From an uncultured Cohaesibacter sp. (lineage in GTDB: Bacteria; Pseudomonadota; Alphaproteobacteria; Rhizobiales; Cohaesibacteraceae): a stretch of DNA of 64,000 bases. Where the stretch lies: contig NZ_OY781114.1 in assembly GCF_963676485.1 (NCBI RefSeq), forward strand, positions 124,001-188,000, given 5' to 3'. Below the pieces are notes generated by a model. The model saw nothing but the letters and a program-made list of their open reading frames with translations, was not told the origin of the DNA and did no database searches. Below, piece after piece: positions 1 through 64,000 of the stretch. Within the stretch, counting starts at the first letter, position 1. Each line of letters starts with the position of its first letter. Position numbers and translations under genes: made by a program.

Positions 1-314
1 AAGCCGCTTTGCTCAAAGCCCTCACAGATAAGAGCGTGATGAATGATCCAGATCGCCTCTCAAGCGCCATAAAGGGCCTGCCCCTCAAGATCACAGCCAC
101 CCGCCCCATAGCTGAAGCCATCAGCACCGCAGGGGGCATAGGGCTTGATGAAGTGGATGAGTCTCTTATGGTGAAGCGATCACCCGGGTTGTTTATCGCA
201 GGGGAAATGCTCGATTGGGAAGCTCCAACCGGAGGCTATCTGCTCACCGGCTGTCTTTCTCAGGGTTATCGCGCGGCCGAAGGCATCGCGCACTATCTGG
301 ATTCTGATCTCTGA
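1..314 (+). CDS. C-terminal part of an HI0933/TIGR03862-type FAD flavoprotein (5' truncated by window)
   Basis: The reading frame is open from the first bases and stops with TGA at 312-314, so only about the last 104 residues are present. The segment FIAGEMLDWEAPTGGYLL followed by a conserved Gly-Cys and Ala/Gly-rich helix is the FAD-contacting C-terminal signature of the HI0933-like NAD(P)/FAD oxidoreductases, best matching the subgroup known as TIGR03862. The cellular substrate of this family is not established. A CTGATC/GATCAG inverted repeat sits across the stop codon, but it has no T-tract. The family call is fairly firm; any function beyond 'flavoprotein' is unknown. Confidence 0.8.
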   Translation, partial: AALLKALTDKSVMNDPDRLSSAIKGLPLKITATRPIAEAISTAGGIGLDEVDESLMVKRSPGLFIAGEMLDWEAPTGGYLLTGCLSQGYRAAEGIAHYLDSDL

Positions 315-508
315 GATCAGCCCAATAGAGACCAAAAGCCTGCTTTGCTAGCCAAACCGACCAGAACACAAAGCATAATGACCGTAGGGCTCAACCAGCG
401 CTTCCACTGCTGTTCTCTTTGCTTGGTAAGCATGTGGGCCTCTTGGAGGGTGGCAGATGTTGTGGGAAGAGACATATCAATCGAAAGATTTTGCCCCTAT
501 CGCTCCTT

Positions 509-667
509 TTAGAAGCTTTGAAGCAGATTGCTGGCAAACATGGAAAGCATGACAATGCCGGAAAGCGCATAGACCACAATCTTGAGCCAGCCTCGATAGC
601 CACTCATGCGATCTTTCAAATAGACATGATCGCCGATCGCATTCTGTGATGTCGCTTTATCCGTCAT
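509..667 (-). CDS. Small single-pass membrane protein, 52 aa
   Basis: ATG at 667 is preceded on the minus strand by a GAAAGGGATAG ribosome-binding site at good spacing; an upstream in-frame start at 700 has no such site. The protein has a polar N-terminal half of about 28 residues, a GYRGWLK stretch, and one hydrophobic helix (about residues 31-47, VVYALSGIVMLSMFASNLL). The layout resembles the small aa3-type cytochrome oxidase subunit IV family (short polar head plus one helix), but similarity is too weak to name it. It follows another tiny membrane-protein gene (753-848) on the same strand, with a hairpin between them, so the two may be co-transcribed. Confidence 0.5.
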   Translation of the reverse strand: MTDKATSQNAIGDHVYLKDRMSGYRGWLKIVVYALSGIVMLSMFASNLLQSF

Positions 668-687
668 AGCTATCCCTTTCGAGAGAT

Positions 688-709
688 CATCCCGGAGCAC
701 TCCGGGATG
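688..709 (-). repeat. Intercistronic hairpin between two small membrane-protein genes
   Basis: A 10-bp perfect inverted repeat (CATCCCGGAG / CTCCGGGATG) with a 2-base centre lies between the stop of the 31-aa gene and the start of the 52-aa gene. No T-tract follows on the minus strand, so it is more likely an RNA-stability or processing element than a full terminator. Confidence 0.5.
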
Positions 710-752
710 TCTAATCTTGTAAAAGGGTCTGAGTTTTTGACGTCTACCCCCG

Positions 753-848
753 TCAAATAAGCCAGACCAGCACCATTGTTGCTACGATCATCAGGCCGAC
801 GAGCAAGCTCATGACCGGCTCGAAAGACGGTTTATCGAGATTTCTCAT
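753..848 (-). CDS. Very small membrane protein, 31 aa
   Basis: Reading the minus strand from ATG 848 gives 31 codons and a TGA at 755-753. The start is preceded by GGAGAAAAGG, a strong ribosome-binding site at normal distance, which is the main argument that it is translated. The product is MRNLDKPSFEP followed by a hydrophobic helix of about 20 residues (VMSLLVGLMIVATMVLVWLI), so it should be a single-pass inner-membrane peptide. It precedes the 52-aa membrane protein on the same strand. I do not recognise the family; a subunit of a respiratory complex or a small regulator of a membrane enzyme are both possible. Confidence 0.5.
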   Translation of the reverse strand: MRNLDKPSFEPVMSLLVGLMIVATMVLVWLI

Positions 849-928
849 AATGCGAACCTTTTCTCCATACATCAAAGTTGCTCCGATGAAATAGGGATGG
901 AAAAGTCAGCATTCAAGGGGTACCTTTT

Positions 929-1783
929 TCAGCTCAGGCTCTTTTTGGCAAAGGTAACATAGAGCTCACGCAGGCGCGTGGTGTGCGGGCCGGGTTTTCC
1001 ATCGCCGATTTTCGTGCCATCAAAAGAGACGACAGGAGAGACAAACATGGTGGCAGATGTGACGAATGCTTCTGCTGCGTCCTTGACCTCATCTGGCGAG
1101 AAACTGCGCTCTTCAACGACCAATCCGGCTTCTTTTGCCAGAGCCAGCACGGCCTTGCGCGTAATGCCATGTAGAATTTTGTTGGACAGGGCGCGGGTAA
1201 CCAGCTTGCCATCTTTGGTGATGATATGAGCGTTGTTGGAAGTACCTTCCGTGATCATGCCATCTTCCACGAGCCATGCATCATTGGCGCCTTCAGTCAC
1301 CGCCTTGCGCTTGGCCAGAGAGGCTGGCAAAAGCGCCACGGTCTTGATATCGCGTCGCTGCCAGCGGATATCCGGCAGGGAAATCACATCCAGCCCCTTC
1401 TCGGCAACCTTGTCCATCTTGGCCCCACGCGTCTGGGTAAACATGATGAGCGATGGCTTCAGGCCTTCTGACCAGAGAAAATTGCGATCTTCAGCACCGC
1501 GAGTAACCTGCAGATAGATGCTGCCTGCCGTAATGCCGTTGCGCTCGATCAGCGTATGCTGGATTTTCTCGATCTCTTCCATCGAACAAGGCGCAGGAAT
1601 AGCAAGCTCATCAAGCGAGCGCTGCAAGCGCGCAAGATGGCCGGCATTATCAACCAACTTGCCATCAAGGATGGTCGAAACCTCATAGACCCCGTCAGCA
1701 AACAGAAAACCTCGATCGAAAATCGAGATCTTGGCATCTTCCTCTGGCAGATATTCTCCATTGACATAGACGGTGCGAGACAT
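929..1783 (-). CDS. dat: D-amino acid transaminase (fold-type IV PLP enzyme)
   Basis: A 284-residue protein, the usual length for D-alanine/D-amino acid aminotransferases, which exchange amino groups between D-amino acids and 2-oxo acids with PLP in the cytoplasm. Visible features are the N-terminal VYVNGEYLPEEDAKIS strand, the FDRGFLFADGVYEV loop, the candidate Schiff-base Lys147 in RRDIKTVALL, and MITEGTSNNAHII with Glu179, which holds the PLP ring nitrogen. I chose ATG 1783 because MSRTVYVNG is the family N-terminus and GAAAGG lies upstream; the frame stays open to 1918 but that extension looks non-coding. It probably supplies D-Ala/D-Glu for the cell wall or recycles D-amino acids. A branched-chain transaminase function is less likely. 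Confidence 0.85.
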   Translation of the reverse strand: MSRTVYVNGEYLPEEDAKISIFDRGFLFADGVYEVSTILDGKLVDNAGHLARLQRSLDELAIPAPCSMEEIEKIQHTLIERNGITAGSIYLQVTRGAEDRNFLWSEGLKPSLIMFTQTRGAKMDKVAEKGLDVISLPDIRWQRRDIKTVALLPASLAKRKAVTEGANDAWLVEDGMITEGTSNNAHIITKDGKLVTRALSNKILHGITRKAVLALAKEAGLVVEERSFSPDEVKDAAEAFVTSATMFVSPVVSFDGTKIGDGKPGPHTTRLRELYVTFAKKSLS

Positions 1784-2130
1784 GAGGGGCCCTTTCTTTT
1801 CTTCTAATCTTTTCAATGATGGAAACTGGTAAAACCCTTTGGTGCGCTGATGGGCCGAGGCCCTCACTTTGGAAACGCGCACTTTATGATCGGAACTCAA
1901 GGGGAGTTTGCCTAACATTAAGACGGTCAGCGCACCATTACAATTGCGCGCGCCCGCTCACCAACAAGCAAAGCCAGTTATACACGGCAAAGCCGTTAGG
2001 ACAATTTCACATATGGGAATCACCGTAGGCCTATGCGAGAAGCCCACTACCAATCGCAGATCCGCTTGACAGATCCCCCGATTGGACACCATCTATAGCA
2101 AACACGCAGAATGGACTCTTCTGACACGCC
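1784..2130. other. Divergent intergenic region between dat and a CDF transporter gene
   Basis: About 350 bases with no convincing gene. It should carry the promoters of dat (leftward) and the CDF gene (rightward). A short ACGGC/GCCGT hairpin with a 3-base loop lies near 1984-1998. I find no promoter pair with good spacing. Confidence 0.5.
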
Positions 2131-3066
2131 ATGATTGATCCAGCATCTTCAAAAAAATCAGCAAGCCAATTGTCTTCCAAGCAGTTGGCTATCGGATCTG
2201 TTTTGGTTGCCATCGTGGTATTGGCGCTGAAATATTCGGCCTATGCCATGACCAACTCAGTGGGTCTTTATTCTGACGCTCTGGAAACCCTGATCAATCT
2301 GGCAGCGGCTGTGGCTGTTCTGGTGGCTCTCTGGCTCGGCGAAAAGCCCGCGGACCATAATCACCAATTCGGCCACCATAAGGCGGAATATCTCTCGGCG
2401 GTTGCAGAAGGCGTGATGGTTGTTCTGGCCGCTGTTGCCATTTTTATGGAAGCGCTTGAGGTTTTCACCCATCCACGAGATTTGTCAGTGCCCATTATCG
2501 GGTTGGTTCTCAACGGCCTTGGCGGCGCCCTCAATGCAATCTGGGCATTCACTTTGGTGCGAACCGGCAGAAAACTGCGCTCCCCTGCCCTTGTAGCCGA
2601 CGGCAAACATCTATTTACAGATGTCGTCACCTCCATTGGCGTTATTGCTGGCGTTACTCTGGCCACACTCACAGGGCTTGTTTGGCTTGATCCTCTTCTT
2701 GCCATGTTTGTAGGGGTATCCATTCTCTGGACGGGCTGGGGGCTGATCAAGGGGTCATTAAGCGGGCTAATGGATGAAGCCATCGATCCGGATGAACTGT
2801 TGCAGCTGCGCACAACCATTATGGCCAATGCGGAAGGTGCGATAGAGGCACATGATATTCGCACACGCCATGCGGGCCGGGTCATTTTCGTTGAGTTTCA
2901 CCTAGTGGTTCCGAGCCGGATGAGCGTTTATGACGCACACGCCATTTGCGACCGGATCGAGAATGCCCTGCAGCAAGAAATGCCCCATGCCGTGGTAACA
3001 ATCCATATCGAGCCAGAATATATGGCGAACAAATCGGTGTTCGACGACAATCTGACGCTGGATTGA
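2131..3066 (+). CDS. Cation diffusion facilitator (CDF) family metal/proton antiporter
   Basis: A 311-residue CDF protein that should export divalent cations (Zn2+, Fe2+, Mn2+ or Co2+) across the inner membrane in exchange for protons. Six transmembrane helices are expected. The transport-site pattern is visible: SDALETLIN in helix 2 and ADGKHLFTDVVTS (HxxxD) in helix 5. HNHQFGHHKAEYLSAVAEG between helices 2 and 3 is the histidine-rich family signature. The C-terminal 90 residues form the cytoplasmic ferredoxin-like dimerisation domain (AHDIRTRHAGRVIFVEFHL). The metal cannot be assigned from sequence. The ATG at 2131 lacks a strong ribosome-binding site, so the exact start is a little uncertain. 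Confidence 0.88.
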   Translation: MIDPASSKKSASQLSSKQLAIGSVLVAIVVLALKYSAYAMTNSVGLYSDALETLINLAAAVAVLVALWLGEKPADHNHQFGHHKAEYLSAVAEGVMVVLAAVAIFMEALEVFTHPRDLSVPIIGLVLNGLGGALNAIWAFTLVRTGRKLRSPALVADGKHLFTDVVTSIGVIAGVTLATLTGLVWLDPLLAMFVGVSILWTGWGLIKGSLSGLMDEAIDPDELLQLRTTIMANAEGAIEAHDIRTRHAGRVIFVEFHLVVPSRMSVYDAHAICDRIENALQQEMPHAVVTIHIEPEYMANKSVFDDNLTLD

Positions 3067-3188
3067 GGCACGCGGGTGCGGCATCCTTATATCAACCAAG
3101 CAATCGGCACAAACAGATCGAACGCGCGGAATCATCTCGCACTTCATTCGTTGCGACCATCTATAACTATTCGGGAAATAAGAATAAA

Positions 3189-3265
<77 letters not shown>

Positions 3266-3541
3266 TACCTCTGGTGGAGGCGCTTATAGCCTCCCCACTT
3301 CTTTATGGCAAGAGCATAAAAGACAAATTCCGAACTCTTTGAAAGATTTCCACGCCGGATATCATCTTGCATGCATTTTGCCGCTCTCAACGGCTATTTT
3401 CTCCGGAGATAAATAACAAGTGTCAGATCCTTTTATAAAAGATGGGTCAGACTTGTGAAAAATTCGGTTTAAAGCATTGCACGACACAACGGCCTTCTGT
3501 ATAGAAAGCCTACTCTAAGCCGGAGCACTTATTCGGCTTGC

Positions 3542-3616
3542 TGGGGTGTGGCCAAGTGGTAAGGCATCGGTTTTTGGTATCGTGTATCGTAGGTTCGAAT
3601 CCTACCACCCCAGCCA
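3542..3616 (+). tRNA. tRNA-Gln (anticodon TTG)
   Basis: A 75-nt cloverleaf with acceptor TGGGGTG/CACCCCA, anticodon loop TTTTGGT (anticodon TTG), T-stem GTAGG/CCTAC with TTCGAAT loop, discriminator G and encoded CCA. The anticodon stem is TCGGT/ATCGT, which leaves a T-T mismatch at the 27-43 position and a G-T wobble inside; most alphaproteobacterial tRNA-Gln genes have a fully paired stem here. Confidence 0.92.
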
Positions 3617-4254
3617 ATTCTCTTCCAAAAGCGGTAGCTCTGTTTTCTTCTCGTGCAAAGCCTTGATGCAGCCGCTCATTGTTTTCTCGGTTGCATCACC
3701 ATCTGACACGCACCAGCTCCTCCCTTCAAATGCGACTCAATTGAATCACGGCAAGCCCCCACCAATCGGCTTCCCTTGCGCTCCCTTTTGGGGCCTTCCT
3801 GATGGTCGTGACGACAGGGAGATTGAGTAATATCGATCTTAGCTAGAAAGCCTTGCTTTCTTCTTTGGCATCAATGCTGAAAGCTAGGAATTCAAGAACA
3901 ATAGCCAACAGCCCGAGCCATGCTTCGTGTAGTCACGCTCCTGTCATGGATATCTAGCGCCCTGTTTCAGGCTCAAGCAAAACGGGCGTATTTCATAAAA
4001 TCCAAACACAATAAAAATCAACTTCATATATCAAATATTCGTTATTGTTTTACTCAATACAAAACAATACTTCTGGTTGATAAACATAAATTCCACAGGA
4101 CACATCGTTTTCAACCCTAAATTGACAATAATTAAATTGTACATACCTGAAATTAAATCTTTTGTTAACCATGATAATCAACTTTTAACTTCAGGAGACG
4201 TCGGTATTTCTGGATAGCGGCAAGAAATTACATCCCAAACAGGATATAGCGATC
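3617..4254. other. 638-base non-coding stretch before the chemoreceptor gene
   Basis: No credible protein gene is seen; the short open frames lack ribosome-binding sites and family resemblance. A weak terminator-like hairpin (AGAAAGC, loop CTT, GCTTTCT, then TCTTT) lies at 3845-3866. The part from about 3970 to 4160 is clearly AT-rich and contains TTGACA at 4122-4127, but no well-spaced -10 box. It probably contains the chemoreceptor promoter. Confidence 0.5.
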
Positions 4255-6333
4255 ATGAGTGAGTATCAGCAACGAAACTCGCAAATCTCAGATAGTAAGA
4301 GTAATTCAAGTGATGCGAAGGACGTTTTATCTCGGTTCAAAATCGGGCAACGGATCTATGGTGGCTTTCTGGTCCAGATCGCCCTGATCGTTACCCTTTC
4401 AATCATGTGCATTCTGGCCTTTCGCAATCAAATTGTGCAGTTTGATGCTTATGGGGAAATGGCCAAAGATGCCAAACTGATTGACAGTTTGAGTGCCGAG
4501 GTTGTGAAAACCCAGTTGGCACAGAGGAACTATTTTCAAACATCTGCAGACAAAGAAAAAGCGGCTTTTCTTGCACAATATAAAAGCGTCAACGCGCTGA
4601 TGGATCAGGCTCAGGCGACCATTCAAAATCCGGAGAGAGTCCGCCATCTGAACCAGATAGCCCAGGCGCTCACGACCTATAAATCCGGGTTTGACGAGGT
4701 TTCCAGCCTCATAGATCGCCGCAACACGCTGGTCTACAAAGAGTTGGGCGTCAAAGGGCTCGCGATGCAGGAGAAGTTGACCCGCATTCGCTCGGGTGCC
4801 TTCGCGGCTGGCGACTATGAATCGGCAAGTTTTGCTGGGGTTGCGCAGGAACATCTGCTGCTGGCTCGCCTTTACGTGATGAAATTCCTTGATGACAACA
4901 GCGATGAGGCCGCCAAACGCACCACAAGCGAATTGCAGGCACTTAGCAAAGCTCTGAATGAATTGCACGCATCATTGCTCAATCCGCAAAGACGAATCCT
5001 TCAGGAAGAAACTGCAGCGCTGGCACAGGAGTATCAGACAGCCACCAAAGAACTGACCAATGTAATCATTGAGCGCAACAATATTCTGGATGGCAAGCTG
5101 AACAAGAGCACGGACACCATTTTCTCCGCATCAAACGCAACCTCAGCTTCAGCTGATCGGGATGAAACAGCTATGCGTCAGCAGGTTTATGCCAGCCTCT
5201 CCAGCGCAGAAAGCCACCTGATCACAATTGCCGTGATTGCGCTGGTGATTGCCCTGGCTGGCGCTTTCATCATCGCACGCGGTATCACCTCCCCGGTCAA
5301 CGCTCTGACGCGCTCCATGAAGCATCTTGCTGATGGCGATGTGGCAACCAGCATCCCCGGACAGAGCAGAAAAGACGAACTGGGCGAAATGGCCCATACG
5401 GTCGAGATATTCAAGCAGAACACCATCAGGGCCAGAACACTGGAAGCCGAGCAACAGGAGAACAAGCGCAAAGCCGAAGAGGAAAAGCGAAAGATCATGT
5501 TGCAGATGGCAGACGAGTTCGAACGTCAGGTTGGCTCGATCGTGCAAGCGGTTTCGTCCAACTCTGTTGAACTCAATGCCAGCGCTAGATCCATGACCAG
5601 CGTGAGTGAACTGACCCTGCAACAGGCCACACAGGCAGCATCCGCTTCTCAGCAAACCACAGCCAGCGTGCAGACGATTGCTACAGCAACAGAAGAGATG
5701 ACCAGCACCATTGCTGAAATTGCCCATCAGGTGGCAACCGCATCTCAATCTGCCAGCGAAGCTGTCAACAAGGTCAGCTCGACCAACGAGCAGATGGCGG
5801 TGCTTTCCGACACGGCTGCCAACATCGGTAAAGTGGTTGAAATGATCTCCACGATTGCCGAACAGACCAACCTGCTCGCGCTCAATGCCACCATAGAATC
5901 GGCTCGGGCTGGCGAGGCTGGCAAAGGCTTTGCCGTGGTTGCCGGTGAGGTGAAAGCCTTGGCAGGGCAAACAGCAAAGGCCACGGACGAGATTGCCAAG
6001 CAAATCTTCGAGGTTCAGTCGGCCACCAAACTGTCATCTGACTCCATGGAAGAGGTCAGTCACGTCATTCAGCATCTCAACGAGATCTCGACGGCCATTG
6101 CCGCTGCCATGGAAGAACAGAATGTCGCGATCAACGAGGTTTCCAGCAACATTCACCAAGCAGCGGAGGGCACGGAGCTGGTCAACGAGAATATCGACTC
6201 CGTGAACAAAGCATCACAGGAAGCCGGAAGTGCCTCCAGCCAAGTTCTCGCCTCCTCCGGAGAGCTAGCGGAACAGTCCGAAATGCTCAAGGCTGAGGTC
6301 GACAAGTTCATCAATCAGGTGCGGGTAGCCTGA
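4255..6333 (+). CDS. Methyl-accepting chemotaxis protein with HBM-type periplasmic sensor
   Basis: A 692-residue transmembrane chemoreceptor. Order: short cytoplasmic N-terminus, first membrane helix about 36-56, a long all-helical periplasmic region about 60-320 that fits the helical bimodular (HBM) sensor type, second helix about 322-345, HAMP ([19 protein letters not shown]), then the signalling coiled coil. The hairpin tip [20 protein letters not shown] is intact, so it should couple to CheA/CheW. The C-terminus ends INQVRVA without a CheR/CheB tethering pentapeptide. In well-studied HBM receptors the ligands are organic acids such as citrate-cycle intermediates, which would fit the citrate genes in this window, but the ligand here is inference. 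No che genes are adjacent, and a terminator follows. Confidence 0.92.
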
Positions 6334-6359
6334 TTGCTCTCTCCCTCCTCCACCAAGCC

Positions 6360-6392
6360 AAAACCGGACGTCATGATGATGCCCGGTTTTTT
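6360..6392 (+). terminator. Rho-independent terminator after the chemoreceptor gene
   Basis: An 8-bp stem AAAACCGG (6360-6367) / CCGGTTTT (6383-6390) with a 15-base loop ends in a run of six T. It follows the chemoreceptor stop codon by 27 bases. Confidence 0.75.
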
Positions 6393-6580
6393 CTCGCCTA
6401 TGCCTCACAGCTTAGCAACGGGAACAAACATGCGTCTTCAAAACCGCACCCCAAATTGCATTGAAATAGGGCACGCAATCTACGATAGGCACCTCAAATC
6501 ATTATCAAAACTGGAAAATGTACTGAGAATAGCATCCCCCATATTGCCAAATTGTATTGATATTGCTAATCACTATTCTC

Positions 6581-7987
6581 ATGACAAATTGGTGGCCAGA
6601 TCCTGCAAAGCTAAAGAGACCCGTCTACAAGACCTTGCAGGGATTGATAATCGACGCGATAGACGCTGGAGATTTGCAACCGGGAGATCGGATGCCGACC
6701 CATCGCGACTTCGCCTATAAGCTCAAAATTTCGGTACAGACCGTTTCGCGCACATATGATGCCCTGTGCAAGTTGGGCTATCTGGCCGGAGAAGTCGGGC
6801 GCGGCACCTATGTGCGTTATCGGGAAACCACAGACACTCCGATGCCTTTTCTACCCAACAGGCAGGAAGGGCTGATCGACCTTTCGATGCTCAAGCCAGT
6901 CACCTCTTTGCTGCATTATGACACCATGCAGAAGGGGCTTGAGGATCTGTCCCGCGATTTCACAAAGGATCTGGTGCAATCCTTTCGCCCTGAAGAAGCC
7001 TTTCGCGAGCATATCAAGATAGCCTGCCGCTGGCTGAAATCACATCATATTCACGCAGATCCAAGCCACACCACCTATACAAACGGGGCCATTCCCGCGT
7101 TGGTCGCGGCCATCATGAGCGCAGCCCCTCCGGGCTCCACGATCTGTGCCGAGGAGGTCAGCTTTCACAGCATCCGTCCTTTGTGCGAATATCTTGGCGT
7201 GCGCCTTGAAACCGTTGGCATGGACAAGGAAGGCTTGATTCCGGAGCAATTCGAAGCACTTTGCCAGAACCATTCCATCAGGGCTCTGGTCATTTCTCCG
7301 ACGGTATCAAACCCCAGAGCCTATGTTATGGGCATTGCAAGACGGCAGGAAATTATTGATATTGCGAAGAGAAATGACGTTTTCATCATCGAGAATGATG
7401 TCCTGGGCACTCTAGTAAAGAACGCACCACCGCCTTTGCAACAGCTCGATCCAGAGCGGGTTTTCTATATCACATCCTTTTCCAAAACCATTATGCCGGG
7501 CTTGCGCGTTGGGCTACTGATCACCCCGCCCTCCATGTATATTGTTACCAAAAACCGCCACCTCGTCACCAACTGGATGGCCAATCCACTGACGGTCGAC
7601 CTGCTGACACACTGGTTCGACAATGGCACAGCGGATCATCTCATATCGTGGCAGGCCCGCGCGCTACAAAAGCGTCAAAAGCTTGCTGCCAGATTGCTCA
7701 AGGGGCATGACTATCTGAGTCACAAATGCGCGCCCCACATATGGATTCCGCTTCCCGAGATCTGGCAAGAAAGCGAATTTGTGGAAAGAGCCCGAAAAAA
7801 TAACGTGGCCATTGCAGGCAGTTTGCCCTTCATTATGGCGGAGCATTCCAACGAGGGCGACCCCATCAAATTGAACTCTGTCAGAGTGGCTCTGGGCCCC
7901 AGCAACGAAGAGCAATTGACTCACGCTCTCAATGTTATAGCCGCTCTATTGGGGGCCGGATCAGAGAAACCACTGCCTATGTTTTAG
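6581..7987 (+). CDS. enuR: EnuR, MocR/GntR-type PLP-dependent regulator of ectoine utilisation
   Basis: A 468-residue MocR protein: N-terminal GntR winged helix (about 12-80, PGDRMPTHRDFAYKL, VQTVSRTYDALCKLGYL) joined to a fold-type I aminotransferase-like domain. The PLP lysine in ITSFSKTIMPGLRVG is residue 302 when counted from ATG 6581, which from memory is the same position as in the studied EnuR. In the known system this lysine binds PLP, and the degradation intermediates N-alpha-acetyl-diaminobutyrate and diaminobutyrate relieve repression. It lies directly upstream of the transporter and catabolic genes, in the same direction, which is the classic arrangement. The frame could begin at TTG 6557, but the ATG gives the normal N-terminus. 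No strong ribosome-binding site is seen. Confidence 0.92.
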   Translation: MTNWWPDPAKLKRPVYKTLQGLIIDAIDAGDLQPGDRMPTHRDFAYKLKISVQTVSRTYDALCKLGYLAGEVGRGTYVRYRETTDTPMPFLPNRQEGLIDLSMLKPVTSLLHYDTMQKGLEDLSRDFTKDLVQSFRPEEAFREHIKIACRWLKSHHIHADPSHTTYTNGAIPALVAAIMSAAPPGSTICAEEVSFHSIRPLCEYLGVRLETVGMDKEGLIPEQFEALCQNHSIRALVISPTVSNPRAYVMGIARRQEIIDIAKRNDVFIIENDVLGTLVKNAPPPLQQLDPERVFYITSFSKTIMPGLRVGLLITPPSMYIVTKNRHLVTNWMANPLTVDLLTHWFDNGTADHLISWQARALQKRQKLAARLLKGHDYLSHKCAPHIWIPLPEIWQESEFVERARKNNVAIAGSLPFIMAEHSNEGDPIKLNSVRVALGPSNEEQLTHALNVIAALLGAGSEKPLPMF

Positions 7988-8037
7988 GCCAACTGCCGTT
8001 GAAGTTTTATTCATTTGCATAGCGTTGAAACAGAGTC

Positions 8038-8049
8038 AGCCTATAGGCT
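8038..8049. promoter_or_regulatory. Palindrome upstream of uehA, possible EnuR operator
   Basis: AGCCTATAGGCT is a perfect 12-base palindrome in the 170-base gap between enuR and uehA. A second, looser inverted repeat CAATT...AATTG lies around 8079-8095, overlapping TTGACC at 8081-8086 that could be a -35 box. These are candidate operator and promoter elements for the ueh/eut/doe operon; no binding data are implied. Confidence 0.35.
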
Positions 8050-8157
8050 CAAGTTAAATTGTCATGATTTAATGTTTCAATTGACCTGAAATTGTCCCTG
8101 TTTGATTGTATGGCAACAAAAATAATAACGCATTCATATCCGACAACGAGGGAAGCG

Positions 8158-9192
8158 ATGAAAACTCCATTTCTTAAAAAATTATGTACGGCAACATCTG
8201 TTGCCTCCCTGCTCGCCGGTTTTGCGCTCGTGCCTTCCATGGCTCAGGCAGATACCTGGAAATATGCAATCGAAGAAGCCATCAACGAAGTACAGGGCGT
8301 ATACGCAACCAAATTCAAAGAAGAGATTGAAGCCAACTCGGACCATGAGGTTCAGATTTTCCCTTATGGCACGCTTGGCGAATCTGCCGACACCATGGAA
8401 CAGACCCAGGCAGGCATCCTGCAGTTCGTTGACCAGTCTCCTGGCTTCACCGGCGCCTTGATCCCTGAAGCGCAGGTCTTCTTCGTGCCTTACCTGTTGC
8501 CGACCGACACTGAAAAGCTCAATGAATTCTTCCGCACGTCCAAGGCGATCAATGAAGACTTCAAGGGCCTTTATGCCGAGCAGGGCCTTGAGTTGCTCAA
8601 GATGTTCCCTGAAGGCGAAGTGGCCATGACCACCAAGAAGCCGGTGCACAGCCCGAAAGATCTCAACGAAGTCAAATTCCGTGTCATGACCAACCCGCTG
8701 CTCGTGGAAGCCTATCAGGCCTTCGGCGCCACCCCTACCCCGCTGCCTTGGGGTGAGGTATATGGCGGTCTGCAAACCAACATCATTCAGGGGCAGGAAA
8801 ACCCGACTTCCTTCATCGAGTCCACCAAGCTGTATGAAGTCACCGACGTCATCACCTATGCAGGCCACAGCAACTTCACAACCGCAGTCATGGCCAACAA
8901 GGCCTTCTATGACGGGCTGAGCGATGCTGACAAAGAGCTGGTCCAGAATGCGGCAACAGCGGCATTCGACTATATCCTCGATTATCAGAAGGGTCTTGAA
9001 AAAGAAGCCCTTGATAAGATCGAGAAAGCCAAGCCGTCCATTGAGGTCAATGTATTGACCGAGGAAGAACGCGCGCCATTCAAGGAAGCCGCTGCCAAGG
9101 TGGAAGACAAGTTCATCGAAATGACCGGCGACAGCGGCAAGGCCATTCTGGATCAGATGAAAGCGGATCTGAAAGCCGTCTCTGCGAACTGA
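8158..9192 (+). CDS. uehA: Ectoine/hydroxyectoine TRAP transporter substrate-binding protein
   Basis: A 344-residue periplasmic DctP-family binding protein. ATG 8158 follows GAGGGAAG and begins a signal peptide (MKTPFLKKL, hydrophobic core, cleavage near PSMAQA-DTW). The mature protein is very close to TeaA of Halomonas as I recall it: YAIEE near the N-terminus, MEQTQAGILQFVDQSPGF, MTNPLLVEAYQAFGATPTPL and PWGEVYGGLQTNIIQGQENP. The Arg in FRVMTNPLL and the Asn in GQENP are the ligand-holding positions of TRAP binding proteins. It delivers ectoine or hydroxyectoine to UehBC with sodium-coupled uptake. A hairpin with T-rich tail follows the gene, so it is probably made in excess over the membrane subunits. 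Confidence 0.93.
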   Translation: MKTPFLKKLCTATSVASLLAGFALVPSMAQADTWKYAIEEAINEVQGVYATKFKEEIEANSDHEVQIFPYGTLGESADTMEQTQAGILQFVDQSPGFTGALIPEAQVFFVPYLLPTDTEKLNEFFRTSKAINEDFKGLYAEQGLELLKMFPEGEVAMTTKKPVHSPKDLNEVKFRVMTNPLLVEAYQAFGATPTPLPWGEVYGGLQTNIIQGQENPTSFIESTKLYEVTDVITYAGHSNFTTAVMANKAFYDGLSDADKELVQNAATAAFDYILDYQKGLEKEALDKIEKAKPSIEVNVLTEEERAPFKEAAAKVEDKFIEMTGDSGKAILDQMKADLKAVSAN

Positions 9193-9324
9193 TCAAAAGC
9201 CAACGGGCTGCGGGAAACGCCATTGGCGTCCTTTCCGCTCCCGGAACAGGATTTCCAGTCTAGGCGCCCGCCTCTTTCTGCCCGATAACAAAGGGTTGTG
9301 AATGCAGGCGCCCTGACCATGCTG

Positions 9325-9355
9325 GAAGCGGACTTTTTGTGTCCGCTTCTTTTCC
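9325..9355 (+). terminator. Terminator-like hairpin between uehA and uehB (attenuator)
   Basis: A perfect 9-bp stem GAAGCGGAC (9325-9333) / GTCCGCTTC (9341-9349) with a 7-base loop is followed by TTTTCC. It sits in the 192-base gap after the binding-protein gene and 30 bases before uehB, so it looks like a partial terminator that would raise the ratio of UehA to UehBC. Confidence 0.65.
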
Positions 9356-9384
9356 TTGGTTTTTGCTTCAGTCGGGAGCTTGCC

Positions 9385-9954
9385 ATGTCCATGGACACTC
9401 ATTCGGACACGACCCTACCGGGCGTGCTGGGGCTGATTGACATTTCGATTGCCAAAATTGAGTCAATGATGCTGGCCCTTGGCGTAATTCTGATGGCGAC
9501 AAACACTGTTGCCAATGTAATCGGTCGGTTTATTTTTCAGAACAGTCTCTTCTTTTCCGAGGAGCTGAACCGTTTTCTGATCGTTCTGATCACTTTCTCT
9601 GGCATTTCCTATGCTGCCAGACAGGGGCGACACATTCGCATGTCGGCGATCTTCGACAAGCTGAATTCACCTGCGCGCAAGAGTCTCATGATCATCATCG
9701 CCATCTGCACGGCGCTGATCATGCTCGCTCTTGCCTACTTTTCTTTCTCCTACATTCTTACGGTCGCCAAATCCGGCCGTGTTCTGCCCGCTTTGCAGAT
9801 CCCCGTTTACTGGATCTATCTGTGGGTTCCGGTCGGCCTGTTCCTGACCGGGCTGCAATATATTCTGACGGCCATTCGCAACATCACGTCCAAGGATATC
9901 TATCTTTCCAGCCAGGTGCTTGAGGGATATTCCGAAGACGAATACGAGGTTTAG
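9385..9954 (+). CDS. uehB: TRAP transporter small membrane subunit for ectoines (DctQ family)
   Basis: A 189-residue protein with four membrane helices typical of DctQ subunits. The start ATG 9385 is chosen because GGGAG lies 6 bases upstream; the open frame back to 9298 crosses the hairpin and is unlikely to be translated. Family features include [17 protein letters not shown] and the following [11 protein letters not shown] motif. It joins UehC in the membrane to form the sodium-driven ectoine importer. It ends 9 bases before uehC, so translation is probably coupled. Confidence 0.9.
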
Positions 9955-9963
9955 GAGCATATC

Positions 9964-11247
9964 ATGGCTATTACGATGTTCCTCGTCATGGTGGCGCTGT
10001 TGCTGATCGGGTTCCCCATGATGGTACCGCTGATGGCGGGCGCTTCCATCGGCTTCTATTCCATGTTTGGCGGCTTCGACAAAATGGATTTCATGGTTCA
10101 GCAATTCATGGCCGGCATTCGCCCCGCCTCGCTGATTGCGGTCCCCATGTTCATTCTGGCGGCTGATATCATGACCCGTGGCCAGTCTGCCGGTCGCCTG
10201 ATCGACATGGTGATGAAATTTGTGGGCCACATCAAGGGCGGTCTGGCCGTGACCACAGCCGCAGCCTGCACGTTGTTCGGCGCCGTTTCAGGCTCGACGC
10301 AGGCAACTGTGGTTGCCGTTGGCTCGCCCTTGCGGCCACGCATGCTCAAGGCCGGTTACAAGGATTCCTTTGTGCTGGCCCTGATCGTCAACTCAAGCGA
10401 CATTGCCTTTCTCATTCCGCCTTCCATCGGCATGATCATCTATGGCGTTGTGTCCAACACTTCCATTGCCGAGCTGTTCATTGCGGGCATTGGGCCCGGT
10501 CTTCTGATCCTGACGCTCTTTTCGATCTACAGCATCATTTACGCCTATGTAAATGATGTTCCGACCGAGCCAAAAGCAAGCTGGAAAGAGCGCATGGAAT
10601 CCGTTTTTGGCGCAATCTGGCCCCTTGGTTTTCCCGTTATCATCGTCGGGGGCATCTATGGCGGCATCTTCTCGCCCACTGAAGCGGCTGCTGTTTGCGT
10701 CTTCTATGCGGTGGTGCTGGAAATGCTCGTCTTCCGGTCTCTGGGCTTTTCCGATCTCTACGAAATTTCCAAGTCAACGGGCCTGATCACGGCGGTTGTC
10801 TTCATTCTGGTTGCTGCGGGTGCCGCCTTCTCCTGGGTGATTTCTTTTGCCCAGATTCCACAGCATATTCTGGCGGCCATAGGCATTTCGGAAATGGGAC
10901 CAATCGGGGTTCTGGTCATTATTTCCCTATCCTTCTTCATCGGCTGCATGTTTGTGGACCCAATCGTGGTCATTCTGATCCTGGTGCCGATCTTTGCGCC
11001 GGTCATAAAGTCCGTCGGGCTGGACCCGGTTCTGGTGGGGACCATCATCACGCTGCAGGTGGCTATAGGCTCAGCGACGCCACCCTTCGGGTGTGATATT
11101 TTCACGGCGATGGCGATTTTCCGGCGACCCTATTTCGATGTTGTCAAAGGAACCCCGCCATTCATTTTCATGCTGGTTCTGGTGTCTGCTCTGCTGATCA
11201 TGTTCCCACAGATTGCCTTGTTCCTGCGTGATATCGCGTTTCGCTAA
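9964..11247 (+). CDS. uehC: TRAP transporter large membrane subunit for ectoines (DctM family)
   Basis: A 427-residue DctM-type permease with about 11-12 hydrophobic helices and the conserved segments GAVSGSTQATVVAVGS and PPSIGMIIYG. The TRAP carrier domain uses the Na+ gradient to move ligand released by UehA. The end PQIALFLRDIAFR is of normal length for the family. It is followed after 17 bases by the universal stress gene, the same order as teaABCD/uehABC-usp known from other ectoine users. Confidence 0.92.
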   Translation: MAITMFLVMVALLLIGFPMMVPLMAGASIGFYSMFGGFDKMDFMVQQFMAGIRPASLIAVPMFILAADIMTRGQSAGRLIDMVMKFVGHIKGGLAVTTAAACTLFGAVSGSTQATVVAVGSPLRPRMLKAGYKDSFVLALIVNSSDIAFLIPPSIGMIIYGVVSNTSIAELFIAGIGPGLLILTLFSIYSIIYAYVNDVPTEPKASWKERMESVFGAIWPLGFPVIIVGGIYGGIFSPTEAAAVCVFYAVVLEMLVFRSLGFSDLYEISKSTGLITAVVFILVAAGAAFSWVISFAQIPQHILAAIGISEMGPIGVLVIISLSFFIGCMFVDPIVVILILVPIFAPVIKSVGLDPVLVGTIITLQVAIGSATPPFGCDIFTAMAIFRRPYFDVVKGTPPFIFMLVLVSALLIMFPQIALFLRDIAFR

Positions 11248-11264
11248 ATGGGAGGAGATGGCGA

Positions 11265-11711
11265 ATGTTTGAAAGGATAATCGTGCCGATCGACGGCTCA
11301 CCCTGTTCTTTGAATGCACTGGAAAAAGCAGTCGAGCTTCAAAAATTATGCGGGCTCGACTGTGTGCTCAAGATCATTTGTATCTACCGCCATCAGGGCG
11401 CGCGGGAGGCCTCGGTTTCCATGGTGCGCCCCTCCACCCCCGATGTCATAGACAAGTCCCTTTCCCAGCATGCCCGCGAGGTTGTGCAGGATGCAAAGAA
11501 CAGGGCCTTCGAGATGGGCGGGCGCAACGTGACGGCCCATGTCATGCAAGGACCAACGGCACGCACCATCATGCGCTTTGCCTCCGAGCATCAGGGCGAC
11601 CTGATTGTTATGGGGGGGCGCGGCTATGGCGATTTGGAGGCCCTGCTTCTGGGCAGTGTCTCCCATAAGGTGACGAGCCTTGCCCATTGTCCGGTGATGA
11701 TTGTGCGCTAG
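11265..11711 (+). CDS. Universal stress protein of the ectoine transporter operon (TeaD-like)
   Basis: A 148-residue UspA-fold protein. It begins MFERIIVPIDGSP, where the Asp is the usual ATP-contacting residue, and ends with VMGGRGYGDLEALLLGSVSHKV, the G-x2-G-x9-G-S nucleotide-binding pattern, so ATP binding is likely. In Halomonas the equivalent protein TeaD is encoded with the TRAP genes and lowers TeaABC uptake; the same role is inferred here from position. The preceding GGGAGGAG is a good ribosome-binding site. Confidence 0.9.
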   Translation: MFERIIVPIDGSPCSLNALEKAVELQKLCGLDCVLKIICIYRHQGAREASVSMVRPSTPDVIDKSLSQHAREVVQDAKNRAFEMGGRNVTAHVMQGPTARTIMRFASEHQGDLIVMGGRGYGDLEALLLGSVSHKVTSLAHCPVMIVR

Positions 11712-11767
11712 ACGCTCTCTCTTTGCTTTGGTGATTTGCAACAAGAACAGAAAAGAAGAAACTGGCC

Positions 11768-12532
11768 ATGGTGACCCAACTCAACTTGACCTTATCCCTG
11801 CGCAACAAGACCATCCCATGCCGGGTGGGCTTGCTGCTTCTGGAAACAGACCATACGACCGAGCTGGAATTTGCGCGGCATATGCCGCATGATCTGATCG
11901 GGGTCTATGCCAATCGCGTCAGCTATGCCAATCCCACGACGCCGGAAAATTTGCGCAAGATGATGCCGCTTCTGTGCGAGCGCGCCGCGCAGATCCTGCC
12001 TGAAGCCGATCTGGATGTGGTCTATTATGGCTGTACGTCAGCATCATTTGTCATTGGTGATGCTGTGGTGGCACGCGAGATCAACAAGGCGAAACCCTCC
12101 GCAAGCGTGGTGACGCCGACATCGGCAGCCCTTGCTGCCTGTCATCAGCTGCGGGTTGGGTCTCTGGCTGTTTTGACACCCTATCTGCCAAAAACGAGCG
12201 CCCCGCTGGAACCCTATTTCACGGAGCGTGGCATCTCGGTTGCCAAGCATTCATGCCTCGGCATCGAGGATGACCGCATCATGGCGGCGATTGATGCGCG
12301 CAGCCTCATTCAGGCGGCCATAAAGGCCGATCACCCTGATGCGGAGGCCTTGTTCATTTCATGCACGGCGCTGCGTGCATTGGAACTGGTGCCCGAACTT
12401 GAAAATCGCCTTGGCAAACCGGTCATTACCAGCAATCAGGCGGCCATCTGGTATATTTTGCGTCTGCTTGGCCTGCCCCAACCCGTTCGCAACAGTTGCC
12501 AGCTGTTTCACACTCTGCCTGAAGCCGCCTGA
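11768..12532 (+). CDS. eutA: EutA, Asp/Glu racemase-fold enzyme of hydroxyectoine utilisation
   Basis: A 254-residue cytoplasmic protein of the Asp/Glu racemase, maleate isomerase and arylmalonate decarboxylase superfamily. The two catalytic-type cysteines are visible in VYYGCTSASF and FISCTALRAL. In ectoine users, eutABC are linked to converting hydroxyectoine to ectoine before ring opening, although the separate steps are not fully proven. It is followed closely by eutB and eutC in the standard order. The start MVTQLNLTLSL gives the normal length. Confidence 0.88.
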   Translation: MVTQLNLTLSLRNKTIPCRVGLLLLETDHTTELEFARHMPHDLIGVYANRVSYANPTTPENLRKMMPLLCERAAQILPEADLDVVYYGCTSASFVIGDAVVAREINKAKPSASVVTPTSAALAACHQLRVGSLAVLTPYLPKTSAPLEPYFTERGISVAKHSCLGIEDDRIMAAIDARSLIQAAIKADHPDAEALFISCTALRALELVPELENRLGKPVITSNQAAIWYILRLLGLPQPVRNSCQLFHTLPEAA

Positions 12533-12569
12533 CAGGAGCGCATTCACGCCACTATTTTTAAGGCCAGCC

Positions 12570-13589
12570 ATGACCCGCCCGCACCACGCCCCTTCGCGCA
12601 CCGCGCTTCAGCCCCATCATCCATCGCTGTCAGACATTCTGCATGCACAAGGACGGATAGCGCCGCATGTGCTGCAAACGCCCATGCGCCATTCGCGGGC
12701 GCTCTCCGAAAAAACCGGCGGCGACATTTATCTCAAGATGGAACATCGCCAGCATACGGGCAGCTTCAAACTGCGTGGCGCCACCAACGCGGTGCTTGCG
12801 CTTACCCAAGAGCAAAAGGCCAAGGGGATCGCTGCCGTTTCAACCGGCAATCACGGGCGCGGCCTTGCCTTTGCGGCCCAAAATGCCGGTGTGCGCTGCG
12901 TTGTTGCCATGTCCGAATTGGTGCCGCAGAACAAGCGCGATGGTATCGCAGCGCTGGGGGCTGAAGTGGTCATTCACGGGCGCTCACAGGATGAAGCGCA
13001 ACAGGCAGTTGACCGCATGGTGGCAGAAGAAGGCATGACGACCATTCCGCCCTTTGATCATGCTGATGTCATCGCAGGGCAAGGCACTCTCGGGCTGGAG
13101 ATCCTTCAGGATCTGGCAGACATCGACACTGTTCTGGTGCAGCTGTCCGGCGGCGGCCTGATTTCCGGTGTCGCCGCAGCTATCAAGGCGGCTTCTCCGC
13201 GCACACGCATTATCGGCATTTCCATGCAGCGGGGTGCTGCAATGCATGCCAGTCTTGAGGCAGGCAAACCGGTACGCGTGGAAGAATTGCCAACACTGGC
13301 AGATTCCCTTGGCGGAGGCATCGGCCTTTCGAACCGCTACACTTATGCGATGACGCAAGCGCTCGTGGACGACGTGATCCTGCTGAGCGAAGAAGAAATC
13401 GCAGAGGGCATTCGCCATGCCTATTGGCAGGAGGAAGAAATTCTGGAGGGGGCTGGCGTCGTCGGACTCTCGGCCTTGCTCGGTCGCAAGGTCGAGAGTC
13501 CGGGACGCTGCGTGGTCATCCTTTCGGGCCGCAACATCGATATGACCATGCATCACAAGCTGATTTCCGGCGAAATGGTTACGCTCTAG
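12570..13589 (+). CDS. eutB: EutB, threonine dehydratase-like PLP enzyme of hydroxyectoine utilisation
   Basis: A 339-residue fold-type II PLP enzyme. The Schiff-base lysine is in HTGSFKLRGATNAV, the PLP phosphate loop is QLSGGGLISG, and VSTGNHGRGLAFAA is the substrate-side Asn loop of serine/threonine dehydratases. In this cluster it is expected to act on the hydroxyl-bearing intermediate, removing the hydroxyl group with EutA and EutC. ATG 12570 is preferred over the long upstream frame, which overlaps eutA. The nearby SD is weak (AAGGCC), so coupling to eutA is likely. Confidence 0.88.
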   Translation: MTRPHHAPSRTALQPHHPSLSDILHAQGRIAPHVLQTPMRHSRALSEKTGGDIYLKMEHRQHTGSFKLRGATNAVLALTQEQKAKGIAAVSTGNHGRGLAFAAQNAGVRCVVAMSELVPQNKRDGIAALGAEVVIHGRSQDEAQQAVDRMVAEEGMTTIPPFDHADVIAGQGTLGLEILQDLADIDTVLVQLSGGGLISGVAAAIKAASPRTRIIGISMQRGAAMHASLEAGKPVRVEELPTLADSLGGGIGLSNRYTYAMTQALVDDVILLSEEEIAEGIRHAYWQEEEILEGAGVVGLSALLGRKVESPGRCVVILSGRNIDMTMHHKLISGEMVTL

Positions 13590-13598
13590 GGAGGCCCG

Positions 13599-14582
13599 AT
13601 GTCCATTCTCATTCTATCCGAGCAGGATTTGCGCCAAGCGATTACGCTTGATGCCCAGAGCATCGCCTGCATCGAACAGGCCATCGAAAGCCTTGCTACA
13701 AAGGCCGTCGTCATGCCACCGATCCTGTCGATGGAAATCCCCGACTTCAACGGCGAGGTCGACGTCAAGACGGCCTATGTGCCCGGCTTGGACAGCTTTG
13801 CCATCAAGATCAGTCCGGGCTTTTTCGACAATCCCAAGCTCGGCCTGCCAAGCCTTAACGGCCTGATGGTGCTATTGTCCGCCAAAACCGGTATCGTGGA
13901 GGCCGTGTTGCTGGATAATGGCTATCTGACCGACCTGCGCACTGCAGCTGCAGGGGCCGTGGCAGCCAAGGCACTTTCGCGAAAAGACTCCAAGGTGGCA
14001 ACCATCTACGGCACCGGCCTTCAGGCGCGTTTGCAGCTGGAAGCGCTGTGTCATGTCCGCTCCATCACATCCGCCCGCATCTGGGGGCGCACGCCGGACA
14101 AGGCGGAGACCATGGCCGCCGAGCTAAGCCACAAACTCAGGATCGATATACAGGCCTTTGAAAGCGGGAAAGAAGCTGCCAGGGGCGCTGATATCCTGGT
14201 GACCACAACACCGACACAATCGCCTATTCTGATGGCTGAGTGGCTGGCGCCGGGCCAACATGTCACCGCCATGGGGTCTGATGCCGACTACAAGAATGAA
14301 ATCGATCCAGCCATCATCGGTAAAGCCAATCTCTATGTCGCCGACCGGCTAGCACAGACAAGAAAGCTGGGCGAATTGCGAACTGCGATTGCCACAGGGA
14401 TTGTTTCCGATGCCGCAGCCTTCCCCGAACTGGGTGACATCATAGCTGGTGCCTGCCCGGGTCGAAAGACGGAGGCGGATATTACCGTATGTGACCTGAC
14501 CGGCATGGGCGTGCAGGACACCGCAATTGCGACGCTCGCCCGCCAACGCGCCATAGCTCAAAAAGCGGGCGCTCAATTTTAA
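13599..14582 (+). CDS. eutC: EutC, ornithine cyclodeaminase/mu-crystallin-like enzyme
   Basis: A 327-residue NAD(P)-binding protein of the ornithine cyclodeaminase/mu-crystallin family. Visible are VDVKTAYVPG, SFAIKISPGF with the substrate-binding Lys, LTDLRTAAAGAVAAKALSR and the Rossmann turn TIYGTGLQARLQLEAL. It is the third eut gene and starts 9 bases after eutB. It probably catalyses the last step returning the hydroxyectoine-derived intermediate to ectoine; the exact reaction is inferred from cluster context. Confidence 0.88.
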   Translation: MSILILSEQDLRQAITLDAQSIACIEQAIESLATKAVVMPPILSMEIPDFNGEVDVKTAYVPGLDSFAIKISPGFFDNPKLGLPSLNGLMVLLSAKTGIVEAVLLDNGYLTDLRTAAAGAVAAKALSRKDSKVATIYGTGLQARLQLEALCHVRSITSARIWGRTPDKAETMAAELSHKLRIDIQAFESGKEAARGADILVTTTPTQSPILMAEWLAPGQHVTAMGSDADYKNEIDPAIIGKANLYVADRLAQTRKLGELRTAIATGIVSDAAAFPELGDIIAGACPGRKTEADITVCDLTGMGVQDTAIATLARQRAIAQKAGAQF

Positions 14583-14636
14583 TATCTAACAGGAATTCGT
14601 GATTACGAAGCATTCAAGACAAAAAAGGAACCGAGC

Positions 14637-15830
14637 ATGACAATGGAACATGTGAAGCCGAGACTATTCTTCACTCAGGAAGAATATGATCGGCGATTGG
14701 CCAAGACGCGCAAGGCCATGCAGATGAAAGGCGTGGACATCCTCATCTGCACCGAGCCGGCCAATATGGCATGGTTGACCGGATATGACGGCTGGTCATT
14801 CTATGTGCATCAGTGCGTCATTGTGACAATGGAAGGCCAGCCGATCTGGTATGGCCGCACGCAGGATGCCAACGGCGCAAAAGTGACCTGTTATCTGGAC
14901 CATGAGAATATCCTGAGCTATCCAGATCACTATGTGCAATCCACCGAACGTCACCCGATGGATCTGCTTGCGGCCATTCTGGTCGACAAGGGCTTTTCAT
15001 CAGCCAGCATCGGGGTAGAGATGGACAATTACTACTTCACCGCTGCGGCCTATTGTTCCCTGCTCAAGCATATGCCCAATGCCGATTTTGTGGACTGCAA
15101 CCTGCTCGTTCACTGGCAGCGCGCGGTCAAGTCCGAACCCGAGCTGGATATGATGCGGACGGCGGGCCGGATCGTGGAAGCCATGCATCAGCGCATTCGC
15201 GAACATGCCCGCCCGGGCCTGCCGAAAAACGAGCTGGTTGCGGAGATTTATGATGCGTCTTTGCGCGGCGTTGAAGGCATTGGCGGCGATTATGCTGCCA
15301 TTGTTCCCCTCCTGCCATCAGGAACGGACGCATCAGCCCCTCACCTCACATGGGATGACCGCCCCTTCAAGCTTGGCGAGGGCACCTTCTTTGAAGTGGC
15401 AGGCAGCTACCATCGCTATCACTGCCCTCTGTCCCGTACAATCTTCATGGGCAAGCCGACCCAACAGTTCCTTGATGCAGAAAAAGCCGTTCTAGAAGGC
15501 ATGGATGCGGGGCTGGAAATGGCCAAGGCAGGCAATCTCTGCCAAGACATCGCCAACGCCTTCTTTGCGGTTTTGAGAAAATACGGCATCGTCAAGGACA
15601 ACCGCACCGGCTATCCGATCGGTCTGGCCTATCCACCGGATTGGGGCGAGCACACCATGAGCCTCAGGGCTGGTGACCGAACTGTTCTGCAAGAAGGCAT
15701 GACCTTCCACTTCATGACCGGTCTTTGGCAAAATGGCTGGGGACTGGAGATAACCGAAAGCATCGCCATCGGCGCCAACGGGCCGGAATGTCTGGCCAAC
15801 GTACCGCGCGAACTGGTCGTCGTCGACTAG
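14637..15830 (+). CDS. doeA: DoeA, ectoine hydrolase (M24 creatinase/aminopeptidase fold)
   Basis: A 397-residue protein of the M24 creatinase-like family. It begins with the creatinase N-terminal domain (RLFFTQEEYDRRLAKTRKAM) and continues into a pita-bread domain with FFEVAGSYHRYHCPLSRTIF and GWGLEITESIAI. DoeA opens the ectoine ring to N-alpha-acetyl-L-2,4-diaminobutyrate, which is also an EnuR inducer. Like other DoeA proteins it lacks the full set of metal ligands of aminopeptidases. The gap of 54 bases after eutC and the following doeB support a single operon. Confidence 0.92.
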   Translation: MTMEHVKPRLFFTQEEYDRRLAKTRKAMQMKGVDILICTEPANMAWLTGYDGWSFYVHQCVIVTMEGQPIWYGRTQDANGAKVTCYLDHENILSYPDHYVQSTERHPMDLLAAILVDKGFSSASIGVEMDNYYFTAAAYCSLLKHMPNADFVDCNLLVHWQRAVKSEPELDMMRTAGRIVEAMHQRIREHARPGLPKNELVAEIYDASLRGVEGIGGDYAAIVPLLPSGTDASAPHLTWDDRPFKLGEGTFFEVAGSYHRYHCPLSRTIFMGKPTQQFLDAEKAVLEGMDAGLEMAKAGNLCQDIANAFFAVLRKYGIVKDNRTGYPIGLAYPPDWGEHTMSLRAGDRTVLQEGMTFHFMTGLWQNGWGLEITESIAIGANGPECLANVPRELVVVD

Positions 15831-15920
15831 GGAAAGACGAGCGTGTCGGGCCACCATAATACCGGTGCTGATGATCGCATCAGCGGGGTGGCCCGACCTC
15901 CATTCAGCCTGGAGGTGGGC

Positions 15921-17096
15921 ATGCAACAGCTGCTTGAAAAGACCCAAGACATACTGGCGCAACTGGTGGCCTTCGAAAGCCTCTCAGGGCAATCCAATCT
16001 TGATATGATTGGCTATATCTCAAGCTATCTGGCCAGCCATGGCGTGGAAGCCAAGCTGTCTTATGACGATACGGGCAATAGAGCCAACCTGTTCGCGTCC
16101 ATAGGGCCGGATGTGGAGGGCGGCATTGTGCTCAACGGGCATACGGATGTTGTTCCGGCGCGAGGCCAGCCATGGACCCACGACCCGTTTGATCTGCTGG
16201 AAAAAGACGGCAAGCTCTATGGGCGTGGTGCGGTGGATATGAAGGGGTTTTTGGCCTGCGCATTGGCGATGGTGCCCCATTTCAAGGCTGCAGAACTCAA
16301 GCGACCAATCCTTTTTTCCTGCTGCTATGACGAGGAAATCGGCGGTTTCGGGGCCCCCATTCTGGCCCGGGACATCATTGAACGAGGCCCCAAACCCTCC
16401 GTTGCAATCGTTGGTGAGCCGACCTTGATGAATCTGGTCAATGGCCACAAGGCGGGCTATGAGATGCACACGGACCTTATCGGTCTTTCCGCCCATGCCT
16501 CCGACCCGCGCAAAGGCGTGAGCGCCATCGAATTTGCTGCCCGCTATATCAGCAAAATCATCGAAATTGCCGACCGTTGCTCGATCAACCCGGATCTGCA
16601 AACACCGTTCGAACCGCCCTATACCACCTTCAATATTGGCAGGATCCATGGCGGTGTTGCCCGCAACATCACGGCCAACAGCTGCTCCATCGATTGGGAG
16701 CTACGCCCCATTCCTTCCGATGACGGACGTACTCTTCTGGCCGAGTTGCAATATTTTTGTGATGATGAATTGCTGCCGCTGATGAAGCAGACATTCCCCG
16801 ATGCCGAGATCCGAACCATCATCGAAGCGGATGTACCGCCTCTCTGGGCAGATGAATCCTCTGCTGCGGTGCAGTTCGTGCGCAGAATAACCGGTATCAA
16901 CCACACCGAAGTGGTGTCATTCGGCACGGATGCGGGGCATTTCGAGCGTGTTGGAATCTCCACTGTGGTGTTCGGGCCCGGCTCCATCGATCAGGCACAC
17001 AAGCCCGATGAATATATTGAAGTCTCTGAAATATCACGCTGTCTTTCCTTTTTGAAAGATGTCTCTGCGCATTTGGAAAGCCTCGACAGCGACTGA
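15921..17096 (+). CDS. doeB: M20/ArgE-type N-acetyl-diaminobutyrate deacetylase (DoeB role)
   Basis: A 391-residue zinc amidohydrolase of the M20 acetylornithine-deacetylase (ArgE) type. Metal-binding motifs: LNGHTDVVPARG, GRGAVDMKGFLAC and CCYDEEIGGFGA; the last His lies in GTDAGHFERVG. The GGAGG five bases before ATG 15921 decides the start over a GTG at 15843. In the first-described pathway DoeB belongs to the unrelated AstE/aspartoacylase family; here an ArgE-like enzyme occupies that position, a variant I recall being called DoeB2. Expected reaction: N-alpha-acetyl-L-2,4-diaminobutyrate to diaminobutyrate plus acetate. Acetylornithine deacetylase in arginine synthesis is possible but unlikely in this operon. 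Confidence 0.85.
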   Translation: MQQLLEKTQDILAQLVAFESLSGQSNLDMIGYISSYLASHGVEAKLSYDDTGNRANLFASIGPDVEGGIVLNGHTDVVPARGQPWTHDPFDLLEKDGKLYGRGAVDMKGFLACALAMVPHFKAAELKRPILFSCCYDEEIGGFGAPILARDIIERGPKPSVAIVGEPTLMNLVNGHKAGYEMHTDLIGLSAHASDPRKGVSAIEFAARYISKIIEIADRCSINPDLQTPFEPPYTTFNIGRIHGGVARNITANSCSIDWELRPIPSDDGRTLLAELQYFCDDELLPLMKQTFPDAEIRTIIEADVPPLWADESSAAVQFVRRITGINHTEVVSFGTDAGHFERVGISTVVFGPGSIDQAHKPDEYIEVSEISRCLSFLKDVSAHLESLDSD

Positions 17097-17241
17097 CGCG
17101 CTGGGTCACCAAAAGGACAGAAGACGATTCCTCTGCCCGGCAGGGTAAAGGCAGATTTTTGCTCTGAAAATGCAACCATCTTTAGAGGCACCTTCGCCTC
17201 TGCATGCCCCACTATCGGAGAAAATGAGGGGAGATGCGAAG

Positions 17242-18729
17242 ATGCCTGACTCACAGACCAAAAACAGATCTCACGCCCTTGGGAAACTGAATGATCTGCG
17301 CCTGTTCAAGGAATTTTCCTATATCAATGGCGAATGGGTGTCCCAAAGGGAGACGCCAGCCATTGCCGTGCATGATCCGGCAGATGGAACCTTGGTGGGA
17401 ACCGTGCCTTCTCTCGGGGCGGACCAGAGCCGGAAAGCGGTTGATGCTGCGCAAGCCGCCTTTGGCCCTTGGGCTGCAAAGCTGCCGCAAGAAAGAGCGG
17501 CCATCTTGCGCAAATGGTTTGATCTCATTCTTGCAAACAAGGAAGACCTTGCGCTGTTGATGACGCTGGAACAGGGCAAGCCTATATCGGAAGCCCGGGG
17601 CGAAATCGACTATGCGGCAAGCTTTGTCGAATTCTATGCCGAGGAAGCCAAGCGCCCCAATATCGAAGGCATCACCTCCCATCTGCCAGATGGCGAAGTG
17701 GAGGTCTGGCGCGAGGCGATAGGCGTCGTCGCTCTCATCACGCCATGGAATTTCCCCTGCGCCATGATCACGCGTAAGGCAGCCGCAGCGCTGGCCGTGG
17801 GCTGCACTTGCGTGGTGCATCCTTCTCGCGAAACGCCCTATTCCGCTACGGCACTGGCCGAATTGGGCGAACAGGCAGGCCTGCCAGCGGGCGTATTCAA
17901 TGTCGTGACGGGCTATGCGGCCCAGATCGTGGAACCGTGGACCGGCGATCCACGCGTGCGGGCCCTCTCCTTTACCGGCTCAACGGAAGTCGGCCGCCTG
18001 CTCTATCGACAGTCAGCAGAAACGGTCAAACATTTGGTGATGGAGCTTGGTGGCCACGCGCCCTTCATCACTTTTGCCGATGCGGATCTTGACCGGGCAG
18101 TCGACTGCGCCATCTCGGCCAAATTCGCAACCTCCGGACAAGACTGTCTGGGTGCCAATCGCTTTTATATCGAGCGATCCGTCTATAAGGCATTCGCCGA
18201 GAAATTCACCACCGCCACCAAGGCATTGACGGTTGGCAAAGGGCTGGATGATCCCGACATCGGCCCGCTTATGAATAGCAATGCAGTGAACAAGCAGAAA
18301 GAGCATGTGGAGGATGCCCTCAGCAAGGGGGCCAGGCTCCTGTGTGGCGGCAAAGAGCATTCGCTGGGCCCCCTCTTCTATGAGCCGACAGTGCTGGGCG
18401 ACGTGCCGCGGAATGCGCTGATAGCACAGGAAGAAACCTTCGGACCGGTTGCTGCGCTCATTCCATTCGATAGCGATGAAGATGTCATCGCTATGGCCAA
18501 TGACACCGAATATGGCCTTGTTGCCTATTTGCATACGGGAGACGCCAAGCGGATCTATTCGGCCTCTCGCGCCCTGCAATATGGCATGGTTGCCGTCAAC
18601 CGCACCAAGGTGACCGGAGCGCCCATTCCCTTTGGCGGCATGAAACAATCCGGCCTCGGGCGCGAAGGTGCACGGCAGGGCCTCGAAGAATTCACCGAAA
18701 TCAAATATGTATGCCGCGACTTCTCTTGA
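17242..18729 (+). CDS. doeC: DoeC, aspartate-semialdehyde-oxidising aldehyde dehydrogenase (SSADH-like)
   Basis: A 495-residue NAD(P)-dependent aldehyde dehydrogenase of the succinate-semialdehyde group. Motifs: ITPWNFPCAMITRKAAAALA for the cofactor, general-base Glu in VMELGGHAPF, and the catalytic Cys in SGQDCLGANRFYI. In the ectoine route it oxidises L-aspartate-4-semialdehyde, made by DoeD, to L-aspartate. ATG 17242 follows GGGGAG at good spacing; ATG 17224 is the alternative. A 145-base gap after doeB is the longest in the catabolic part of the operon and shows no clear terminator. Confidence 0.9.
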   Translation: MPDSQTKNRSHALGKLNDLRLFKEFSYINGEWVSQRETPAIAVHDPADGTLVGTVPSLGADQSRKAVDAAQAAFGPWAAKLPQERAAILRKWFDLILANKEDLALLMTLEQGKPISEARGEIDYAASFVEFYAEEAKRPNIEGITSHLPDGEVEVWREAIGVVALITPWNFPCAMITRKAAAALAVGCTCVVHPSRETPYSATALAELGEQAGLPAGVFNVVTGYAAQIVEPWTGDPRVRALSFTGSTEVGRLLYRQSAETVKHLVMELGGHAPFITFADADLDRAVDCAISAKFATSGQDCLGANRFYIERSVYKAFAEKFTTATKALTVGKGLDDPDIGPLMNSNAVNKQKEHVEDALSKGARLLCGGKEHSLGPLFYEPTVLGDVPRNALIAQEETFGPVAALIPFDSDEDVIAMANDTEYGLVAYLHTGDAKRIYSASRALQYGMVAVNRTKVTGAPIPFGGMKQSGLGREGARQGLEEFTEIKYVCRDFS

Positions 18730-18782
18730 TAGCCGCGACGACCGAACGAGGCGCCCTGCGCGCCAAACATTAGGAGAAAGAT

Positions 18783-20162
18783 ATGTTGGAGAATGATCAA
18801 TTAGCGCAATGGGATCGGGAAAACTTCTTCCATCCGTCCACCCCGCTGGGCCAGTTCGCACGCGGCGAATTGAACAACCGCATCGTGACCGGCGGCAAAG
18901 GCGTTTATATTGAAGATCGCGAAGGCAACAAGCTGCTTGACGCCTTTGCGGGCCTTTATTGCGTTAATATCGGCTATGGCCGTCAGGAAATCGCCGAAGC
19001 CATTGCGGCCCAGGCAAAGGAGCTGGCTTATTACCACGCCTATGTAGGCCATGGCACCGAAGCCAACATCACGCTGGCCAAGATGATCCTCGATCGCGCC
19101 CCGGACCACATGTCCAAAGTCTATTTCGGCCTGTCCGGATCGGATGCCAACGAGACCAACATCAAGCTTGTCTGGTACTACAACAACGTGCTGGGGCGCC
19201 CTGAAAAGAAGAAGATCATTTCCCGCTGGCGCGGTTATCATGGCTCTGGCCTGATGACGGGCTCGCTCACTGGCCTTGAAACCTTCCATAACCAGTTTGA
19301 TCTGCCACTGCCTTATGTGGTGCATACGGATGCGCCATACTATTTCCGCCGCGAAGATCTGGGGCAATCCGAAGCCGAATTCGTCAAGCAGTGCGCGGAC
19401 AATCTCGACGCCCTCATCCAGAAGGAAGGACCGGACACCATCGCCGCCTTCATCGGTGAGCCTGTTCTGGGCACTGGCGGCATCGTGCCGCCACCGGCTG
19501 GCTACTGGGAAGCCATTCAGGCCGTGCTGAGCAAATACGACATCCTGCTGATTGTTGACGAAGTGATCACCGGTTTTGGTCGCCTCGGCTCCATGTTTGG
19601 GTCTGATCACTATGGCCTCAAACCAGATATCATGACCATCGCCAAGGGCCTCACCTCTGCCTATGCGCCGCTTTCCGGATCCATCGTGGCAGACCGCGTG
19701 TGGAAGGTATTGGAAGACGGCACCGACAAATATGGCGCCATCGGTCATGGCTGGACCTATTCGGCCCACCCGATCGGAGCGGCTGCCGGCGTTGCCAACC
19801 TCAAGCTTATTGATGAATTAAAGCTCATTGACAATGCAAAGGACACTGGCGCCTATTTTGTTCAAGGTCTGAAAGACGCTGTTGGCGACTTGTCGATTGT
19901 TGGGGACGTGCGCGGCGAAGGCATTATGGCCGCTGTCGAATTCGTCAAGGACAAGGACAGCCGCACCTTCTTCGATCCCGCCGACAAGATCGGCTATGCG
20001 GTTGTTGGTGCGCTGCTCGAACGCCACAAGGTGATCGGTCGCGCGATGCCACAGGGCGACATTCTGGGCTTTGCGCCACCGCTCTGCATGACCAAAGAGG
20101 AAGCCGACACCGTGATTGCCGCCACCAAGGATGCAATCGAAACGGTTATTGCGAAACTCTGA
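18783..20162 (+). CDS. doeD: DoeD, diaminobutyrate aminotransferase (class III PLP)
   Basis: A 459-residue class III aminotransferase. Motifs: LDAFAGLYCVNIGYG, SGSDANETNIKL, ISRWRGYHGSG, the Asp of LLIVDEVITGFGRLG that contacts PLP nitrogen, and the Schiff-base Lys in IMTIAKGLTSAYAPL. The pathway role is transamination of L-2,4-diaminobutyrate to aspartate semialdehyde, which DoeC oxidises. Other omega-transaminases share the fold, but the position between doeC and the Lrp gene is standard for DoeD. AGGAGAAAG precedes the start. A strong terminator follows. Confidence 0.9.
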   Translation: MLENDQLAQWDRENFFHPSTPLGQFARGELNNRIVTGGKGVYIEDREGNKLLDAFAGLYCVNIGYGRQEIAEAIAAQAKELAYYHAYVGHGTEANITLAKMILDRAPDHMSKVYFGLSGSDANETNIKLVWYYNNVLGRPEKKKIISRWRGYHGSGLMTGSLTGLETFHNQFDLPLPYVVHTDAPYYFRREDLGQSEAEFVKQCADNLDALIQKEGPDTIAAFIGEPVLGTGGIVPPPAGYWEAIQAVLSKYDILLIVDEVITGFGRLGSMFGSDHYGLKPDIMTIAKGLTSAYAPLSGSIVADRVWKVLEDGTDKYGAIGHGWTYSAHPIGAAAGVANLKLIDELKLIDNAKDTGAYFVQGLKDAVGDLSIVGDVRGEGIMAAVEFVKDKDSRTFFDPADKIGYAVVGALLERHKVIGRAMPQGDILGFAPPLCMTKEEADTVIAATKDAIETVIAKL

Positions 20163-20179
20163 TTTCACCAACGCAAAAG

Positions 20180-20208
20180 CAAGGCGGGCTCCATGCCCGC
20201 CTTGTTTC
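20180..20208 (+). terminator. Rho-independent terminator ending the ueh-eut-doe operon
   Basis: A perfect 10-bp stem CAAGGCGGGC (20180-20189) / GCCCGCCTTG (20195-20204) with a 5-base loop is followed by TTTCG. It lies 18 bases after doeD and separates it from the Lrp gene. Confidence 0.8.
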
Positions 20209-20370
20209 GTTTCCCGCCTGATTTCTATTCTTTTCCATAGGCTGAGCGACCTGATAAAACTGTGCTTGGCCTTCCCCGCCTCAATTGTGCTACCAATTGA
20301 ATGAGCCAATGGTTTGCGCTGCGAACACCCTTTTGCCCAAGACCCGATAGTGCACGGAGACACAACAGCT

Positions 20371-20862
20371 ATGCCTGCCGCAGGACTGAAACTGGATGAC
20401 AGAGATTGGGCGATCCTGAAGATTTTGCAAACCGAAGGACGCATCACCAAGGCGGCTCTGGCGCAGCGGGTCAATCTTTCCCCCACCCCCTGCTGGGAGC
20501 GGCTGAAACGGCTTGAAGAGGCCGGTATTATCGAGGCCTATGAAACCCGCCTCTCGCTAAAGGCTTTCGGCTCCCTTGCTGTGGTCTTTGTCGAAGTGGA
20601 GCTTGATAGTCACCGTTCAGAAGATTTTGAACGGTTCGAGACCGCAGTTCAGGACTATCCCGAAATTCTCGAATGCTGGGCTGTGGGTGGCGGACTTGAT
20701 TACATTCTCAAGATCGTTGCCAAGGATGTGGACCATTATCAACGGCTCATCGATCATATGCTCGAAGCGGATATCGGCCTCCGGCGCTATTTCACCTATG
20801 TGGTCACCAAACCGGTCGTCAACCGATCGGCTCTACCGCTGGAAAAGCTCCAGCTCGATTGA
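20371..20862 (+). CDS. Lrp/AsnC-family regulator of the ectoine cluster (DoeX/AsnC type)
   Basis: A 163-residue feast/famine regulator: N-terminal helix-turn-helix (DDRDWAILKILQTEGRITK, LAQRVNLSPTPCWERLKRLE) and a C-terminal RAM ligand-binding domain (WAVGGGLDYILKIVAKDVDHYQ). ATG 20371 gives the family N-terminus. This gene type regularly accompanies doe genes, where DoeX binds DNA upstream of the catabolic operon. It stands after the operon terminator, so it probably has its own promoter in 20209-20370. Its ligand is unknown; a pathway amino acid would be logical. Confidence 0.87.
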   Translation: MPAAGLKLDDRDWAILKILQTEGRITKAALAQRVNLSPTPCWERLKRLEEAGIIEAYETRLSLKAFGSLAVVFVEVELDSHRSEDFERFETAVQDYPEILECWAVGGGLDYILKIVAKDVDHYQRLIDHMLEADIGLRRYFTYVVTKPVVNRSALPLEKLQLD

Positions 20863-21224
20863 CGCACCTGTCTCTTATGGTCTTCGTTATCGGGCTCTGG
20901 GCTTTCCGCCTTTTTCATGGGCTGAAGCATCCATGAATAGTGATTAGACATGTGAGGAACTGCAAAGAATATTCGCCCGCCAAAAGCTCTTCAAAGCAGG
21001 CAATTGCGGGACTATTCCGCTTCTCTCGCTCAGTTCAATATATGTATAATCTCCTATTATCAAAACGTGTTTCCTCGTCAAAGACACGCCCATTCAGGCC
21101 GCAATTCTATTGTCAGCTTCTTATAATCCATGATCCTTGAAAATTATACTTATCCAAACCCCGATTCGACTCAGAGGTTACTATTGGTTATTGTCCGACT
21201 CACGGAAACGTGAGGATAGAGAAA
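20863..21224. other. 362-base intergenic region before the second universal stress gene
   Basis: No gene is supported. The stretch becomes AT-rich towards 21040-21160 and probably contains the promoter for the usp-BCCT pair. I see no clear operator or strong hairpin. Confidence 0.4.
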
Positions 21225-21641
21225 ATGTTCAATACGATCATGGTTCCGGTGGATTTGCGTCACACGTCCAAATTGGAGAAGACGCTGACCATCGCGGCTG
21301 ATATGGCAAGGACCAACGAAGCAGCTGTCATCTTTGTTGGTGTCACCGGCCCCGAACCAGGGGACTTGGGCCATACGCCGGCGGAATTTGGCGACAGATT
21401 GCAAGCCTTTGCATCCGCTCAGATGCAGGCCCGCGGGATCAATGCAACAGCCCATGTCATTGTTGCCAACGATCCGGCAGTGGACCTGAACAAAAAGCTG
21501 ATGGAAGCCGTAGAGGCTACAGGTTCTGACCTTGTCATCATGGCTTCCCATATTCCGAACATATCGGATTATATCTGGTCGTCTCATGGCGGACATTTGG
21601 CAAGCCACTCGCGAGCATCGGTTTTCCTTGTTCGTGGTTAG
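21225..21641 (+). CDS. Universal stress protein (UspA family), upstream of a BCCT carrier
   Basis: A 138-residue UspA-fold protein starting MFNTIMVPVDLRHTSKLEK. The strand-helix pattern and VIMASHIPNISDYIWSSHGG near the C-terminus fit the family, but the G-x2-G-x9-G nucleotide motif is absent (ASHIPNISDYIW instead), so ATP binding is doubtful. It is therefore a different subtype from the TeaD-like protein at 11265. It precedes the BCCT gene by 84 bases with a hairpin terminator between, so it may be a partner or regulator of that carrier, as TeaD is for TeaABC; this is inference. Confidence 0.85.
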   Translation: MFNTIMVPVDLRHTSKLEKTLTIAADMARTNEAAVIFVGVTGPEPGDLGHTPAEFGDRLQAFASAQMQARGINATAHVIVANDPAVDLNKKLMEAVEATGSDLVIMASHIPNISDYIWSSHGGHLASHSRASVFLVRG

Positions 21642-21646
21642 CCTCG

Positions 21647-21673
21647 GGGTGCCTGCTGCTGGCACCCGTTTTT
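21647..21673 (+). terminator. Terminator or attenuator between usp and the BCCT gene
   Basis: A 7-bp GC-rich stem GGGTGCC (21647-21653) / GGCACCC (21661-21667) with a 7-base loop is followed by G and five T. It starts 6 bases after the usp stop, 53 bases before the BCCT start. Confidence 0.7.
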
Positions 21674-21725
21674 AAAAATCTATCTCATCATCCATAAATA
21701 ATAACAATATGGAGACTGCATCGTA

Positions 21726-23363
21726 ATGACGAATGCCGAAGAAGCTGGCATCCCCGCGCCGGAAGGCGATACGGAAATTATTGAAACCGATTATGAGATC
21801 GGTCAGGACAATGTCGAGGGTCAGGTTGGACCATTCGGATTTGACGTGCACAACCCGGTCTTTCTCGTCTCGGGACTTTGCATCGTTGCCTTTGTCTTTT
21901 ATGCGCTGGCCCTGCCAGAACAGGCAGCCTCGGTTTTTGGCTGGCTGCGCCCGTGGCTGACGTCCACCTTTGACTGGTTCTTCGTTGGCGCTGCCAATAT
22001 CTTTGTTCTTTTCTGCCTCTTTCTCATCGTCAGCCCCTGGGGCAAGGTGCGACTGGGTGGGCAGGATGCTGAACCCGATTTTACCTATAGAGGTTGGTTC
22101 GCCATGCTCTTTGCCGCAGGCATGGGCATCGGTTTGATGTTTTTTGGCGTTTTGGAGCCTGTCTATCATATGGCGGTTTCCCAGCCATTGGGCACGCCAT
22201 CCCCGCTGGATGGCTCGGGCAACATCATTGCCGAGAATGTTGAGCGGGCCAAGGAAATGGGGCTTGCTGCCACGATCTACCATTGGGGTCTGCACCCTTG
22301 GGCTATTTACGCCATTGTGGCACTGTCACTCGCGCTGTTTTCCTTCAACAAGGGCCTGCCGCTGACCATCCGCTCCGCGTTCCATCCGATTTTTGGCGAC
22401 CGCATTTGGGGCTGGACCGGCCATATCATTGATATTCTGGCCGTGTTTGCCACCCTCTTCGGCCTTGCCACTTCTCTGGGCTTTGGTGCGCAGCAGGCCA
22501 ACGCTGGCTTGAACCATGTCTTTGGCATTCCAATCGGCACGCCGGTACAGATTATCCTTATCACGGTCATCACAGCCGTTGCGCTCTTTTCGGTGTTGCG
22601 TGGCCTTGATGGAGGCGTCAAACTGCTCTCGGAAATCAACATGGGCATCGCGGCTCTGCTGCTGCTGTTTGTGCTGTTTGTCGGTCCGACATTGTTGATC
22701 CTTACGGACTTCGGCGAAGGCCTTCTCGCTTATGCCGAAGATATCATCCCGCTGTCCAATCCGTTTGGGCGGACTGATCTGGATTATCTGCATGGCTGGA
22801 CCACTTTCTATTGGGCATGGTGGATCAGCTGGTCACCTTTCGTCGGCATGTTCATTGCACGCGTTTCGCGCGGCAGGACCGTACGGGAGTTTATCACCTG
22901 TGTGCTGCTCATCCCGTCACTGGTCTGCGTTCTCTGGATGGCCGTTTTTGGTGGCGTCGCGATCGACCAGGTCTTGTCAGACCCACTGACCTCTGCGGTT
23001 AAGGCCAATGTGATCGACAATTACAATCCCCCGCTATCCCTGTTCGCAATGCTTGAAGGCCTGCCCTTCTCAAGCATCACCTCTGTGATTGCGATTGTGC
23101 TGGTCATTGTCTTCTTCGTGACTTCGTCGGACTCCGGCTCGCTGGTTATCGATACCATCACGGCAGGCGGCAAGATCGATGCGCCGGTTCCCCAGCGGGT
23201 CTTCTGGGCCACGTTTGAGGGCGCGGTTGCGATCGTGTTGCTTGTTGGCGGCGGCTTGACTGCCCTGCAGGCCATGGTGATCTCAACGGGTCTACCCTTC
23301 ACAGTCGTGCTGCTGGTCATGTGTTATGCTGTCTATAAGGGCCTCAGCACAGAACCACGCTAG
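21726..23363 (+). CDS. BCCT-family betaine/carnitine/choline transporter
   Basis: A 545-residue secondary carrier with 12 expected helices. The family signature region GWTTFYWAWWISWSPFVGMF followed by ARVSRGRTVREF is intact, as is FAAGMGIGLMFFGVLEPVYH in helix 3, where glycine-rich GMGIG suggests Na+-coupled betaine-type substrates rather than the proton-coupled or exchange types (inference from known BCCT members). An acidic cytoplasmic N-terminus of about 45 residues precedes helix 1; the C-terminus after the last helix is very short (YKGLSTEPR), so the long osmosensing tail seen in BetP is absent. Next to the ectoine cluster it probably imports a compatible solute as nutrient or protectant. 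Confidence 0.9.
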   Translation: MTNAEEAGIPAPEGDTEIIETDYEIGQDNVEGQVGPFGFDVHNPVFLVSGLCIVAFVFYALALPEQAASVFGWLRPWLTSTFDWFFVGAANIFVLFCLFLIVSPWGKVRLGGQDAEPDFTYRGWFAMLFAAGMGIGLMFFGVLEPVYHMAVSQPLGTPSPLDGSGNIIAENVERAKEMGLAATIYHWGLHPWAIYAIVALSLALFSFNKGLPLTIRSAFHPIFGDRIWGWTGHIIDILAVFATLFGLATSLGFGAQQANAGLNHVFGIPIGTPVQIILITVITAVALFSVLRGLDGGVKLLSEINMGIAALLLLFVLFVGPTLLILTDFGEGLLAYAEDIIPLSNPFGRTDLDYLHGWTTFYWAWWISWSPFVGMFIARVSRGRTVREFITCVLLIPSLVCVLWMAVFGGVAIDQVLSDPLTSAVKANVIDNYNPPLSLFAMLEGLPFSSITSVIAIVLVIVFFVTSSDSGSLVIDTITAGGKIDAPVPQRVFWATFEGAVAIVLLVGGGLTALQAMVISTGLPFTVVLLVMCYAVYKGLSTEPR

Positions 23364-23389
23364 GCTGCTCACAAGCCACACAAACAAAC

Positions 23390-23421
23390 AAAGGCCTGGC
23401 ATCTTGCGATGCCGGGCCTTT
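23390..23421. terminator. Bidirectional Rho-independent terminator between BCCT gene and quinone oxidoreductase gene
   Basis: A 13-bp stem (AAAGGCCTGGCAT, 23390-23402, with ATGCCGGGCCTTT, 23409-23421, one G-T wobble) and a 6-base loop lies between two converging genes. It has TTTGTT on one side and TTTGTTTGTTTG on the other when read on the opposite strand. Confidence 0.88.
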
Positions 23422-23457
23422 GTTATATCAGCTAGGATGCTCTTCCCGTTCGCCCAA

Positions 23458-24429
23458 TCAGGGCTTGAGAATGGTTGCACCGGTGGTCTTGCGGCCCTCC
23501 AGAGCCTTATGGGCTTTGCCAGCGTCTTTCAACGGCACAGAGGCAACCACATCAGCCATGACCGCGCCGCTGACGAGCTTGTCGAACAGATCGGCAGCGC
23601 GCGCTTCCAGATCGGCCCGCTTGGCCACATAGTCAAACAGAACAGGGCGACAGGCCGCAAGCGATCCCTTTGCCAGATCGGAAAGCTTGAAATCTTCGAT
23701 CATGCCGGAAGACTGGCCGAAATTTGCAAACATGCCGAAAGGCTTGAGGCAGCTGAGCGATCCGCGCCATGTGTCCTTGCCGACGCTGTCATAAACCACT
23801 TCGCACCCTTCACCGCCCGTCAACTCCATGACCTTCTCGGCGAAATTCTCTTCGCGGTAATTGATGACGTCGCTATAGCCATGCTCCAGGGCCAGCGCGA
23901 CCTTTTCCGCCGAGCCTGCCGTGCCGATAGCGCGAGCACCAAGGGCTTTGAGCCACTGGCCCAGAATGAGGCCAACCCCGCCTGCAGCAGCATGCACCAA
24001 TACCGTATCCCCAGCCTTGACGGCATAGGACGACGTGACAAGATATTGCGCCGTCAGCCCCTTAAGCATGACGGACGCGGCAAGGTCATCCGAGACGCCA
24101 TCAGGCAGAACCACCAGTCGATCAGCTGCCAGCACGCGGCGCTCGCGATAGGCGCCGAATTTGAGGACATAAGCGACTCTATCGCCAACCTTAAGCCCTT
24201 CCACGCCCTCGCCGATTGCCTCGACAACACCCGCGGCCTCGGCGCCGGGGATCATCGTGTCTTCTGCCCAAGGATAAAGCCCCGTTCGGTTATAGACATC
24301 GATAAAGTTGACGCCAATTGCCGTGTGGCGCACCAGGGCTTCTCCCGGACCGGGCGCACCTGTTTCCAGTGCGCACCACTCCATGACTTCCGGACCACCA
24401 GGTCTGGAAGCGACAAGTGCCATATCCAT
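23458..24429 (-). CDS. Zinc-free MDR family quinone oxidoreductase
   Basis: A 323-residue NADPH:quinone oxidoreductase of the medium-chain dehydrogenase superfamily. Signatures: GVNFIDVYNRTGLYP, the PGAEAAGVVEAIGEGV segment, and the NADPH loop VHAAAGGVGLILGQW. Structural zinc cysteines of alcohol dehydrogenases are missing, as in QOR. It would reduce quinones or enones one electron or hydride at a time in the cytoplasm. GGAG lies 6 bases before ATG 24429. It is the last gene of the sugar ABC operon, 78 bases after the AhpD-like gene, which may indicate a detoxifying or redox role in the same pathway. Confidence 0.88.
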   Translation of the reverse strand: MDMALVASRPGGPEVMEWCALETGAPGPGEALVRHTAIGVNFIDVYNRTGLYPWAEDTMIPGAEAAGVVEAIGEGVEGLKVGDRVAYVLKFGAYRERRVLAADRLVVLPDGVSDDLAASVMLKGLTAQYLVTSSYAVKAGDTVLVHAAAGGVGLILGQWLKALGARAIGTAGSAEKVALALEHGYSDVINYREENFAEKVMELTGGEGCEVVYDSVGKDTWRGSLSCLKPFGMFANFGQSSGMIEDFKLSDLAKGSLAACRPVLFDYVAKRADLEARAADLFDKLVSGAVMADVVASVPLKDAGKAHKALEGRKTTGATILKP

Positions 24430-24507
24430 TTTCTTCTCCGATTTTTGCGCCGCCTTCGCCTTGCATAGGTGGCGGCGACGCCAAAGTCATGTGTTTATAT
24501 CAGGCTC

Positions 24508-24915
24508 TCAGGCCAGAAATTCAGGGTCAACCGGCACCTGCATCGCAGACACCAGATGGTTGGTCTGCGCGGCCAGCCCAACGATGGACAGAAGCTCGGC
24601 ATAGGTATCCTCGGTCATGCCCTTGGCGCGGGCTTGTGCGGTGTGCGAATGCAGGCAATAGGAGCAGGAATTGGCTGCCGAAACGGCGATGTAAATCATC
24701 TCGCGCGTCATCGGGTCGATGTTGCCAGGCGTCATCATGACAGCCTTCAACCCTTCCCATGTGCGCTTGAGCAAGGCCGGATCAGCGGCCCCCAACGCAC
24801 GCCAGAAATTATTGATGAAGTCGGTTTTGCGCAGATCGCGGATTTCGTCAAAGACTTCCTTTACGGCCGGGATCTTTTCGGCTTCTTCATCGGTGAGCAG
24901 TTTGACAGTTGCCAT
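24508..24915 (-). CDS. AhpD-like carboxymuconolactone decarboxylase family protein
   Basis: A 135-residue all-helical AhpD/CMD-fold protein. The redox motif SCSYCLHSHT (Cys84, Cys87, then His) is typical of the peroxidase-type, thiol-active branch, so a role in thiol-disulfide or peroxide chemistry is more likely than lactone decarboxylation. A strong AGGAGG precedes ATG 24915, directly after the aminotransferase stop codon, so the two genes are co-translated. The physiological substrate is not evident. Confidence 0.85.
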   Translation of the reverse strand: MATVKLLTDEEAEKIPAVKEVFDEIRDLRKTDFINNFWRALGAADPALLKRTWEGLKAVMMTPGNIDPMTREMIYIAVSAANSCSYCLHSHTAQARAKGMTEDTYAELLSIVGLAAQTNHLVSAMQVPVDPEFLA

Positions 24916-24927
24916 CTTGGTATCCTC

Positions 24928-25782
24928 CTAGGCGTGTGCCCATTCCATATATAGTGAACGGGCCTTCTTGGTGATTGGCCCATATGCGAGTTCCCGGTCT
25001 TCAATACGAGATACCGGGATGACCTTGGAGATATTCCCGGTAGAAAAAATTTCGTCCGCTTCCATGAAATCCTGAACGGTCAGGGTCATTTCATGCACGC
25101 TGTATCCAGCATCGCGCAGCAGCCCGAGGACACGCTTGCGCGTGATGCCAGCAAGGAAAGTGCCATTGGGGATGGAGGTAAAGACCTCCCCGCCGCGCAC
25201 CATAAAGACATTGGCCGTGGCCAGTTCTGCGACGTTGCCTGCGCAATCTGTCACTAGCGCGTTGTCAAAGCCCTTCTTCTGGGCCTCACGCACCATGCGG
25301 GCATTGTTGGCATAAAGACAGGCTGCCTTGGCGTTGGTTGGAGCCACTGCGAAGGTCGGACGGCGGAACTGGGTGGTGGTGATGGAAAAGCCGGTTGGTT
25401 CCACCATCGGGATTTCTTCAAGACAGAGCGCAAAATCCGTCGAAGATGCAAGCGGAGGCAGCGTGCCAACGTCGCTTTCCTCGGCCCAATACATTGGCCG
25501 GATGTAAACATCTGTGTTGGGCGCGAATTTTTTGATGCCGTCTTTGGCAAGCGCTTCAATTTCTTCGCCGGTAAAGGTTGGATCCAGCATCAAGGCCTCT
25601 GCAGAGCGATTGATCCGTTGGCAATGCAAGTCCAGATCAGGCGAAACACCCTCAAACAGGCGCGCGCCATCAAACACCAGAGACCCGAGCCATGTTGCAT
25701 GAGAGGCAGCGCCCAGAATGCGCACATCGCCCTCATGCCAATCGCCCTTGTAATAGGTCCACATTGCGCGCTCGCAAGCCAT
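24928..25782 (-). CDS. Branched-chain amino acid aminotransferase-like fold-type IV transaminase
   Basis: A 284-residue PLP transaminase of the BCAT group. Visible: GSLVFDGARLFEG, DVYIRPMYWAE, candidate Schiff-base Lys152 in PTNAKAACLYANN, and the LATANVFMVRGGEVFT PLP-binding region. ATG 25782 is chosen because GGAGAAAG lies just upstream; the longer frame is not supported. It sits 32 bases after the ABC ATPase gene in the same operon, which is unusual for a housekeeping ilvE. A dedicated role on an amino compound brought in by this transporter is possible. It is distinct from the D-amino acid transaminase at 929. Confidence 0.85.
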   Translation of the reverse strand: MACERAMWTYYKGDWHEGDVRILGAASHATWLGSLVFDGARLFEGVSPDLDLHCQRINRSAEALMLDPTFTGEEIEALAKDGIKKFAPNTDVYIRPMYWAEESDVGTLPPLASSTDFALCLEEIPMVEPTGFSITTTQFRRPTFAVAPTNAKAACLYANNARMVREAQKKGFDNALVTDCAGNVAELATANVFMVRGGEVFTSIPNGTFLAGITRKRVLGLLRDAGYSVHEMTLTVQDFMEADEIFSTGNISKVIPVSRIEDRELAYGPITKKARSLYMEWAHA

Positions 25783-25814
25783 TGTCTTTCTCCTTCGATG
25801 GGTTGGCAGGTCCG

Positions 25815-27311
25815 TTAATGGACCGCCGCATACATGATCTTTTCCTCGGTCGCCTCGGCGGGTGAAAATTCTTCCACGATGCGCCCCTGACGACAAACGA
25901 GAATGCGGTCTGACAGATTCATGATCTCCGGCAGGTAGGAGGAAATCACCACCACCGCCAACCCCTGATCGGCCAAACCATTGATGATTTGGTGGATCTC
26001 GGCAATGGCTCCGACATCCACGCCGCGGGTCGGTTCGTCAAAAATCACCAGCTTGGGTTCCTGAACCAATCCCTTGCCGATCACCACCTTTTGCTGGTTG
26101 CCACCGGATAGCTCGACCACACGGGCATTGTCGTTGATGGCGCGAATATTGAGCTTCTTGGACCAATCGGCAGCCACATCCCGCATTTCATTCTTGCTGA
26201 CATACCAGGCCTTGTCATGACCTGCGGCGATGAGACCTGCATAGATATTCTCGGCAATCGACATGGTCTCGAAAAAGCCTTCGCTCTTGCGGTCTTCGGT
26301 GACATAGACAATGCCGTCACTGACCGCTTCCCGCGGTACATAATAGCGGGTTGGTTTCTCGTTGAGCACCACGGTTCCGCCACGCAGGAAGTCCCGCTTA
26401 TAGATGCCGGAAATGATCTTGAAGGTCTCGGTGCGCCCCGAACCAATCAAGCCGAAAACACCGGTGATTTGGCCTGCAAAGACCGAGAAGGAGTTGTTGC
26501 GCACCATGGCCCCCATGGAAATATCCTGCACGGAAAGCACCTTCTTCCCAGCCTTGCGCACACCGCTTTCATCGCGATTGCGATAGAGCTCGTCCGAGAG
26601 GGTCCGCCCCACCATGGCTGCGATCACCGTGTCTCGGGTGAAATTCTCTGTCTTGTCGCTGGCCACCAGTTCTCCATCGCGCAGGATGGTGATGCGATCG
26701 GAAATCTGCAATGCTTCCTCAAGAGCGTGACTGATGAAGATAATCGACACGCCACTCTTTTTAAGGCGCTCGACCAGCGCAAAGAAATGCCGTTTTTCTT
26801 CCGGCGTCAAGGTCGCGGTGGGTTCATCAAAGATGATGACTTCGGCCTTGTGATGCACCGCACGGGCAATCTCGACCATCTGCCGCTTGGCCGCGCCAAG
26901 GGTGGCAACCAGCGCTGTCGGGTCTACCGAGAAGTTGAGCGATTGCAGGAATTGCTGGGCCGAGATGAAGGTGCCACGCAGGCGATTGAGAAAACTCTCC
27001 GAGCCCAGATAGAGATTCTGCGCTACCGTCATGGACGGAACAAGGCTGGTTTCCTGAAACACCATGGCGATGCCGGCTCCGAGCGCCTCATTGGGGTTGG
27101 GAAAGACCGTCTCCTTGCCATGGTGAAACATCTTGCCTTCGGTCGGCTCAACCACGCCCGCCATCATTTTGGTGAGGGTGGATTTGCCTGCACCATTTTC
27201 GCCAAGCAGGGCGTGAACCTCGCCCTTGTGCAGTTCGAAATCCACCTTCTTGATGGCAGGAACCCCGCGGTAGGTCTTGGTGATTTTTTCCATGCGAATG
27301 ATGGGGTCCAT
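25815..27311 (-). CDS. Sugar-type ABC transporter ATP-binding protein (two ATPase domains)
   Basis: A 498-residue RbsA/MglA-type protein with two fused ABC domains. First domain: Walker A LLGENGAGKSTLTKMM and Walker B VIIFDEPTATLT, with the weak signature LGAAKRQMVEIARAV. Second domain: degenerate Walker A FGLIGSGRTETFKI, strong signature LSGGNQQKVVIGKGL and Walker B LVIFDEPTRGVDVG. This asymmetry is normal for the CUT2 family, which imports monosaccharides such as ribose, galactose or xylose. ATG 27311 follows GGAGGGCTAAGG and lies 4 bases after the propeller gene. It energises the two permeases encoded upstream. Confidence 0.92.
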   Translation of the reverse strand: MDPIIRMEKITKTYRGVPAIKKVDFELHKGEVHALLGENGAGKSTLTKMMAGVVEPTEGKMFHHGKETVFPNPNEALGAGIAMVFQETSLVPSMTVAQNLYLGSESFLNRLRGTFISAQQFLQSLNFSVDPTALVATLGAAKRQMVEIARAVHHKAEVIIFDEPTATLTPEEKRHFFALVERLKKSGVSIIFISHALEEALQISDRITILRDGELVASDKTENFTRDTVIAAMVGRTLSDELYRNRDESGVRKAGKKVLSVQDISMGAMVRNNSFSVFAGQITGVFGLIGSGRTETFKIISGIYKRDFLRGGTVVLNEKPTRYYVPREAVSDGIVYVTEDRKSEGFFETMSIAENIYAGLIAAGHDKAWYVSKNEMRDVAADWSKKLNIRAINDNARVVELSGGNQQKVVIGKGLVQEPKLVIFDEPTRGVDVGAIAEIHQIINGLADQGLAVVVISSYLPEIMNLSDRILVCRQGRIVEEFSPAEATEEKIMYAAVH

Positions 27312-27315
27312 ATCC

Positions 27316-28371
27316 TTAGCCCTCCGCTTTCGTATCTTCAACGCTCAGCAGCAGATCGCCGCCCTTGGAGGCAACAATGATCTCGCCATTAAACTCAATG
27401 GCGCTGCAGACGCCATGGCGATTGCCATTGGCGCGGCTGTGCATGCTGGCGATCGGGTTCATGGCCTTGCCCAACCGCACCACCATGCCGTAGGACCGGG
27501 CCGGAGCCCAGGCCTTATAGACCCCCATGGTACGGATGCCACCACACTGAAGCGGCTCAAGGAAGCTGCGGTTGGAATAGAGCGCCGGAGCGATCCAATA
27601 ATCACGCGGCACGCTTTCCATCATGTCGTAGCGATAATGCTTTTCCTGCAGAACCAGCTCGACCAGACGATTGCGTGGGGCGAAAATAGAGAGAATGGCG
27701 CCCCCATCCGATGTTGGCATGATGCGGGAAGGATAGCCGGGTATCTGGTCAATCAGCGAGGACACATTCTTGTCCGCATCGATCTGCATCACGCGGTGTT
27801 TCCAGCTTTCCGAGAAGACCACGCGGCCACCGCTCAACGGGCATAGACCATATGGGTAGGCGAGGCCACCGGCGACCTTTTCAAAAGCCTCGCTGGGAGT
27901 ATGACGCACCCAGATCGAACCACACGCCTTTTTGCTCATCAGGTCAGCAGCCCAATCCGAGCAGGCATGTTCCGAAGAGCCATTGGCCAACCAGAGGGAA
28001 CCATCATAGGAATAGGCAAGTGCAGTGATTGCCTTGATCTCTTCGAGCAGATGCACCGGCTCCCCTTCCACGACGAGCTGGCCTGTTTCCAGAGCAACCG
28101 CCAGTTTATCGTCAGGAGAGACCGCAAGAGCGGTAATCGGTGCTTCAAACGAGCGTAGCAATTTGGGTTCGCTGCCCTTGTTGATGGCATAGATGGCGTT
28201 CCCCGAGGAGGCAATCACCTCCCCTTTGAACACCGCCAGATTATCCGGCTCGGAAAGATGGGCATGTATCTGCGCTTCATCTAACACGGTGTTGGGGCGG
28301 AAAGCGCCATCCATAGGCGGAATGGTCACGGCCTTGCCGCGGAAGATATCGAGGATGGGATCGAGGATCAT
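27316..28371 (-). CDS. SMP-30/strictosidine-synthase-like beta-propeller protein, likely degenerate
   Basis: A 351-residue soluble propeller, with no signal peptide, homologous to the C-terminal half of the upstream fused permease. They share PYGLCPLSGGRVVFSESWKH and PGYPSRIMPTSDGG against YTNGVCMAHDG and PGYTDNINRASDG. In the fused protein the Asn of YTNG and Asp of YTDN match SMP-30 metal ligands. Here they are Tyr (YPYG) and Ser (YPSR), so metal-dependent lactonase activity is probably lost or altered. ATG 28371 overlaps the stop of the permease gene (ATGA). It may bind the sugar or lactone or partner the fused domain. No exact function is known. Confidence 0.8.
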   Translation of the reverse strand: MILDPILDIFRGKAVTIPPMDGAFRPNTVLDEAQIHAHLSEPDNLAVFKGEVIASSGNAIYAINKGSEPKLLRSFEAPITALAVSPDDKLAVALETGQLVVEGEPVHLLEEIKAITALAYSYDGSLWLANGSSEHACSDWAADLMSKKACGSIWVRHTPSEAFEKVAGGLAYPYGLCPLSGGRVVFSESWKHRVMQIDADKNVSSLIDQIPGYPSRIMPTSDGGAILSIFAPRNRLVELVLQEKHYRYDMMESVPRDYWIAPALYSNRSFLEPLQCGGIRTMGVYKAWAPARSYGMVVRLGKAMNPIASMHSRANGNRHGVCSAIEFNGEIIVASKGGDLLLSVEDTKAEG

Positions 28372-30491
28372 GCTTTTTCTCCCCAATAAGACGTCATGCC
28401 GGTCCAGTTCGGGTCGGCGCCTTCAATGTCAAACAGACCGATCCGGTTGTTCAGAATGCCACCGATGAAGAGTTTGCCCTTATGCTCGCGCATGGAGGTC
28501 ACCATCGGGTGGTTCTGGCCGGTGAGATCGCCCATGGTCTGGATGATCGTGGCGCTGTCATCGAACTTGACGATACCGCCGGTGTTGATGTTCGGGAACA
28601 ACCAGTCATCCTGCGGCAAGCGACGGGTCATGCGCTTGCGCATGTCCGGATGGCGTAAAGAGAGGTCGAAGCTTGGAGTACGCATCCCCAGCCATGCCAT
28701 CCAGTAGGTGCCATCGGAAGCGCGGTTGATATTGTCGGTATAGCCAGGCATATCCTTAATAACGCATTCCACCGTTCCTGCCTTAGGGCCAGCGATCCAA
28801 TAGCGATGGATACGGCTTCTCCAGCTTTCCGAAAAATAGAGAGACTGTCCGTCATGCGCCATGCAGACGCCGTTGGTGTAGCGATAGCCATCAAGCAGCG
28901 TCTTGGTGGAGCTATCCTTGGGATCATAGACCAGCAGGCGCCCTGTGCCGCGGTTCTCGATGGAATCGAGCATCCATTCATGGGCATCATAGCGCTTGGT
29001 GGAGTCGGTGAAATAGATCTTGCCATCGGGCGCGATGTCGAGGTCGTTCGGGTCGCGCATGCGGGCATCATCGACGATGGATGTCAGCGAGCGGCGGGTC
29101 TCGGCGGAAAGGCGTGTCACCTCGCGATCCGGCGAAATCTTGTAAAGCCCCATGGCACCAACGCAGGTGATGAGATTTTCATCCTTGTCGAAGGCCAGCC
29201 CTAGCGGAAACCCACCGACATGGGCGAAGACTTCAGAGCGTTTATAGTCCGGCGCAAAATAGCGGATGATCTCGCCATGACGCGTACCGCAATAAAGATG
29301 ATCATTGCGGTCAAGGATAACATCTTCTGGCCCTTCCAGCTCACCAAGGCCGATATGCCGGGCTGAAGAAAGCTTGTTGTTGAGGGAATAGGCCGAGCCG
29401 GAGCCGGGTTCTGCCGATTCAGATTTACCCATTTTGAGATAGACCGGCGCCACATAAACCTCGTTGAGCACCTTGTGGCGGTTTTTAAGCCAACGGATGT
29501 CAATGGTCACAGCCAATGCCAACATGATGCCGAGCACCATCTGGTTGGTGCCTGTACCAAATCCAAGGCGAATAAGACCGTTGGTCATCACCAGCACGAT
29601 GATCGCGCCCATGATGCCCTTGACCACCGAGCCACGGCCTCCGCCAAGGGAATTGCCACCAACAACGGCCGCTGTCAGCGCCAGAATTTCAAGGCCATGA
29701 CCGGTGCCCGGTCCGGCGCTCGACAGGCGCGTTGCCATGAGGAAGCCGGAAACACCCGCGCAGAAGCCGGAAAAGACATAAGTCATGAAAACTGTGCGCC
29801 GCACCCGTATACCGGCATTATGCGCCGAGCGACGAGAGCCCCCGACTGCCTGCACATGCCAGCCGGGCCTTGATCGGGTCAGCGCAATATGGGTGATCAG
29901 CGCAAAGACAATCGCTGTCAGCACGGGCACCGAAAAACCAAAGAGAGTGCCATCGCCAATGAAGTCCCACAAATCGGAAGACATGAAGGACATCTGCGTT
30001 TCCGCCCCATATTGCACCACGAGAATATCAAACAGGGCGCGCCCGATAATGAAGGTCACCAGCGTGGTGAGAAAGGCACGCAAGCGCAAAAAGCCGATGA
30101 GATAGCCATTGATGGCGCCACAGACAACGCCCGTCGCGATGGCTGCCAAAAGGCAGACCCAGACTGGTGCTTCGAAAATGAAGAAGGTGCCAACAGATGC
30201 GAATGTCGCCAGCGCAAAGATGGAGCCGACCGACAGGTCGATGCCGCCGCCCAGCATGACAACCGTCAGCCCGGTAACGACAAGAGAGAATTCCCCCAAC
30301 TGACGGGTGGATTCCTGCAAGGAATAGGGCTTGAAGAAACCCGGGATAGCAGATCCGAAGGCGGCCACAGTGATCACCAGGGCAATAAAGGGAATGGCGT
30401 TATCCGTCCATCGCTTGGTCAGGATCTCCCCGATAAGATGATCGGGAATGGTATTGTAGCGCCAGGCTTGCAGTCTTTCACGAAAGGCCAT
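28368..30491 (-). CDS. Fusion of CUT2 sugar ABC permease and SMP-30/gluconolactonase-like propeller
   Basis: A 707-residue fusion. Residues 1-340 form a BPD_transp_2 permease (RbsC type) with about 9-10 helices, including VMLGGGIDLSVGSIFAL and the VVGGNSLGGGRGSVVKG loop that contacts the ATPase. A 35-residue linker rich in Ser/Gly leads to a six-bladed propeller (about 380-707) of the SMP-30/strictosidine-synthase type. Likely metal ligands are present: Glu386 in LEGPED, Asn in DPNDLDI, Asn in YTNGV and Asp in YTDNI. Since C-termini of such permeases face the cytoplasm, the lactonase-like domain should sit at the cytoplasmic exit of the channel and could hydrolyse an incoming sugar lactone. 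Confidence 0.88.
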   Translation of the reverse strand: MAFRERLQAWRYNTIPDHLIGEILTKRWTDNAIPFIALVITVAAFGSAIPGFFKPYSLQESTRQLGEFSLVVTGLTVVMLGGGIDLSVGSIFALATFASVGTFFIFEAPVWVCLLAAIATGVVCGAINGYLIGFLRLRAFLTTLVTFIIGRALFDILVVQYGAETQMSFMSSDLWDFIGDGTLFGFSVPVLTAIVFALITHIALTRSRPGWHVQAVGGSRRSAHNAGIRVRRTVFMTYVFSGFCAGVSGFLMATRLSSAGPGTGHGLEILALTAAVVGGNSLGGGRGSVVKGIMGAIIVLVMTNGLIRLGFGTGTNQMVLGIMLALAVTIDIRWLKNRHKVLNEVYVAPVYLKMGKSESAEPGSGSAYSLNNKLSSARHIGLGELEGPEDVILDRNDHLYCGTRHGEIIRYFAPDYKRSEVFAHVGGFPLGLAFDKDENLITCVGAMGLYKISPDREVTRLSAETRRSLTSIVDDARMRDPNDLDIAPDGKIYFTDSTKRYDAHEWMLDSIENRGTGRLLVYDPKDSSTKTLLDGYRYTNGVCMAHDGQSLYFSESWRSRIHRYWIAGPKAGTVECVIKDMPGYTDNINRASDGTYWMAWLGMRTPSFDLSLRHPDMRKRMTRRLPQDDWLFPNINTGGIVKFDDSATIIQTMGDLTGQNHPMVTSMREHKGKLFIGGILNNRIGLFDIEGADPNWTGMTSYWGEKA

Positions 30492-30574
30492 CTATCAATT
30501 TTCCGACGACTTGAGCCATCCGTCACGTAAGGGAGGATTCCGAAAGGGACGGATTGGGAATAGAGAAAACGAAG

Positions 30575-30651
30575 GTTCCTCTCCATGTCTGCCGGTCAAC
30601 GACAGACATGGAGACGGAGAGGAACGGGCAGATTTGGGCCCTGCCCGTTCC
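30575..30651 (-). promoter_or_regulatory. Pair of hairpins after the sugar-binding-protein gene (processing/attenuation region)
   Basis: In the 211-base gap after the binding-protein gene there are two perfect 11-bp stems: GGAACGGGCAG (30621-30631) with CTGCCCGTTCC (30641-30651), and CTCCATGTCTG (30581-30591) with CAGACATGGAG (30603-30613). A further 9-bp pairing, 30575-30583 with 30617-30625, extends or competes with both. On the minus strand the distal hairpin is followed by CGTTTTCTC. The arrangement suggests partial termination or RNA protection that keeps binding-protein expression above permease expression. Confidence 0.6.
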
Positions 30652-30702
30652 TGATTAACCGCTGGCAGAGCCTTTCGCGCCCCGCCAGAGCAGAAACGGC
30701 AC

Positions 30703-31734
30703 TTATTCGCCAGCCGCTTCAGCCTGAAGCGCGGCAAGATCCCAGCAGCTGTCTGGTTTGAGGTTGTCTTTGGTGGTTGCCTTCAGCAACGTATAGATAT
30801 ACGGCGCCGAGGTACCGGCAGGCTGGCCGCTCTGGAGCAGATATTTGATGATCGCAACCATATTGTGTGTTTCCTGAGCAAGGTCCGTCATGACCACTGC
30901 TCCATAGGTGCCATCTTCAATCAGATCACAGTCAGCGGTTTTCTCGCCCCCACCCGTGGTTACAAGGAAGACATCTTCCTGCTTGCCAGCATCGCGAATG
31001 GCTGCAGCCGCTCCGGAAGCGTCCCCGTCCCAGAAATCGATGATGCCGCAGACATCCGGGTTCTGCTGCAACATGGTGGTGGTCACGTTCCGCGAGGTGG
31101 TGGCATCCCAGTTAGAATCCGGCTTGGCAACCACTTCGAATTCAGGATATTTGGCGAGCACTTCCATAATGCCTGCATACTGGAACAAGCTGGTCGCATT
31201 GACCTGATCGCCCTGCACCAGCCCGATCTTCTTGGAGGAATCCGGGCCACATCCCTTGACGACCGCCTCAGCTTCCAGACGACCAAGTTGGGTCCAGTCG
31301 CTTCCCACATAGGCATCAGCCTTAAAGTTGGCCGGATTGTCCACGAGGATCACATAGATGCCAGCTTTCTGGGCGCGCTTCATCAGCTTGGAATAGGAGT
31401 TCATGTCCGGAGACATGACGATCAGAACGTCAGGTTTGTTTTCCGAGGCGATGGCTTCGGTTATGGCCTGCGCACCGGCCTCCACGCTCCAGTTGGGATC
31501 GCGGGTTTCAAAGATACCGCCAAAGGCGTCCACTTCACGCTTGAGGATAGCGGCCCAGCCCTGCGCTAGGTCGAAGCCCATGGCCATCGGAACCAGCATG
31601 ATGCGCTTGCCTTCCATGGCCTTGGCGTAGATCTGAGGAGCGGGATCGCCAGCGGCGGATACCGGCGCAACGAGTGCGGCAGAACTGATGGTGAGCGCCG
31701 CGGTAGCGGCCATAAGGGTCTTGATGATGGTCAT
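30703..31734 (-). CDS. Sugar ABC transporter periplasmic substrate-binding protein (RbsB family)
   Basis: A 343-residue type I periplasmic binding protein. A signal peptide MTIIKTLMAATAALTIS with cleavage near PVSAAG leads to the mature protein. It has the usual alternating fold with KRIMLVPMAMGFDLAQGWA near the start, VLIVMSPDMNSYSKLM and VILVDNPANF in the first lobe, and IGLVQGDQVNATSLFQY in the second. The ligand is not clear: sugars of the ribose/galactose/rhamnose type or a sugar acid or lactone are possible. It is placed between two permease genes, which is uncommon for this family. Confidence 0.9.
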   Translation of the reverse strand: MTIIKTLMAATAALTISSAALVAPVSAAGDPAPQIYAKAMEGKRIMLVPMAMGFDLAQGWAAILKREVDAFGGIFETRDPNWSVEAGAQAITEAIASENKPDVLIVMSPDMNSYSKLMKRAQKAGIYVILVDNPANFKADAYVGSDWTQLGRLEAEAVVKGCGPDSSKKIGLVQGDQVNATSLFQYAGIMEVLAKYPEFEVVAKPDSNWDATTSRNVTTTMLQQNPDVCGIIDFWDGDASGAAAAIRDAGKQEDVFLVTTGGGEKTADCDLIEDGTYGAVVMTDLAQETHNMVAIIKYLLQSGQPAGTSAPYIYTLLKATTKDNLKPDSCWDLAALQAEAAGE

Positions 31735-31867
31735 GTCTGTCCCTCTTCTGGAAAGGTTTTTGATTGCTCGTGTTTTTTGATTTTATTGGAATGGCTATTG
31801 TTGCTTCTTGGTCTTTTTGCATTTGGTGCGTACTGCGATCTTGATCGGTCTATGCTGTGCTTGCTTG

Positions 31868-32839
31868 CTAGATATCCCCCTGCTGCGCGGTTTGCTCATC
31901 ACGCGGATTGATGACACCGTCCACGATGATGGCACCAAGCAGGATGCCGGCCTTGATGAGATTCTGATAGAGCAGCGGAATGTCGATGATCGTCATGGCA
32001 TTGAGCATGATGCCGATGAGGGCTGCGCCAAACAGCACGTTACGCACGCCTCCCTTGCCGCCAGACAGCCCGATACCGCCAATGACCGTGATCAGCACGA
32101 TGTCATAGAGCAGGTTGGAGTTGACGATGCGGGTATTGATGGAATGCAGACTGGCGGCTGTGAGGATACCGGCAACGAAGGCAATCAGCGCAGACAGCAC
32201 ATATCGCAGCACCATCATCGGGCGCACTGGCATGCCGGAGTTGCGCGCCGTTTCGGGGTTGTCGCCAGCATAATAGACATAGCGCCCCCACTTGCTGTAA
32301 CGCAGGAACAGAAAGGTGGCAAAAGCCAAACCGGCAAAGAGGAACACCTCAACCGGAATACTGGCAAAGCGCATCCCGCCGAGAATTTCGACCCAATGAC
32401 CAGATGGCACAGGGACCGCATCGGTATTGATCAATTGGGAGCGGACAAAGCCAAAGACGAATGACGAGCTGGCCAATGTCACAAAAATGGCGGGCACATC
32501 GGCATAGGCCACCAGAATGCCGTTGATCAGGCCGATGGCGAGCACACCAGCCAACGCCAGAGCAAGGGCGGTGCCCTCGCCCATGCCTGAATTGAGCATT
32601 TGCAGATAGCAGGCAACGGACATGGCCATGATGGCAACCATGGACAAGTCAATGCCGCGACCGATGATAATCATCGCCATACCAAGAGCAAGGATCCCAA
32701 GCACGGAAACGGAGCGCACGATGGCAACCAGATTGTTCGCCGTAAAGAATCCGGGCAGAAGCAAAGACGCCAACGCGAACATTGCCACTGTAATCGCCAG
32801 CACAATGCTTTCCTGATTGAGATTTTTTAAGAAGCTCAT
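31868..32839 (-). CDS. CUT2-family sugar ABC transporter permease
   Basis: A 323-residue BPD_transp_2 (RbsC-like) permease with about 9-10 helices. Typical segments are LALGMAMIIIGRGIDLSMVA and TVIGGIGLSGGKGGVRNVLF. ATG 32839 (MSFLKNL) is preferred: AGGG lies about 10 bases upstream, and the earlier in-frame ATG at 32863 has no ribosome-binding site. It is the first gene of the operon and probably pairs with the fused permease at 28368 as a heterodimer. Its promoter and a palindromic operator lie directly upstream. Confidence 0.9.
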   Translation of the reverse strand: MSFLKNLNQESIVLAITVAMFALASLLLPGFFTANNLVAIVRSVSVLGILALGMAMIIIGRGIDLSMVAIMAMSVACYLQMLNSGMGEGTALALALAGVLAIGLINGILVAYADVPAIFVTLASSSFVFGFVRSQLINTDAVPVPSGHWVEILGGMRFASIPVEVFLFAGLAFATFLFLRYSKWGRYVYYAGDNPETARNSGMPVRPMMVLRYVLSALIAFVAGILTAASLHSINTRIVNSNLLYDIVLITVIGGIGLSGGKGGVRNVLFGAALIGIMLNAMTIIDIPLLYQNLIKAGILLGAIIVDGVINPRDEQTAQQGDI

Positions 32840-32866
32840 TTTGCGCAACCCTACTCCATGCATGGG

Positions 32867-32889
32867 TGCTGCATAATATTAATGCAGCA
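32867..32889. promoter_or_regulatory. 23-bp operator-like palindrome in front of the sugar ABC operon
   Basis: Perfect 8-base arms TGCTGCAT (32867-32874) and ATGCAGCA (32882-32889) flank AATATTA. The site is 28-50 bases upstream of the first permease start codon, where an operator would be expected. The LysR protein encoded just upstream is the obvious candidate binder (palindromes with AT-rich centre fit the T-N11-A type); a different repressor is possible. An adjacent 10-base palindrome CCATGCATGG lies at 32856-32865. Confidence 0.6.
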
Positions 32890-33011
32890 ACCTATCTTGC
32901 CTAAACAATGAGCAGCGTAGCGTCAGGTAGATCAGGGCGTCCAATGAATATTTTTACGTATAAACTATGCGCATCCTGCATGGATCGCTCTTTTGCGCAC
33001 AAATCAAACGA

Positions 33012-33959
33012 TTATATGACCTGAAGATGCCCATATTGTGCGGAATGGGGCGAAAATTCTTCCTGATATTGCTCAGAACAAATGTGTTCCCCGAGGGAAT
33101 CAATAAAGCGCTGACCGTAGGCGGGCAATGGTTGGCGCACGTTCCACATAGCGCAAATACCGAAGGTGATGAGCTCTCCCTTGAGCGCAATGGGGCGACT
33201 GCGCAACGTCGGCTCCTGAGGCTGGGCGGAAGATGGCACCACGGCGACACCATTTCCACCAATGGACATGGCCAACAGCGTATGGGGCGAATTGCTCTCC
33301 AGAACCACCCGCGGTATGGTCCCGCTCACGCGGCAGGCTGCATCAAACACCTCTCGGGAAACATGCTTCTTGTTGAGCGTCAGAATGGGCAGGCTCAGCA
33401 ACTCTTCAATCTCGATGGGCTCTTCGTCATTGCCCAGAAACTCTGCCCCACCAACGGCCAGAAATCCAAGCTGACCCAGAGGGCGGCTTTCCAACACCTC
33501 GATCGGAGCGGAAGGTTCGGCGCTGATGGTCAGATGGAAAACCCCATCCACCAGCTTGCTGGCCAGTTCCGGACCGCCACCATCTTCCAGACGGATTTCA
33601 ATATCGGGGTTGTCCTGGGTCCATTTCTTGAGAAAGCTCGGCATATAGCGCTCGATCAGTTGAGAACAGGCACCGATTTTCAGGAGGCCAGATTCGCCCT
33701 CGGTAAGATCGTCCGCAAAGGTGCGCAATTCCCTATCGGCCACCAGAACATTGTTGATCTTGGCCAGGAGCGCTTCACCCTGTGGGGTGAAACGGATATT
33801 GCGACCGGATTTTTCGAAAAGCTTGACGCCCAAATAGTCCTCGAGCGCCTTGACCTGTCGGGACAGAGCAGATTGCGTAATATTCAAACGTTCCGCTGCT
33901 TTCGTAAAATTCATCAATTCGGCAACGGCAACAAAGCTGGTATAATTGCGAATATCCAT
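33012..33959 (-). CDS. LysR-type transcriptional regulator of the sugar ABC operon
   Basis: A 315-residue LysR protein. N-terminal winged helix: SFVAVAELMNFTKAAERLNI, TQSALSRQVKALEDYLG, LFEKSGRNIRFTPQGEALL. The C-terminal co-inducer domain (about 90-300) has the usual ISAEPSAPIEVLESRPLGQL and VLESNSPHTLLAMSIGGNGV segments. ATG 33959 is preferred (MDIRNYTSF), the frame upstream being a non-coding extension. It is oriented the same way as the ABC operon and ends 172 bases before it, so it probably controls that operon through the palindrome at 32867-32889. The co-inducer is unknown. Confidence 0.9.
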   Translation of the reverse strand: MDIRNYTSFVAVAELMNFTKAAERLNITQSALSRQVKALEDYLGVKLFEKSGRNIRFTPQGEALLAKINNVLVADRELRTFADDLTEGESGLLKIGACSQLIERYMPSFLKKWTQDNPDIEIRLEDGGGPELASKLVDGVFHLTISAEPSAPIEVLESRPLGQLGFLAVGGAEFLGNDEEPIEIEELLSLPILTLNKKHVSREVFDAACRVSGTIPRVVLESNSPHTLLAMSIGGNGVAVVPSSAQPQEPTLRSRPIALKGELITFGICAMWNVRQPLPAYGQRFIDSLGEHICSEQYQEEFSPHSAQYGHLQVI

Positions 33960-34292
33960 CAAAAAAACCTGTCTGAAGAAGAACAATCCGGAAATGAATG
34001 TCAAAAGCTAAGGCCAAATTTGAAATTTTGTCAAATTTCTACAGATCATCTCCTCAGAATATGTCGCTATGGAGCGATATGGGGCTTTTACTTCTTGTTT
34101 TCGGGCTGATTGCTACTTTTGGTGTCCGGCCTAATTTTGGGACAAGACTTTCTGATTTAATTTCAATGTGCTATTGAATCTGATCTAGATGAGGACAATC
34201 TGAGTATCAGGGTAAATAATTACATTTTATTTGGAAAATTTGGTTAAGCTAGTATTAGCTGACCGAGGCTGATCGGTTTTCATTGCCTCAAA
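33960..34292. other. Divergent intergenic region between lysR and tamA
   Basis: About 330 bases, AT-rich from 34140 to 34260, with no supported gene. It should carry the lysR promoter on the minus strand and the tamA promoter on the plus strand. No clear inverted repeat of operator quality was found. Confidence 0.45.
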
Positions 34293-36284
34293 ATGCCATT
34301 GAGTTCGGAGTATGTAATTTTGTTGTCTCGGCTGACATATCATGCAGAGCGAAAATCAAGCGCTCAAACAAGGCTTGTCCGCAAAGGAGATTCGTCTCTG
34401 CTTGCGCTATGCCTTGCGAGCACGCTTTTATCCGCAGGCTGGACCAGTCCGGCTGCTGCATTTGAGTTGTTTGGCTATGATATCAGCACCAGCGGCATCA
34501 AAGCAGTCTCCGAGACCCAGCCGACTGAAGACATTCCCGATCCGGTTTCCTATACCGTGACGCTGACAAGCGACGATGAAGAGCTGACGGATGAGCTGAA
34601 AGATGTGTCCCTTCTGATCGAGAAAGAAGAAGAGCCCGCATCCGGCACAACCGGCCTGTTGATGCGTGCGCGCAGCGATCAGAAGCGCCTCATAGCCGCC
34701 CTTTATGAAAAAGGCCTTTATGGCGGAACCGTGGATATCACCGTCAACGGCGAACGCTATGATCGCGTGCCGCTGGACGAGGAATTGTCAACAGCCGGAC
34801 CGGTTACGGTCGCCATATCGGTGTCGAAGGGTCCTGTATTTACCTTCTCCAAGCCGGACGCCCGATTGAGCGATGGAGAACCGATTGATCTTGGCGAATA
34901 TGGGGTCATTACCGGCTCTCCTGCCTATTCCCAGTTGGTGCTTGATGCCGAAGAAGGCCTTGTTGCCGATTACAAGAAACGCGGCTTTGCCCTTGCGAAA
35001 ATCGAAGAGCGCTCCCTTGCGGCCGATCACAAGACCGGCAAACTCGATGTAACCTTGCGTGTTGATCACGGCCCACGTGCCCGCCTTGGGCAAGTGACGG
35101 TAACAGGCAATGAGGATGTCAAAAGCGAGCTTATCATCCAGCAGGCCAACATTCCTGTCGGAGATACCTACAGCCCAGAAGCCATTACGAAGGCCAGCCG
35201 GAACCTCAGGGCGCTTGGCGTGTTTGACAGCGTGATCGTCAAACCGGCTGATGCGTTGCTGGAAGATGGCAGCCTGCCGATTGAAATTTCCGTCAAGGAA
35301 CGCAAGTTCCGAACCATCGGCGCCGGTGTCACCATCGGCAATCTGGACGGCGTGGGACTGGAAGGCTATTGGGTGCATCGCAACCTGTTTGGCGGGGCGG
35401 AAAGCCTGCGCGTGCAGGGCTCGATTGCCAAAATTGGGCAGGACGATGTCAAGGATCTGGACTATAACGCCGATATCATCTTCAAGAAGCCCGGAGTGAT
35501 TGGCCCTGCCAGCACGTTTGATGCCAAGCTTTCGTTGAATTTCACCAATCCCGAAGCCTATCAGAAACGCGCAATCGGCGGCGAAGTGGGGCTGAGCTAC
35601 CAATGGACCGACGAACTGTCGACACGCGCAGGCCTCAAGGCCGAATATGCGCGCATTACGGACAGCTCGGGCACGGATACCAATCTGCTCTTCTCCACAC
35701 CGCTTGAACTGGCCTATGATAAGCGCGACAGCAAGCTGGACCCGACCGAGGGATTCTATGCGCTGATCGACGCGGAACCAACCATCAGCAGTGATGGCTC
35801 TATTGGCTTCTTCAAGACGAGCGCTACTCTTTCCGCCTATCAGTCACTGGACAGGGCCAAGCGCTTTGTGCTGGCAGGCAAGATTTCCGCTGGCACCATC
35901 GTGGGAGCCTCCAAGAGCGATGTGCCAACCGACCGGCGCTTCTTTACCGGTGGTGGCGGCTCCATTCGCGGCTATTCCTACCAGATGGCAGGGCCTCGCG
36001 ATGCCAGCAACGATCCGACCGGTGGGCGCTCCTATATTGCGGGGTCGCTTGAAGCCCGCATGAAGGTAACCGACAGCATTGGCCTTGCTGCCTTTGTGGA
36101 TGTCGGCAACACGTTCAACAGCTCCATGCCCAAGTTTGGGGACGAATGGTACACCGGCGTTGGTGCAGGCTTGCGCTATCTCACGCCGATCGGCCCCTTG
36201 CGTCTTGATGTGGCAGTTCCTCTCAAGAAAATTCAGGATGAGCCCAAATTTGGTGTTTATCTGGGCCTAGGACAGGCATTCTAG
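34293..36284 (+). CDS. tamA: TamA, outer-membrane translocation and assembly module (Omp85 family)
   Basis: A 663-residue Omp85 protein. After a polar start, a hydrophobic signal segment (about 36-57, SLLALCLASTLLSAGW) ends at PAAAFEL. POTRA repeats follow (about 85-330), with RARSDQKRLIAALYEKGLYG and VTVTGNEDVKSELII typical of the last POTRA. The C-terminal barrel contains the VPTDRRFFTGGGGSIRGY signature, whose RGY is the strand-6 lock of Omp85 proteins, and it ends in Phe. With TamB it forms the envelope-spanning TAM complex for outer-membrane protein or lipid transport. The ATG at 34293 lacks a good ribosome-binding site; a TTG near 34320 with GGAG upstream is an alternative. Confidence 0.92.
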   Translation: MPLSSEYVILLSRLTYHAERKSSAQTRLVRKGDSSLLALCLASTLLSAGWTSPAAAFELFGYDISTSGIKAVSETQPTEDIPDPVSYTVTLTSDDEELTDELKDVSLLIEKEEEPASGTTGLLMRARSDQKRLIAALYEKGLYGGTVDITVNGERYDRVPLDEELSTAGPVTVAISVSKGPVFTFSKPDARLSDGEPIDLGEYGVITGSPAYSQLVLDAEEGLVADYKKRGFALAKIEERSLAADHKTGKLDVTLRVDHGPRARLGQVTVTGNEDVKSELIIQQANIPVGDTYSPEAITKASRNLRALGVFDSVIVKPADALLEDGSLPIEISVKERKFRTIGAGVTIGNLDGVGLEGYWVHRNLFGGAESLRVQGSIAKIGQDDVKDLDYNADIIFKKPGVIGPASTFDAKLSLNFTNPEAYQKRAIGGEVGLSYQWTDELSTRAGLKAEYARITDSSGTDTNLLFSTPLELAYDKRDSKLDPTEGFYALIDAEPTISSDGSIGFFKTSATLSAYQSLDRAKRFVLAGKISAGTIVGASKSDVPTDRRFFTGGGGSIRGYSYQMAGPRDASNDPTGGRSYIAGSLEARMKVTDSIGLAAFVDVGNTFNSSMPKFGDEWYTGVGAGLRYLTPIGPLRLDVAVPLKKIQDEPKFGVYLGLGQAF

Positions 36285-36336
36285 TTGTGATCATCTGTTG
36301 AACTGATTCTCCAGACTCTCCAGACATGAGGCCACT

Positions 36337-39300
36337 ATGACGTCTGCTCGCACCCTGGTATTCCGGGGTCTCTATATCCTGCTCTTTCTGATCCTGGCTC
36401 TGCTGCTGGTTGGCTATATCATGCTTGCCACAAGCTTTGGGCTATCGATGACAACGTCTCTGGTCAATTCCCTTGCCAGCAGTGATGAACAGAAAGTGGA
36501 GATTTCCGGCGTCGATAGTCTGCTGGGGACCATAGAGATCGAGCAAGTCGCCTTGTCGGACAAAAACGGACCATGGCTCAAGGCCAAGGGACTGTCTGGC
36601 CGCTATTCGCTCACAGATCTGTTTGCTCTCACCCTGTCTGTCGATGCGCTCTCGCTGGATGAGCTGGCGGTCGAGCGTCCCCCCGTTGCAAGCAGCCAAC
36701 CGGCCCCGACAAGCAGCAGCGATGGCCCGCGGCTCCCCACCGTGCCTGCCATTGCTGCACGGATCGACAGTCTTTCCATCGGGAAGATCTCCCTTGGCAA
36801 GGCATTGCTGGGCAGAGAAGCCGAACTGACCCTTGCTGGCAACATGGCACTTATCGGGGAGCCCTTCCAGAGCAGCGGTGCGCTTGATCTGCATTATCTG
36901 GATGCCCCGGAGGATGGGCTCAGTTCGCGCTGGGCCATCAATCCTGCCAAGAATCAACGCCAATTGGACCTGACATTTACTGAGCCGCGCGGTGGTCTGG
37001 CCGCACGCCTGATGGATATCGCCAACCTGCCTGCCGTTGATGTAACCCTCAAGGGGAACGGACCGGCCGATGACTGGCGCTCGGACCTTGCCGTCAAACT
37101 TGATGGCAAGACCACCGTCAGCGGGCAAGTGATCGTGGGCATTGATGAAGGCGGATCGCGCGTCAATGCGAAGCTTCTGGGCAAGCTCTCACCATTCCTG
37201 CCCCAGTCGGTTCTCCCCCTTGTGGCAGGCACCAGCACTATCGATCTTGCCCTTGCGCAATCGCAAGAGGATGTGATCGAGCTGAAACAATTCTCCTTCA
37301 CCTCTGGGTTGGCGAAGCTGCATGCCAATGGCTTTCTGGACAATCGGGACAGCAGCCTCGATATGAATTTGGCATTTGATCTGGGCTCGGAAGGCACCCA
37401 GATCGAGATGCAACAGCAAGACGCGCCCTCCCTGATGATCGGCCATGTGGGGCTGAAAGGCCATATGAGCGGCACGCTGCAAAAGGCAGCGCTTACGCTG
37501 GATGGGTCCATCGCCAGCCTTGCGCAGGATGCCATTGCTCTGAAGGGCGCGTCCCTGTCGGTCACCGCACCAGAGCTTGATATTGAAAATCGCCAAGGCG
37601 CGATCAACGCCACAATGGCGCTAGACCATCTGGCGACAGGGTCCGAGCCGCTGGACGCGATCCTTTCTGGCACCAAGACCCTGCAGATAGAGAGCGTGCT
37701 GGATGGTGAGACCGTAAGGTTCAACAAGGCCGAACTGGCCGCAGGGCTCGCCTCTCTTAAGGCGGAAGGCAGCTACGCCCCGGATGCTCTGGCGCTTGAA
37801 GGCTCCCTTGCCCTTTCTGATGTCAAACCGCTCAATAAGGGCCTTTCTGGCGCTTTGGGTGGCGACTTCTCGGTTGAGGGAACCACCAGCAATCCGCGCC
37901 TTACTCTCGCCCTGCGCGGGCAATCTCTGGCGGTCTATGACAAGGCAATCGAAAATCTCAAGCTGGACCTCACCTCCAATGCCAGGCCCGATGCCACATT
38001 GACGCTTTCGGCTCAGTATGACGGAGCGCCCATTGAAAGCGCTCTTGAGCTCGTGACCAATGATGATGGCAGCCGGTCCATCAACCAGCTTTCGGTCAAT
38101 GCACCGGGCGCTGAGGTGACAGGCTCTCTTGCGCTTTCTCCAGCCGGGCTCGCAACGGGCGATCTTGATGCCACCATCAAGGATTTCGCCGCATTTGGGC
38201 CGCTGTTGCTGCAGCCGGACTTGAAGGGATCGCTCAAAGCCGACATTGCCCTTATGGATCGCGCTGGCAAGCAGTCCGTTACCATGGATGCCTCTGCGCC
38301 GAAATTGGCGATGAAGGATATAGCGCTCTCCGATCTGACACTGCGCTCCAGTATCAATGATGCGACCGGCATCATGAGCATGAATTCTGATCTGTCCATT
38401 GATCGTCTTACCGCCTCGGGTGAGACAATCCGGTCGCTCAAGGCCAAGATGCGCGGTGGCAATGGCACCCTTCCCTTCTCCATGACGGCTCAAGTTTCCC
38501 GGGCTCCTTTTGCGCTAGAGGGCAAGCTTCTGCAGCAGCAAGGGCAAACATCCCTCGCACTTGATCGCTTTTCGGGCCGTTGGAAACGCGTCGCTCTGGC
38601 GCTGGTCGAACCGGTACGCGTCGACTTGAACAATGGCGCTTCTCTTGCGAATGCGCTCAAGCTCTCGGTTGATAGTGGCCTCGTAACGGTTTCCGGCTCG
38701 GCTGGCGACACACTTGCCCTTGATGTCACACTCGATGCGTTGCCGCTGGCCATTGCAGAAAAGATCGCACCAACAGGCGAGACACCTACGGGGAAACTGG
38801 ACCTTGCCGCCAAGATTTCTGGGTCCTCTGCTGCGCCACAAGCCAGCTGGAAGGGCACGGTAAGCGGGCTTTCCGTCCGCTCGACCCGTCAGGCTGGCGT
38901 GCCACAGCTGGCGATCAACAGCTCGGGTCGCTTCGCCAACAACACAGTTTCCATGCAAAACCATCTCACAGGGGGCGGAGCAGACCTCAATGTCAATGGC
39001 AACCTTGCGCTTACCCGCCAGAGCATGGACATATCCGCCGACGGTTCGGTGCCCTTTTCCCTTGCCGCGCGCAGCTTGGCTGATGCTGGCTTGCAGCTTG
39101 AAGGGGGCGCCTCTGTCACGGCCAAGGTCACTGGCAATTTCAGCGCACCCAACATCAATGGCACCATCGTGACAAAGGGCGCGCGCTTCTCAGAATTCTC
39201 CTCAGGTATCGTGCTGCGCGATCTGGGCGGCACGGTTCGCCTTTCCGGTCAGCAGGCTTCCATCGAGTCTGTCACCGGTCGATTGGGCCAAAAGGGTACG

Positions 39301-40329
39301 CTGAGCGTCGAGGGTACAATCGGGCTTGATGCCAATGCCGGACTACCGGCCGATATCACCGTTACCATCCGCGATGGCAGCTACAAATATGAAGACATCC
39401 TGACGAGCCTGTTTAACGCCAACATGAATTTGAAAGGCGAGCTGACTGGATCGTCGGTCATATCCGGCAAGGTCAATCTGAAGACGACAGAGATTCTCAT
39501 TCCCGAGACCCTGCCCTCTACCCTTTCTCCAGTGGATGTATCGCACAAGAATGCGAAAGGGCGCGTCGCTGAACAGGCGGAGAAATTCGCTCCCAAAGAA
39601 TCCAACAGCACAGGCGCCGGTCCGGCCATGCGGCTTGATCTCGACATTGAAGCGCCACGCAGCATCTATGTGCGTGGTCGAGGGATGGATGCTGAACTGG
39701 GAGGCTCCATCCGCATTACGGGTACTACGGCTGATCCGCGTCCGTTGGGCACGATCGCCATGCAGCGTGGGCGGCTTGAAATTCTGACCAAACGACTGGA
39801 CTTTGATAGTGGCACCGTAACCTTTGCCGGTACGCTGGACCCGGCTCTGGATTTCTCGGCTAACTCCACCAACGGCGGCACCACCTATACCATATCGGTT
39901 GATGGCTATGCGTCTGCCCCGGAGATCCGTCTTTCTTCGTCTCCTACTCTGCCGGAAGATGAGATTCTGGCGCACCTGTTCTTCGACAAGGAACTGTCCG
40001 AACTTTCTGCCATTCAGCTGGCGCAATTGGCCAATGCGGTGGCAACCCTTAGCGGGGTCAATTCAGGCCCCGGGGTTCTGGATCGCCTGCGCAACATGGC
40101 CGGCATCGACAATATCGATATCAAGTCTGATGCGAAAACCAACGAAACGACAGTCGGGGTCGGGCGCTATATCAATGATCGCACCTATATCAATGTCGAG
40201 AAGAGCACCGGCAGCGACTCCGGCAAGGTAAGCATCGATCTTGATATCACCGACCAGATCAAGGCCCATGGGGAAGCCAGCTCCGATGGAGAAACAAAGG
40301 CCGGCATATTCTTCGAGCGGGATTACTAG
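36337..40329 (+). CDS. tamB: TamB, inner-membrane-anchored AsmA-like partner of TamA
   Basis: A 1330-residue protein beginning with one membrane anchor (about 8-32, LYILLFLILALLLVGYIMLA). A very long periplasmic part of repeating beta strands with Leu-Asp and Gly-Ser patterns follows, and the conserved C-terminal TamB (DUF490) domain comes last (about 950-1330). Recognisable C-terminal pieces are RPLGTIAMQRGRLEILTKRL, DFSANSTNGGTTYTISVDGY and LPEDEILAHLFFDK, and the end GETKAGIFFERDY. The hydrophobic groove is thought to move lipids or help assembly between membranes. It follows tamA by 52 bases, the usual order. The length is normal for alphaproteobacteria. Confidence 0.94.
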   Translation: MTSARTLVFRGLYILLFLILALLLVGYIMLATSFGLSMTTSLVNSLASSDEQKVEISGVDSLLGTIEIEQVALSDKNGPWLKAKGLSGRYSLTDLFALTLSVDALSLDELAVERPPVASSQPAPTSSSDGPRLPTVPAIAARIDSLSIGKISLGKALLGREAELTLAGNMALIGEPFQSSGALDLHYLDAPEDGLSSRWAINPAKNQRQLDLTFTEPRGGLAARLMDIANLPAVDVTLKGNGPADDWRSDLAVKLDGKTTVSGQVIVGIDEGGSRVNAKLLGKLSPFLPQSVLPLVAGTSTIDLALAQSQEDVIELKQFSFTSGLAKLHANGFLDNRDSSLDMNLAFDLGSEGTQIEMQQQDAPSLMIGHVGLKGHMSGTLQKAALTLDGSIASLAQDAIALKGASLSVTAPELDIENRQGAINATMALDHLATGSEPLDAILSGTKTLQIESVLDGETVRFNKAELAAGLASLKAEGSYAPDALALEGSLALSDVKPLNKGLSGALGGDFSVEGTTSNPRLTLALRGQSLAVYDKAIENLKLDLTSNARPDATLTLSAQYDGAPIESALELVTNDDGSRSINQLSVNAPGAEVTGSLALSPAGLATGDLDATIKDFAAFGPLLLQPDLKGSLKADIALMDRAGKQSVTMDASAPKLAMKDIALSDLTLRSSINDATGIMSMNSDLSIDRLTASGETIRSLKAKMRGGNGTLPFSMTAQVSRAPFALEGKLLQQQGQTSLALDRFSGRWKRVALALVEPVRVDLNNGASLANALKLSVDSGLVTVSGSAGDTLALDVTLDALPLAIAEKIAPTGETPTGKLDLAAKISGSSAAPQASWKGTVSGLSVRSTRQAGVPQLAINSSGRFANNTVSMQNHLTGGGADLNVNGNLALTRQSMDISADGSVPFSLAARSLADAGLQLEGGASVTAKVTGNFSAPNINGTIVTKGARFSEFSSGIVLRDLGGTVRLSGQQASIESVTGRLGQKGTLSVEGTIGLDANAGLPADITVTIRDGSYKYEDILTSLFNANMNLKGELTGSSVISGKVNLKTTEILIPETLPSTLSPVDVSHKNAKGRVAEQAEKFAPKESNSTGAGPAMRLDLDIEAPRSIYVRGRGMDAELGGSIRITGTTADPRPLGTIAMQRGRLEILTKRLDFDSGTVTFAGTLDPALDFSANSTNGGTTYTISVDGYASAPEIRLSSSPTLPEDEILAHLFFDKELSELSAIQLAQLANAVATLSGVNSGPGVLDRLRNMAGIDNIDIKSDAKTNETTVGVGRYINDRTYINVEKSTGSDSGKVSIDLDITDQIKAHGEASSDGETKAGIFFERDY

Positions 40330-40364
40330 GCACAAAGCAAGTACCTTATGGGCAGATGTCTTTT

Positions 40365-40405
40365 AGGCACCAGTTCTCAGGATTGCATTCTGAGGACTGG
40401 TGCCT
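40365..40405. repeat. Long hairpin between converging tamB and the Amt-GGDEF-EAL gene
   Basis: A 16-bp stem (40365-40380 with 40390-40405, one T-G wobble) encloses a 9-base loop. It starts 36 bases after tamB and ends 9 bases before the stop of the convergent gene. No T-tract follows on either strand, so it may end or protect both transcripts with other factors rather than act as a simple intrinsic terminator. Confidence 0.6.
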
Positions 40406-40413
40406 GTTGATGC

Positions 40414-43400
40414 CTATGCTGGCTGGTGCCTTGCCTGTTTGGACGGAGCATCCGAACCATTATCTGGTTCGTCGCCATTGCTTGTGTCCGCCTTGACAGC
40501 GCGCAGGCTGGAAACCTGCATATCCGTCTTGTCCTCAGCCTGTGCACTCAGGATGGAGCAACGGATATCGAGCGGCACTTCATGCATGATTTCCGCAACC
40601 TTCATGGGGCGGCTGATCAGATAGCCCTGCATCTGATCACATTCATTCTCCCGCAGGAAGGCGGCTTCCTCGACCGTTTCCACCCCTTCAGCCACGATAT
40701 CCATGCTGAGCCCTTTGCCCAGACCAATGATCACCTTCAGAATGGCAACCGCGCTTTTCTCCTGCCCGAGAGCGACAACGAAGTTACGGTCAATCTTGAT
40801 GGTATCGAACGGATATTTGGACAGATAGGAAAGGGATGAATAGCCGGTGCCGAAATCATCCAGAGCCAGCGATAGTCCCGCCCGCTTGAGTTGCTTCATC
40901 ACCGCCAATCCGCGTTCATCATCCTCAATCAGCATGCCTTCAGTCAGCTCCAGCTCGATCTGTGAGGGATTGGTGCCCGTTTCTTCCAGCGTCTGTTTGA
41001 TCGTCTTGACGAAGTCACGCTGCTGGAAACCGAGAGGACTGACATTGATGCTAAGATGTTTCCCCTTCAGGCCATTGGCGGCATCCCGGCAGGCGCGTTT
41101 AAAGACCCAATTGTCGATATCCACGATCAGGCCGCTCGCTTCGGCCACAGGAATAAACTCCGCCGGACTAACAAGCCCTTTCTGGGGGTGGTTCCAGCGC
41201 AAGAGGGCCTCGTAGGAGCAAATTTCCAAGGATTTGGCATTGATGCGCGGCTGATAATAGAGCTCCAACTCATCATTCTCTAGCGCCTTTTCAAGGCTGG
41301 CCTGCAATGCACGGCGCTTTTCCATCAACTGGTTCAGACCCGTACGATAGATATTGGAAATATTCCGCCCTGTTTTCTTTGAATGATAGAGCGCTATGTC
41401 GGCTCGCGAGAAAATGGTCTCCGCATCCTTGGCATGCTCGGGGCTGAGCGCGATGCCCACGCTGGCCCCCACCACCACGGACTTCTTGTCATCGATCTTG
41501 ATGGGGCGGGAAAGCTCGTTGACAATCCGCAGTCCTGTATCGGCAGCTTGATTGGTGAAAAGGTTATTGCGCTGAATGACTGCGAATTCATCCCCGCCCA
41601 GGCGCGCGACGCTGTCGTTGACACCGACAAGGGCCTTCAAGCGTGCTGCTGTTTCCTTGATGACAATGTCTCCGGCAAGATGGCCATACACATCATTGAC
41701 ATTCTTGAAGCGATCCAGATCAATCAGAATGAGAGCAATCGCTCGTTGCGGCGTCGCCGTCTTGACAGCATTTTCCAGCTGTGCGTTGAAAAGCGAACGG
41801 TTGGCAACGCCGGTCAGGGCATCATGCTGGGCCATGATGCGGATATGCTCCTCGGCTGCCTTGCGCTCTCTTAGATCAACAAAGCAGGAAATGCGTACTT
41901 CCCGCCCCTTGTAGTTGATCATGCGTCCGCGAATGGCAACGGGAATGCGTTCACCGGTCTTGGCCAACAGAACCGTCTCGTAGGGTTCGCAGCAATTCTC
42001 GGCGATGGACCGTTCGATCCGGCCGCGATGGCGTTCATCGGCAAATTGCATGATCGGTTTCCCGATCACTTCATCCAGACTGTAATCCAGCAACTCTGCG
42101 ATTTGCAGATTGCCGTCGATCACCATACCGTTCTCGTGGATGGCGATCCCTTCAAAGGTGGCATTGGAAAGCGCTTTGATGCGCTCGGCCTCTTCGGATT
42201 CTGTCTTGAGGATTTCCATCTCGTTCAGCTTTTTATGCTCGGCTTCGAGATTGCCCATGAGCTTGTTGAACAGGCCGGTCAGATTTTCCGCTTCGTCTCC
42301 TGCGACAGTGGGCAATCTCTGCGAAAAGCTGTGTTGACCGGACAGCAATTTCTCCATGGCCTCTTCCACATGCCCCACACCGATGCGTGTGGCATGTTCG
42401 GCGATATTTAGCCCCATCAATTCTTCCTTGCGGCTTGCCCGCAAGCGCAGGAAGCGCTTCAAAAACCAGAAGCATATGAGGCCAAGACCGAAACTGACCA
42501 CAAAATTGAGCGCTGCCCCGAGCGTCTGGATCATGAATTGATATTGGCGACCATTTTCGAAATGCTCCGCTGGCGCCAGCAAAGACAATCCGATGGTTCC
42601 GACGATACCGGCAAAGCCATGGGCACCGATGGCTCCCACCGCATCATCAATTTTCCATCTATGTTCCAGCACGCGGTTTGCGATCACAGCCACGAGGCCA
42701 CCGGTTGCTCCAATAACAATCGCGCCAAGAGGTGTCAGCACAGCGCAGCCGGCAGTCACGGCTACCAGCCCTCCGATGAGCCCGGCGAGCGACTTCTCTG
42801 GCAGATAGTAGCCGTCTTGATGGTAGCCGAACAGGAAACCGGTCACCGTACCGAACCCGCCAGCCAACACCGTGTTCAGTATGATGAAGGCGACACTCTC
42901 ATCCGCCTTCAGCGTTGACCCGCCATTGAAGCCCAGCCAGCCAATAAACAGCAAGAGCCCGCCGGTGGTGGCAAGAACTGGGCTATGTCCGGCCAGTCGT
43001 ACCGGATTGCCTGCGCGATCAAATCGGCCCCGCCGCGCTCCAAGCAGGATACAGCCTGCCAGCGCCACCCAGCCACCTGTGCCATGCACCACGGAAGATC
43101 CGGCAAAATCGATAAAGCCCAGATTGGCAAGAAATGCCCCACGATTTGGCATCAAGGCGTTGCCCCATGCCCAATGGGCAAAAACAGGAAAAATAACGGC
43201 AGAGAGAAAGACTGATGCGACGACATAGGATGAGAGGCGAATGCGCTCGGCAATGGCACCCGATACAATCGTTGCTGCGGTTCCGCAGAACATCACCTGA
43301 AAAACAAAGAATCCCGCCTCTCTGGCGGTCAAATTCTGAAGGCCCAGATAGCGCCAATCCAGCCCCAAGACGCCGTAGGATTTACCAAAGGCAAACATAA

Positions 43401-43662
43401 AGCCAACAAGAGTGAAGGCAGCCACCGCAAAGACGAAATCCAGCAGGTTCTTCTGAGCCACATTGATGGAGTTTTTAGAGCGGACCATCCCCGCTTCCAG
43501 CAGAAGAAAACCCGCCTGCATCAGCATGACAAGCGCCGAAGCAGCCATGAGCCAGGTGAGGTCAACATCCGCTCTCAGACTGGACAAGTCAGATGCATAG
43601 GCTTTGCCGGGCAAACCAATCAAAAAAAACACCAGGAGATACAATACTGATGATATATGCAT
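40414..43662 (-). CDS. Ammonium channel fused to PAS, GGDEF and EAL domains (Amt c-di-GMP signalling protein)
   Basis: A 1082-residue fusion. After a signal-like helix, residues about 25-400 form an Amt channel with E. coli AmtB-type key residues: Asp in FIDFAGSSVVH, twin His in SVVHG and HGFAG, Phe gate in QVMFCGTAAT, Trp in AHWAWG and the FNGGS loop Ser. Then come a coil, PAS (about 490-600), GGDEF (RLGGDEFAV intact, no RxxD inhibitory site) and EAL (YEALLRW, ELTEGMLI, DDFGTGYSSL, EGVET intact). It could convert external ammonium or its flow into c-di-GMP synthesis or breakdown. ATG 43662 is chosen because the longer frame begins with TTG. Domain orders are certain, signal direction is not. 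Confidence 0.92.
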   Translation of the reverse strand: MHISSVLYLLVFFLIGLPGKAYASDLSSLRADVDLTWLMAASALVMLMQAGFLLLEAGMVRSKNSINVAQKNLLDFVFAVAAFTLVGFMFAFGKSYGVLGLDWRYLGLQNLTAREAGFFVFQVMFCGTAATIVSGAIAERIRLSSYVVASVFLSAVIFPVFAHWAWGNALMPNRGAFLANLGFIDFAGSSVVHGTGGWVALAGCILLGARRGRFDRAGNPVRLAGHSPVLATTGGLLLFIGWLGFNGGSTLKADESVAFIILNTVLAGGFGTVTGFLFGYHQDGYYLPEKSLAGLIGGLVAVTAGCAVLTPLGAIVIGATGGLVAVIANRVLEHRWKIDDAVGAIGAHGFAGIVGTIGLSLLAPAEHFENGRQYQFMIQTLGAALNFVVSFGLGLICFWFLKRFLRLRASRKEELMGLNIAEHATRIGVGHVEEAMEKLLSGQHSFSQRLPTVAGDEAENLTGLFNKLMGNLEAEHKKLNEMEILKTESEEAERIKALSNATFEGIAIHENGMVIDGNLQIAELLDYSLDEVIGKPIMQFADERHRGRIERSIAENCCEPYETVLLAKTGERIPVAIRGRMINYKGREVRISCFVDLRERKAAEEHIRIMAQHDALTGVANRSLFNAQLENAVKTATPQRAIALILIDLDRFKNVNDVYGHLAGDIVIKETAARLKALVGVNDSVARLGGDEFAVIQRNNLFTNQAADTGLRIVNELSRPIKIDDKKSVVVGASVGIALSPEHAKDAETIFSRADIALYHSKKTGRNISNIYRTGLNQLMEKRRALQASLEKALENDELELYYQPRINAKSLEICSYEALLRWNHPQKGLVSPAEFIPVAEASGLIVDIDNWVFKRACRDAANGLKGKHLSINVSPLGFQQRDFVKTIKQTLEETGTNPSQIELELTEGMLIEDDERGLAVMKQLKRAGLSLALDDFGTGYSSLSYLSKYPFDTIKIDRNFVVALGQEKSAVAILKVIIGLGKGLSMDIVAEGVETVEEAAFLRENECDQMQGYLISRPMKVAEIMHEVPLDIRCSILSAQAEDKTDMQVSSLRAVKADTSNGDEPDNGSDAPSKQARHQPA

Positions 43663-43995
43663 GTTACCAAAACATAATTGGAGCAAAAATACAGAGGCTT
43701 AGCCTAAGTGATCGGTGTTAAATTTCGCTTTATTTTGGAATTATTGGTCGAGCTTAAGGAAAAGCCGCGGTTTCCTTAAGATTTCCCTTGCGCGAAATAT
43801 CCGGGCTCCGGTTTTGATTAGCTCCTATCCTGCGGACAGGCCAACCTGCTGCTGTCAATATTTCAGGCTTCCAAAACGGTCCTTAAGACTAGCTATATTG
43901 ACCCTGAGCGGCGAGAAACCTACTCTCAAATATCACTGGACAGACACGAGGGGATTCACACTGTCCTGTGTGGGGAGGTTAAACTAGTTGATTTC
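43663..43995. other. Divergent intergenic region between the Amt signalling gene and a two-component operon
   Basis: About 330 bases with no supported gene. It should contain promoters for both directions. I see no strong palindrome or riboswitch-like element; the response regulator might bind here. Confidence 0.4.
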
Positions 43996-44667
43996 ATGCG
44001 AGTTTTATTTGTTGAAGACAATATGGCGCTGGCCGAGACCGTCGTCGAACGCTTCCGCAAGGAAGGGCATGTCATTGATCATGAAAGTGACGGGGAGGAA
44101 GCGGACTTTATCCTCCGCCAGAAGCAGTTTGATCTCATTTTGCTCGATATAAATCTACCCGGGCTGAATGGCTTCGAGCTGCTCAGATCCATTCGGGCAC
44201 GCAATCTCGACACACCGGTATTGGTTCTTTCTGCCCGCTCGGAGATCGATGATCGTGTCGTCGGGCTGGATGCGGGCGCCGATGACTATATGACCAAACC
44301 GTTTGACTTTCGCGAACTGATCGCGCGCTGCCGAGCGCTGGCGCGGCGCAAATCCGGGCTGGCGCGCAATCTGTTCACGGCAGGCAATTTCACCTTCGAC
44401 TGGGGCACCAAGCTGGCCAATGTCGCAGGCAAGGATATCGAGCTTCGCAACAAGGAAGTGCAACTGCTCGAGCTGTTTCTTACCAGTCTTGATCGGGTTT
44501 TGACCAAGGAAGAGATCGCCGACAAGATTTACAATTTCGATGAAACGCCCAGCTTCAACGCGATCGAACAGACAATCACCCGCTTGCGCAAGAAACTGGA
44601 TGGCTCCCCTTTTCTCATCAAGACCATCCGGGGGCTTGGCTATATCGGGCATATGGATGAGACTTAG
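43996..44667 (+). CDS. OmpR-family response regulator (TctD/QseB-like)
   Basis: A 223-residue regulator: receiver domain 1-115 with phospho-acceptor Asp51 in LILLDINLPGLNGF, acidic pocket VEDN, Thr/Ser switch VLVLSAR and Lys in YMTKPFDF. A winged-helix domain 125-220 ends with RLRKKLDGSPFLIKTIRGLG, the OmpR recognition helix region. Activation by the kinase encoded next is expected. Similar regulators (TctD) control tricarboxylate transport genes, and tctCBA is present in this window, so citrate control is a reasonable guess. First gene of a three-gene operon. Confidence 0.92.
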   Translation: MRVLFVEDNMALAETVVERFRKEGHVIDHESDGEEADFILRQKQFDLILLDINLPGLNGFELLRSIRARNLDTPVLVLSARSEIDDRVVGLDAGADDYMTKPFDFRELIARCRALARRKSGLARNLFTAGNFTFDWGTKLANVAGKDIELRNKEVQLLELFLTSLDRVLTKEEIADKIYNFDETPSFNAIEQTITRLRKKLDGSPFLIKTIRGLGYIGHMDET

Positions 44668-44697
44668 GCACCCTTTCGCGCAAGACCGTGGATATTG

Positions 44698-46149
44698 ATG
44701 AAACACGCTTCCAAACGCCTCACACAGAAATCCATGCGCCACCGGCTCATTCTGAGCATGGGTGCCGGATTTTTGGCCATTCTGACGGTGATCTGCATCG
44801 GCTTGTGGGGTTATGCGCAACAGGCTGCCAATGAATCCTTTGACAGGCTTTTGCATGGGGCTGCCCTTGCCATTCTTGAACGTGCCAATCTGGCATCAGG
44901 CGAAGTGCGGGTTGATATCCCTTATTCTGCATTCGAGATCCTGGGCCTCGCAAAGGAAGACCGCGTTTTCTATCGCATTTTTACACGGGATAACGAGACC
45001 ATCACGGCGTCTCACGATCTACGCCCGAAAGCCAATTACAAGCCCAGTGAAAGGCCTGTCTATTGGGATGATGCCTTCAGCGGCGAGTCCGTTCGCTTCA
45101 TGCAACAGGCGCGTTTTCTCACCGGCGACGATCGTTCCGTTTGGGTCATCGTGCAATTCGGGCAAACATGCATAGCGCGCCATGACATGATTGCAGACTT
45201 GTTCTGGCGGGGCTTTGCGGTGGCGCTGTTCATTACCGTGGTGGGATTGATGTTTGTCTGGATCGCGATAAACCGCGCCCTAAATCCGCTTATTGACGTG
45301 GAACAGAACTTGCGACAGCGCGACATTTCCGATTTCACGCCCCTGCCGGTTTCACCTCCTCGCGAAGTGGCGAGCCTTGTGCTCTCGATCAACGGCTTTA
45401 TTTCGCGGCTGAAAAACAATCTTGATCACTCTCAAATCTTCATAGCCGACGTGACGCACCAGATCAGAACGGCTCTTTCCGCATTGCAAGGTCAGTTGGA
45501 GCTGGCCAGCAAGGAACAAGCCCCTCAGTCTCTCAAGAACCGCATTGAAAAGGCGGAACGGCAGAACCGGCAAACCATCCACCTGACTAACCAGCTATTG
45601 GCCCACGCCATGGTCATTCACAGGGCCGATCAGAAGATTGTTTCGGACATTCACCTTGCCGACTTGCTCAAGACTGTGTTGCAGACCCTGCTGCGAGAGC
45701 ATGTGAAGTCCGATATCGATTTCTCGGTCAATATTGCACCGGAAATCGAGGACGGCGGCAAGGATGCAGATGTCATTGCCGGTGACAGCATTTCGATCCG
45801 CGAAGCCATCAGCAATGTCATCGACAATGCCATCAAGCATGGCCCCGCCAACAACCGGATCGATATCTCGCTTTCTGAAAAGACCCTGAACCTGCGTGGC
45901 AGGCAGAGAAAACAACTTATTCTGCAAGTAGATGATGCCGGTCCGGGCATTCCGGAAGAAAGGCGGGCAAAGGTGCTAGAGCGTTTCTATACAACGGGAA
46001 CCGGCATAGACAGCTCCGGATTGGGGCTCAGCATCGTCGACGAGGTGATGCGCAGCCACAAGGCCCAGCTCAGGCTTGGTAATTCTGCGTTGGGAGGCTT
46101 GAGCGTGAGAATGATTTTTACCCGTAAGATGACGGGGATACCAACATGA
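44698..46149 (+). CDS. Sensor histidine kinase (TctE-like, 2CSK_N type)
   Basis: A 483-residue inner-membrane kinase: helix about 17-40, periplasmic sensor about 41-165 (TctE-type N-terminal domain), helix about 171-192, HAMP-like linker, HisKA with His254 in DVTHQIRTALSAL, and HATPase with N-box NVIDNAIKHGP, DDAGPGIPEER and GLGLSIVDEV. All catalytic motifs look intact. I chose ATG 44698 over TTG 44695. Its stop codon overlaps the ATG of the next gene (ATGA), so kinase and binding protein are made together, which suggests that the binding protein presents ligand to the periplasmic sensor. Confidence 0.92.
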   Translation: MKHASKRLTQKSMRHRLILSMGAGFLAILTVICIGLWGYAQQAANESFDRLLHGAALAILERANLASGEVRVDIPYSAFEILGLAKEDRVFYRIFTRDNETITASHDLRPKANYKPSERPVYWDDAFSGESVRFMQQARFLTGDDRSVWVIVQFGQTCIARHDMIADLFWRGFAVALFITVVGLMFVWIAINRALNPLIDVEQNLRQRDISDFTPLPVSPPREVASLVLSINGFISRLKNNLDHSQIFIADVTHQIRTALSALQGQLELASKEQAPQSLKNRIEKAERQNRQTIHLTNQLLAHAMVIHRADQKIVSDIHLADLLKTVLQTLLREHVKSDIDFSVNIAPEIEDGGKDADVIAGDSISIREAISNVIDNAIKHGPANNRIDISLSEKTLNLRGRQRKQLILQVDDAGPGIPEERRAKVLERFYTTGTGIDSSGLGLSIVDEVMRSHKAQLRLGNSALGGLSVRMIFTRKMTGIPT

Positions 46150-47225
46150 GCGCCAAGATCCTTTCCAGCTTGCTTTCAGCCAATCGAAGGTTTTTTGCGG
46201 TTGCCTTGTTACTCGCAACATTGCTCGCGCCCATAGAGCCTGCCCTATCGCAAGAGAAGACAGAGCTGGATATCTGGAGCACAACGGACACAGCTGCCTT
46301 TGAAAGCCTCATCACGGCCTTTGAAGTTGCAAACCCTGACATTGAAATTGCCTATCACGAAATCACCACCAATGCCCTTTTCGAGCATGTGCTTCATGCA
46401 AGGGAGCGCAAGGATAGCGCCATTGATCTGGTCATCAGCTCGGCTATGGATTTACAGGTCAAGTTGGTCAATGAAGGGCTGGCCTTTCCCTTCAGTGCCG
46501 ACAGGGCGGGCACAACACCAAGCTGGGCGGAATGGCGCAACGAGCTTTACGGCTTTACCTATGAGCCGATTGTGCTGGTTTACAACAAGAAGGCTTTTCA
46601 GGGCTATCCGCTGCCCAAGACCCACTCGGATCTGGCCGATCTACTCATCAACAACTTGCCGACCTTCGAGGGCAAGGTGGGCACATATGATGCGGGTTCA
46701 TCCGGCGCGGGCTATCTGTTTTTCACGCAGGACGCCATTCAGAGCGACAAAATCTTTCGGGTGATCGAAGCGCTGAGCCGCGCCAAAATGCGCACCTATG
46801 ACTATACGTCGGCCATTCTGGATGCCGTGGCGTCAGGCGATCTGATCCTTGGTTACAATGTGATCGGCACCTACGCTCTGGAACGGGCTTCCAAAGACCC
46901 CAATGTCGGTATTTTCCAATTCAAGGACTATACCATCGTGATGTCACGCACCGCCTTCATCTACAAGCATTCCAGAAAGAAGAGACAAGCAGAGCGCTTT
47001 ATGGAATATCTGTTGTCGGAAACAGGACAGGAAAAGATGGCCAGAGACTCCGCACTGATCCCCATTTCGCCGGACATGCGGCGGCTCAAGCTGCCAGCGG
47101 ATTCCACAAATGCCTACTTGCCAATCAAGATGGGCATAGGATTGCTGACCTATCAGGATCCGCTAAAGCGCCGGTATTTTCTGGATGTCTGGAACAGTAT
47201 TTTCAAGAAGCCGGAAGAGCAGTGA
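46146..47225 (+). CDS. Periplasmic solute-binding protein of a three-component sensor
   Basis: A 359-residue type II binding protein. A signal peptide (about 1-36, hydrophobic VALLLATLLAPIEPALS) leads to TELDIWSTTDTAAFESL, the start of the extracellular solute-binding fold of the Fe3+/polyamine-like group, with FTYEPIVLVYNKKAF and YDAGSSGAGYLF typical of the hinge area. No permease or ATPase gene is next to it. Because it overlaps the kinase gene by 4 bases, it is probably a sensor accessory rather than a transport protein. The ligand is unknown; tri- or dicarboxylates fit the TctDE-like partners. Confidence 0.85.
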   Translation: MSAKILSSLLSANRRFFAVALLLATLLAPIEPALSQEKTELDIWSTTDTAAFESLITAFEVANPDIEIAYHEITTNALFEHVLHARERKDSAIDLVISSAMDLQVKLVNEGLAFPFSADRAGTTPSWAEWRNELYGFTYEPIVLVYNKKAFQGYPLPKTHSDLADLLINNLPTFEGKVGTYDAGSSGAGYLFFTQDAIQSDKIFRVIEALSRAKMRTYDYTSAILDAVASGDLILGYNVIGTYALERASKDPNVGIFQFKDYTIVMSRTAFIYKHSRKKRQAERFMEYLLSETGQEKMARDSALIPISPDMRRLKLPADSTNAYLPIKMGIGLLTYQDPLKRRYFLDVWNSIFKKPEEQ

Positions 47226-47236
47226 TCGGGTGGCGA

Positions 47237-47830
47237 TCAGGCGTTGCCCTGCTCGGCGACAATGCGGTCCGCAAGATCGCGCAGAATGGTCAGCCCATAA
47301 GGCCAGCGGCCAAAGCCGGCCTCGGAATTGATATGTCCGGCTTCGCCGACATCGATAAAGTCCGACGCCCAGCCGTTGGCCAATCCCTTGGCGCGGGGAA
47401 AGGAAATAAGCTTGTCATTATGGCTCGCGACCACCACTGTGGGAATGCCGAGATTCTCATGCGGAATGCGTTCCTCCACCGCAAAGCGCATAGGCTCGGC
47501 GGGTGCAACAAACATGCCGCCAGCCACATTCAGCTCACCTCTCGAGATAACGCAGGCAGAGGCCAGTGCCCCCAGAGAATGGCCGATAAGAATGGCCGGA
47601 CGGTTGCGCTTGGTCAGAAGTCTTCCAATCGCATCAATCCAGAGCACGATGTCACGCTGGCCCCAACGGCGTTGCTCAATGCGACAGAAGAGATTGAACT
47701 CCTGCTCCCAATAGCTCTGCCAATGTTCAGGCCCACTGTTTTTGAAGCCGGGGACAAGCACAAAATCAAATTGTTCTGCATGTGTTTCGAGTGCCTCCAG
47801 AACCTCAGGATCTGTCAATTTTCTAGTCAA
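47237..47830 (-). CDS. RBBP9/YdeN-family alpha/beta serine hydrolase
   Basis: A 197-residue hydrolase of the small RBBP9/YdeN group. Motifs: FVLVPGFKNSGPEHWQSYWE near the start (family signature), nucleophile Ser in ILIGHSLGALA, catalytic Asp in SHNDKLISF and His in GEAGHINSEAGFGRW. No signal peptide, so cytoplasmic. Substrate unknown; a small ester or amide. I chose TTG 47830 because GGAG stands 7 bases upstream and the protein then begins at the usual place; a longer frame reaches TTG 47884. The gene converges with the binding-protein gene, their stops being only 11 bases apart. Confidence 0.85.
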   Translation of the reverse strand: MTRKLTDPEVLEALETHAEQFDFVLVPGFKNSGPEHWQSYWEQEFNLFCRIEQRRWGQRDIVLWIDAIGRLLTKRNRPAILIGHSLGALASACVISRGELNVAGGMFVAPAEPMRFAVEERIPHENLGIPTVVVASHNDKLISFPRAKGLANGWASDFIDVGEAGHINSEAGFGRWPYGLTILRDLADRIVAEQGNA

Positions 47831-48090
47831 AAGGCGACTCCATGAAAAACTGTTTAAAATAATGCATTGGTAATCTAGTACCAACGCGCCTAATCTTCAA
47901 CTCCCGCTTGAGAGAGGGGCTTTCTGTTTGACAGACAAGCGCAACGGGCTTCTTGGACCTAAGAAAAGTCTCTCCTAAAGCGTTGTTTCTTCTATTTTTC
48001 TTTTAATAACTCACGGCAATGCAGGAAAATGCTTCCCATCTATCGCATGCTCTTGTCCAAAATGCATGACAACTTTTGGCAAAGCTGAAA

Positions 48091-48630
48091 TTAGTTTTTC
48101 ACAAAGCGTCGAATTCGCTCCTCCATGGCCCTCATAATATCCTTTATTTCGTGCCTGCGCGAGCGGGCGCACGCATGGGCCGGTTGATCGCAGATGAGGC
48201 AACGCCGCGGCGCAAGGCCGATGTCTCGACGGGAGATCGCTTGCCCGTCCGCGCCATGAACATCCAGATCCCAGAGGCGCCCTAGCGAATGACTTTCTTC
48301 CAGCTCAACCATCGCTTTTTTAAGCAAGTCAGCCTCACAGGCTACGGCAAACAGCGCTTCTGGACCTGAGATGGCATTGTGAGACCAAAGCAGGTGACTT
48401 TCCCAGCCCAATGCGGAGAGCCTTTCGCGCACAGCCCGATCCGCCTCCTTGGCGATCAGTTCGCTCATCGGGCACAGTTTCACCGGCCCGGGCATGACAA
48501 CCGAAAAGGTAATCATGGGCATACGATAGTGGGCCAAGCCATCTTCGCGCCACTGCACCCGTTGTTCGCGCGCCAGCAGCATGTCTTTTAGCTCGACTTC
48601 CGGTCCTTCTGTCCAACGGGCGTCCATCAT
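48091..48630 (-). CDS. citX: CitX, apo-citrate lyase phosphoribosyl-dephospho-CoA transferase
   Basis: A 179-residue CitX, which attaches the 2'-(5''-triphosphoribosyl)-3'-dephospho-CoA prosthetic group to Ser14 of CitD. The family features are LLAREQRVQWREDGL, SVVMPGPVKLCPMSELI and SLGRLWDLDVHGADG, with Cys-rich APRRCLICDQPAHAC near the end. ATG 48630 overlaps the citG stop (ATGA), and the order citC-D-E-F-G-X on the minus strand shows it is the last gene of the operon. In enterobacteria citX precedes or is fused with citG; here the order is reversed. Confidence 0.92.
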   Translation of the reverse strand: MMDARWTEGPEVELKDMLLAREQRVQWREDGLAHYRMPMITFSVVMPGPVKLCPMSELIAKEADRAVRERLSALGWESHLLWSHNAISGPEALFAVACEADLLKKAMVELEESHSLGRLWDLDVHGADGQAISRRDIGLAPRRCLICDQPAHACARSRRHEIKDIMRAMEERIRRFVKN

Positions 48631-49697
48631 GATGCCATCGCGCCTCCTACCGGCTCCATCGCATTGATCTGTGCCAGAAACTGGGTAACCCCGAGCAAAT
48701 CAGCGCTGCCGCCGGGGCTCAGATTGCGCTGGATGAATGCGTCATCCATAGCCATCAGTCGCGCATGGCAATCCGGAGCGAAGACACCGCCAAGACGCTT
48801 GAGCTGCTGAGCTTTCTCGCGCACATAAAACAACCCCTCCATGCCGCCACGGGCAACGAGATTGGTATCCCGATTGCGGATAAGCAATTCAAGCAGAGCG
48901 GCGAGCAAGGCGGCGTCCGTATCGTGCCCGGCCTCACGTGATGCAAGATAGGCTGGCAGGGCATAAAGGCGCACCAGTTCAAAGCCACTTTCCGCTTCGC
49001 CTCGGGCGCCTGTCAGGCCATAACGATGATAGATATATTCCCCTGCGGTATTGGCAGTCTTGACCCTGTTGGCGAGCTCACATTTGACCAAGCCTCTGGC
49101 CATTTGAGCCGCTTCTCCGCAAAGCCCGGAGACGGATAGCCCTTCCCCGCGCCCAAGACACCGCCCAGCGGCACCAAGCAGCAAGCCAAAGGCAAATATG
49201 CCGCCCTTATGAGTATTGATGCCGCCGGTTGCCTCATTCATGACCTCTTCGCAGATGAGGCCGTGACTGCGCAAGGGCTGCAGCGCGACGGGAGCGGGCT
49301 CACCTGCGGTCTCCATTCCGGCCTTGACGAAAGCTGGCATGAGAGGGCGCAACGCATCGGCGCTGGCAAGAAAGGTCGCCAGCGTCATATCCTTGTGAGA
49401 GCCGTTGTTGCGGGCATCCACCAGCCCCGGCTTCGGCGTCAAGGTTGCTTCGGTAACGAGCGCTTCATGGACAAGGTCAGCAAGACGCTGCGCCAACACC
49501 GCCTGTCTATCGCCGAAAGGTACAGACAGCTCCGGCATGGACGGGCAAACGGGGACAACAGGGGAAGTTGGCATCCCCTGCCCCGGCTCCAGCTGTCCAA
49601 AGGCGGGCGCGGAGATGACCTCTGCGGAGGCATCGTTGATGCCTTCCTGCAGATCACTTGCGCCTGTTTCCTCATCCATGAAGGACCCCGTTGTCAT
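48627..49697 (-). CDS. citG: CitG, triphosphoribosyl-dephospho-CoA synthase
   Basis: A 356-residue CitG, which makes the citrate lyase prosthetic-group precursor from ATP and dephospho-CoA. Motifs: LVTEATLTPKPGLVDARNNG, GLICEEVMNEATGGINTHKG, IFAFGLLLGA and LELLIRNRDTNLVARGG. About 55 extra N-terminal residues of low complexity (GASDLQEGINDASAEV, QGMPTSPVVP) precede the conserved part at QAVLAQRLADLV; ATG 49697 overlaps the citF stop (ATGA), and ATG 49679 is an alternative. It is translationally coupled on both sides. Confidence 0.92.
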   Translation of the reverse strand: MTTGSFMDEETGASDLQEGINDASAEVISAPAFGQLEPGQGMPTSPVVPVCPSMPELSVPFGDRQAVLAQRLADLVHEALVTEATLTPKPGLVDARNNGSHKDMTLATFLASADALRPLMPAFVKAGMETAGEPAPVALQPLRSHGLICEEVMNEATGGINTHKGGIFAFGLLLGAAGRCLGRGEGLSVSGLCGEAAQMARGLVKCELANRVKTANTAGEYIYHRYGLTGARGEAESGFELVRLYALPAYLASREAGHDTDAALLAALLELLIRNRDTNLVARGGMEGLFYVREKAQQLKRLGGVFAPDCHARLMAMDDAFIQRNLSPGGSADLLGVTQFLAQINAMEPVGGAMAS

Positions 49698-51214
49698 TTC
49701 GCAACCTGACGCACGGTGTCGATCACGGTCCCGTCGCGATAGCGCACGATGCCGACCACCTTGTCGAGAAACTCGATCGGTTTGGGTTCCCCAGTGATAG
49801 AGATCGCACGCTGATACAGCTCTTCCATGGTGCGAACCGGCAGATTGGCTGCGCGCAGCCGCTCCTCCACGTCTGGCCGGTTCGGGTTGACGGCAATGCC
49901 ATGGTCTGTCACCAAAACGCCCACCGTCTCGCCCGGGGTTACCCGTGTGGTGACATTCTTGACCACAGTCGGGATGCGGGACCGGATGAGAGGTGCGGCC
50001 ACGATGGACAATTTGGCCCCTGCGGCGGTGTCGCAATGGCCACCGGATGCACCACGCATGACACCATCCGAGCCGGTCAACACATTGACGTTGAAATCAA
50101 GATCGATTTCCAGCGCTGACAGGATCACCATGTCCAACCGATCCACCACAGCCCCCTTTGACATGGGGCTGGCATAATAGTGGGCCGAAATTTCCACATG
50201 GTTAGGCGAGGATTCCAGCGAACGGGCTGCCACCGCATCAAAGCTCTGGGTGTCGAGCAATGTGCCGATCAGGCCCTTATTGTGCAGATCGACCATCCCA
50301 CCGGTCTGGCCGCCAAGCGCCCACTGGGCCTTGATGTCCAGATGCCGCATGCGATCTTCCAGAAAGCGCACCGTTGCCGTAGATGATCCGCCGGTGCCGG
50401 TCTGCATGGAAAAGCCATCCTCGAAATAGCCACCATACTCCATGACTTCCGCCGACAGGCGCGCAATCAGCAATTCCCGCGGGTTGGTCGTGGCACGAGC
50501 TGCTCCGACCGAAATCTTGGCCGGATCACCAACTTCATCCACCTGCACGATCCAGTCGACCTGATCCTGACGGATGCTGGCCGGTGCATTCGGGTAGGCG
50601 ACAATTTCCTCCGTCAGCATAACGACATTCTTGGCGAAATGGGCATCCACCATCGCATAGCCCAGCGAACCGCAGCGCGAGCGACCGGAAAAGCCGTTGG
50701 CGTTGCCATAGGCATCGCAAGCCGAGACGCCGATGAAGGCGACGTCGATGGAGATTTCTCCCGACTCGATGAGAGCGCAGCGACCACCATGGGAATGCAC
50801 GGTGATCGGCTCCTCCATCAAACCATGAGAAATGGCATCGGCCAGCTTGCCGCGCATGCCGGAAGTGTAGATCTTCCGGATCACGCCATTCTTGATATGA
50901 TCAATGAGCGGCGCATTGGCGGAGACCAGCGAGGACGATGCCAATGTCAAATCCTTGAAGCCCATATCGGCGAGAATCTGCACCACCATATTGATGACCT
51001 TATCGCCCTCGCGATAGGCATGATGGAAGGAAATGGTCATTCCGTCCTTGAGGCCAACGCGGCGCACAGCTTCCTGCACCGTATCGACCAGCTTGCGATC
51101 AAGCTTCGCGACAGGATCGGCCAGATAAGGAATTTTCGCTGCAAAGCCCTGAAACAGTTCTGGTTCTGCCACCGTCTCGCTCCTCCCCGGAGCCGATTGA
51201 TTGTTCTTGTCCAT
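49694..51214 (-). CDS. citF: CitF, citrate lyase alpha subunit (citrate:acetyl-ACP transferase)
   Basis: A 506-residue CitF, the CoA-transferase-like subunit that exchanges acetyl on the CitD prosthetic group for citrate. Motifs: DGMTISFHHAYREGDKVINM, VHSHGGRCALIESGEISIDV, FIGVSACDAYGNANGFSG, GTGGSSTATVRFLEDRM and NVLTGSDGVMRGASGGHCD, all standard in the family, and length as in E. coli. ATG 51214 is preceded by GGGAGGGCG. With CitE and CitD it forms the lyase that splits citrate to acetate and oxaloacetate. Confidence 0.95.
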   Translation of the reverse strand: MDKNNQSAPGRSETVAEPELFQGFAAKIPYLADPVAKLDRKLVDTVQEAVRRVGLKDGMTISFHHAYREGDKVINMVVQILADMGFKDLTLASSSLVSANAPLIDHIKNGVIRKIYTSGMRGKLADAISHGLMEEPITVHSHGGRCALIESGEISIDVAFIGVSACDAYGNANGFSGRSRCGSLGYAMVDAHFAKNVVMLTEEIVAYPNAPASIRQDQVDWIVQVDEVGDPAKISVGAARATTNPRELLIARLSAEVMEYGGYFEDGFSMQTGTGGSSTATVRFLEDRMRHLDIKAQWALGGQTGGMVDLHNKGLIGTLLDTQSFDAVAARSLESSPNHVEISAHYYASPMSKGAVVDRLDMVILSALEIDLDFNVNVLTGSDGVMRGASGGHCDTAAGAKLSIVAAPLIRSRIPTVVKNVTTRVTPGETVGVLVTDHGIAVNPNRPDVEERLRAANLPVRTMEELYQRAISITGEPKPIEFLDKVVGIVRYRDGTVIDTVRQVAK

Positions 51215-51225
51215 TGTCGCCCTCC

Positions 51226-52098
51226 CTATCGTCTCACGCCGGAGGCTTGAGCACGGCTCAGAACCCGCTTGGCGCTATCCACGATGGGCGCATCAATCAT
51301 CTTGCCGTTGAGTGCAATGACACCCAGCCCTTCAGCTTCTGCCTTCTCGGCTGCAGCGACAACACGGTTGGCATAGTCGACATCTTCCTGTGTCGGTGCG
51401 TAGGCATTGTGAAGCAGTTCGATCTGGCGCGGGTTGATCAGCGATTTGCCGTTGAAGCCCAGACGTTTGATGACGTCGACTTCCTTAAGGAAGCCTTCCT
51501 CATTGTTGATGTCGGAATAGACCACATCGAAGGCATCGATCTTGGCCGCACGCGCAGCATGCAAGACAGCGCACCGGGCATAGAACAGCTCCGAGCCATC
51601 GCCCCGCTCGGTCTGCATGTCGACGACATAGTCAAAACCCGCCACGGCAATGCCCATAAGGCGTTTGGAAGCAGTAGCAATGGCGACCGAGTTGATGACG
51701 CCGGAGGCCGATTCAATGGCGGCCATGAGCAATGTAGACCCGACCTCACGCCCGCATTTGCGCTCGAGCTCTTCAACGCAGGCTTCCAGTTCCTTCACAT
51801 CATCGGCGGTCTCGGTCTTCGGCAAACGAATGACGTCGACGCCGCCACGCACGGCGGCCTCAAGATCATCCTTACCATAAGGAGTAGACAGCGGATTGAT
51901 CCGAACAACCCGTTCAATGCCATCGTAAAGCGAAGATTTAAGGGTGTGATAGACCAGAAGACGGGCAGCATCCTTTTCGCGCAGGGATACGGCATCCTCC
52001 AAGTCAAACATAACCGAGTCCGGCTTGAACACGAAGGCGGTCGAGATCATCGCGGCGTTAGAGCCGGGAATGAACAGCATGGAACGACGCAAAGTCAT
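51226..52098 (-). CDS. citE: CitE, citrate lyase beta subunit (citryl-ACP lyase)
   Basis: A 290-residue HpcH/HpaI-fold CitE, which cleaves citryl-CitD to oxaloacetate and acetyl-CitD. Motifs: [30 protein letters not shown] with the metal-binding Glu/Asp, [33 protein letters not shown], and [20 protein letters not shown] 52098 has GGGAGGCCC upstream and overlaps the citD stop (ATGA). The open frame further upstream is simply the other frame of citD. Confidence 0.95.
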
Positions 52099-52391
52099 CT
52101 CAGGGCCTCCCATTCTACCGATTTGTCTCCTGCTGCTCGTAGAAGAGCAGCTTCCAGACGAGCCTGAATAACGCAATCCAGCGCGCCCTTGTCTTCTATG
52201 ATGACGGTTGCCCCTTCGGACACGCCGAGTTTTGCAAAGGTCTCTTGTGCAACCTTTCGGATCTGGTCCCCGAACTGATGCTGAACTTCGCTGTTCAGGA
52301 TCAACTCGAGCGGTCCTTCTGACGGTGAGACCCTGACAAAGAGATCGCTCGACTCGAGTGTCCCCGCCAACGCCTCCTGTATGATCTGCAT
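52095..52391 (-). CDS. citD: CitD, citrate lyase acyl carrier protein (gamma subunit)
   Basis: A 98-residue acyl carrier, the same length as other CitD proteins. The prosthetic-group serine is Ser14 in [13 protein letters not shown], matching the known position, and the end has DDKGALDC-like [23 protein letters not shown] 52391 follows AAAGGAGCGAAAC. The operon order citC-citD-citE-citF is classic. It carries the acetyl or citryl group during catalysis. Confidence 0.95.
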
Positions 52392-52452
52392 GTTTCGCTC
52401 CTTTAGATTTTCAAAATCGATGGCACGCATGGCGGCTACAGGCCGTCAGCTG

Positions 52453-53481
52453 TCAAACTGATGTGGCATATTTATCCATAATGAGATCAAAGGTCGGTTT
52501 CGGTACGAACTCCCTGATCTTTTCATGGTTTCCTCCCGCCAGCAGGCGGCGCACTTCCGAAGCGGAGACGGCAATGCCGCTGCGCTTGGTGCGCTCCAAC
52601 TCAACCACCTCGATGGGATGGGCCAGAAAGCTTGGCTCCTGAAGCCAGTATTTCATGTCATTGTTGTATTTGCGCGTTGTATCGCAGAAGGGTTCGGTAC
52701 CCACAAAGCGGTGGGTCACCCCCAGCGCCGGAGCGATATATTTGCGGAAAAGCAACAAATCGACCGCGGTCCGGCATTGGCCGACCATGCCCTTGTCCTT
52801 GAAGAAATAGGCCGGGAAGGTCGCCCGCGAGATCATATATTGCGAGCCGCCATGCAGGGTCAGATTGGGAATGTCCTTTGTCATCTCCTTGGCCAGCATG
52901 AAACGATCATGGTAGGAGAATAGAGAGGCATCTTCCTTGACGATGAATAGGTGAAGCCAATCGCATGATTTTGCCGCTTCGGAGATCAGATAAAGATGAC
53001 CGAGCGTGAATGGATTGGCGTTGGCGACCACGCAGCCAATCTTGTCCGCCTCCACCTTATAGCGGGCCAGAGAGGCACAATAATTCTTGATACCGACCGG
53101 CGTATTCTCAAGCAGAGCCGTCTGACCGGGCACCTCAACCAGAGGATAGAAGCCGCAGCCCAAAAAGAAGTCCGCATTATGCGGCTCGGTATATACGAAA
53201 AGAATCTGATATCCTTGGCTATGGGCGAGATAGGTCACCTCGCTAACAAGCCGAAGGCTGATTGAGCTGCCTCTCAGCGTCTGGCAAATGGCAACATCCT
53301 TGATGATGCCTTTTTGAAAGCCAGCGCAAGCCACCAGCCGCCCTTCCTGCCGCGCAGTTACGAAAAACTCGATATGCTTCTCGTAATCAAGGCCGCAACT
53401 GGCCAGCAGATCGACGATTTCCCTTCGGGCCACAGGGTCAGAGGCCGGTTCAACCGTCAAGAACTCCAATCCGTCGCTCAC
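52453..53481 (-). CDS. citC: CitC, citrate lyase ligase (acetate:SH-citrate lyase ligase)
   Basis: A 342-residue CitC that acetylates the CitD prosthetic group with ATP and acetate. An N-terminal GNAT-like part (about 20-110) is followed by the nucleotidyltransferase domain with CVVANANPFTLGHLYLISEA (the HxGH-type motif as TLGH) and a C-terminal KRSGIAVSASEVRRLLAGG. GTG 53481 is preferred, since AGGA lies 8 bases before it; GTG 53487 would leave the ribosome-binding site too close. It is the first gene of the cit operon. Confidence 0.92.
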   Translation of the reverse strand: MSDGLEFLTVEPASDPVARREIVDLLASCGLDYEKHIEFFVTARQEGRLVACAGFQKGIIKDVAICQTLRGSSISLRLVSEVTYLAHSQGYQILFVYTEPHNADFFLGCGFYPLVEVPGQTALLENTPVGIKNYCASLARYKVEADKIGCVVANANPFTLGHLYLISEAAKSCDWLHLFIVKEDASLFSYHDRFMLAKEMTKDIPNLTLHGGSQYMISRATFPAYFFKDKGMVGQCRTAVDLLLFRKYIAPALGVTHRFVGTEPFCDTTRKYNNDMKYWLQEPSFLAHPIEVVELERTKRSGIAVSASEVRRLLAGGNHEKIREFVPKPTFDLIMDKYATSV

Positions 53482-53939
53482 GAGCACATTCCTTTAGCCG
53501 TTTGAGCAATCAGAATTTACATTGTCACACCGTCAACAAGCCCCGCGGGGACACATGGCCCCTGACAAAGAACGGCTTGGAGAAAGATCGTTGCAAGATT
53601 GCAGACACTGACAATGGATATTCTCATTCCTTGTTGATTGCGGTTTTATCCACCCTCATCGATTGCTGGTTTTTCACATATGGCCGCTTTTGCTGTCACA
53701 GTGGCAATCTTATTAATCGCCCTTTTTATCCGAAATTTCTGTCAAGTTCCTGACCGAGGTCATAATCACCCCAATTTAGCTCAGAAAACTGTGATTTTAT
53801 CGAAGAAACCGGATCATTTGCTTTCAAGGGCTTGGAAGAGAGCGTCGACCAAAGCCGACACTCCCCTTGTTTTTGATGTCTATCCCGATCCGCTGTCACT
53901 GAAGGAGTGATCTATCATGACCGGACCGGACGAGGAGCC
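53482..53939. other. 458-base intergenic region between tctA and citC, likely cit promoter
   Basis: Both flanking genes run leftwards, so this must hold the tctA end and the cit promoter. A 10-base palindrome CCCCGCGGGG is at 53541-53550, about 60-70 bases upstream of citC. No dedicated citAB regulator genes or strong terminator are seen. Short open frames on the plus strand look accidental. Confidence 0.45.
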
Positions 53940-55481
53940 TTAGTTGGAAACTTCCTCTTCTGCTTCAGGAGAAACCGGTTTTGGTTTCTTGGGCATGAAG
54001 CGGCTGACGAAAATTGGCAGCACAAAGCCAATGATCGAAATCGACCAGAGGGTGATTGCAAGCGGGCTTGCGAACAGGACCGTCCAGTCGCCATCGGAGA
54101 TGGTAATGGCCCGGCGCAGATTGCTTTCCATGTTGTTGCCCAGCAGCACTCCGAGAATGACCGGAACGAGCGGCACATCAAGCTTGCGGAAGATCCAGCC
54201 GACGACACCGAACGCCACCATGATCAGAAGATCAAAGCTTGAGCCAGCAATACCGTAGATCCCGACGAAGCTGACCATCGCCACGATCGGCATCAGGATA
54301 CGCGGCGGCACGAGCAGCACGCGGATGAAAATACCCACAAACGGGATGTTGAGCAGCAACAGGATAAAGTTACTGATGAACAGAGCTGCGATCAGACCCC
54401 AGACCACATCCGGATTGTTGGCAAAGAGCAACGGACCGGGCGTGATGTTGAGCGCCAAAAGAACAGCCAGCAGAACAGCGGTTGTGCCAGACCCGGGAAC
54501 TCCGAGTGCCAGCATCGGCACCAGAGCACCACCGGCGGCAGCATTGTTGCCTGCTTCAGGGGCAGCCACACCGCGCGGATCACCCTTGCCGAAGGTGCCA
54601 TCCTTATCGAGCAGACGTTTTTCCATGGAATAGGAAATGAAGGACCCCAGCGACGCACCGGCACCAGGCAGAACACCGGCAATGAAGCCGACAACACTGG
54701 TCCGGAGAATTGAAGGGAAACTGCCCCAAAAGGTTTTCATGGTTGGCGTCAAGCGCCCAAGCTCAACCTTCTTGCCTTCCGCATCTGCATCCCCATGACG
54801 ATTTTCGATAAAGATGAAGACTTCGGAGATCGCAAACAGGCCGACGATGGCGACAAGGAAGTCGATACCGTCATAGAAATGCACAATGCCGAAGGTGAAA
54901 CGCGGCACACCGGTCTGTGTGTCCACCCCGACCATGGCAAGGCCAAGCCCGATCATGGCTGCGAAAGCGGATTTCGCCTGATTGGTGGAAGAAACCCCAC
55001 CCAGCGTGGCAAAAGCCAAGGCAAAAAGAGCGAAATATTCAGCAGGCCCGAAGGCAAGCGCAATCTTGACCAACTGTGGCGCCAGCAGAACAAGCCCCCA
55101 GGTTGCCAGAAAAGAGCCGATGAAGGACGCAAACCCTGAAAGCGCCAGCGCCTCCCCGCCTCGGCCGTTGCGCGCCATGGGATACCCATCTAGGCAGGTC
55201 ATCAAGGCTGGCGCATCACCGGGGATGTTCAGCAGGATCGAGGAGATACGACCGCCATACATGGCGCCATAATAAACAGACGTCAACAGAATGAGAGACG
55301 GCGTAGCGCCAAGGCCCAGCGAGAAGGCCAAAGGAATGAGGATCGCGACCCCGTTTGAAGGGCCAAGACCGGGCAGTGCGCCCATGATGGTTCCCAGAAA
55401 ACACCCCAGCAGAGCAAGGATGAGATTCTGAAAGGTCATCGCAATCACAAAACCGTCTGAAAGAGACGAAAAAGTTTCCAT
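53940..55481 (-). CDS. tctA: TctA, large membrane subunit of a tripartite tricarboxylate transporter
   Basis: A 513-residue TctA permease with about 12 helices. Family features are LLGCFLGTIMGALPGLGPSN in helix 1-2, MYGGRISSILLNIPGDAPAL, and the repeat FIAGVLPGAGASLGSFISYS with GDPRGVAAPEAGNNAAAGGA. It moves citrate or related tricarboxylates captured by TctC, driven by an ion gradient. Located 12 bases after tctB in the usual CBA order. It may supply citrate for the lyase encoded next. Confidence 0.93.
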   Translation of the reverse strand: METFSSLSDGFVIAMTFQNLILALLGCFLGTIMGALPGLGPSNGVAILIPLAFSLGLGATPSLILLTSVYYGAMYGGRISSILLNIPGDAPALMTCLDGYPMARNGRGGEALALSGFASFIGSFLATWGLVLLAPQLVKIALAFGPAEYFALFALAFATLGGVSSTNQAKSAFAAMIGLGLAMVGVDTQTGVPRFTFGIVHFYDGIDFLVAIVGLFAISEVFIFIENRHGDADAEGKKVELGRLTPTMKTFWGSFPSILRTSVVGFIAGVLPGAGASLGSFISYSMEKRLLDKDGTFGKGDPRGVAAPEAGNNAAAGGALVPMLALGVPGSGTTAVLLAVLLALNITPGPLLFANNPDVVWGLIAALFISNFILLLLNIPFVGIFIRVLLVPPRILMPIVAMVSFVGIYGIAGSSFDLLIMVAFGVVGWIFRKLDVPLVPVILGVLLGNNMESNLRRAITISDGDWTVLFASPLAITLWSISIIGFVLPIFVSRFMPKKPKPVSPEAEEEVSN

Positions 55482-55493
55482 AATCCGATCTCC

Positions 55494-55925
55494 TTAGAAA
55501 CCAAGCGGGCCTTTGGCCAGCGACAGACCAAAGAGAAGGTGAAAAATGACATAGATGCCGACGGAGATGGATATGCCAACCACAAAAGACTGGATGACAG
55601 ACGTCCCCAGACGCCAGGTGAGATAGGTGGACGCTACAGCCGTTGCGATCACAAAACCAACGATTGGTAGAAACTCGGCGTAGAGCACCATCACGACGAT
55701 GGCTGCGACAAGCTCAATAAACCGGGGAAGGGTCGGCCATTTGGGCGCAACGTCCGGCTTAAGAATGATTGTCAGGGACGAGATTGCAAGAATGGCGGCG
55801 ATAATCAGCGGGAAGGCCTTGGGGCCGACAGCATCGGAGAGGAAGCTCTCCTCGATTATCATGGATGAATAGGCAAAGAGCGCAGCCAGCAGGAGCCCAA
55901 CAGCTCCGAAGATACGATCACTCAT
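55494..55925 (-). CDS. tctB: TctB, small membrane subunit of the tricarboxylate transporter
   Basis: A 143-residue protein with four hydrophobic helices typical of TctB: RIFGAVGLLLAALFAYSS, LIIAAILAISSLTIIL, a third about residues 75-100, and a C-terminal one ending HLLFGLSLAKGPLGF. ATG 55925 is chosen because GAGGG is 7 bases upstream; ATG 55931 would be too close. It forms the membrane unit with TctA. Confidence 0.88.
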   Translation of the reverse strand: MSDRIFGAVGLLLAALFAYSSMIIEESFLSDAVGPKAFPLIIAAILAISSLTIILKPDVAPKWPTLPRFIELVAAIVVMVLYAEFLPIVGFVIATAVASTYLTWRLGTSVIQSFVVGISISVGIYVIFHLLFGLSLAKGPLGF

Positions 55926-55993
55926 GATCATTCCCTCGTTAGACGGGAATTGCGGCGGCGGGTCTCAGCCGCCGCAACCGTGTCAGCTTATTA

Positions 55994-56977
55994 TTATTTG
56001 ATGATGCCGATATCGCGGGAGATCTGCTGGATCTTGGCAACAGATTCACCAACGAACTGCTCGAATTCCGGGCCCTGCAGATCAAGCGGTGCCAGACCGT
56101 TATTCTTCATGACAGTTTTCCATGTTGGTGTGTCATAAAGTTCGTCGATCTTGGCTACCCAGAAATCATAAGCTTCATCGCTCATATTCTTGGGAGCGTA
56201 GAAACCGCGCCAGTTAGCACCAATGGCGTCAACGCCTTGCTCTTTGGCCGTTGGGAATTCAGCATAGTCACCATCAAGGCGTTCCGGAGACAGAACGGCG
56301 ATCACACGGATATCACCTGAATCCACGAAGCCTTTTGCTTCGGAAATATCACCCGAGAATGCCTGCACGGAGCCGGCCAGCAACTGGGTTACAGCTTCAC
56401 CACCACCATTGAAGGCGATGTATTTGACTTTGCGAACATCGCTGATACCTGCGGCGTTGGCTGCGATCAGAACCTTGAGATGGTCCCAGCCACCAACAGC
56501 GGACCCACCAGCTACGGCAATGGAGCTCGGATTGTCTTTTAGCTGTGTCATCATCTGCGGAAGATCTTTGATCGGGCTATCTGCAGCCACTGCGATCACG
56601 CCATAATCAGCACCGATGGCGCCAACCCAGCGTACCTGATCCATGGTATTGCCCGGATAGGCACCCTGTGCCAGACGGGTTGCTGTCGCCGAAGAGGCTG
56701 CCACGATGAGATTGTTATCGTCGCCACGTTTGTTGACCACAGCAGCATAGGCAACGCCGCCGCCGCCACCAGCTAGGTTTACCACCTGCATGGTGGAATC
56801 GATCAAGCCAAGATCCTGAAGGGATTTACCAACCTGACGGCAGGTGAAGTCCCAGCCACCACCGGGGTTAGCAGGCGCGATACATTCCGGGTTTTCAGGT
56901 TCGAACGCTTGCGCTGCGGCAGGTACGAGAGACATTGCTGCGACAGCGAGTGCTGCGCGGACCACTTTGGAAATCAT
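55994..56977 (-). CDS. tctC: TctC, periplasmic tricarboxylate-binding protein
   Basis: A 327-residue TctC/BugD-type binding protein with a signal peptide (MISKVVRAALAVAAMSLVPA, cleaved near AAAQAFEP). The mature start ECIAPANPGGGWDFTCRQVG is characteristic of the family's carboxylate-holding loops, followed by VNLAGGGGGVAYAAVV. Ligand: citrate is the best guess from the neighbouring lyase genes; other tri- or dicarboxylates are possible. First gene of tctCBA. A GGAGGAG site precedes ATG 56977 and a leader hairpin lies just upstream of it. Confidence 0.92.
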   Translation of the reverse strand: MISKVVRAALAVAAMSLVPAAAQAFEPENPECIAPANPGGGWDFTCRQVGKSLQDLGLIDSTMQVVNLAGGGGGVAYAAVVNKRGDDNNLIVAASSATATRLAQGAYPGNTMDQVRWVGAIGADYGVIAVAADSPIKDLPQMMTQLKDNPSSIAVAGGSAVGGWDHLKVLIAANAAGISDVRKVKYIAFNGGGEAVTQLLAGSVQAFSGDISEAKGFVDSGDIRVIAVLSPERLDGDYAEFPTAKEQGVDAIGANWRGFYAPKNMSDEAYDFWVAKIDELYDTPTWKTVMKNNGLAPLDLQGPEFEQFVGESVAKIQQISRDIGIIK

Positions 56978-56997
56978 GATTTCTCCTCCACAATTAA

Positions 56998-57023
56998 GCC
57001 AGCCTTATTTCCGTTTGGCTGGC
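56998..57023 (-). promoter_or_regulatory. Hairpin in the tctC leader
   Basis: A 7-bp stem (GCCAGCC 56998-57004 with GGCTGGC 57017-57023, 12-base loop) lies 20-46 bases upstream of the tctC start codon and close before its ribosome-binding site. It could protect the message or affect translation. It does not match a riboswitch that I recognise. Confidence 0.4.
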
Positions 57024-57459
57024 CATCGAGGGGATAGTAGTCCGCTTGTCTGACAGGAAGCTGTCACAGTGAAGTGAATGTCCCAGTTTCATTATTATCC
57101 CAATTGATAATATAAAAATCTCGTATCAACGCCAAAACACGTCTTAAGAACTTGCATTCACTTTCTCTTTTTCTTTGATTTTAAAATAGGTTAGGCCCTT
57201 CTTCCAACACGGATCAGTTGAAAATTGATAAGGGAAGAAAAAGTAAAGGGCCTTCTCTCTTCTTACAGTTTTTCTCTTCTTGTCAGAAATATAGAGAAAG
57301 CAATTATTCCTACCCTACGCCATTTTACTGAGGATCGAATCGCAGTTGCCTTTTGGGAACGTCAGATTCAAAAAGAGCGGCTCTTTGGGCCGCTCTTTCT
57401 CATCGTCAATATTCAGGATGCACTTTGGCAAGCGCTCTTAGAATCCCCTCTAGGGAGCC
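57024..57459. other. Intergenic stretch between tctC and the family 1 sugar-binding protein gene
   Basis: It holds the tctC promoter on the minus strand (AT-rich 57090-57230) and the terminator of the arabinose-type operon at 57371-57399. No credible gene is present; a plus-strand open frame at 57225-57485 runs through the terminator and into the neighbouring gene end. Confidence 0.5.
57371..57399 (-). terminator. Rho-independent terminator of the arabinose-type ABC operon
   Basis: A 10-bp stem AAAGAGCGGC (57373-57382) / GCCGCTCTTT (57390-57399) with a 7-base loop; on the minus strand it is followed by TTTTT extending from the stem. It lies about 60 bases after the last gene of the operon. 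Confidence 0.82.
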
Positions 57460-58770
57460 CTAAAGGTTGGCAAGCAGATCGTTGACGCGTGCCTGTGCTG
57501 ATTCCAGGGCTTCGTCAACGGTTTTGTCGCCATTTACGGCAGCTGCAAGTTCATTGCCAATGATGTCCTGAATGGCAAACTGACGCTGCACTTCCTGAGG
57601 CAGGGACTGGCCGATTTCAGCGATCTTGGCAATGTTGTCACGATGTGGCAGGGACTTGAACTCTTCCATTTCAAACACGGACTTGACCGCGGGAAGGTGA
57701 CCGGTGCGTGCCCACTGGAAATCATTTTCCTTGAAGAACTTGAACAGCTTGCCGATGGCTTCCATTTTTTCATCGTCGCGATCGCCGCGCGGCACGACCC
57801 AACCATGACCATCCACATAGGTGCTATCCTTGGCGGGGTAGAATTGCGGCACAGGATAAACCGTGTAGCCACCCGAAAGCGCGTTGCCTTCTTCCTTGGA
57901 TTGTGCGTCATAGTCCCCAATCAGCCAGGTGCCGTTGACTGCAATACCGCCTTTACCGCTGGAAAAGCCGGAAACCGCTGCCGAATAGTCCATATCGAGG
58001 GTGGTGAGACCTTCGTCATGGATTTTCTTCATGAATTCAGCCGCAGCCTTGGCTTTCGGTGTCATCAGCTTGATCTGTGTTGGATCAGAAAAGAAATCCG
58101 ATTCCTGCTGCTGTAGAAGCGTGTAGAAGATACGCGTATAGGCAGAGGTTTCGTTGGCATAGATCTGAACCAGATAAGGCTTGCCGGTGGCTTCCTTGAA
58201 TTTCTTGCCAATTTCAAAGAATTCATCGACGGAATGGGGCAGAACAGGCGTGCCATCTTCTTTGACCAGACCGGCTTCTTTCATCAAATTCAGGTTGACG
58301 TGGAACAGCATGGTCCAGTTATCGAACGGCAGACCGTAGATCTTGCCATCCTTGGTCACGCCACCAATCCCCGCATCGGTAAAGTCGGATGGTTTAAGCC
58401 CCTGAGCTTCCAGAACATCATCAAGCGGAATCAACAGACCGCGAGACGAATAATCGGAAATTGCCGAATAGTGCATGGAAACAACATCAGGCGCAGCGTT
58501 GGAGGCCAACTGTGCGTTCAACTGGTCATAACCGGGCCATTCCACAGTGGTGACATTGACATCGATACCCGGATTGTCCGCTTCAAATTTGTTGACCAGC
58601 GCGGTGATGATGCCACATTCGCCAACAGCCTTGGACACGTCGGTAACATCGCCATATTCTGCGTCACATGCGCCAAAGAAGCGCTGAAGCTCGATGGTCG
58701 TATCGGCCCATACGGGCGATGACATGCTCATCAGAGCAGCCGACGCAGTAGCCATAAGTATGCGTTTCAT
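57460..58770 (-). CDS. Family 1 sugar ABC transporter substrate-binding protein
   Basis: A 436-residue binding protein of the MalE/UgpB class, with a signal peptide (MKRILMATASAALMSMSSPV, cleaved after VWADTT). Typical segments are ALVNKFEADNPGIDVNVTTV, SNAAPDVVSMHYSAISDYSS, GKIYGLPFDNWTMLFHVNLN and AVSGFSSGKGGIAVNGTWLI. Two cysteines in GACDAEYGD and GECGIIT could form a disulfide. Last gene of an operon with GH51 arabinofuranosidase, so arabinose or arabino-oligosaccharides are the likely ligand; this is inference. A terminator follows. Confidence 0.9.
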   Translation of the reverse strand: MKRILMATASAALMSMSSPVWADTTIELQRFFGACDAEYGDVTDVSKAVGECGIITALVNKFEADNPGIDVNVTTVEWPGYDQLNAQLASNAAPDVVSMHYSAISDYSSRGLLIPLDDVLEAQGLKPSDFTDAGIGGVTKDGKIYGLPFDNWTMLFHVNLNLMKEAGLVKEDGTPVLPHSVDEFFEIGKKFKEATGKPYLVQIYANETSAYTRIFYTLLQQQESDFFSDPTQIKLMTPKAKAAAEFMKKIHDEGLTTLDMDYSAAVSGFSSGKGGIAVNGTWLIGDYDAQSKEEGNALSGGYTVYPVPQFYPAKDSTYVDGHGWVVPRGDRDDEKMEAIGKLFKFFKENDFQWARTGHLPAVKSVFEMEEFKSLPHRDNIAKIAEIGQSLPQEVQRQFAIQDIIGNELAAAVNGDKTVDEALESAQARVNDLLANL

Positions 58771-58860
58771 TTCTCTCTCCCTAGTTTGGGGGCTCCCCCG
58801 TTTGAATCCAGCCTGACGGGCTTCTCCCTGAGACCCGGTACGGCGGAATTGGTCGGCCGC

Positions 58861-59715
58861 CTATTTAACGGCCCCACCTGATACAGCAGTCACAATGTGA
58901 CGCTGGAAAAAGATGTAGACGACCACCACAGGCAGCGACGCAAAGACTGCTTGCGCCGCAAGAAAACCAAGCCCCTCGCTTTGGGCGAAATTGGTCTGCG
59001 TCGACGCAATACCGATGGTTAGCGTATACATTTCCTTTTTGGTTGCCGAAATCAGAGGCCACCAGTAATCGTTCCACGCAAGCAGGAAGGTGAAGATGCC
59101 CAGCGTTGCCTGCGCAGGAATGGTCAGCGGCAGCAACACACGCCAGAAAATCCGGAAGCGCGGTGTGTTGTCGAGCAGCGCCGCTTCGTCAATCTCCTTG
59201 GGGATTGCCCGGAAAAACTGGGTCATCAAGAACACCCCGAAGGCCGACGACATGCCCGGAAGCATCAAGCCAAGATAGCTGTTGTGCATGTTGAGCCAGC
59301 TGAACATCTGATGCCGGGCGATGATCACGGCCTGCTCGGGCACAGCAAGGCCGAACAGCACGATGACAAACAGGGTTCTGCGAAATGGAAACTCAAGCCG
59401 CGCAAAGGCATAGCCAGCCAGAGAAGACAGCGTCAGCACGCCCACCGTCTGTCCGATGGCAACAATCGTGGAATTGAGAAGCCAACGGAACACGAGGCTT
59501 GAATGGAACAGGTTGCCATAATTCTCAAGCGTATAGGGGAAGGAGAAAACCGCGTCGGTGCCGCGCATCAGAAGCGTGTTGTCCTTGAGCGACAATCCCA
59601 GAATCCAGAGCACCGGTGCGATCATTACCACTGCGAATATACAGGCCAACCAAAACAGATTGCGGTTGGCGGTCAGCCCTTCGGGCGAATAGCTATCATG
59701 TTTCTTGCGCGCCAT
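58861..59715 (-). CDS. Carbohydrate ABC transporter permease (MalG type)
   Basis: A 284-residue permease with six helices. The EAA loop that contacts the ATPase is KEIDEAALLDNTPRFRIFWR followed by VLLPLTIPAQATLGIF, and TLSSLAGYAFARLEFPFRRT is the typical segment before it. It ends with a very short C-terminus (VSGGAVK). It follows the MalF-type gene by 3 bases and forms the membrane channel with it. Confidence 0.92.
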   Translation of the reverse strand: MARKKHDSYSPEGLTANRNLFWLACIFAVVMIAPVLWILGLSLKDNTLLMRGTDAVFSFPYTLENYGNLFHSSLVFRWLLNSTIVAIGQTVGVLTLSSLAGYAFARLEFPFRRTLFVIVLFGLAVPEQAVIIARHQMFSWLNMHNSYLGLMLPGMSSAFGVFLMTQFFRAIPKEIDEAALLDNTPRFRIFWRVLLPLTIPAQATLGIFTFLLAWNDYWWPLISATKKEMYTLTIGIASTQTNFAQSEGLGFLAAQAVFASLPVVVVYIFFQRHIVTAVSGGAVK

Positions 59716-59718
59716 GGA

Positions 59719-60594
59719 TCAAGCCTCCTCCTTGTTTGAGGTCACCCAATATTGGACCATTGCAGCAACAAGGATGATCAGGAACAGCACCTCTGATGCA
59801 GCAGCCCCCTTGCCCACATCCCATCGGACAAAGCCGGTTTCGTAGATATACATCACGATTGGACGCGACGTGCCTGCGGGACCGCCGTTGGTCATCAACT
59901 GGGCCTGACCGAAGAGCTGGAACTGCATGACAATCTGGATGATGGCCACCAGAATGATGGTCGACTTGATCGAGGGAAGCGTGATGCGGCTGAAGATCCG
60001 CCAGCGGCTGGCATTGTCGAGCGCCGCGGCCTCATAAAGATCATTCGGAATCTGCTGCAAGGCCGCAAGGAAAAGCATCATTGGCAGACCAAGGCACCAC
60101 CAGACGGTTGCCACCCCAACGGAGAATAGCGACCAGCCCTTGGCGGACAGAAAGCCGATCTGCTGCCAACCCATGGCATCGAACAGGATGGCCAGAAGGC
60201 CGTCACCGGGGATGAAGACAAAGCGCCAAATCAGCGTCACGATGGTGACCGACAGAATGGAAGACGAGAAGAAAAGGCCACGCATGAAAGAGGACGCGCG
60301 GGTTGTCTTATTCAGCGCCAAAGCCAGAAACAGCCCCAACGCAACAAGGGTTGGCACAGAGAACAGAACAAAGACAACCGTGTTCCAGACCGCTTGTGCG
60401 AAAACCGGATCATTGAAAACCCGGAAATAGTTTTTGAAACCGATGAAACGGGCCCCACCAAACAGGTCTACCTTGTTGAGCGACAGCCAGACGCCCCAAC
60501 ATAAAGGAAACACCAGCAATGTCACAAAAACCGTCAGATAGGGCAACACGAACAGACCATTCGACCAGCGGGAGCGACGATAGGACTCAGCCAT
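59719..60594 (-). CDS. Carbohydrate ABC transporter permease (MalF type)
   Basis: A 291-residue permease with six helices (LFVLPYLTVFVTLLVFPLCW first). EAA loop: IPNDLYEAAALDNASRWRIF followed by SRITLPSIKSTII. The short form without the large periplasmic loop of E. coli MalF is normal for CUT1 permeases. Starts 1 base after the ATPase-gene stop; partner of the MalG-type protein. Confidence 0.92.
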   Translation of the reverse strand: MAESYRRSRWSNGLFVLPYLTVFVTLLVFPLCWGVWLSLNKVDLFGGARFIGFKNYFRVFNDPVFAQAVWNTVVFVLFSVPTLVALGLFLALALNKTTRASSFMRGLFFSSSILSVTIVTLIWRFVFIPGDGLLAILFDAMGWQQIGFLSAKGWSLFSVGVATVWWCLGLPMMLFLAALQQIPNDLYEAAALDNASRWRIFSRITLPSIKSTIILVAIIQIVMQFQLFGQAQLMTNGGPAGTSRPIVMYIYETGFVRWDVGKGAAASEVLFLIILVAAMVQYWVTSNKEEA

Positions 60595-60595
60595 C

Positions 60596-61708
60596 TCACG
60601 CCTCCTCTGTCATATGGTAAGCACGCCCCGAACCATCGAAGACATGTAGGGCGGACCGGTCGAAGTCGAACTTGACCGTCTCCCCTGCCCTTACAGTTGA
60701 GCGTCCGCTATCCTCGACAATCATATCCAGACCGGTATCCAGTTTTCCATAGAGCAGCGTGCGCTCTCCAAGCCGCTCGACAACGGTGACCGTCAGATTC
60801 TGCCCATCCTCTCCCGGCTTGACGACATATGTATCTTCCGAGCGAACGCCCATCGTGGCGCCATCAAGCGTAAAGTCCGCAGGCAGAACCACATCGGTTG
60901 CGATCGATCCGGCACCTTCCACCTTAAGCGTTGCGCCTTTGTGATCGCTGGCTTGGGTGCTGATGATGCTCTTGATCGGCATCATCGACATGGCCGGCGA
61001 GCCGACAAATTCGGCAACAAAACGGGTGGCGGGACGCTGATAGATTTCCATCGGCGTGCCGATCTGCTCAATCTTCTTGTTATGCATGACGACGATCCGG
61101 TGGGCCAGCGTCATGGCTTCCACCTGATCGTGGGTCACGAAGATCATGGTCGAGCCCAGCCGTTGGTGCAGCTGGGCCAGCTCCAGACGGGTGCGGCTCC
61201 TGAGCGCGGCATCAAGATTGGATAGGGGTTCATCAAACAGGAACGCCTTGGGCTCCTTAACGATAGCCCGCCCGATAGCCACCCTCTGGCGCTGTCCACC
61301 CGAGAGTTTGGCTGGTTTGCGATCCAGAAGATGGGCCATTTCCAAGGTCTCGGCGGCCGCCTTGACGCGCATGTCTATCTCGGCTTTATCGACCTTAAGA
61401 TTTTCCAGGCCAAAAGCCATATTCTGCGCCACAGTCATATGCGGATAAAGCGCATAGGTTTGAAACACCATGGCCACGCCGCGCTTTCCCGGAGGCAATG
61501 TGTCGATGCGCTCGCCACCGATATTGATCGTGCCATTATCGACAGTTTCCAGCCCCGCAATCATGCGCAGCAACGTTGACTTGCCACAGCCCGAGGGGCC
61601 CAGAAAAACAACAAACTCACCTGCATTTATGCTCAGGGAAATATCATCGAGCACTGTCAGGGCTCCGTAAGCCTTGGTTACGCTATTGATGTCGATAGTC
61701 GCAGACAT
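60596..61708 (-). CDS. UgpC/MsmX-type sugar ABC transporter ATPase
   Basis: A 370-residue MalK-like ATPase: Walker A FLGPSGCGKSTLLRMIAG, Q-loop MVFQTYALYPHMTV, signature LSGGQRQRVAIGRAIVKEP, Walker B FLFDEPLSNLDAALRS, and switch His in VTHDQVEAMTLAHRI. A C-terminal TOBE/OB regulatory domain (about 235-370) is present. ATG 61708 (MSATIDI) is chosen over an in-frame ATG at 61744, since AGAGAG precedes it. It is between the GH51 gene and the permeases. Confidence 0.93.
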   Translation of the reverse strand: MSATIDINSVTKAYGALTVLDDISLSINAGEFVVFLGPSGCGKSTLLRMIAGLETVDNGTINIGGERIDTLPPGKRGVAMVFQTYALYPHMTVAQNMAFGLENLKVDKAEIDMRVKAAAETLEMAHLLDRKPAKLSGGQRQRVAIGRAIVKEPKAFLFDEPLSNLDAALRSRTRLELAQLHQRLGSTMIFVTHDQVEAMTLAHRIVVMHNKKIEQIGTPMEIYQRPATRFVAEFVGSPAMSMMPIKSIISTQASDHKGATLKVEGAGSIATDVVLPADFTLDGATMGVRSEDTYVVKPGEDGQNLTVTVVERLGERTLLYGKLDTGLDMIVEDSGRSTVRAGETVKFDFDRSALHVFDGSGRAYHMTEEA

Positions 61709-61781
61709 TGGTCTCTCTTTTTCTCGAACGCTTCGATGGATCATGGGGTGGCTTGAAAGCAGTCTTTACCGAATGCCTCCT

Positions 61782-63287
61782 CTATGTCAGCCGGATCATG
61801 CGATAGCTGAGCGGAGCCAATTTGACCGACAATTTGCCATCAACGATGCTTGTTCCTTCGCCATCGACCGGGGCGACGGGTTCTGCGTCCGGTCCATTGG
61901 TTTTATCTAGAGCGTAACCGCCGATCACCTTGTCCATAGCAACCGTTGAATGGGCAAAGCCCTCAAGGGACAGATCCACATCCAGTGCTTCGCTTTCGTG
62001 ACGGTTCACAAGGAAGAAACTGAGGCCACCATCGGCTTCAGTCACAACACCTGCCACATCAAGATAAGGCACATTCTTGGCGAAATCCGTTTCATAGCCT
62101 TCCACATCAACGGCCAGATCCAGTGCGGTACCGCGACCATATTTAGAGGCGAAGAGATAAGGATAGAAGGTGGTCTGGCGCCAGGCCGGGCCGTCTTCAA
62201 CGGTCATGATGGGAGCGATGACATTGACCAGCTGGGCAAGGCAACCGATCTTGACCACATCCGAGTGGCGAATGAATGTGTTGAGAATGCAACCAACTAC
62301 GAGTATGTCGGCAAAATCATAGATATCTTCGAGCAGCGCTGGCGCATGCGGCCAGCCATGCTTGCCTTCAAGAACCGGTTTGTCCTGTTCGGCGGAATGA
62401 TACCAGACATTCCATTCATCAAAGGAGATATAGACATCCTTTTTGGAGCGTTTCTTAGCCTTGACGGTTTTGATGACGCTCGAAATCGTTTCGATATAAG
62501 TTTCCAGCTCCATGGAGCGGGCGAGGAAATTCTTTGTTTTCTGCTCGTGATTTTCAAAATACATATGCAGCGAGATATAATCGACGCTGTCATAGGTATA
62601 GTCGAGCACGGTATATTCCCATTCGGGATAGGTGGGCATGTTGGGCGTGGACGAACCGCAAACAACCAGTTCGATATCCTTGTCGAAGGCGCGCATGGCC
62701 TTGGCGGTTTCAAACGCCGTACGGCCATATTCAGCAGCGGTTTTCTGGCCAATCTGCCATGGTCCATCCATTTCGTTGCCAAGGCACCAGAGCTTGACAC
62801 CCCAAGGCTCTTCTCGGCCATTCTGGCGCCGCAGGTCTGACCAGTAGGAACCGCCGGGATGGTTCACATATTCCAGAAAGGCACGGGCTTCATCCAGCCC
62901 GCGCGAGCCCAGATTGACAGCCAGCATCATCTCGGTTTCAGCCTTTGCGGCCCAATCAGCAAATTCATGAATGCCGACCTGATTGCTCTCGGCGGTATGC
63001 CAGGCCAGATCAAGTCTTACGGGGCGCTCTTCCTTGGGGCCAATGCCATCTTCCCAGTTATAGGCAGAAACGAAGTTCCCACCCGGATAGCGCACAACGG
63101 GTACGTCCAGTTCTTTCACGAGGTCCAGCACATCCTGCCGGAAGCCCTGTTCATCAGCGGTGGCGTGGCCGGGCTCATAAATGCCGCTATAAACAGCGCG
63201 ACCCAGATGCTCGACAAACGAGCCATACAAGCGAGGATCAATTTTGGCGACGGTAAACTCTTTGTGCGCAGTGACTGATGCACGCAT
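61782..63287 (-). CDS. GH51 alpha-L-arabinofuranosidase
   Basis: A 501-residue GH51 enzyme that removes non-reducing alpha-L-arabinofuranosyl units from arabinan, arabinoxylan or oligosaccharides. The N-terminal part has LYGSFVEHLGRAVYSGIYEP and VRYPGGNFVSAYNWEDGIGP. Acid/base Glu172 is in WCLGNEMDGPW and nucleophile Glu291 in YISFDEWNVWYH. No signal peptide, so it acts in the cytoplasm on imported oligosaccharides. The beta-sandwich C-terminal domain runs from about 400. First gene of the operon with the ABC transporter, suggesting arabino-oligosaccharide uptake. Confidence 0.95.
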   Translation of the reverse strand: MRASVTAHKEFTVAKIDPRLYGSFVEHLGRAVYSGIYEPGHATADEQGFRQDVLDLVKELDVPVVRYPGGNFVSAYNWEDGIGPKEERPVRLDLAWHTAESNQVGIHEFADWAAKAETEMMLAVNLGSRGLDEARAFLEYVNHPGGSYWSDLRRQNGREEPWGVKLWCLGNEMDGPWQIGQKTAAEYGRTAFETAKAMRAFDKDIELVVCGSSTPNMPTYPEWEYTVLDYTYDSVDYISLHMYFENHEQKTKNFLARSMELETYIETISSVIKTVKAKKRSKKDVYISFDEWNVWYHSAEQDKPVLEGKHGWPHAPALLEDIYDFADILVVGCILNTFIRHSDVVKIGCLAQLVNVIAPIMTVEDGPAWRQTTFYPYLFASKYGRGTALDLAVDVEGYETDFAKNVPYLDVAGVVTEADGGLSFFLVNRHESEALDVDLSLEGFAHSTVAMDKVIGGYALDKTNGPDAEPVAPVDGEGTSIVDGKLSVKLAPLSYRMIRLT

Positions 63288-63303
63288 GCTGGCTCCTCCG
63301 TTT

Positions 63304-63322
63304 ATATCATATTTTTTGATAT
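63304..63322. promoter_or_regulatory. Inverted repeat upstream of the GH51 gene, possible operator
   Basis: ATATCA (63304-63309) and TGATAT (63317-63322) flank a T-rich 7-base centre, 17-35 bases upstream of the arabinofuranosidase start. AT-rich imperfect palindromes of this type are common ArsR/SmtB-fold operators, and a regulator of that general kind is encoded just upstream. Confidence 0.4.
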
Positions 63323-63511
63323 TATTCAGCTTTTATGATACTAACAGAGGGGGATCTATACCGTCAACAGGTTGTTACGGGTAGAATTAAAACCCAAATT
63401 CCGGATATTTTCAGAAATTTAAGGCGAATAAAACGCAATTTCCGCCTATCATCTTGATTTATAGCGATCTTTATCTGATTTCCGGATTAACTTCTCTTTA
63501 ACAGAAGCGCT

Positions 63512-64000
63512 TTACGTCCTTAGTCTAAGCACGATATCCTGATCATAATTTCCGAACCCACGACCGAAAATGTTGAGGCCGCCCGGATTCTTCGCTTCGT
63601 CCGGCACGGCAATGCGCACCCGGATCGAGCGGTGATCATCAAGCTCCAAATCAGATAAAGTGATATCTGACACATGCATGCCGTCAACGTAGGTTCCGTC
63701 TGCGGTGACGCGGAAGCTTTTCAAATGGCCATATTGGGAACCAGCCAGCTTCCACCAGTCCGGCGTATATTTGCCCCGTCGATCGCCATAGTCCCCTGGC
63801 GCCGTCCAGACCGCAATCAGCTTGTCATTGATGGATATATTGATATCGGACGGCCAGTCATCCGACGTCCCCGGCACCTCGGAAGACAGCTCAAGAACCA
63901 ACTCGAGCTCCTTGATCTCCTTACCGGCAATGCGCGCATTATTGGGGAACTGATAACGGACATAACCCTTTGTAAACCAAAGCAAACCAGCTTTCATACG
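63512..64000 (-). CDS. C-terminal part of an ArsR-like sugar-operon regulator (5' truncated by window)
   Basis: The frame is open to the window edge and stops with TAA at 63514-63512, giving about the last 160 residues. The segments VRYQFPNNARIAGKEIKELE, SDDWPSDINISINDKLIAVW, GDYGDRRGKYTPDWW and NPGGLNIFGRGFGNYDQDIV match what I remember as the C-terminal ligand-like half of a group of proteins annotated as ArsR-family regulators next to glycosidase genes. The HTH part would be outside the window. Position and orientation upstream of the GH51 operon support a regulatory role. Internal Met at 63997 is not the start. Confidence 0.6.
   Translation of the reverse strand, partial: RMKAGLLWFTKGYVRYQFPNNARIAGKEIKELELVLELSSEVPGTSDDWPSDINISINDKLIAVWTAPGDYGDRRGKYTPDWWKLAGSQYGHLKSFRVTADGTYVDGMHVSDITLSDLELDDHRSIRVRIAVPDEAKNPGGLNIFGRGFGNYDQDIVLRLRT

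Follow-up and report, generated by a model that had tools for sequence, protein, structure and literature searches.

CUT2-type ABC importers such as RbsABC, AraFGH, XylFGH and AlsABC share BPD_transp_2 permeases, a Peripla_BP_4 substrate-binding protein and a double ATPase, and the general view, to our knowledge, is that cargo passes through ABC importers unchanged. Known propellers of the kind discussed here include lactonase RPA3624 from Rhodopseudomonas palustris (PDB 8djf, 7ris; activity taken from the PDB title), TGW6, which we take to be an IAA-glucose hydrolase, and the plant strictosidine synthases (PDB 8kg3, 6s5u for the latter two groups). The gamma-butyrolactone operon blc (attKLM) of Agrobacterium uses a lactonase of another fold that is not known to be fused to an importer. 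Within the window, a stretch of 64,000 nucleotides of Cohaesibacter DNA, we find the CUT2 part set of BPD_transp_2 permeases (PF02653 twice), Peripla_BP_4 (PF13407) and a double-ABC ATPase (PF00005). In contrast to the known importers, however, the two permeases are unlike each other, one carries a C-terminal propeller and an extra propeller gene is added, while equivalog scores stay below cut-off and pentose-contact positions are replaced. Neither the permease–propeller fusion nor its substrate is described in the titles and abstract openings of the literature searched, and a search for Cohaesibacter brought up no paper carrying this name. We tentatively read this architecture, at somewhat below an even chance, as an ABC importer coupled to lactone or ester hydrolysis, in which the fused propeller would be catalytic and the second propeller its partner.

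Translation yielded nine open reading frames within 23458..33959, all on the minus strand, so that the nine-gene series of the original prediction is real and operon-like. It begins with a LysR-type regulator (33012..33959, minus strand; PF00126 and PF03466). Counted from the quinone-oxidoreductase-like gene (QOR) upwards, the spacings are 78, 12, 32, 4, −4, 211, 133 and 172 bases; the proposed range of 4 to 211 bases thus holds for all of them except the ATGA overlap of four bases between the fusion gene and the second propeller. Starts of the stand-alone permease and the transaminase were set from relatives and a ribosome-binding site located by eye, that of the permease following L023. The spacer between binding protein and fusion (30492..30702, minus strand) holds three strong hairpins, without a U tract, at a minimum free energy of −92.5 kcal/mol (z −6.0; 0 of 200 shuffles equally low). 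Downstream of QOR, a hairpin with U-rich tail (23387..23424, minus strand) is a probable terminator; folding of 23380–23457 gave z −4.6, and this hairpin is absent from the output of our consensus scan of 23300–34300. That scan returned 8 promoter-like sites compared to 6.6 in shuffles and 10 terminator-like sites compared to 10.0. None of them lies in the 32-base gap between ATPase and transaminase, where folding additionally found no RNA structure (z +1.3); an internal promoter or terminator at this junction was rejected because the scan listed none there.

The conserved unit is smaller than nine genes. The genes for the fusion, the second propeller and the ATPase stand side by side in every one of 121 loci, an association therefore beyond chance, and the core comprises these three together with the stand-alone permease and the binding protein. 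For the remaining genes, named loci (the best 80 of 156) were counted after removal of 15 with too short flanks; since 48 of the 80 are titled Mesorhizobium, the resulting 65 in-clade loci are weighted to one genus. Among the 34 rows outside the clade are near-duplicates, a 3.2-kb piece (L143) and a locus cut by the record end (L104). All 65 in-clade loci have an AhpD-like gene of the CMD family close to the fusion, compared to 0 of 34 outside, so that the supposed synteny with this gene exists but marks one clade. Separately, a different kind of CMD-family gene is annotated approximately 7.4 kb downstream in L112, a locus that does not belong to the clade; this gene is not included in these counts. 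Transaminase, QOR and LysR are patchy among the same in-clade loci (14/65, 19/65 and 17/65, respectively), all four accessory genes occurring together in 13/65. On this ground, the originally proposed pathway is not supported as an obligate nine-gene unit with transaminase and QOR and was rejected in that form.

The fusion protein (28368..30491, minus strand; PF02653, PF20067, PF03088 and PF08450) was correctly predicted: PF02653 and Str_synth/SGL-type domains stand in one frame, with the permease at approximately residues 1–346 and a strictosidine-synthase-like propeller at approximately 373–707. The frame is open across relatives in many assemblies, which rules out a frameshift or assembly artefact as origin of the fusion. 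Pfam, model and fold search agree on a six-bladed propeller of the Str_synth/SGL type. In the model, ten helices are present and lysine and arginine residues number 17 in inner and 1 in outer loops; the propeller is predicted to reside on the cytosolic side. The database records inspected name the protein after one half only, as 'SMP-30/gluconolactonase/LRE family protein', 'ABC transporter permease' or 'RbsC', an annotation that masks its architecture.

Alignment shows that the metal-site residues E389, D390, N482, N540, D586 and N587 are kept, whose metal roles we assume from paraoxonase, DFPase and SMP-30. Five of them (E389, D390, N540, D586, N587) are invariant in 44/44 representatives, comprising 19 in-clade and 25 outside-clade sequences, while position 482 is N in exactly 19/19 in-clade and D in exactly 25/25 outside-clade representatives. 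As this split matches the clade border, the site appears to have changed together with the gain of the CMD gene. TGW6 and the strictosidine synthases, none of them a transporter part, unlike the fusion, are the best sequence and fold matches of its propeller, with TGW6 ranking first by sequence (E 2.8e-22) when solved structures are compared. TGW6 and the fusion have the N, N, D, N positions in common, which are missing in the strictosidine synthases, and the site aligns with TGW6, not with the PGG/PGN of the plant enzymes. Fold neighbours include paraoxonase and RPA3624 (TM 0.81 by target length), the latter sharing the propeller fold at approximately 15% identity in structural alignment, but being a separate soluble entry rather than fused to a permease. 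Judged from these residues, the fused propeller is catalytic-looking and retains a metal site of the paraoxonase/TGW6 type, so that it could plausibly hydrolyse a lactone or ester at the membrane.

Both propellers had been taken as SMP-30-like, which as an enzymatic role is not supported for the second one (27316..28371, minus strand). Its window copy has no Pfam or NCBIfam match, the one exception among the nine genes, whose families these libraries otherwise support; Str_synth is matched by 19 of its 44 family members. hhalign relates it to the fusion at E 9.8e-35, and its model (pLDDT 87.0) returned the same fold as the fused propeller. At the position of D586, however, all 44 representatives carry A, S or G, at N587 R is found in 42/44, and N540 is kept in only 6/44. 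With these substitutions the metal site is lost and the protein looks inactive, and a pair of active lactonases was ruled out on this ground. Hydropathy indicates neither signal peptide nor membrane segment, and the protein is predicted to be cytosolic. An origin as duplicate of the fused domain is likewise not supported: the propeller tree, in which rows free_L001, L002 and L019 were disregarded as wrong ORFs, groups five free propellers with the fusion and leaves the second propeller outside. The nearest free propellers (L014–L018) start with an anchor-like hydrophobic segment that would place them outside the membrane, unlike the predicted side of the fused propeller, a point that counts against our preferred reading.

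The loss of one metal site out of two could also suit a regulatory role, in which the fused propeller senses the imported ligand or a metabolite in the cytosol and gates the transporter by trans-inhibition, with the second propeller as structural mate and no hydrolysis. Both propellers being predicted cytosolic beside the ATPase, and the pair staying with it in every locus while surrounding enzymes vary, is consistent with such gating. The invariance of the fused site, apart from the clade-specific N/D position, is nevertheless expected of catalysis and not of mere binding, and we consider the regulatory reading unlikely.

All NCBIfam transporter equivalogs score under their own cut-offs at the window locus, including AraG, the best match of the ATPase (25815..27311, minus strand; PF00005 in two stretches). 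The stand-alone permease (31868..32839, minus strand; PF02653) shows ten hydrophobic segments by hydropathy, and the binding protein (30703..31734, minus strand; PF13407) a single N-terminal one, its N terminus being signal-peptide-like. Aligned with 4ry0, the binding protein lacks the residues for pentose or hexose recognition: four pentose-contact positions, presumed from RbsB to touch the sugar, are replaced (R to N, R to F, N to W, D to G). These residues, as well as the neighbours of many relatives, point away from the sugar importer of the original prediction.

Neighbourhoods of relatives point to classes of chemistry only and to no single substrate. By eye and as a raw count, 12 of the 25 outside-clade representatives lie near CoA-type or alcohol/aldehyde dehydrogenase genes (L106, L108, L109, L111, L112, L135, L136, L137, L138, L139, L145 and L148), a few with the neighbour one or two genes off or on the opposite strand; the other 13 are uninformative. 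Conserved Mesorhizobium neighbours, which may constitute a separate cluster, were left out of this reading. Lactone-type alcohol and aldehyde dehydrogenase pairs follow the transporter in L111, L112 and L137, resembling the lactonase–dehydrogenase logic of blc, and in Shinella sp. HZN7 a degradative HMG-CoA reductase adjoins the permease, which fits mevalonolactone. CoA ligases adjoin the transporter in L135, L136 and L148. These ligases, together with the top-ranking match to TGW6, would also suit a TGW6-like hydrolysis of conjugates, the fused propeller splitting an ester of the glycosyl or acyl type and the acid thus released being activated to CoA. The loci read show no linked pathway for glycosides or conjugates, though, and a bacterial propeller among the fold neighbours whose activity is named is a lactonase, leaving this the least likely of the readings considered here.

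A further explanation is that of the original prediction, with all nine genes encoding one pathway: a sugar lactone, a sugar acid or an amino sugar would be taken up, followed by lactone opening, transamination and redox protection. The class IV aminotransferase (24928..25782, minus strand) belongs to the PRK13356 branched-chain aminotransferase group (NF009896, 491.5 bits, cut-off 262), and QOR (23458..24429, minus strand; PF08240, PF00107) falls just short of NF008024 (331.4 bits, cut-off 348). The AhpD-like protein (24508..24915, minus strand; PF02627, TIGR00778) shares the CMD domain and CxxC with AhpD-like CMD proteins (PDB 2ouw; E 1.8e-54) and by reading contains Glu and CxxC-x3-His, whose roles are presumably those in AhpD. 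It differs from them as constant importer neighbour in one clade, and scores far below the AhpD full-length model (TIGR00777, 33 bits, cut-off 191.95). The CUT2-type parts with their sugar-binder fold, a Pantoea locus inside a sugar-alcohol-like cluster, SGL-type lactonase genes near L152 (by eye) and L137 (Pfam) and the joint accessory genes of the 13 loci mentioned above speak for the sugar pathway. Against it stand the replaced contact positions, the second propeller without site, the CoA-type neighbours of many relatives and the lack of transaminase and QOR in most in-clade loci, so that we regard it as improbable, with the Pantoea locus as exception in favour of sugar import.

We therefore return to hydrolysis-coupled import as our preferred reading. 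The core architecture, its conservation as a block and a metal site that only one of the two propellers has retained, as read from sequences and models, describe an importer of CUT2 descent with a propeller on the predicted cytosolic end of one of its two permeases; the second propeller would probably join it in one complex as a partner, for instance beneath the other permease. What the binding protein delivers may be a small ligand of non-classical type, a lactone or an ester being most likely, which the fused propeller would open at the channel exit, and because it is opened there the cargo would be trapped as free hydroxy acid. The product would then enter lineage-specific pathways; in the window clade, it or its stress may be handled with the AhpD-like thiol oxidoreductase, and, in some genomes including that of the window, also with a transaminase and a QOR-like enzyme under the LysR regulator. 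It should be noted that this model gives no reason for CMD gene, transaminase and QOR sharing one operon.

A wider version is possible but more doubtful: an enzyme-coupled importer whose vectorial hydrolysis makes uptake irreversible, with an obligatory pseudo-enzyme propeller, forming an alpha-, beta- and gammaproteobacterial subfamily re-used for different lactones or esters, possibly mevalonolactone, the active site being retuned in one clade with gain of the AhpD-like gene. The findings suggest that the pump may cut its cargo during entry into the cell. A permease with a conserved catalytic-type exit domain and a degenerate relative would allow a direct test of transport coupled to chemistry, and the architecture gives a pattern by which systems taking up lactones, mevalonate-type compounds or conjugates can be looked for.

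All nine minus-strand genes claimed by the original prediction could be recovered at 23458-33959 of the window with refined starts: a LysR gene, a permease (PERM), a binding protein (SBP), a permease-propeller fusion (FUS), a free second propeller (PROP2), an ATPase, a class IV transaminase, an AhpD-like gene (CMD) and a quinone-oxidoreductase-like gene (QOR), with families backed by Pfam and NCBIfam for all but PROP2. The gap between ATPase and transaminase, checked for a separate promoter or terminator, is 32 bases long and without structure on folding. In a consensus scan of 23300-34300, neither promoter-like sites (8 versus 6.6 in shuffles) nor terminator-like sites (10 versus 10.0) were in excess, and a hairpin with a U-rich tail located 3' of QOR (z -4.6) is absent from the list of that scan. 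The spacer between SBP and fusion genes (30492-30702) additionally folds into a series of three strong hairpins that lack a U tract (z -6.0), and is structured in 16 of 17 relatives tried, the remaining one having a spacer of 13 bases; the hairpins perhaps protect the binding-protein message. The window occupies C1:124001-188000 of a 5.08-Mb genome, and Cohaesibacter marisflavi has a nearly identical locus (fusion 98-99% identity). Inspection of the ORF list by eye further suggests an Lrp/AsnC-like ORF behind one resembling class III aminotransferases (18783-20862), and, running divergently to the operon, a pair of ORFs like TamA and TamB (34293-40329).

Via the fusion we collected 121 loci, comprising 80 genome loci (the best 80 of 156), 12 plasmid records and 29 further genome stretches, some of which duplicate one another. 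All 121 keep FUS, PROP2 and the ATPase side by side; script detection found a permease in 114 loci and a binding-protein gene in 112. Since the misses stem either from contig ends (L030, L032, L143, L163) or from the narrow range of the script, with the genes present on inspection (L058, L074, L075, L089, L113, L114, L161), the core therefore consists of permease, SBP, permease-propeller, propeller and ATPase. Named hosts are mostly alphaproteobacteria, besides one Paraburkholderia and one Pantoea plasmid. Of 385 genomes drawn evenly from the class, 10 gave a fusion match below 1e-200 and another six matched with the propeller part alone.

Accessory genes were counted in the 65 of the best 80 of 156 genome loci with enough flank, where CMD lies near the fusion in 65, QOR in 19, LysR in 17, the transaminase in 14 and all four in 13; removal of Mesorhizobium-titled loci leaves 25, with 25, 16, 14, 11 and 10, respectively. 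The 41 loci beyond these 80 divide into 7 of the same clade, each with CMD, and 34 in which none of the four genes was found at >=30% identity from -6 to +7.5 kb. When 52 fusion proteins are placed on a tree, the CMD loci fall into a single clade (25 rows, support 100, stem 0.67), including two members whose contig ends before CMD (L039, L099). Arrangements vary: CMD lies on the opposite strand in L069, in Shinella a divergent LysR precedes transaminase, CMD and QOR, all of which lie upstream of the core, and in Pantoea CMD is the only one of the four. In the reverse test, CMD relatives occurred in 52 of the 385 genomes (E <=1e-30), the four most similar (67-100%) being those of the four genomes with an in-clade fusion, 2.6-3.5 kb apart. 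Transaminase relatives occurred in 24 (E <=1e-90), of which only the window copy adjoins the transporter; a second one resides in the window's own genome (C1:91809-92654). The predicted transporter synteny holds for CMD (65/65 in-clade loci), but not for transaminase (14/65) or QOR (19/65). The sugar-acid pathway of the original prediction, in which transamination would follow lactone hydrolysis at the membrane, is one rival to our model. The functions of CMD, transaminase and QOR are putative. It should be noted that a conserved upstream set recurs in L043 (8-7541) and in some 40 further loci, largely of Mesorhizobium; it consists of DUF4432, fatty-acid-desaturase-like, Rieske, ketopantoate hydroxymethyltransferase-like and MFS transporter genes, with an aromatic amino acid lyase on the opposite strand.

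The FUS propeller domain matches Str_synth, SSL_N and SGL, and the nearest folds to its model (mean pLDDT 82.9) are strictosidine synthases, TGW6 and the lactonase RPA3624. Among 44 representatives (<88% identical), E389, D390, N540, D586 and N587 are invariant, while position 482 is N in all 19 in-clade and D in all 25 outside-clade representatives, without exception; a metal-site residue thus changed on the same branch as CMD was gained. In paraoxonase, DFPase and SMP-30, positions of this type bind the metal. FUS and TGW6 align at the N, N, D, N positions; plant strictosidine synthases carry PGG and PGN instead. Next to lactone or ester hydrolysis, which we consider the best account, cleavage of a conjugate is a rival reading. 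By sequence, PROP2 is distantly related to the fused domain (hhalign 99.9%, E 9.8e-35, 317 columns) and its model is a confident propeller (pLDDT 87.0) with fold matches. It carries A, S or G at the D586 position in 44/44, R at the N587 position in 42/44 and N at the N540 position in only 6/44, while its own invariant residues include E188, W259, R313 and H319. A regulatory role of the propellers is a further rival to hydrolysis. In the propeller tree FUS forms one group neighboured by five free propellers, with PROP2 outside. The free propellers nearest to the fused domain (L014-L018) are about 36% identical to it, and their genomes gave no fusion match at the threshold of the 385-genome survey.

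Both propellers are most likely cytosolic. The permease half of FUS has ten helices in the model, with 17 K/R in predicted inner versus 1 in outer loops; a plain hydropathy scan recovered nine of these helices and ten in PERM, one N-terminal hydrophobic segment in SBP and none in PROP2. Counting against this side, however, the nearest free propellers (L014-L018) begin with an anchor-like hydrophobic segment.

At four aligned positions SBP departs from the ribose-type binder 4ry0 (R to N, R to F, N to W and D to G); these positions usually serve pentoses, as in RbsB. Across 45 sequences the family conserves W60, R78-D79-P80-N81 and W235, as well as cysteines 162, 229, 269 and 330. CoA-type or alcohol/aldehyde dehydrogenase neighbours accompany 12 of 25 outside-clade representatives: HMG-CoA lyase, CoA-transferase and enoyl-CoA hydratase in L145, CoA ligases in L108, L135, L136 and L148, CoA-transferases in L106 and L139, alcohol plus aldehyde dehydrogenase in L111, L112 and L137, and an HMGL-like gene in L138, where it follows the first of three tandem importer copies within 19.3 kb. 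The twelfth, L109, is a Shinella sp. HZN7 plasmid (6591-8932) on which a degradative HMG-CoA reductase abuts the first permease gene of the importer, a lead towards mevalonate or mevalonolactone uptake. The other 13 have nothing of this kind or only other genes (e.g. L140, L141, L147), and we read the leaning as a trend. On a plasmid of Pantoea sp. At-9b (L105), importer and CMD reside inside a cluster resembling sugar-alcohol catabolism, with dihydroxyacetone-kinase-like, triose-phosphate-isomerase-like, RpiB, transketolase and lumazine synthase genes.

Every part of the locus belongs to a known family, the database records examined label the fused protein after just one half, and a limited literature search found no published description of the fusion. 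The sequences and models show the architecture of the locus, its conservation and the clade-linked site change. We propose a model in which the exit of the importer would bear a hydrolase-type domain, so that a lactone or ester is opened as it enters the cell, and in which the degenerate PROP2 would be its constant partner, while the product of opening would be handled by lineage-specific enzymes.
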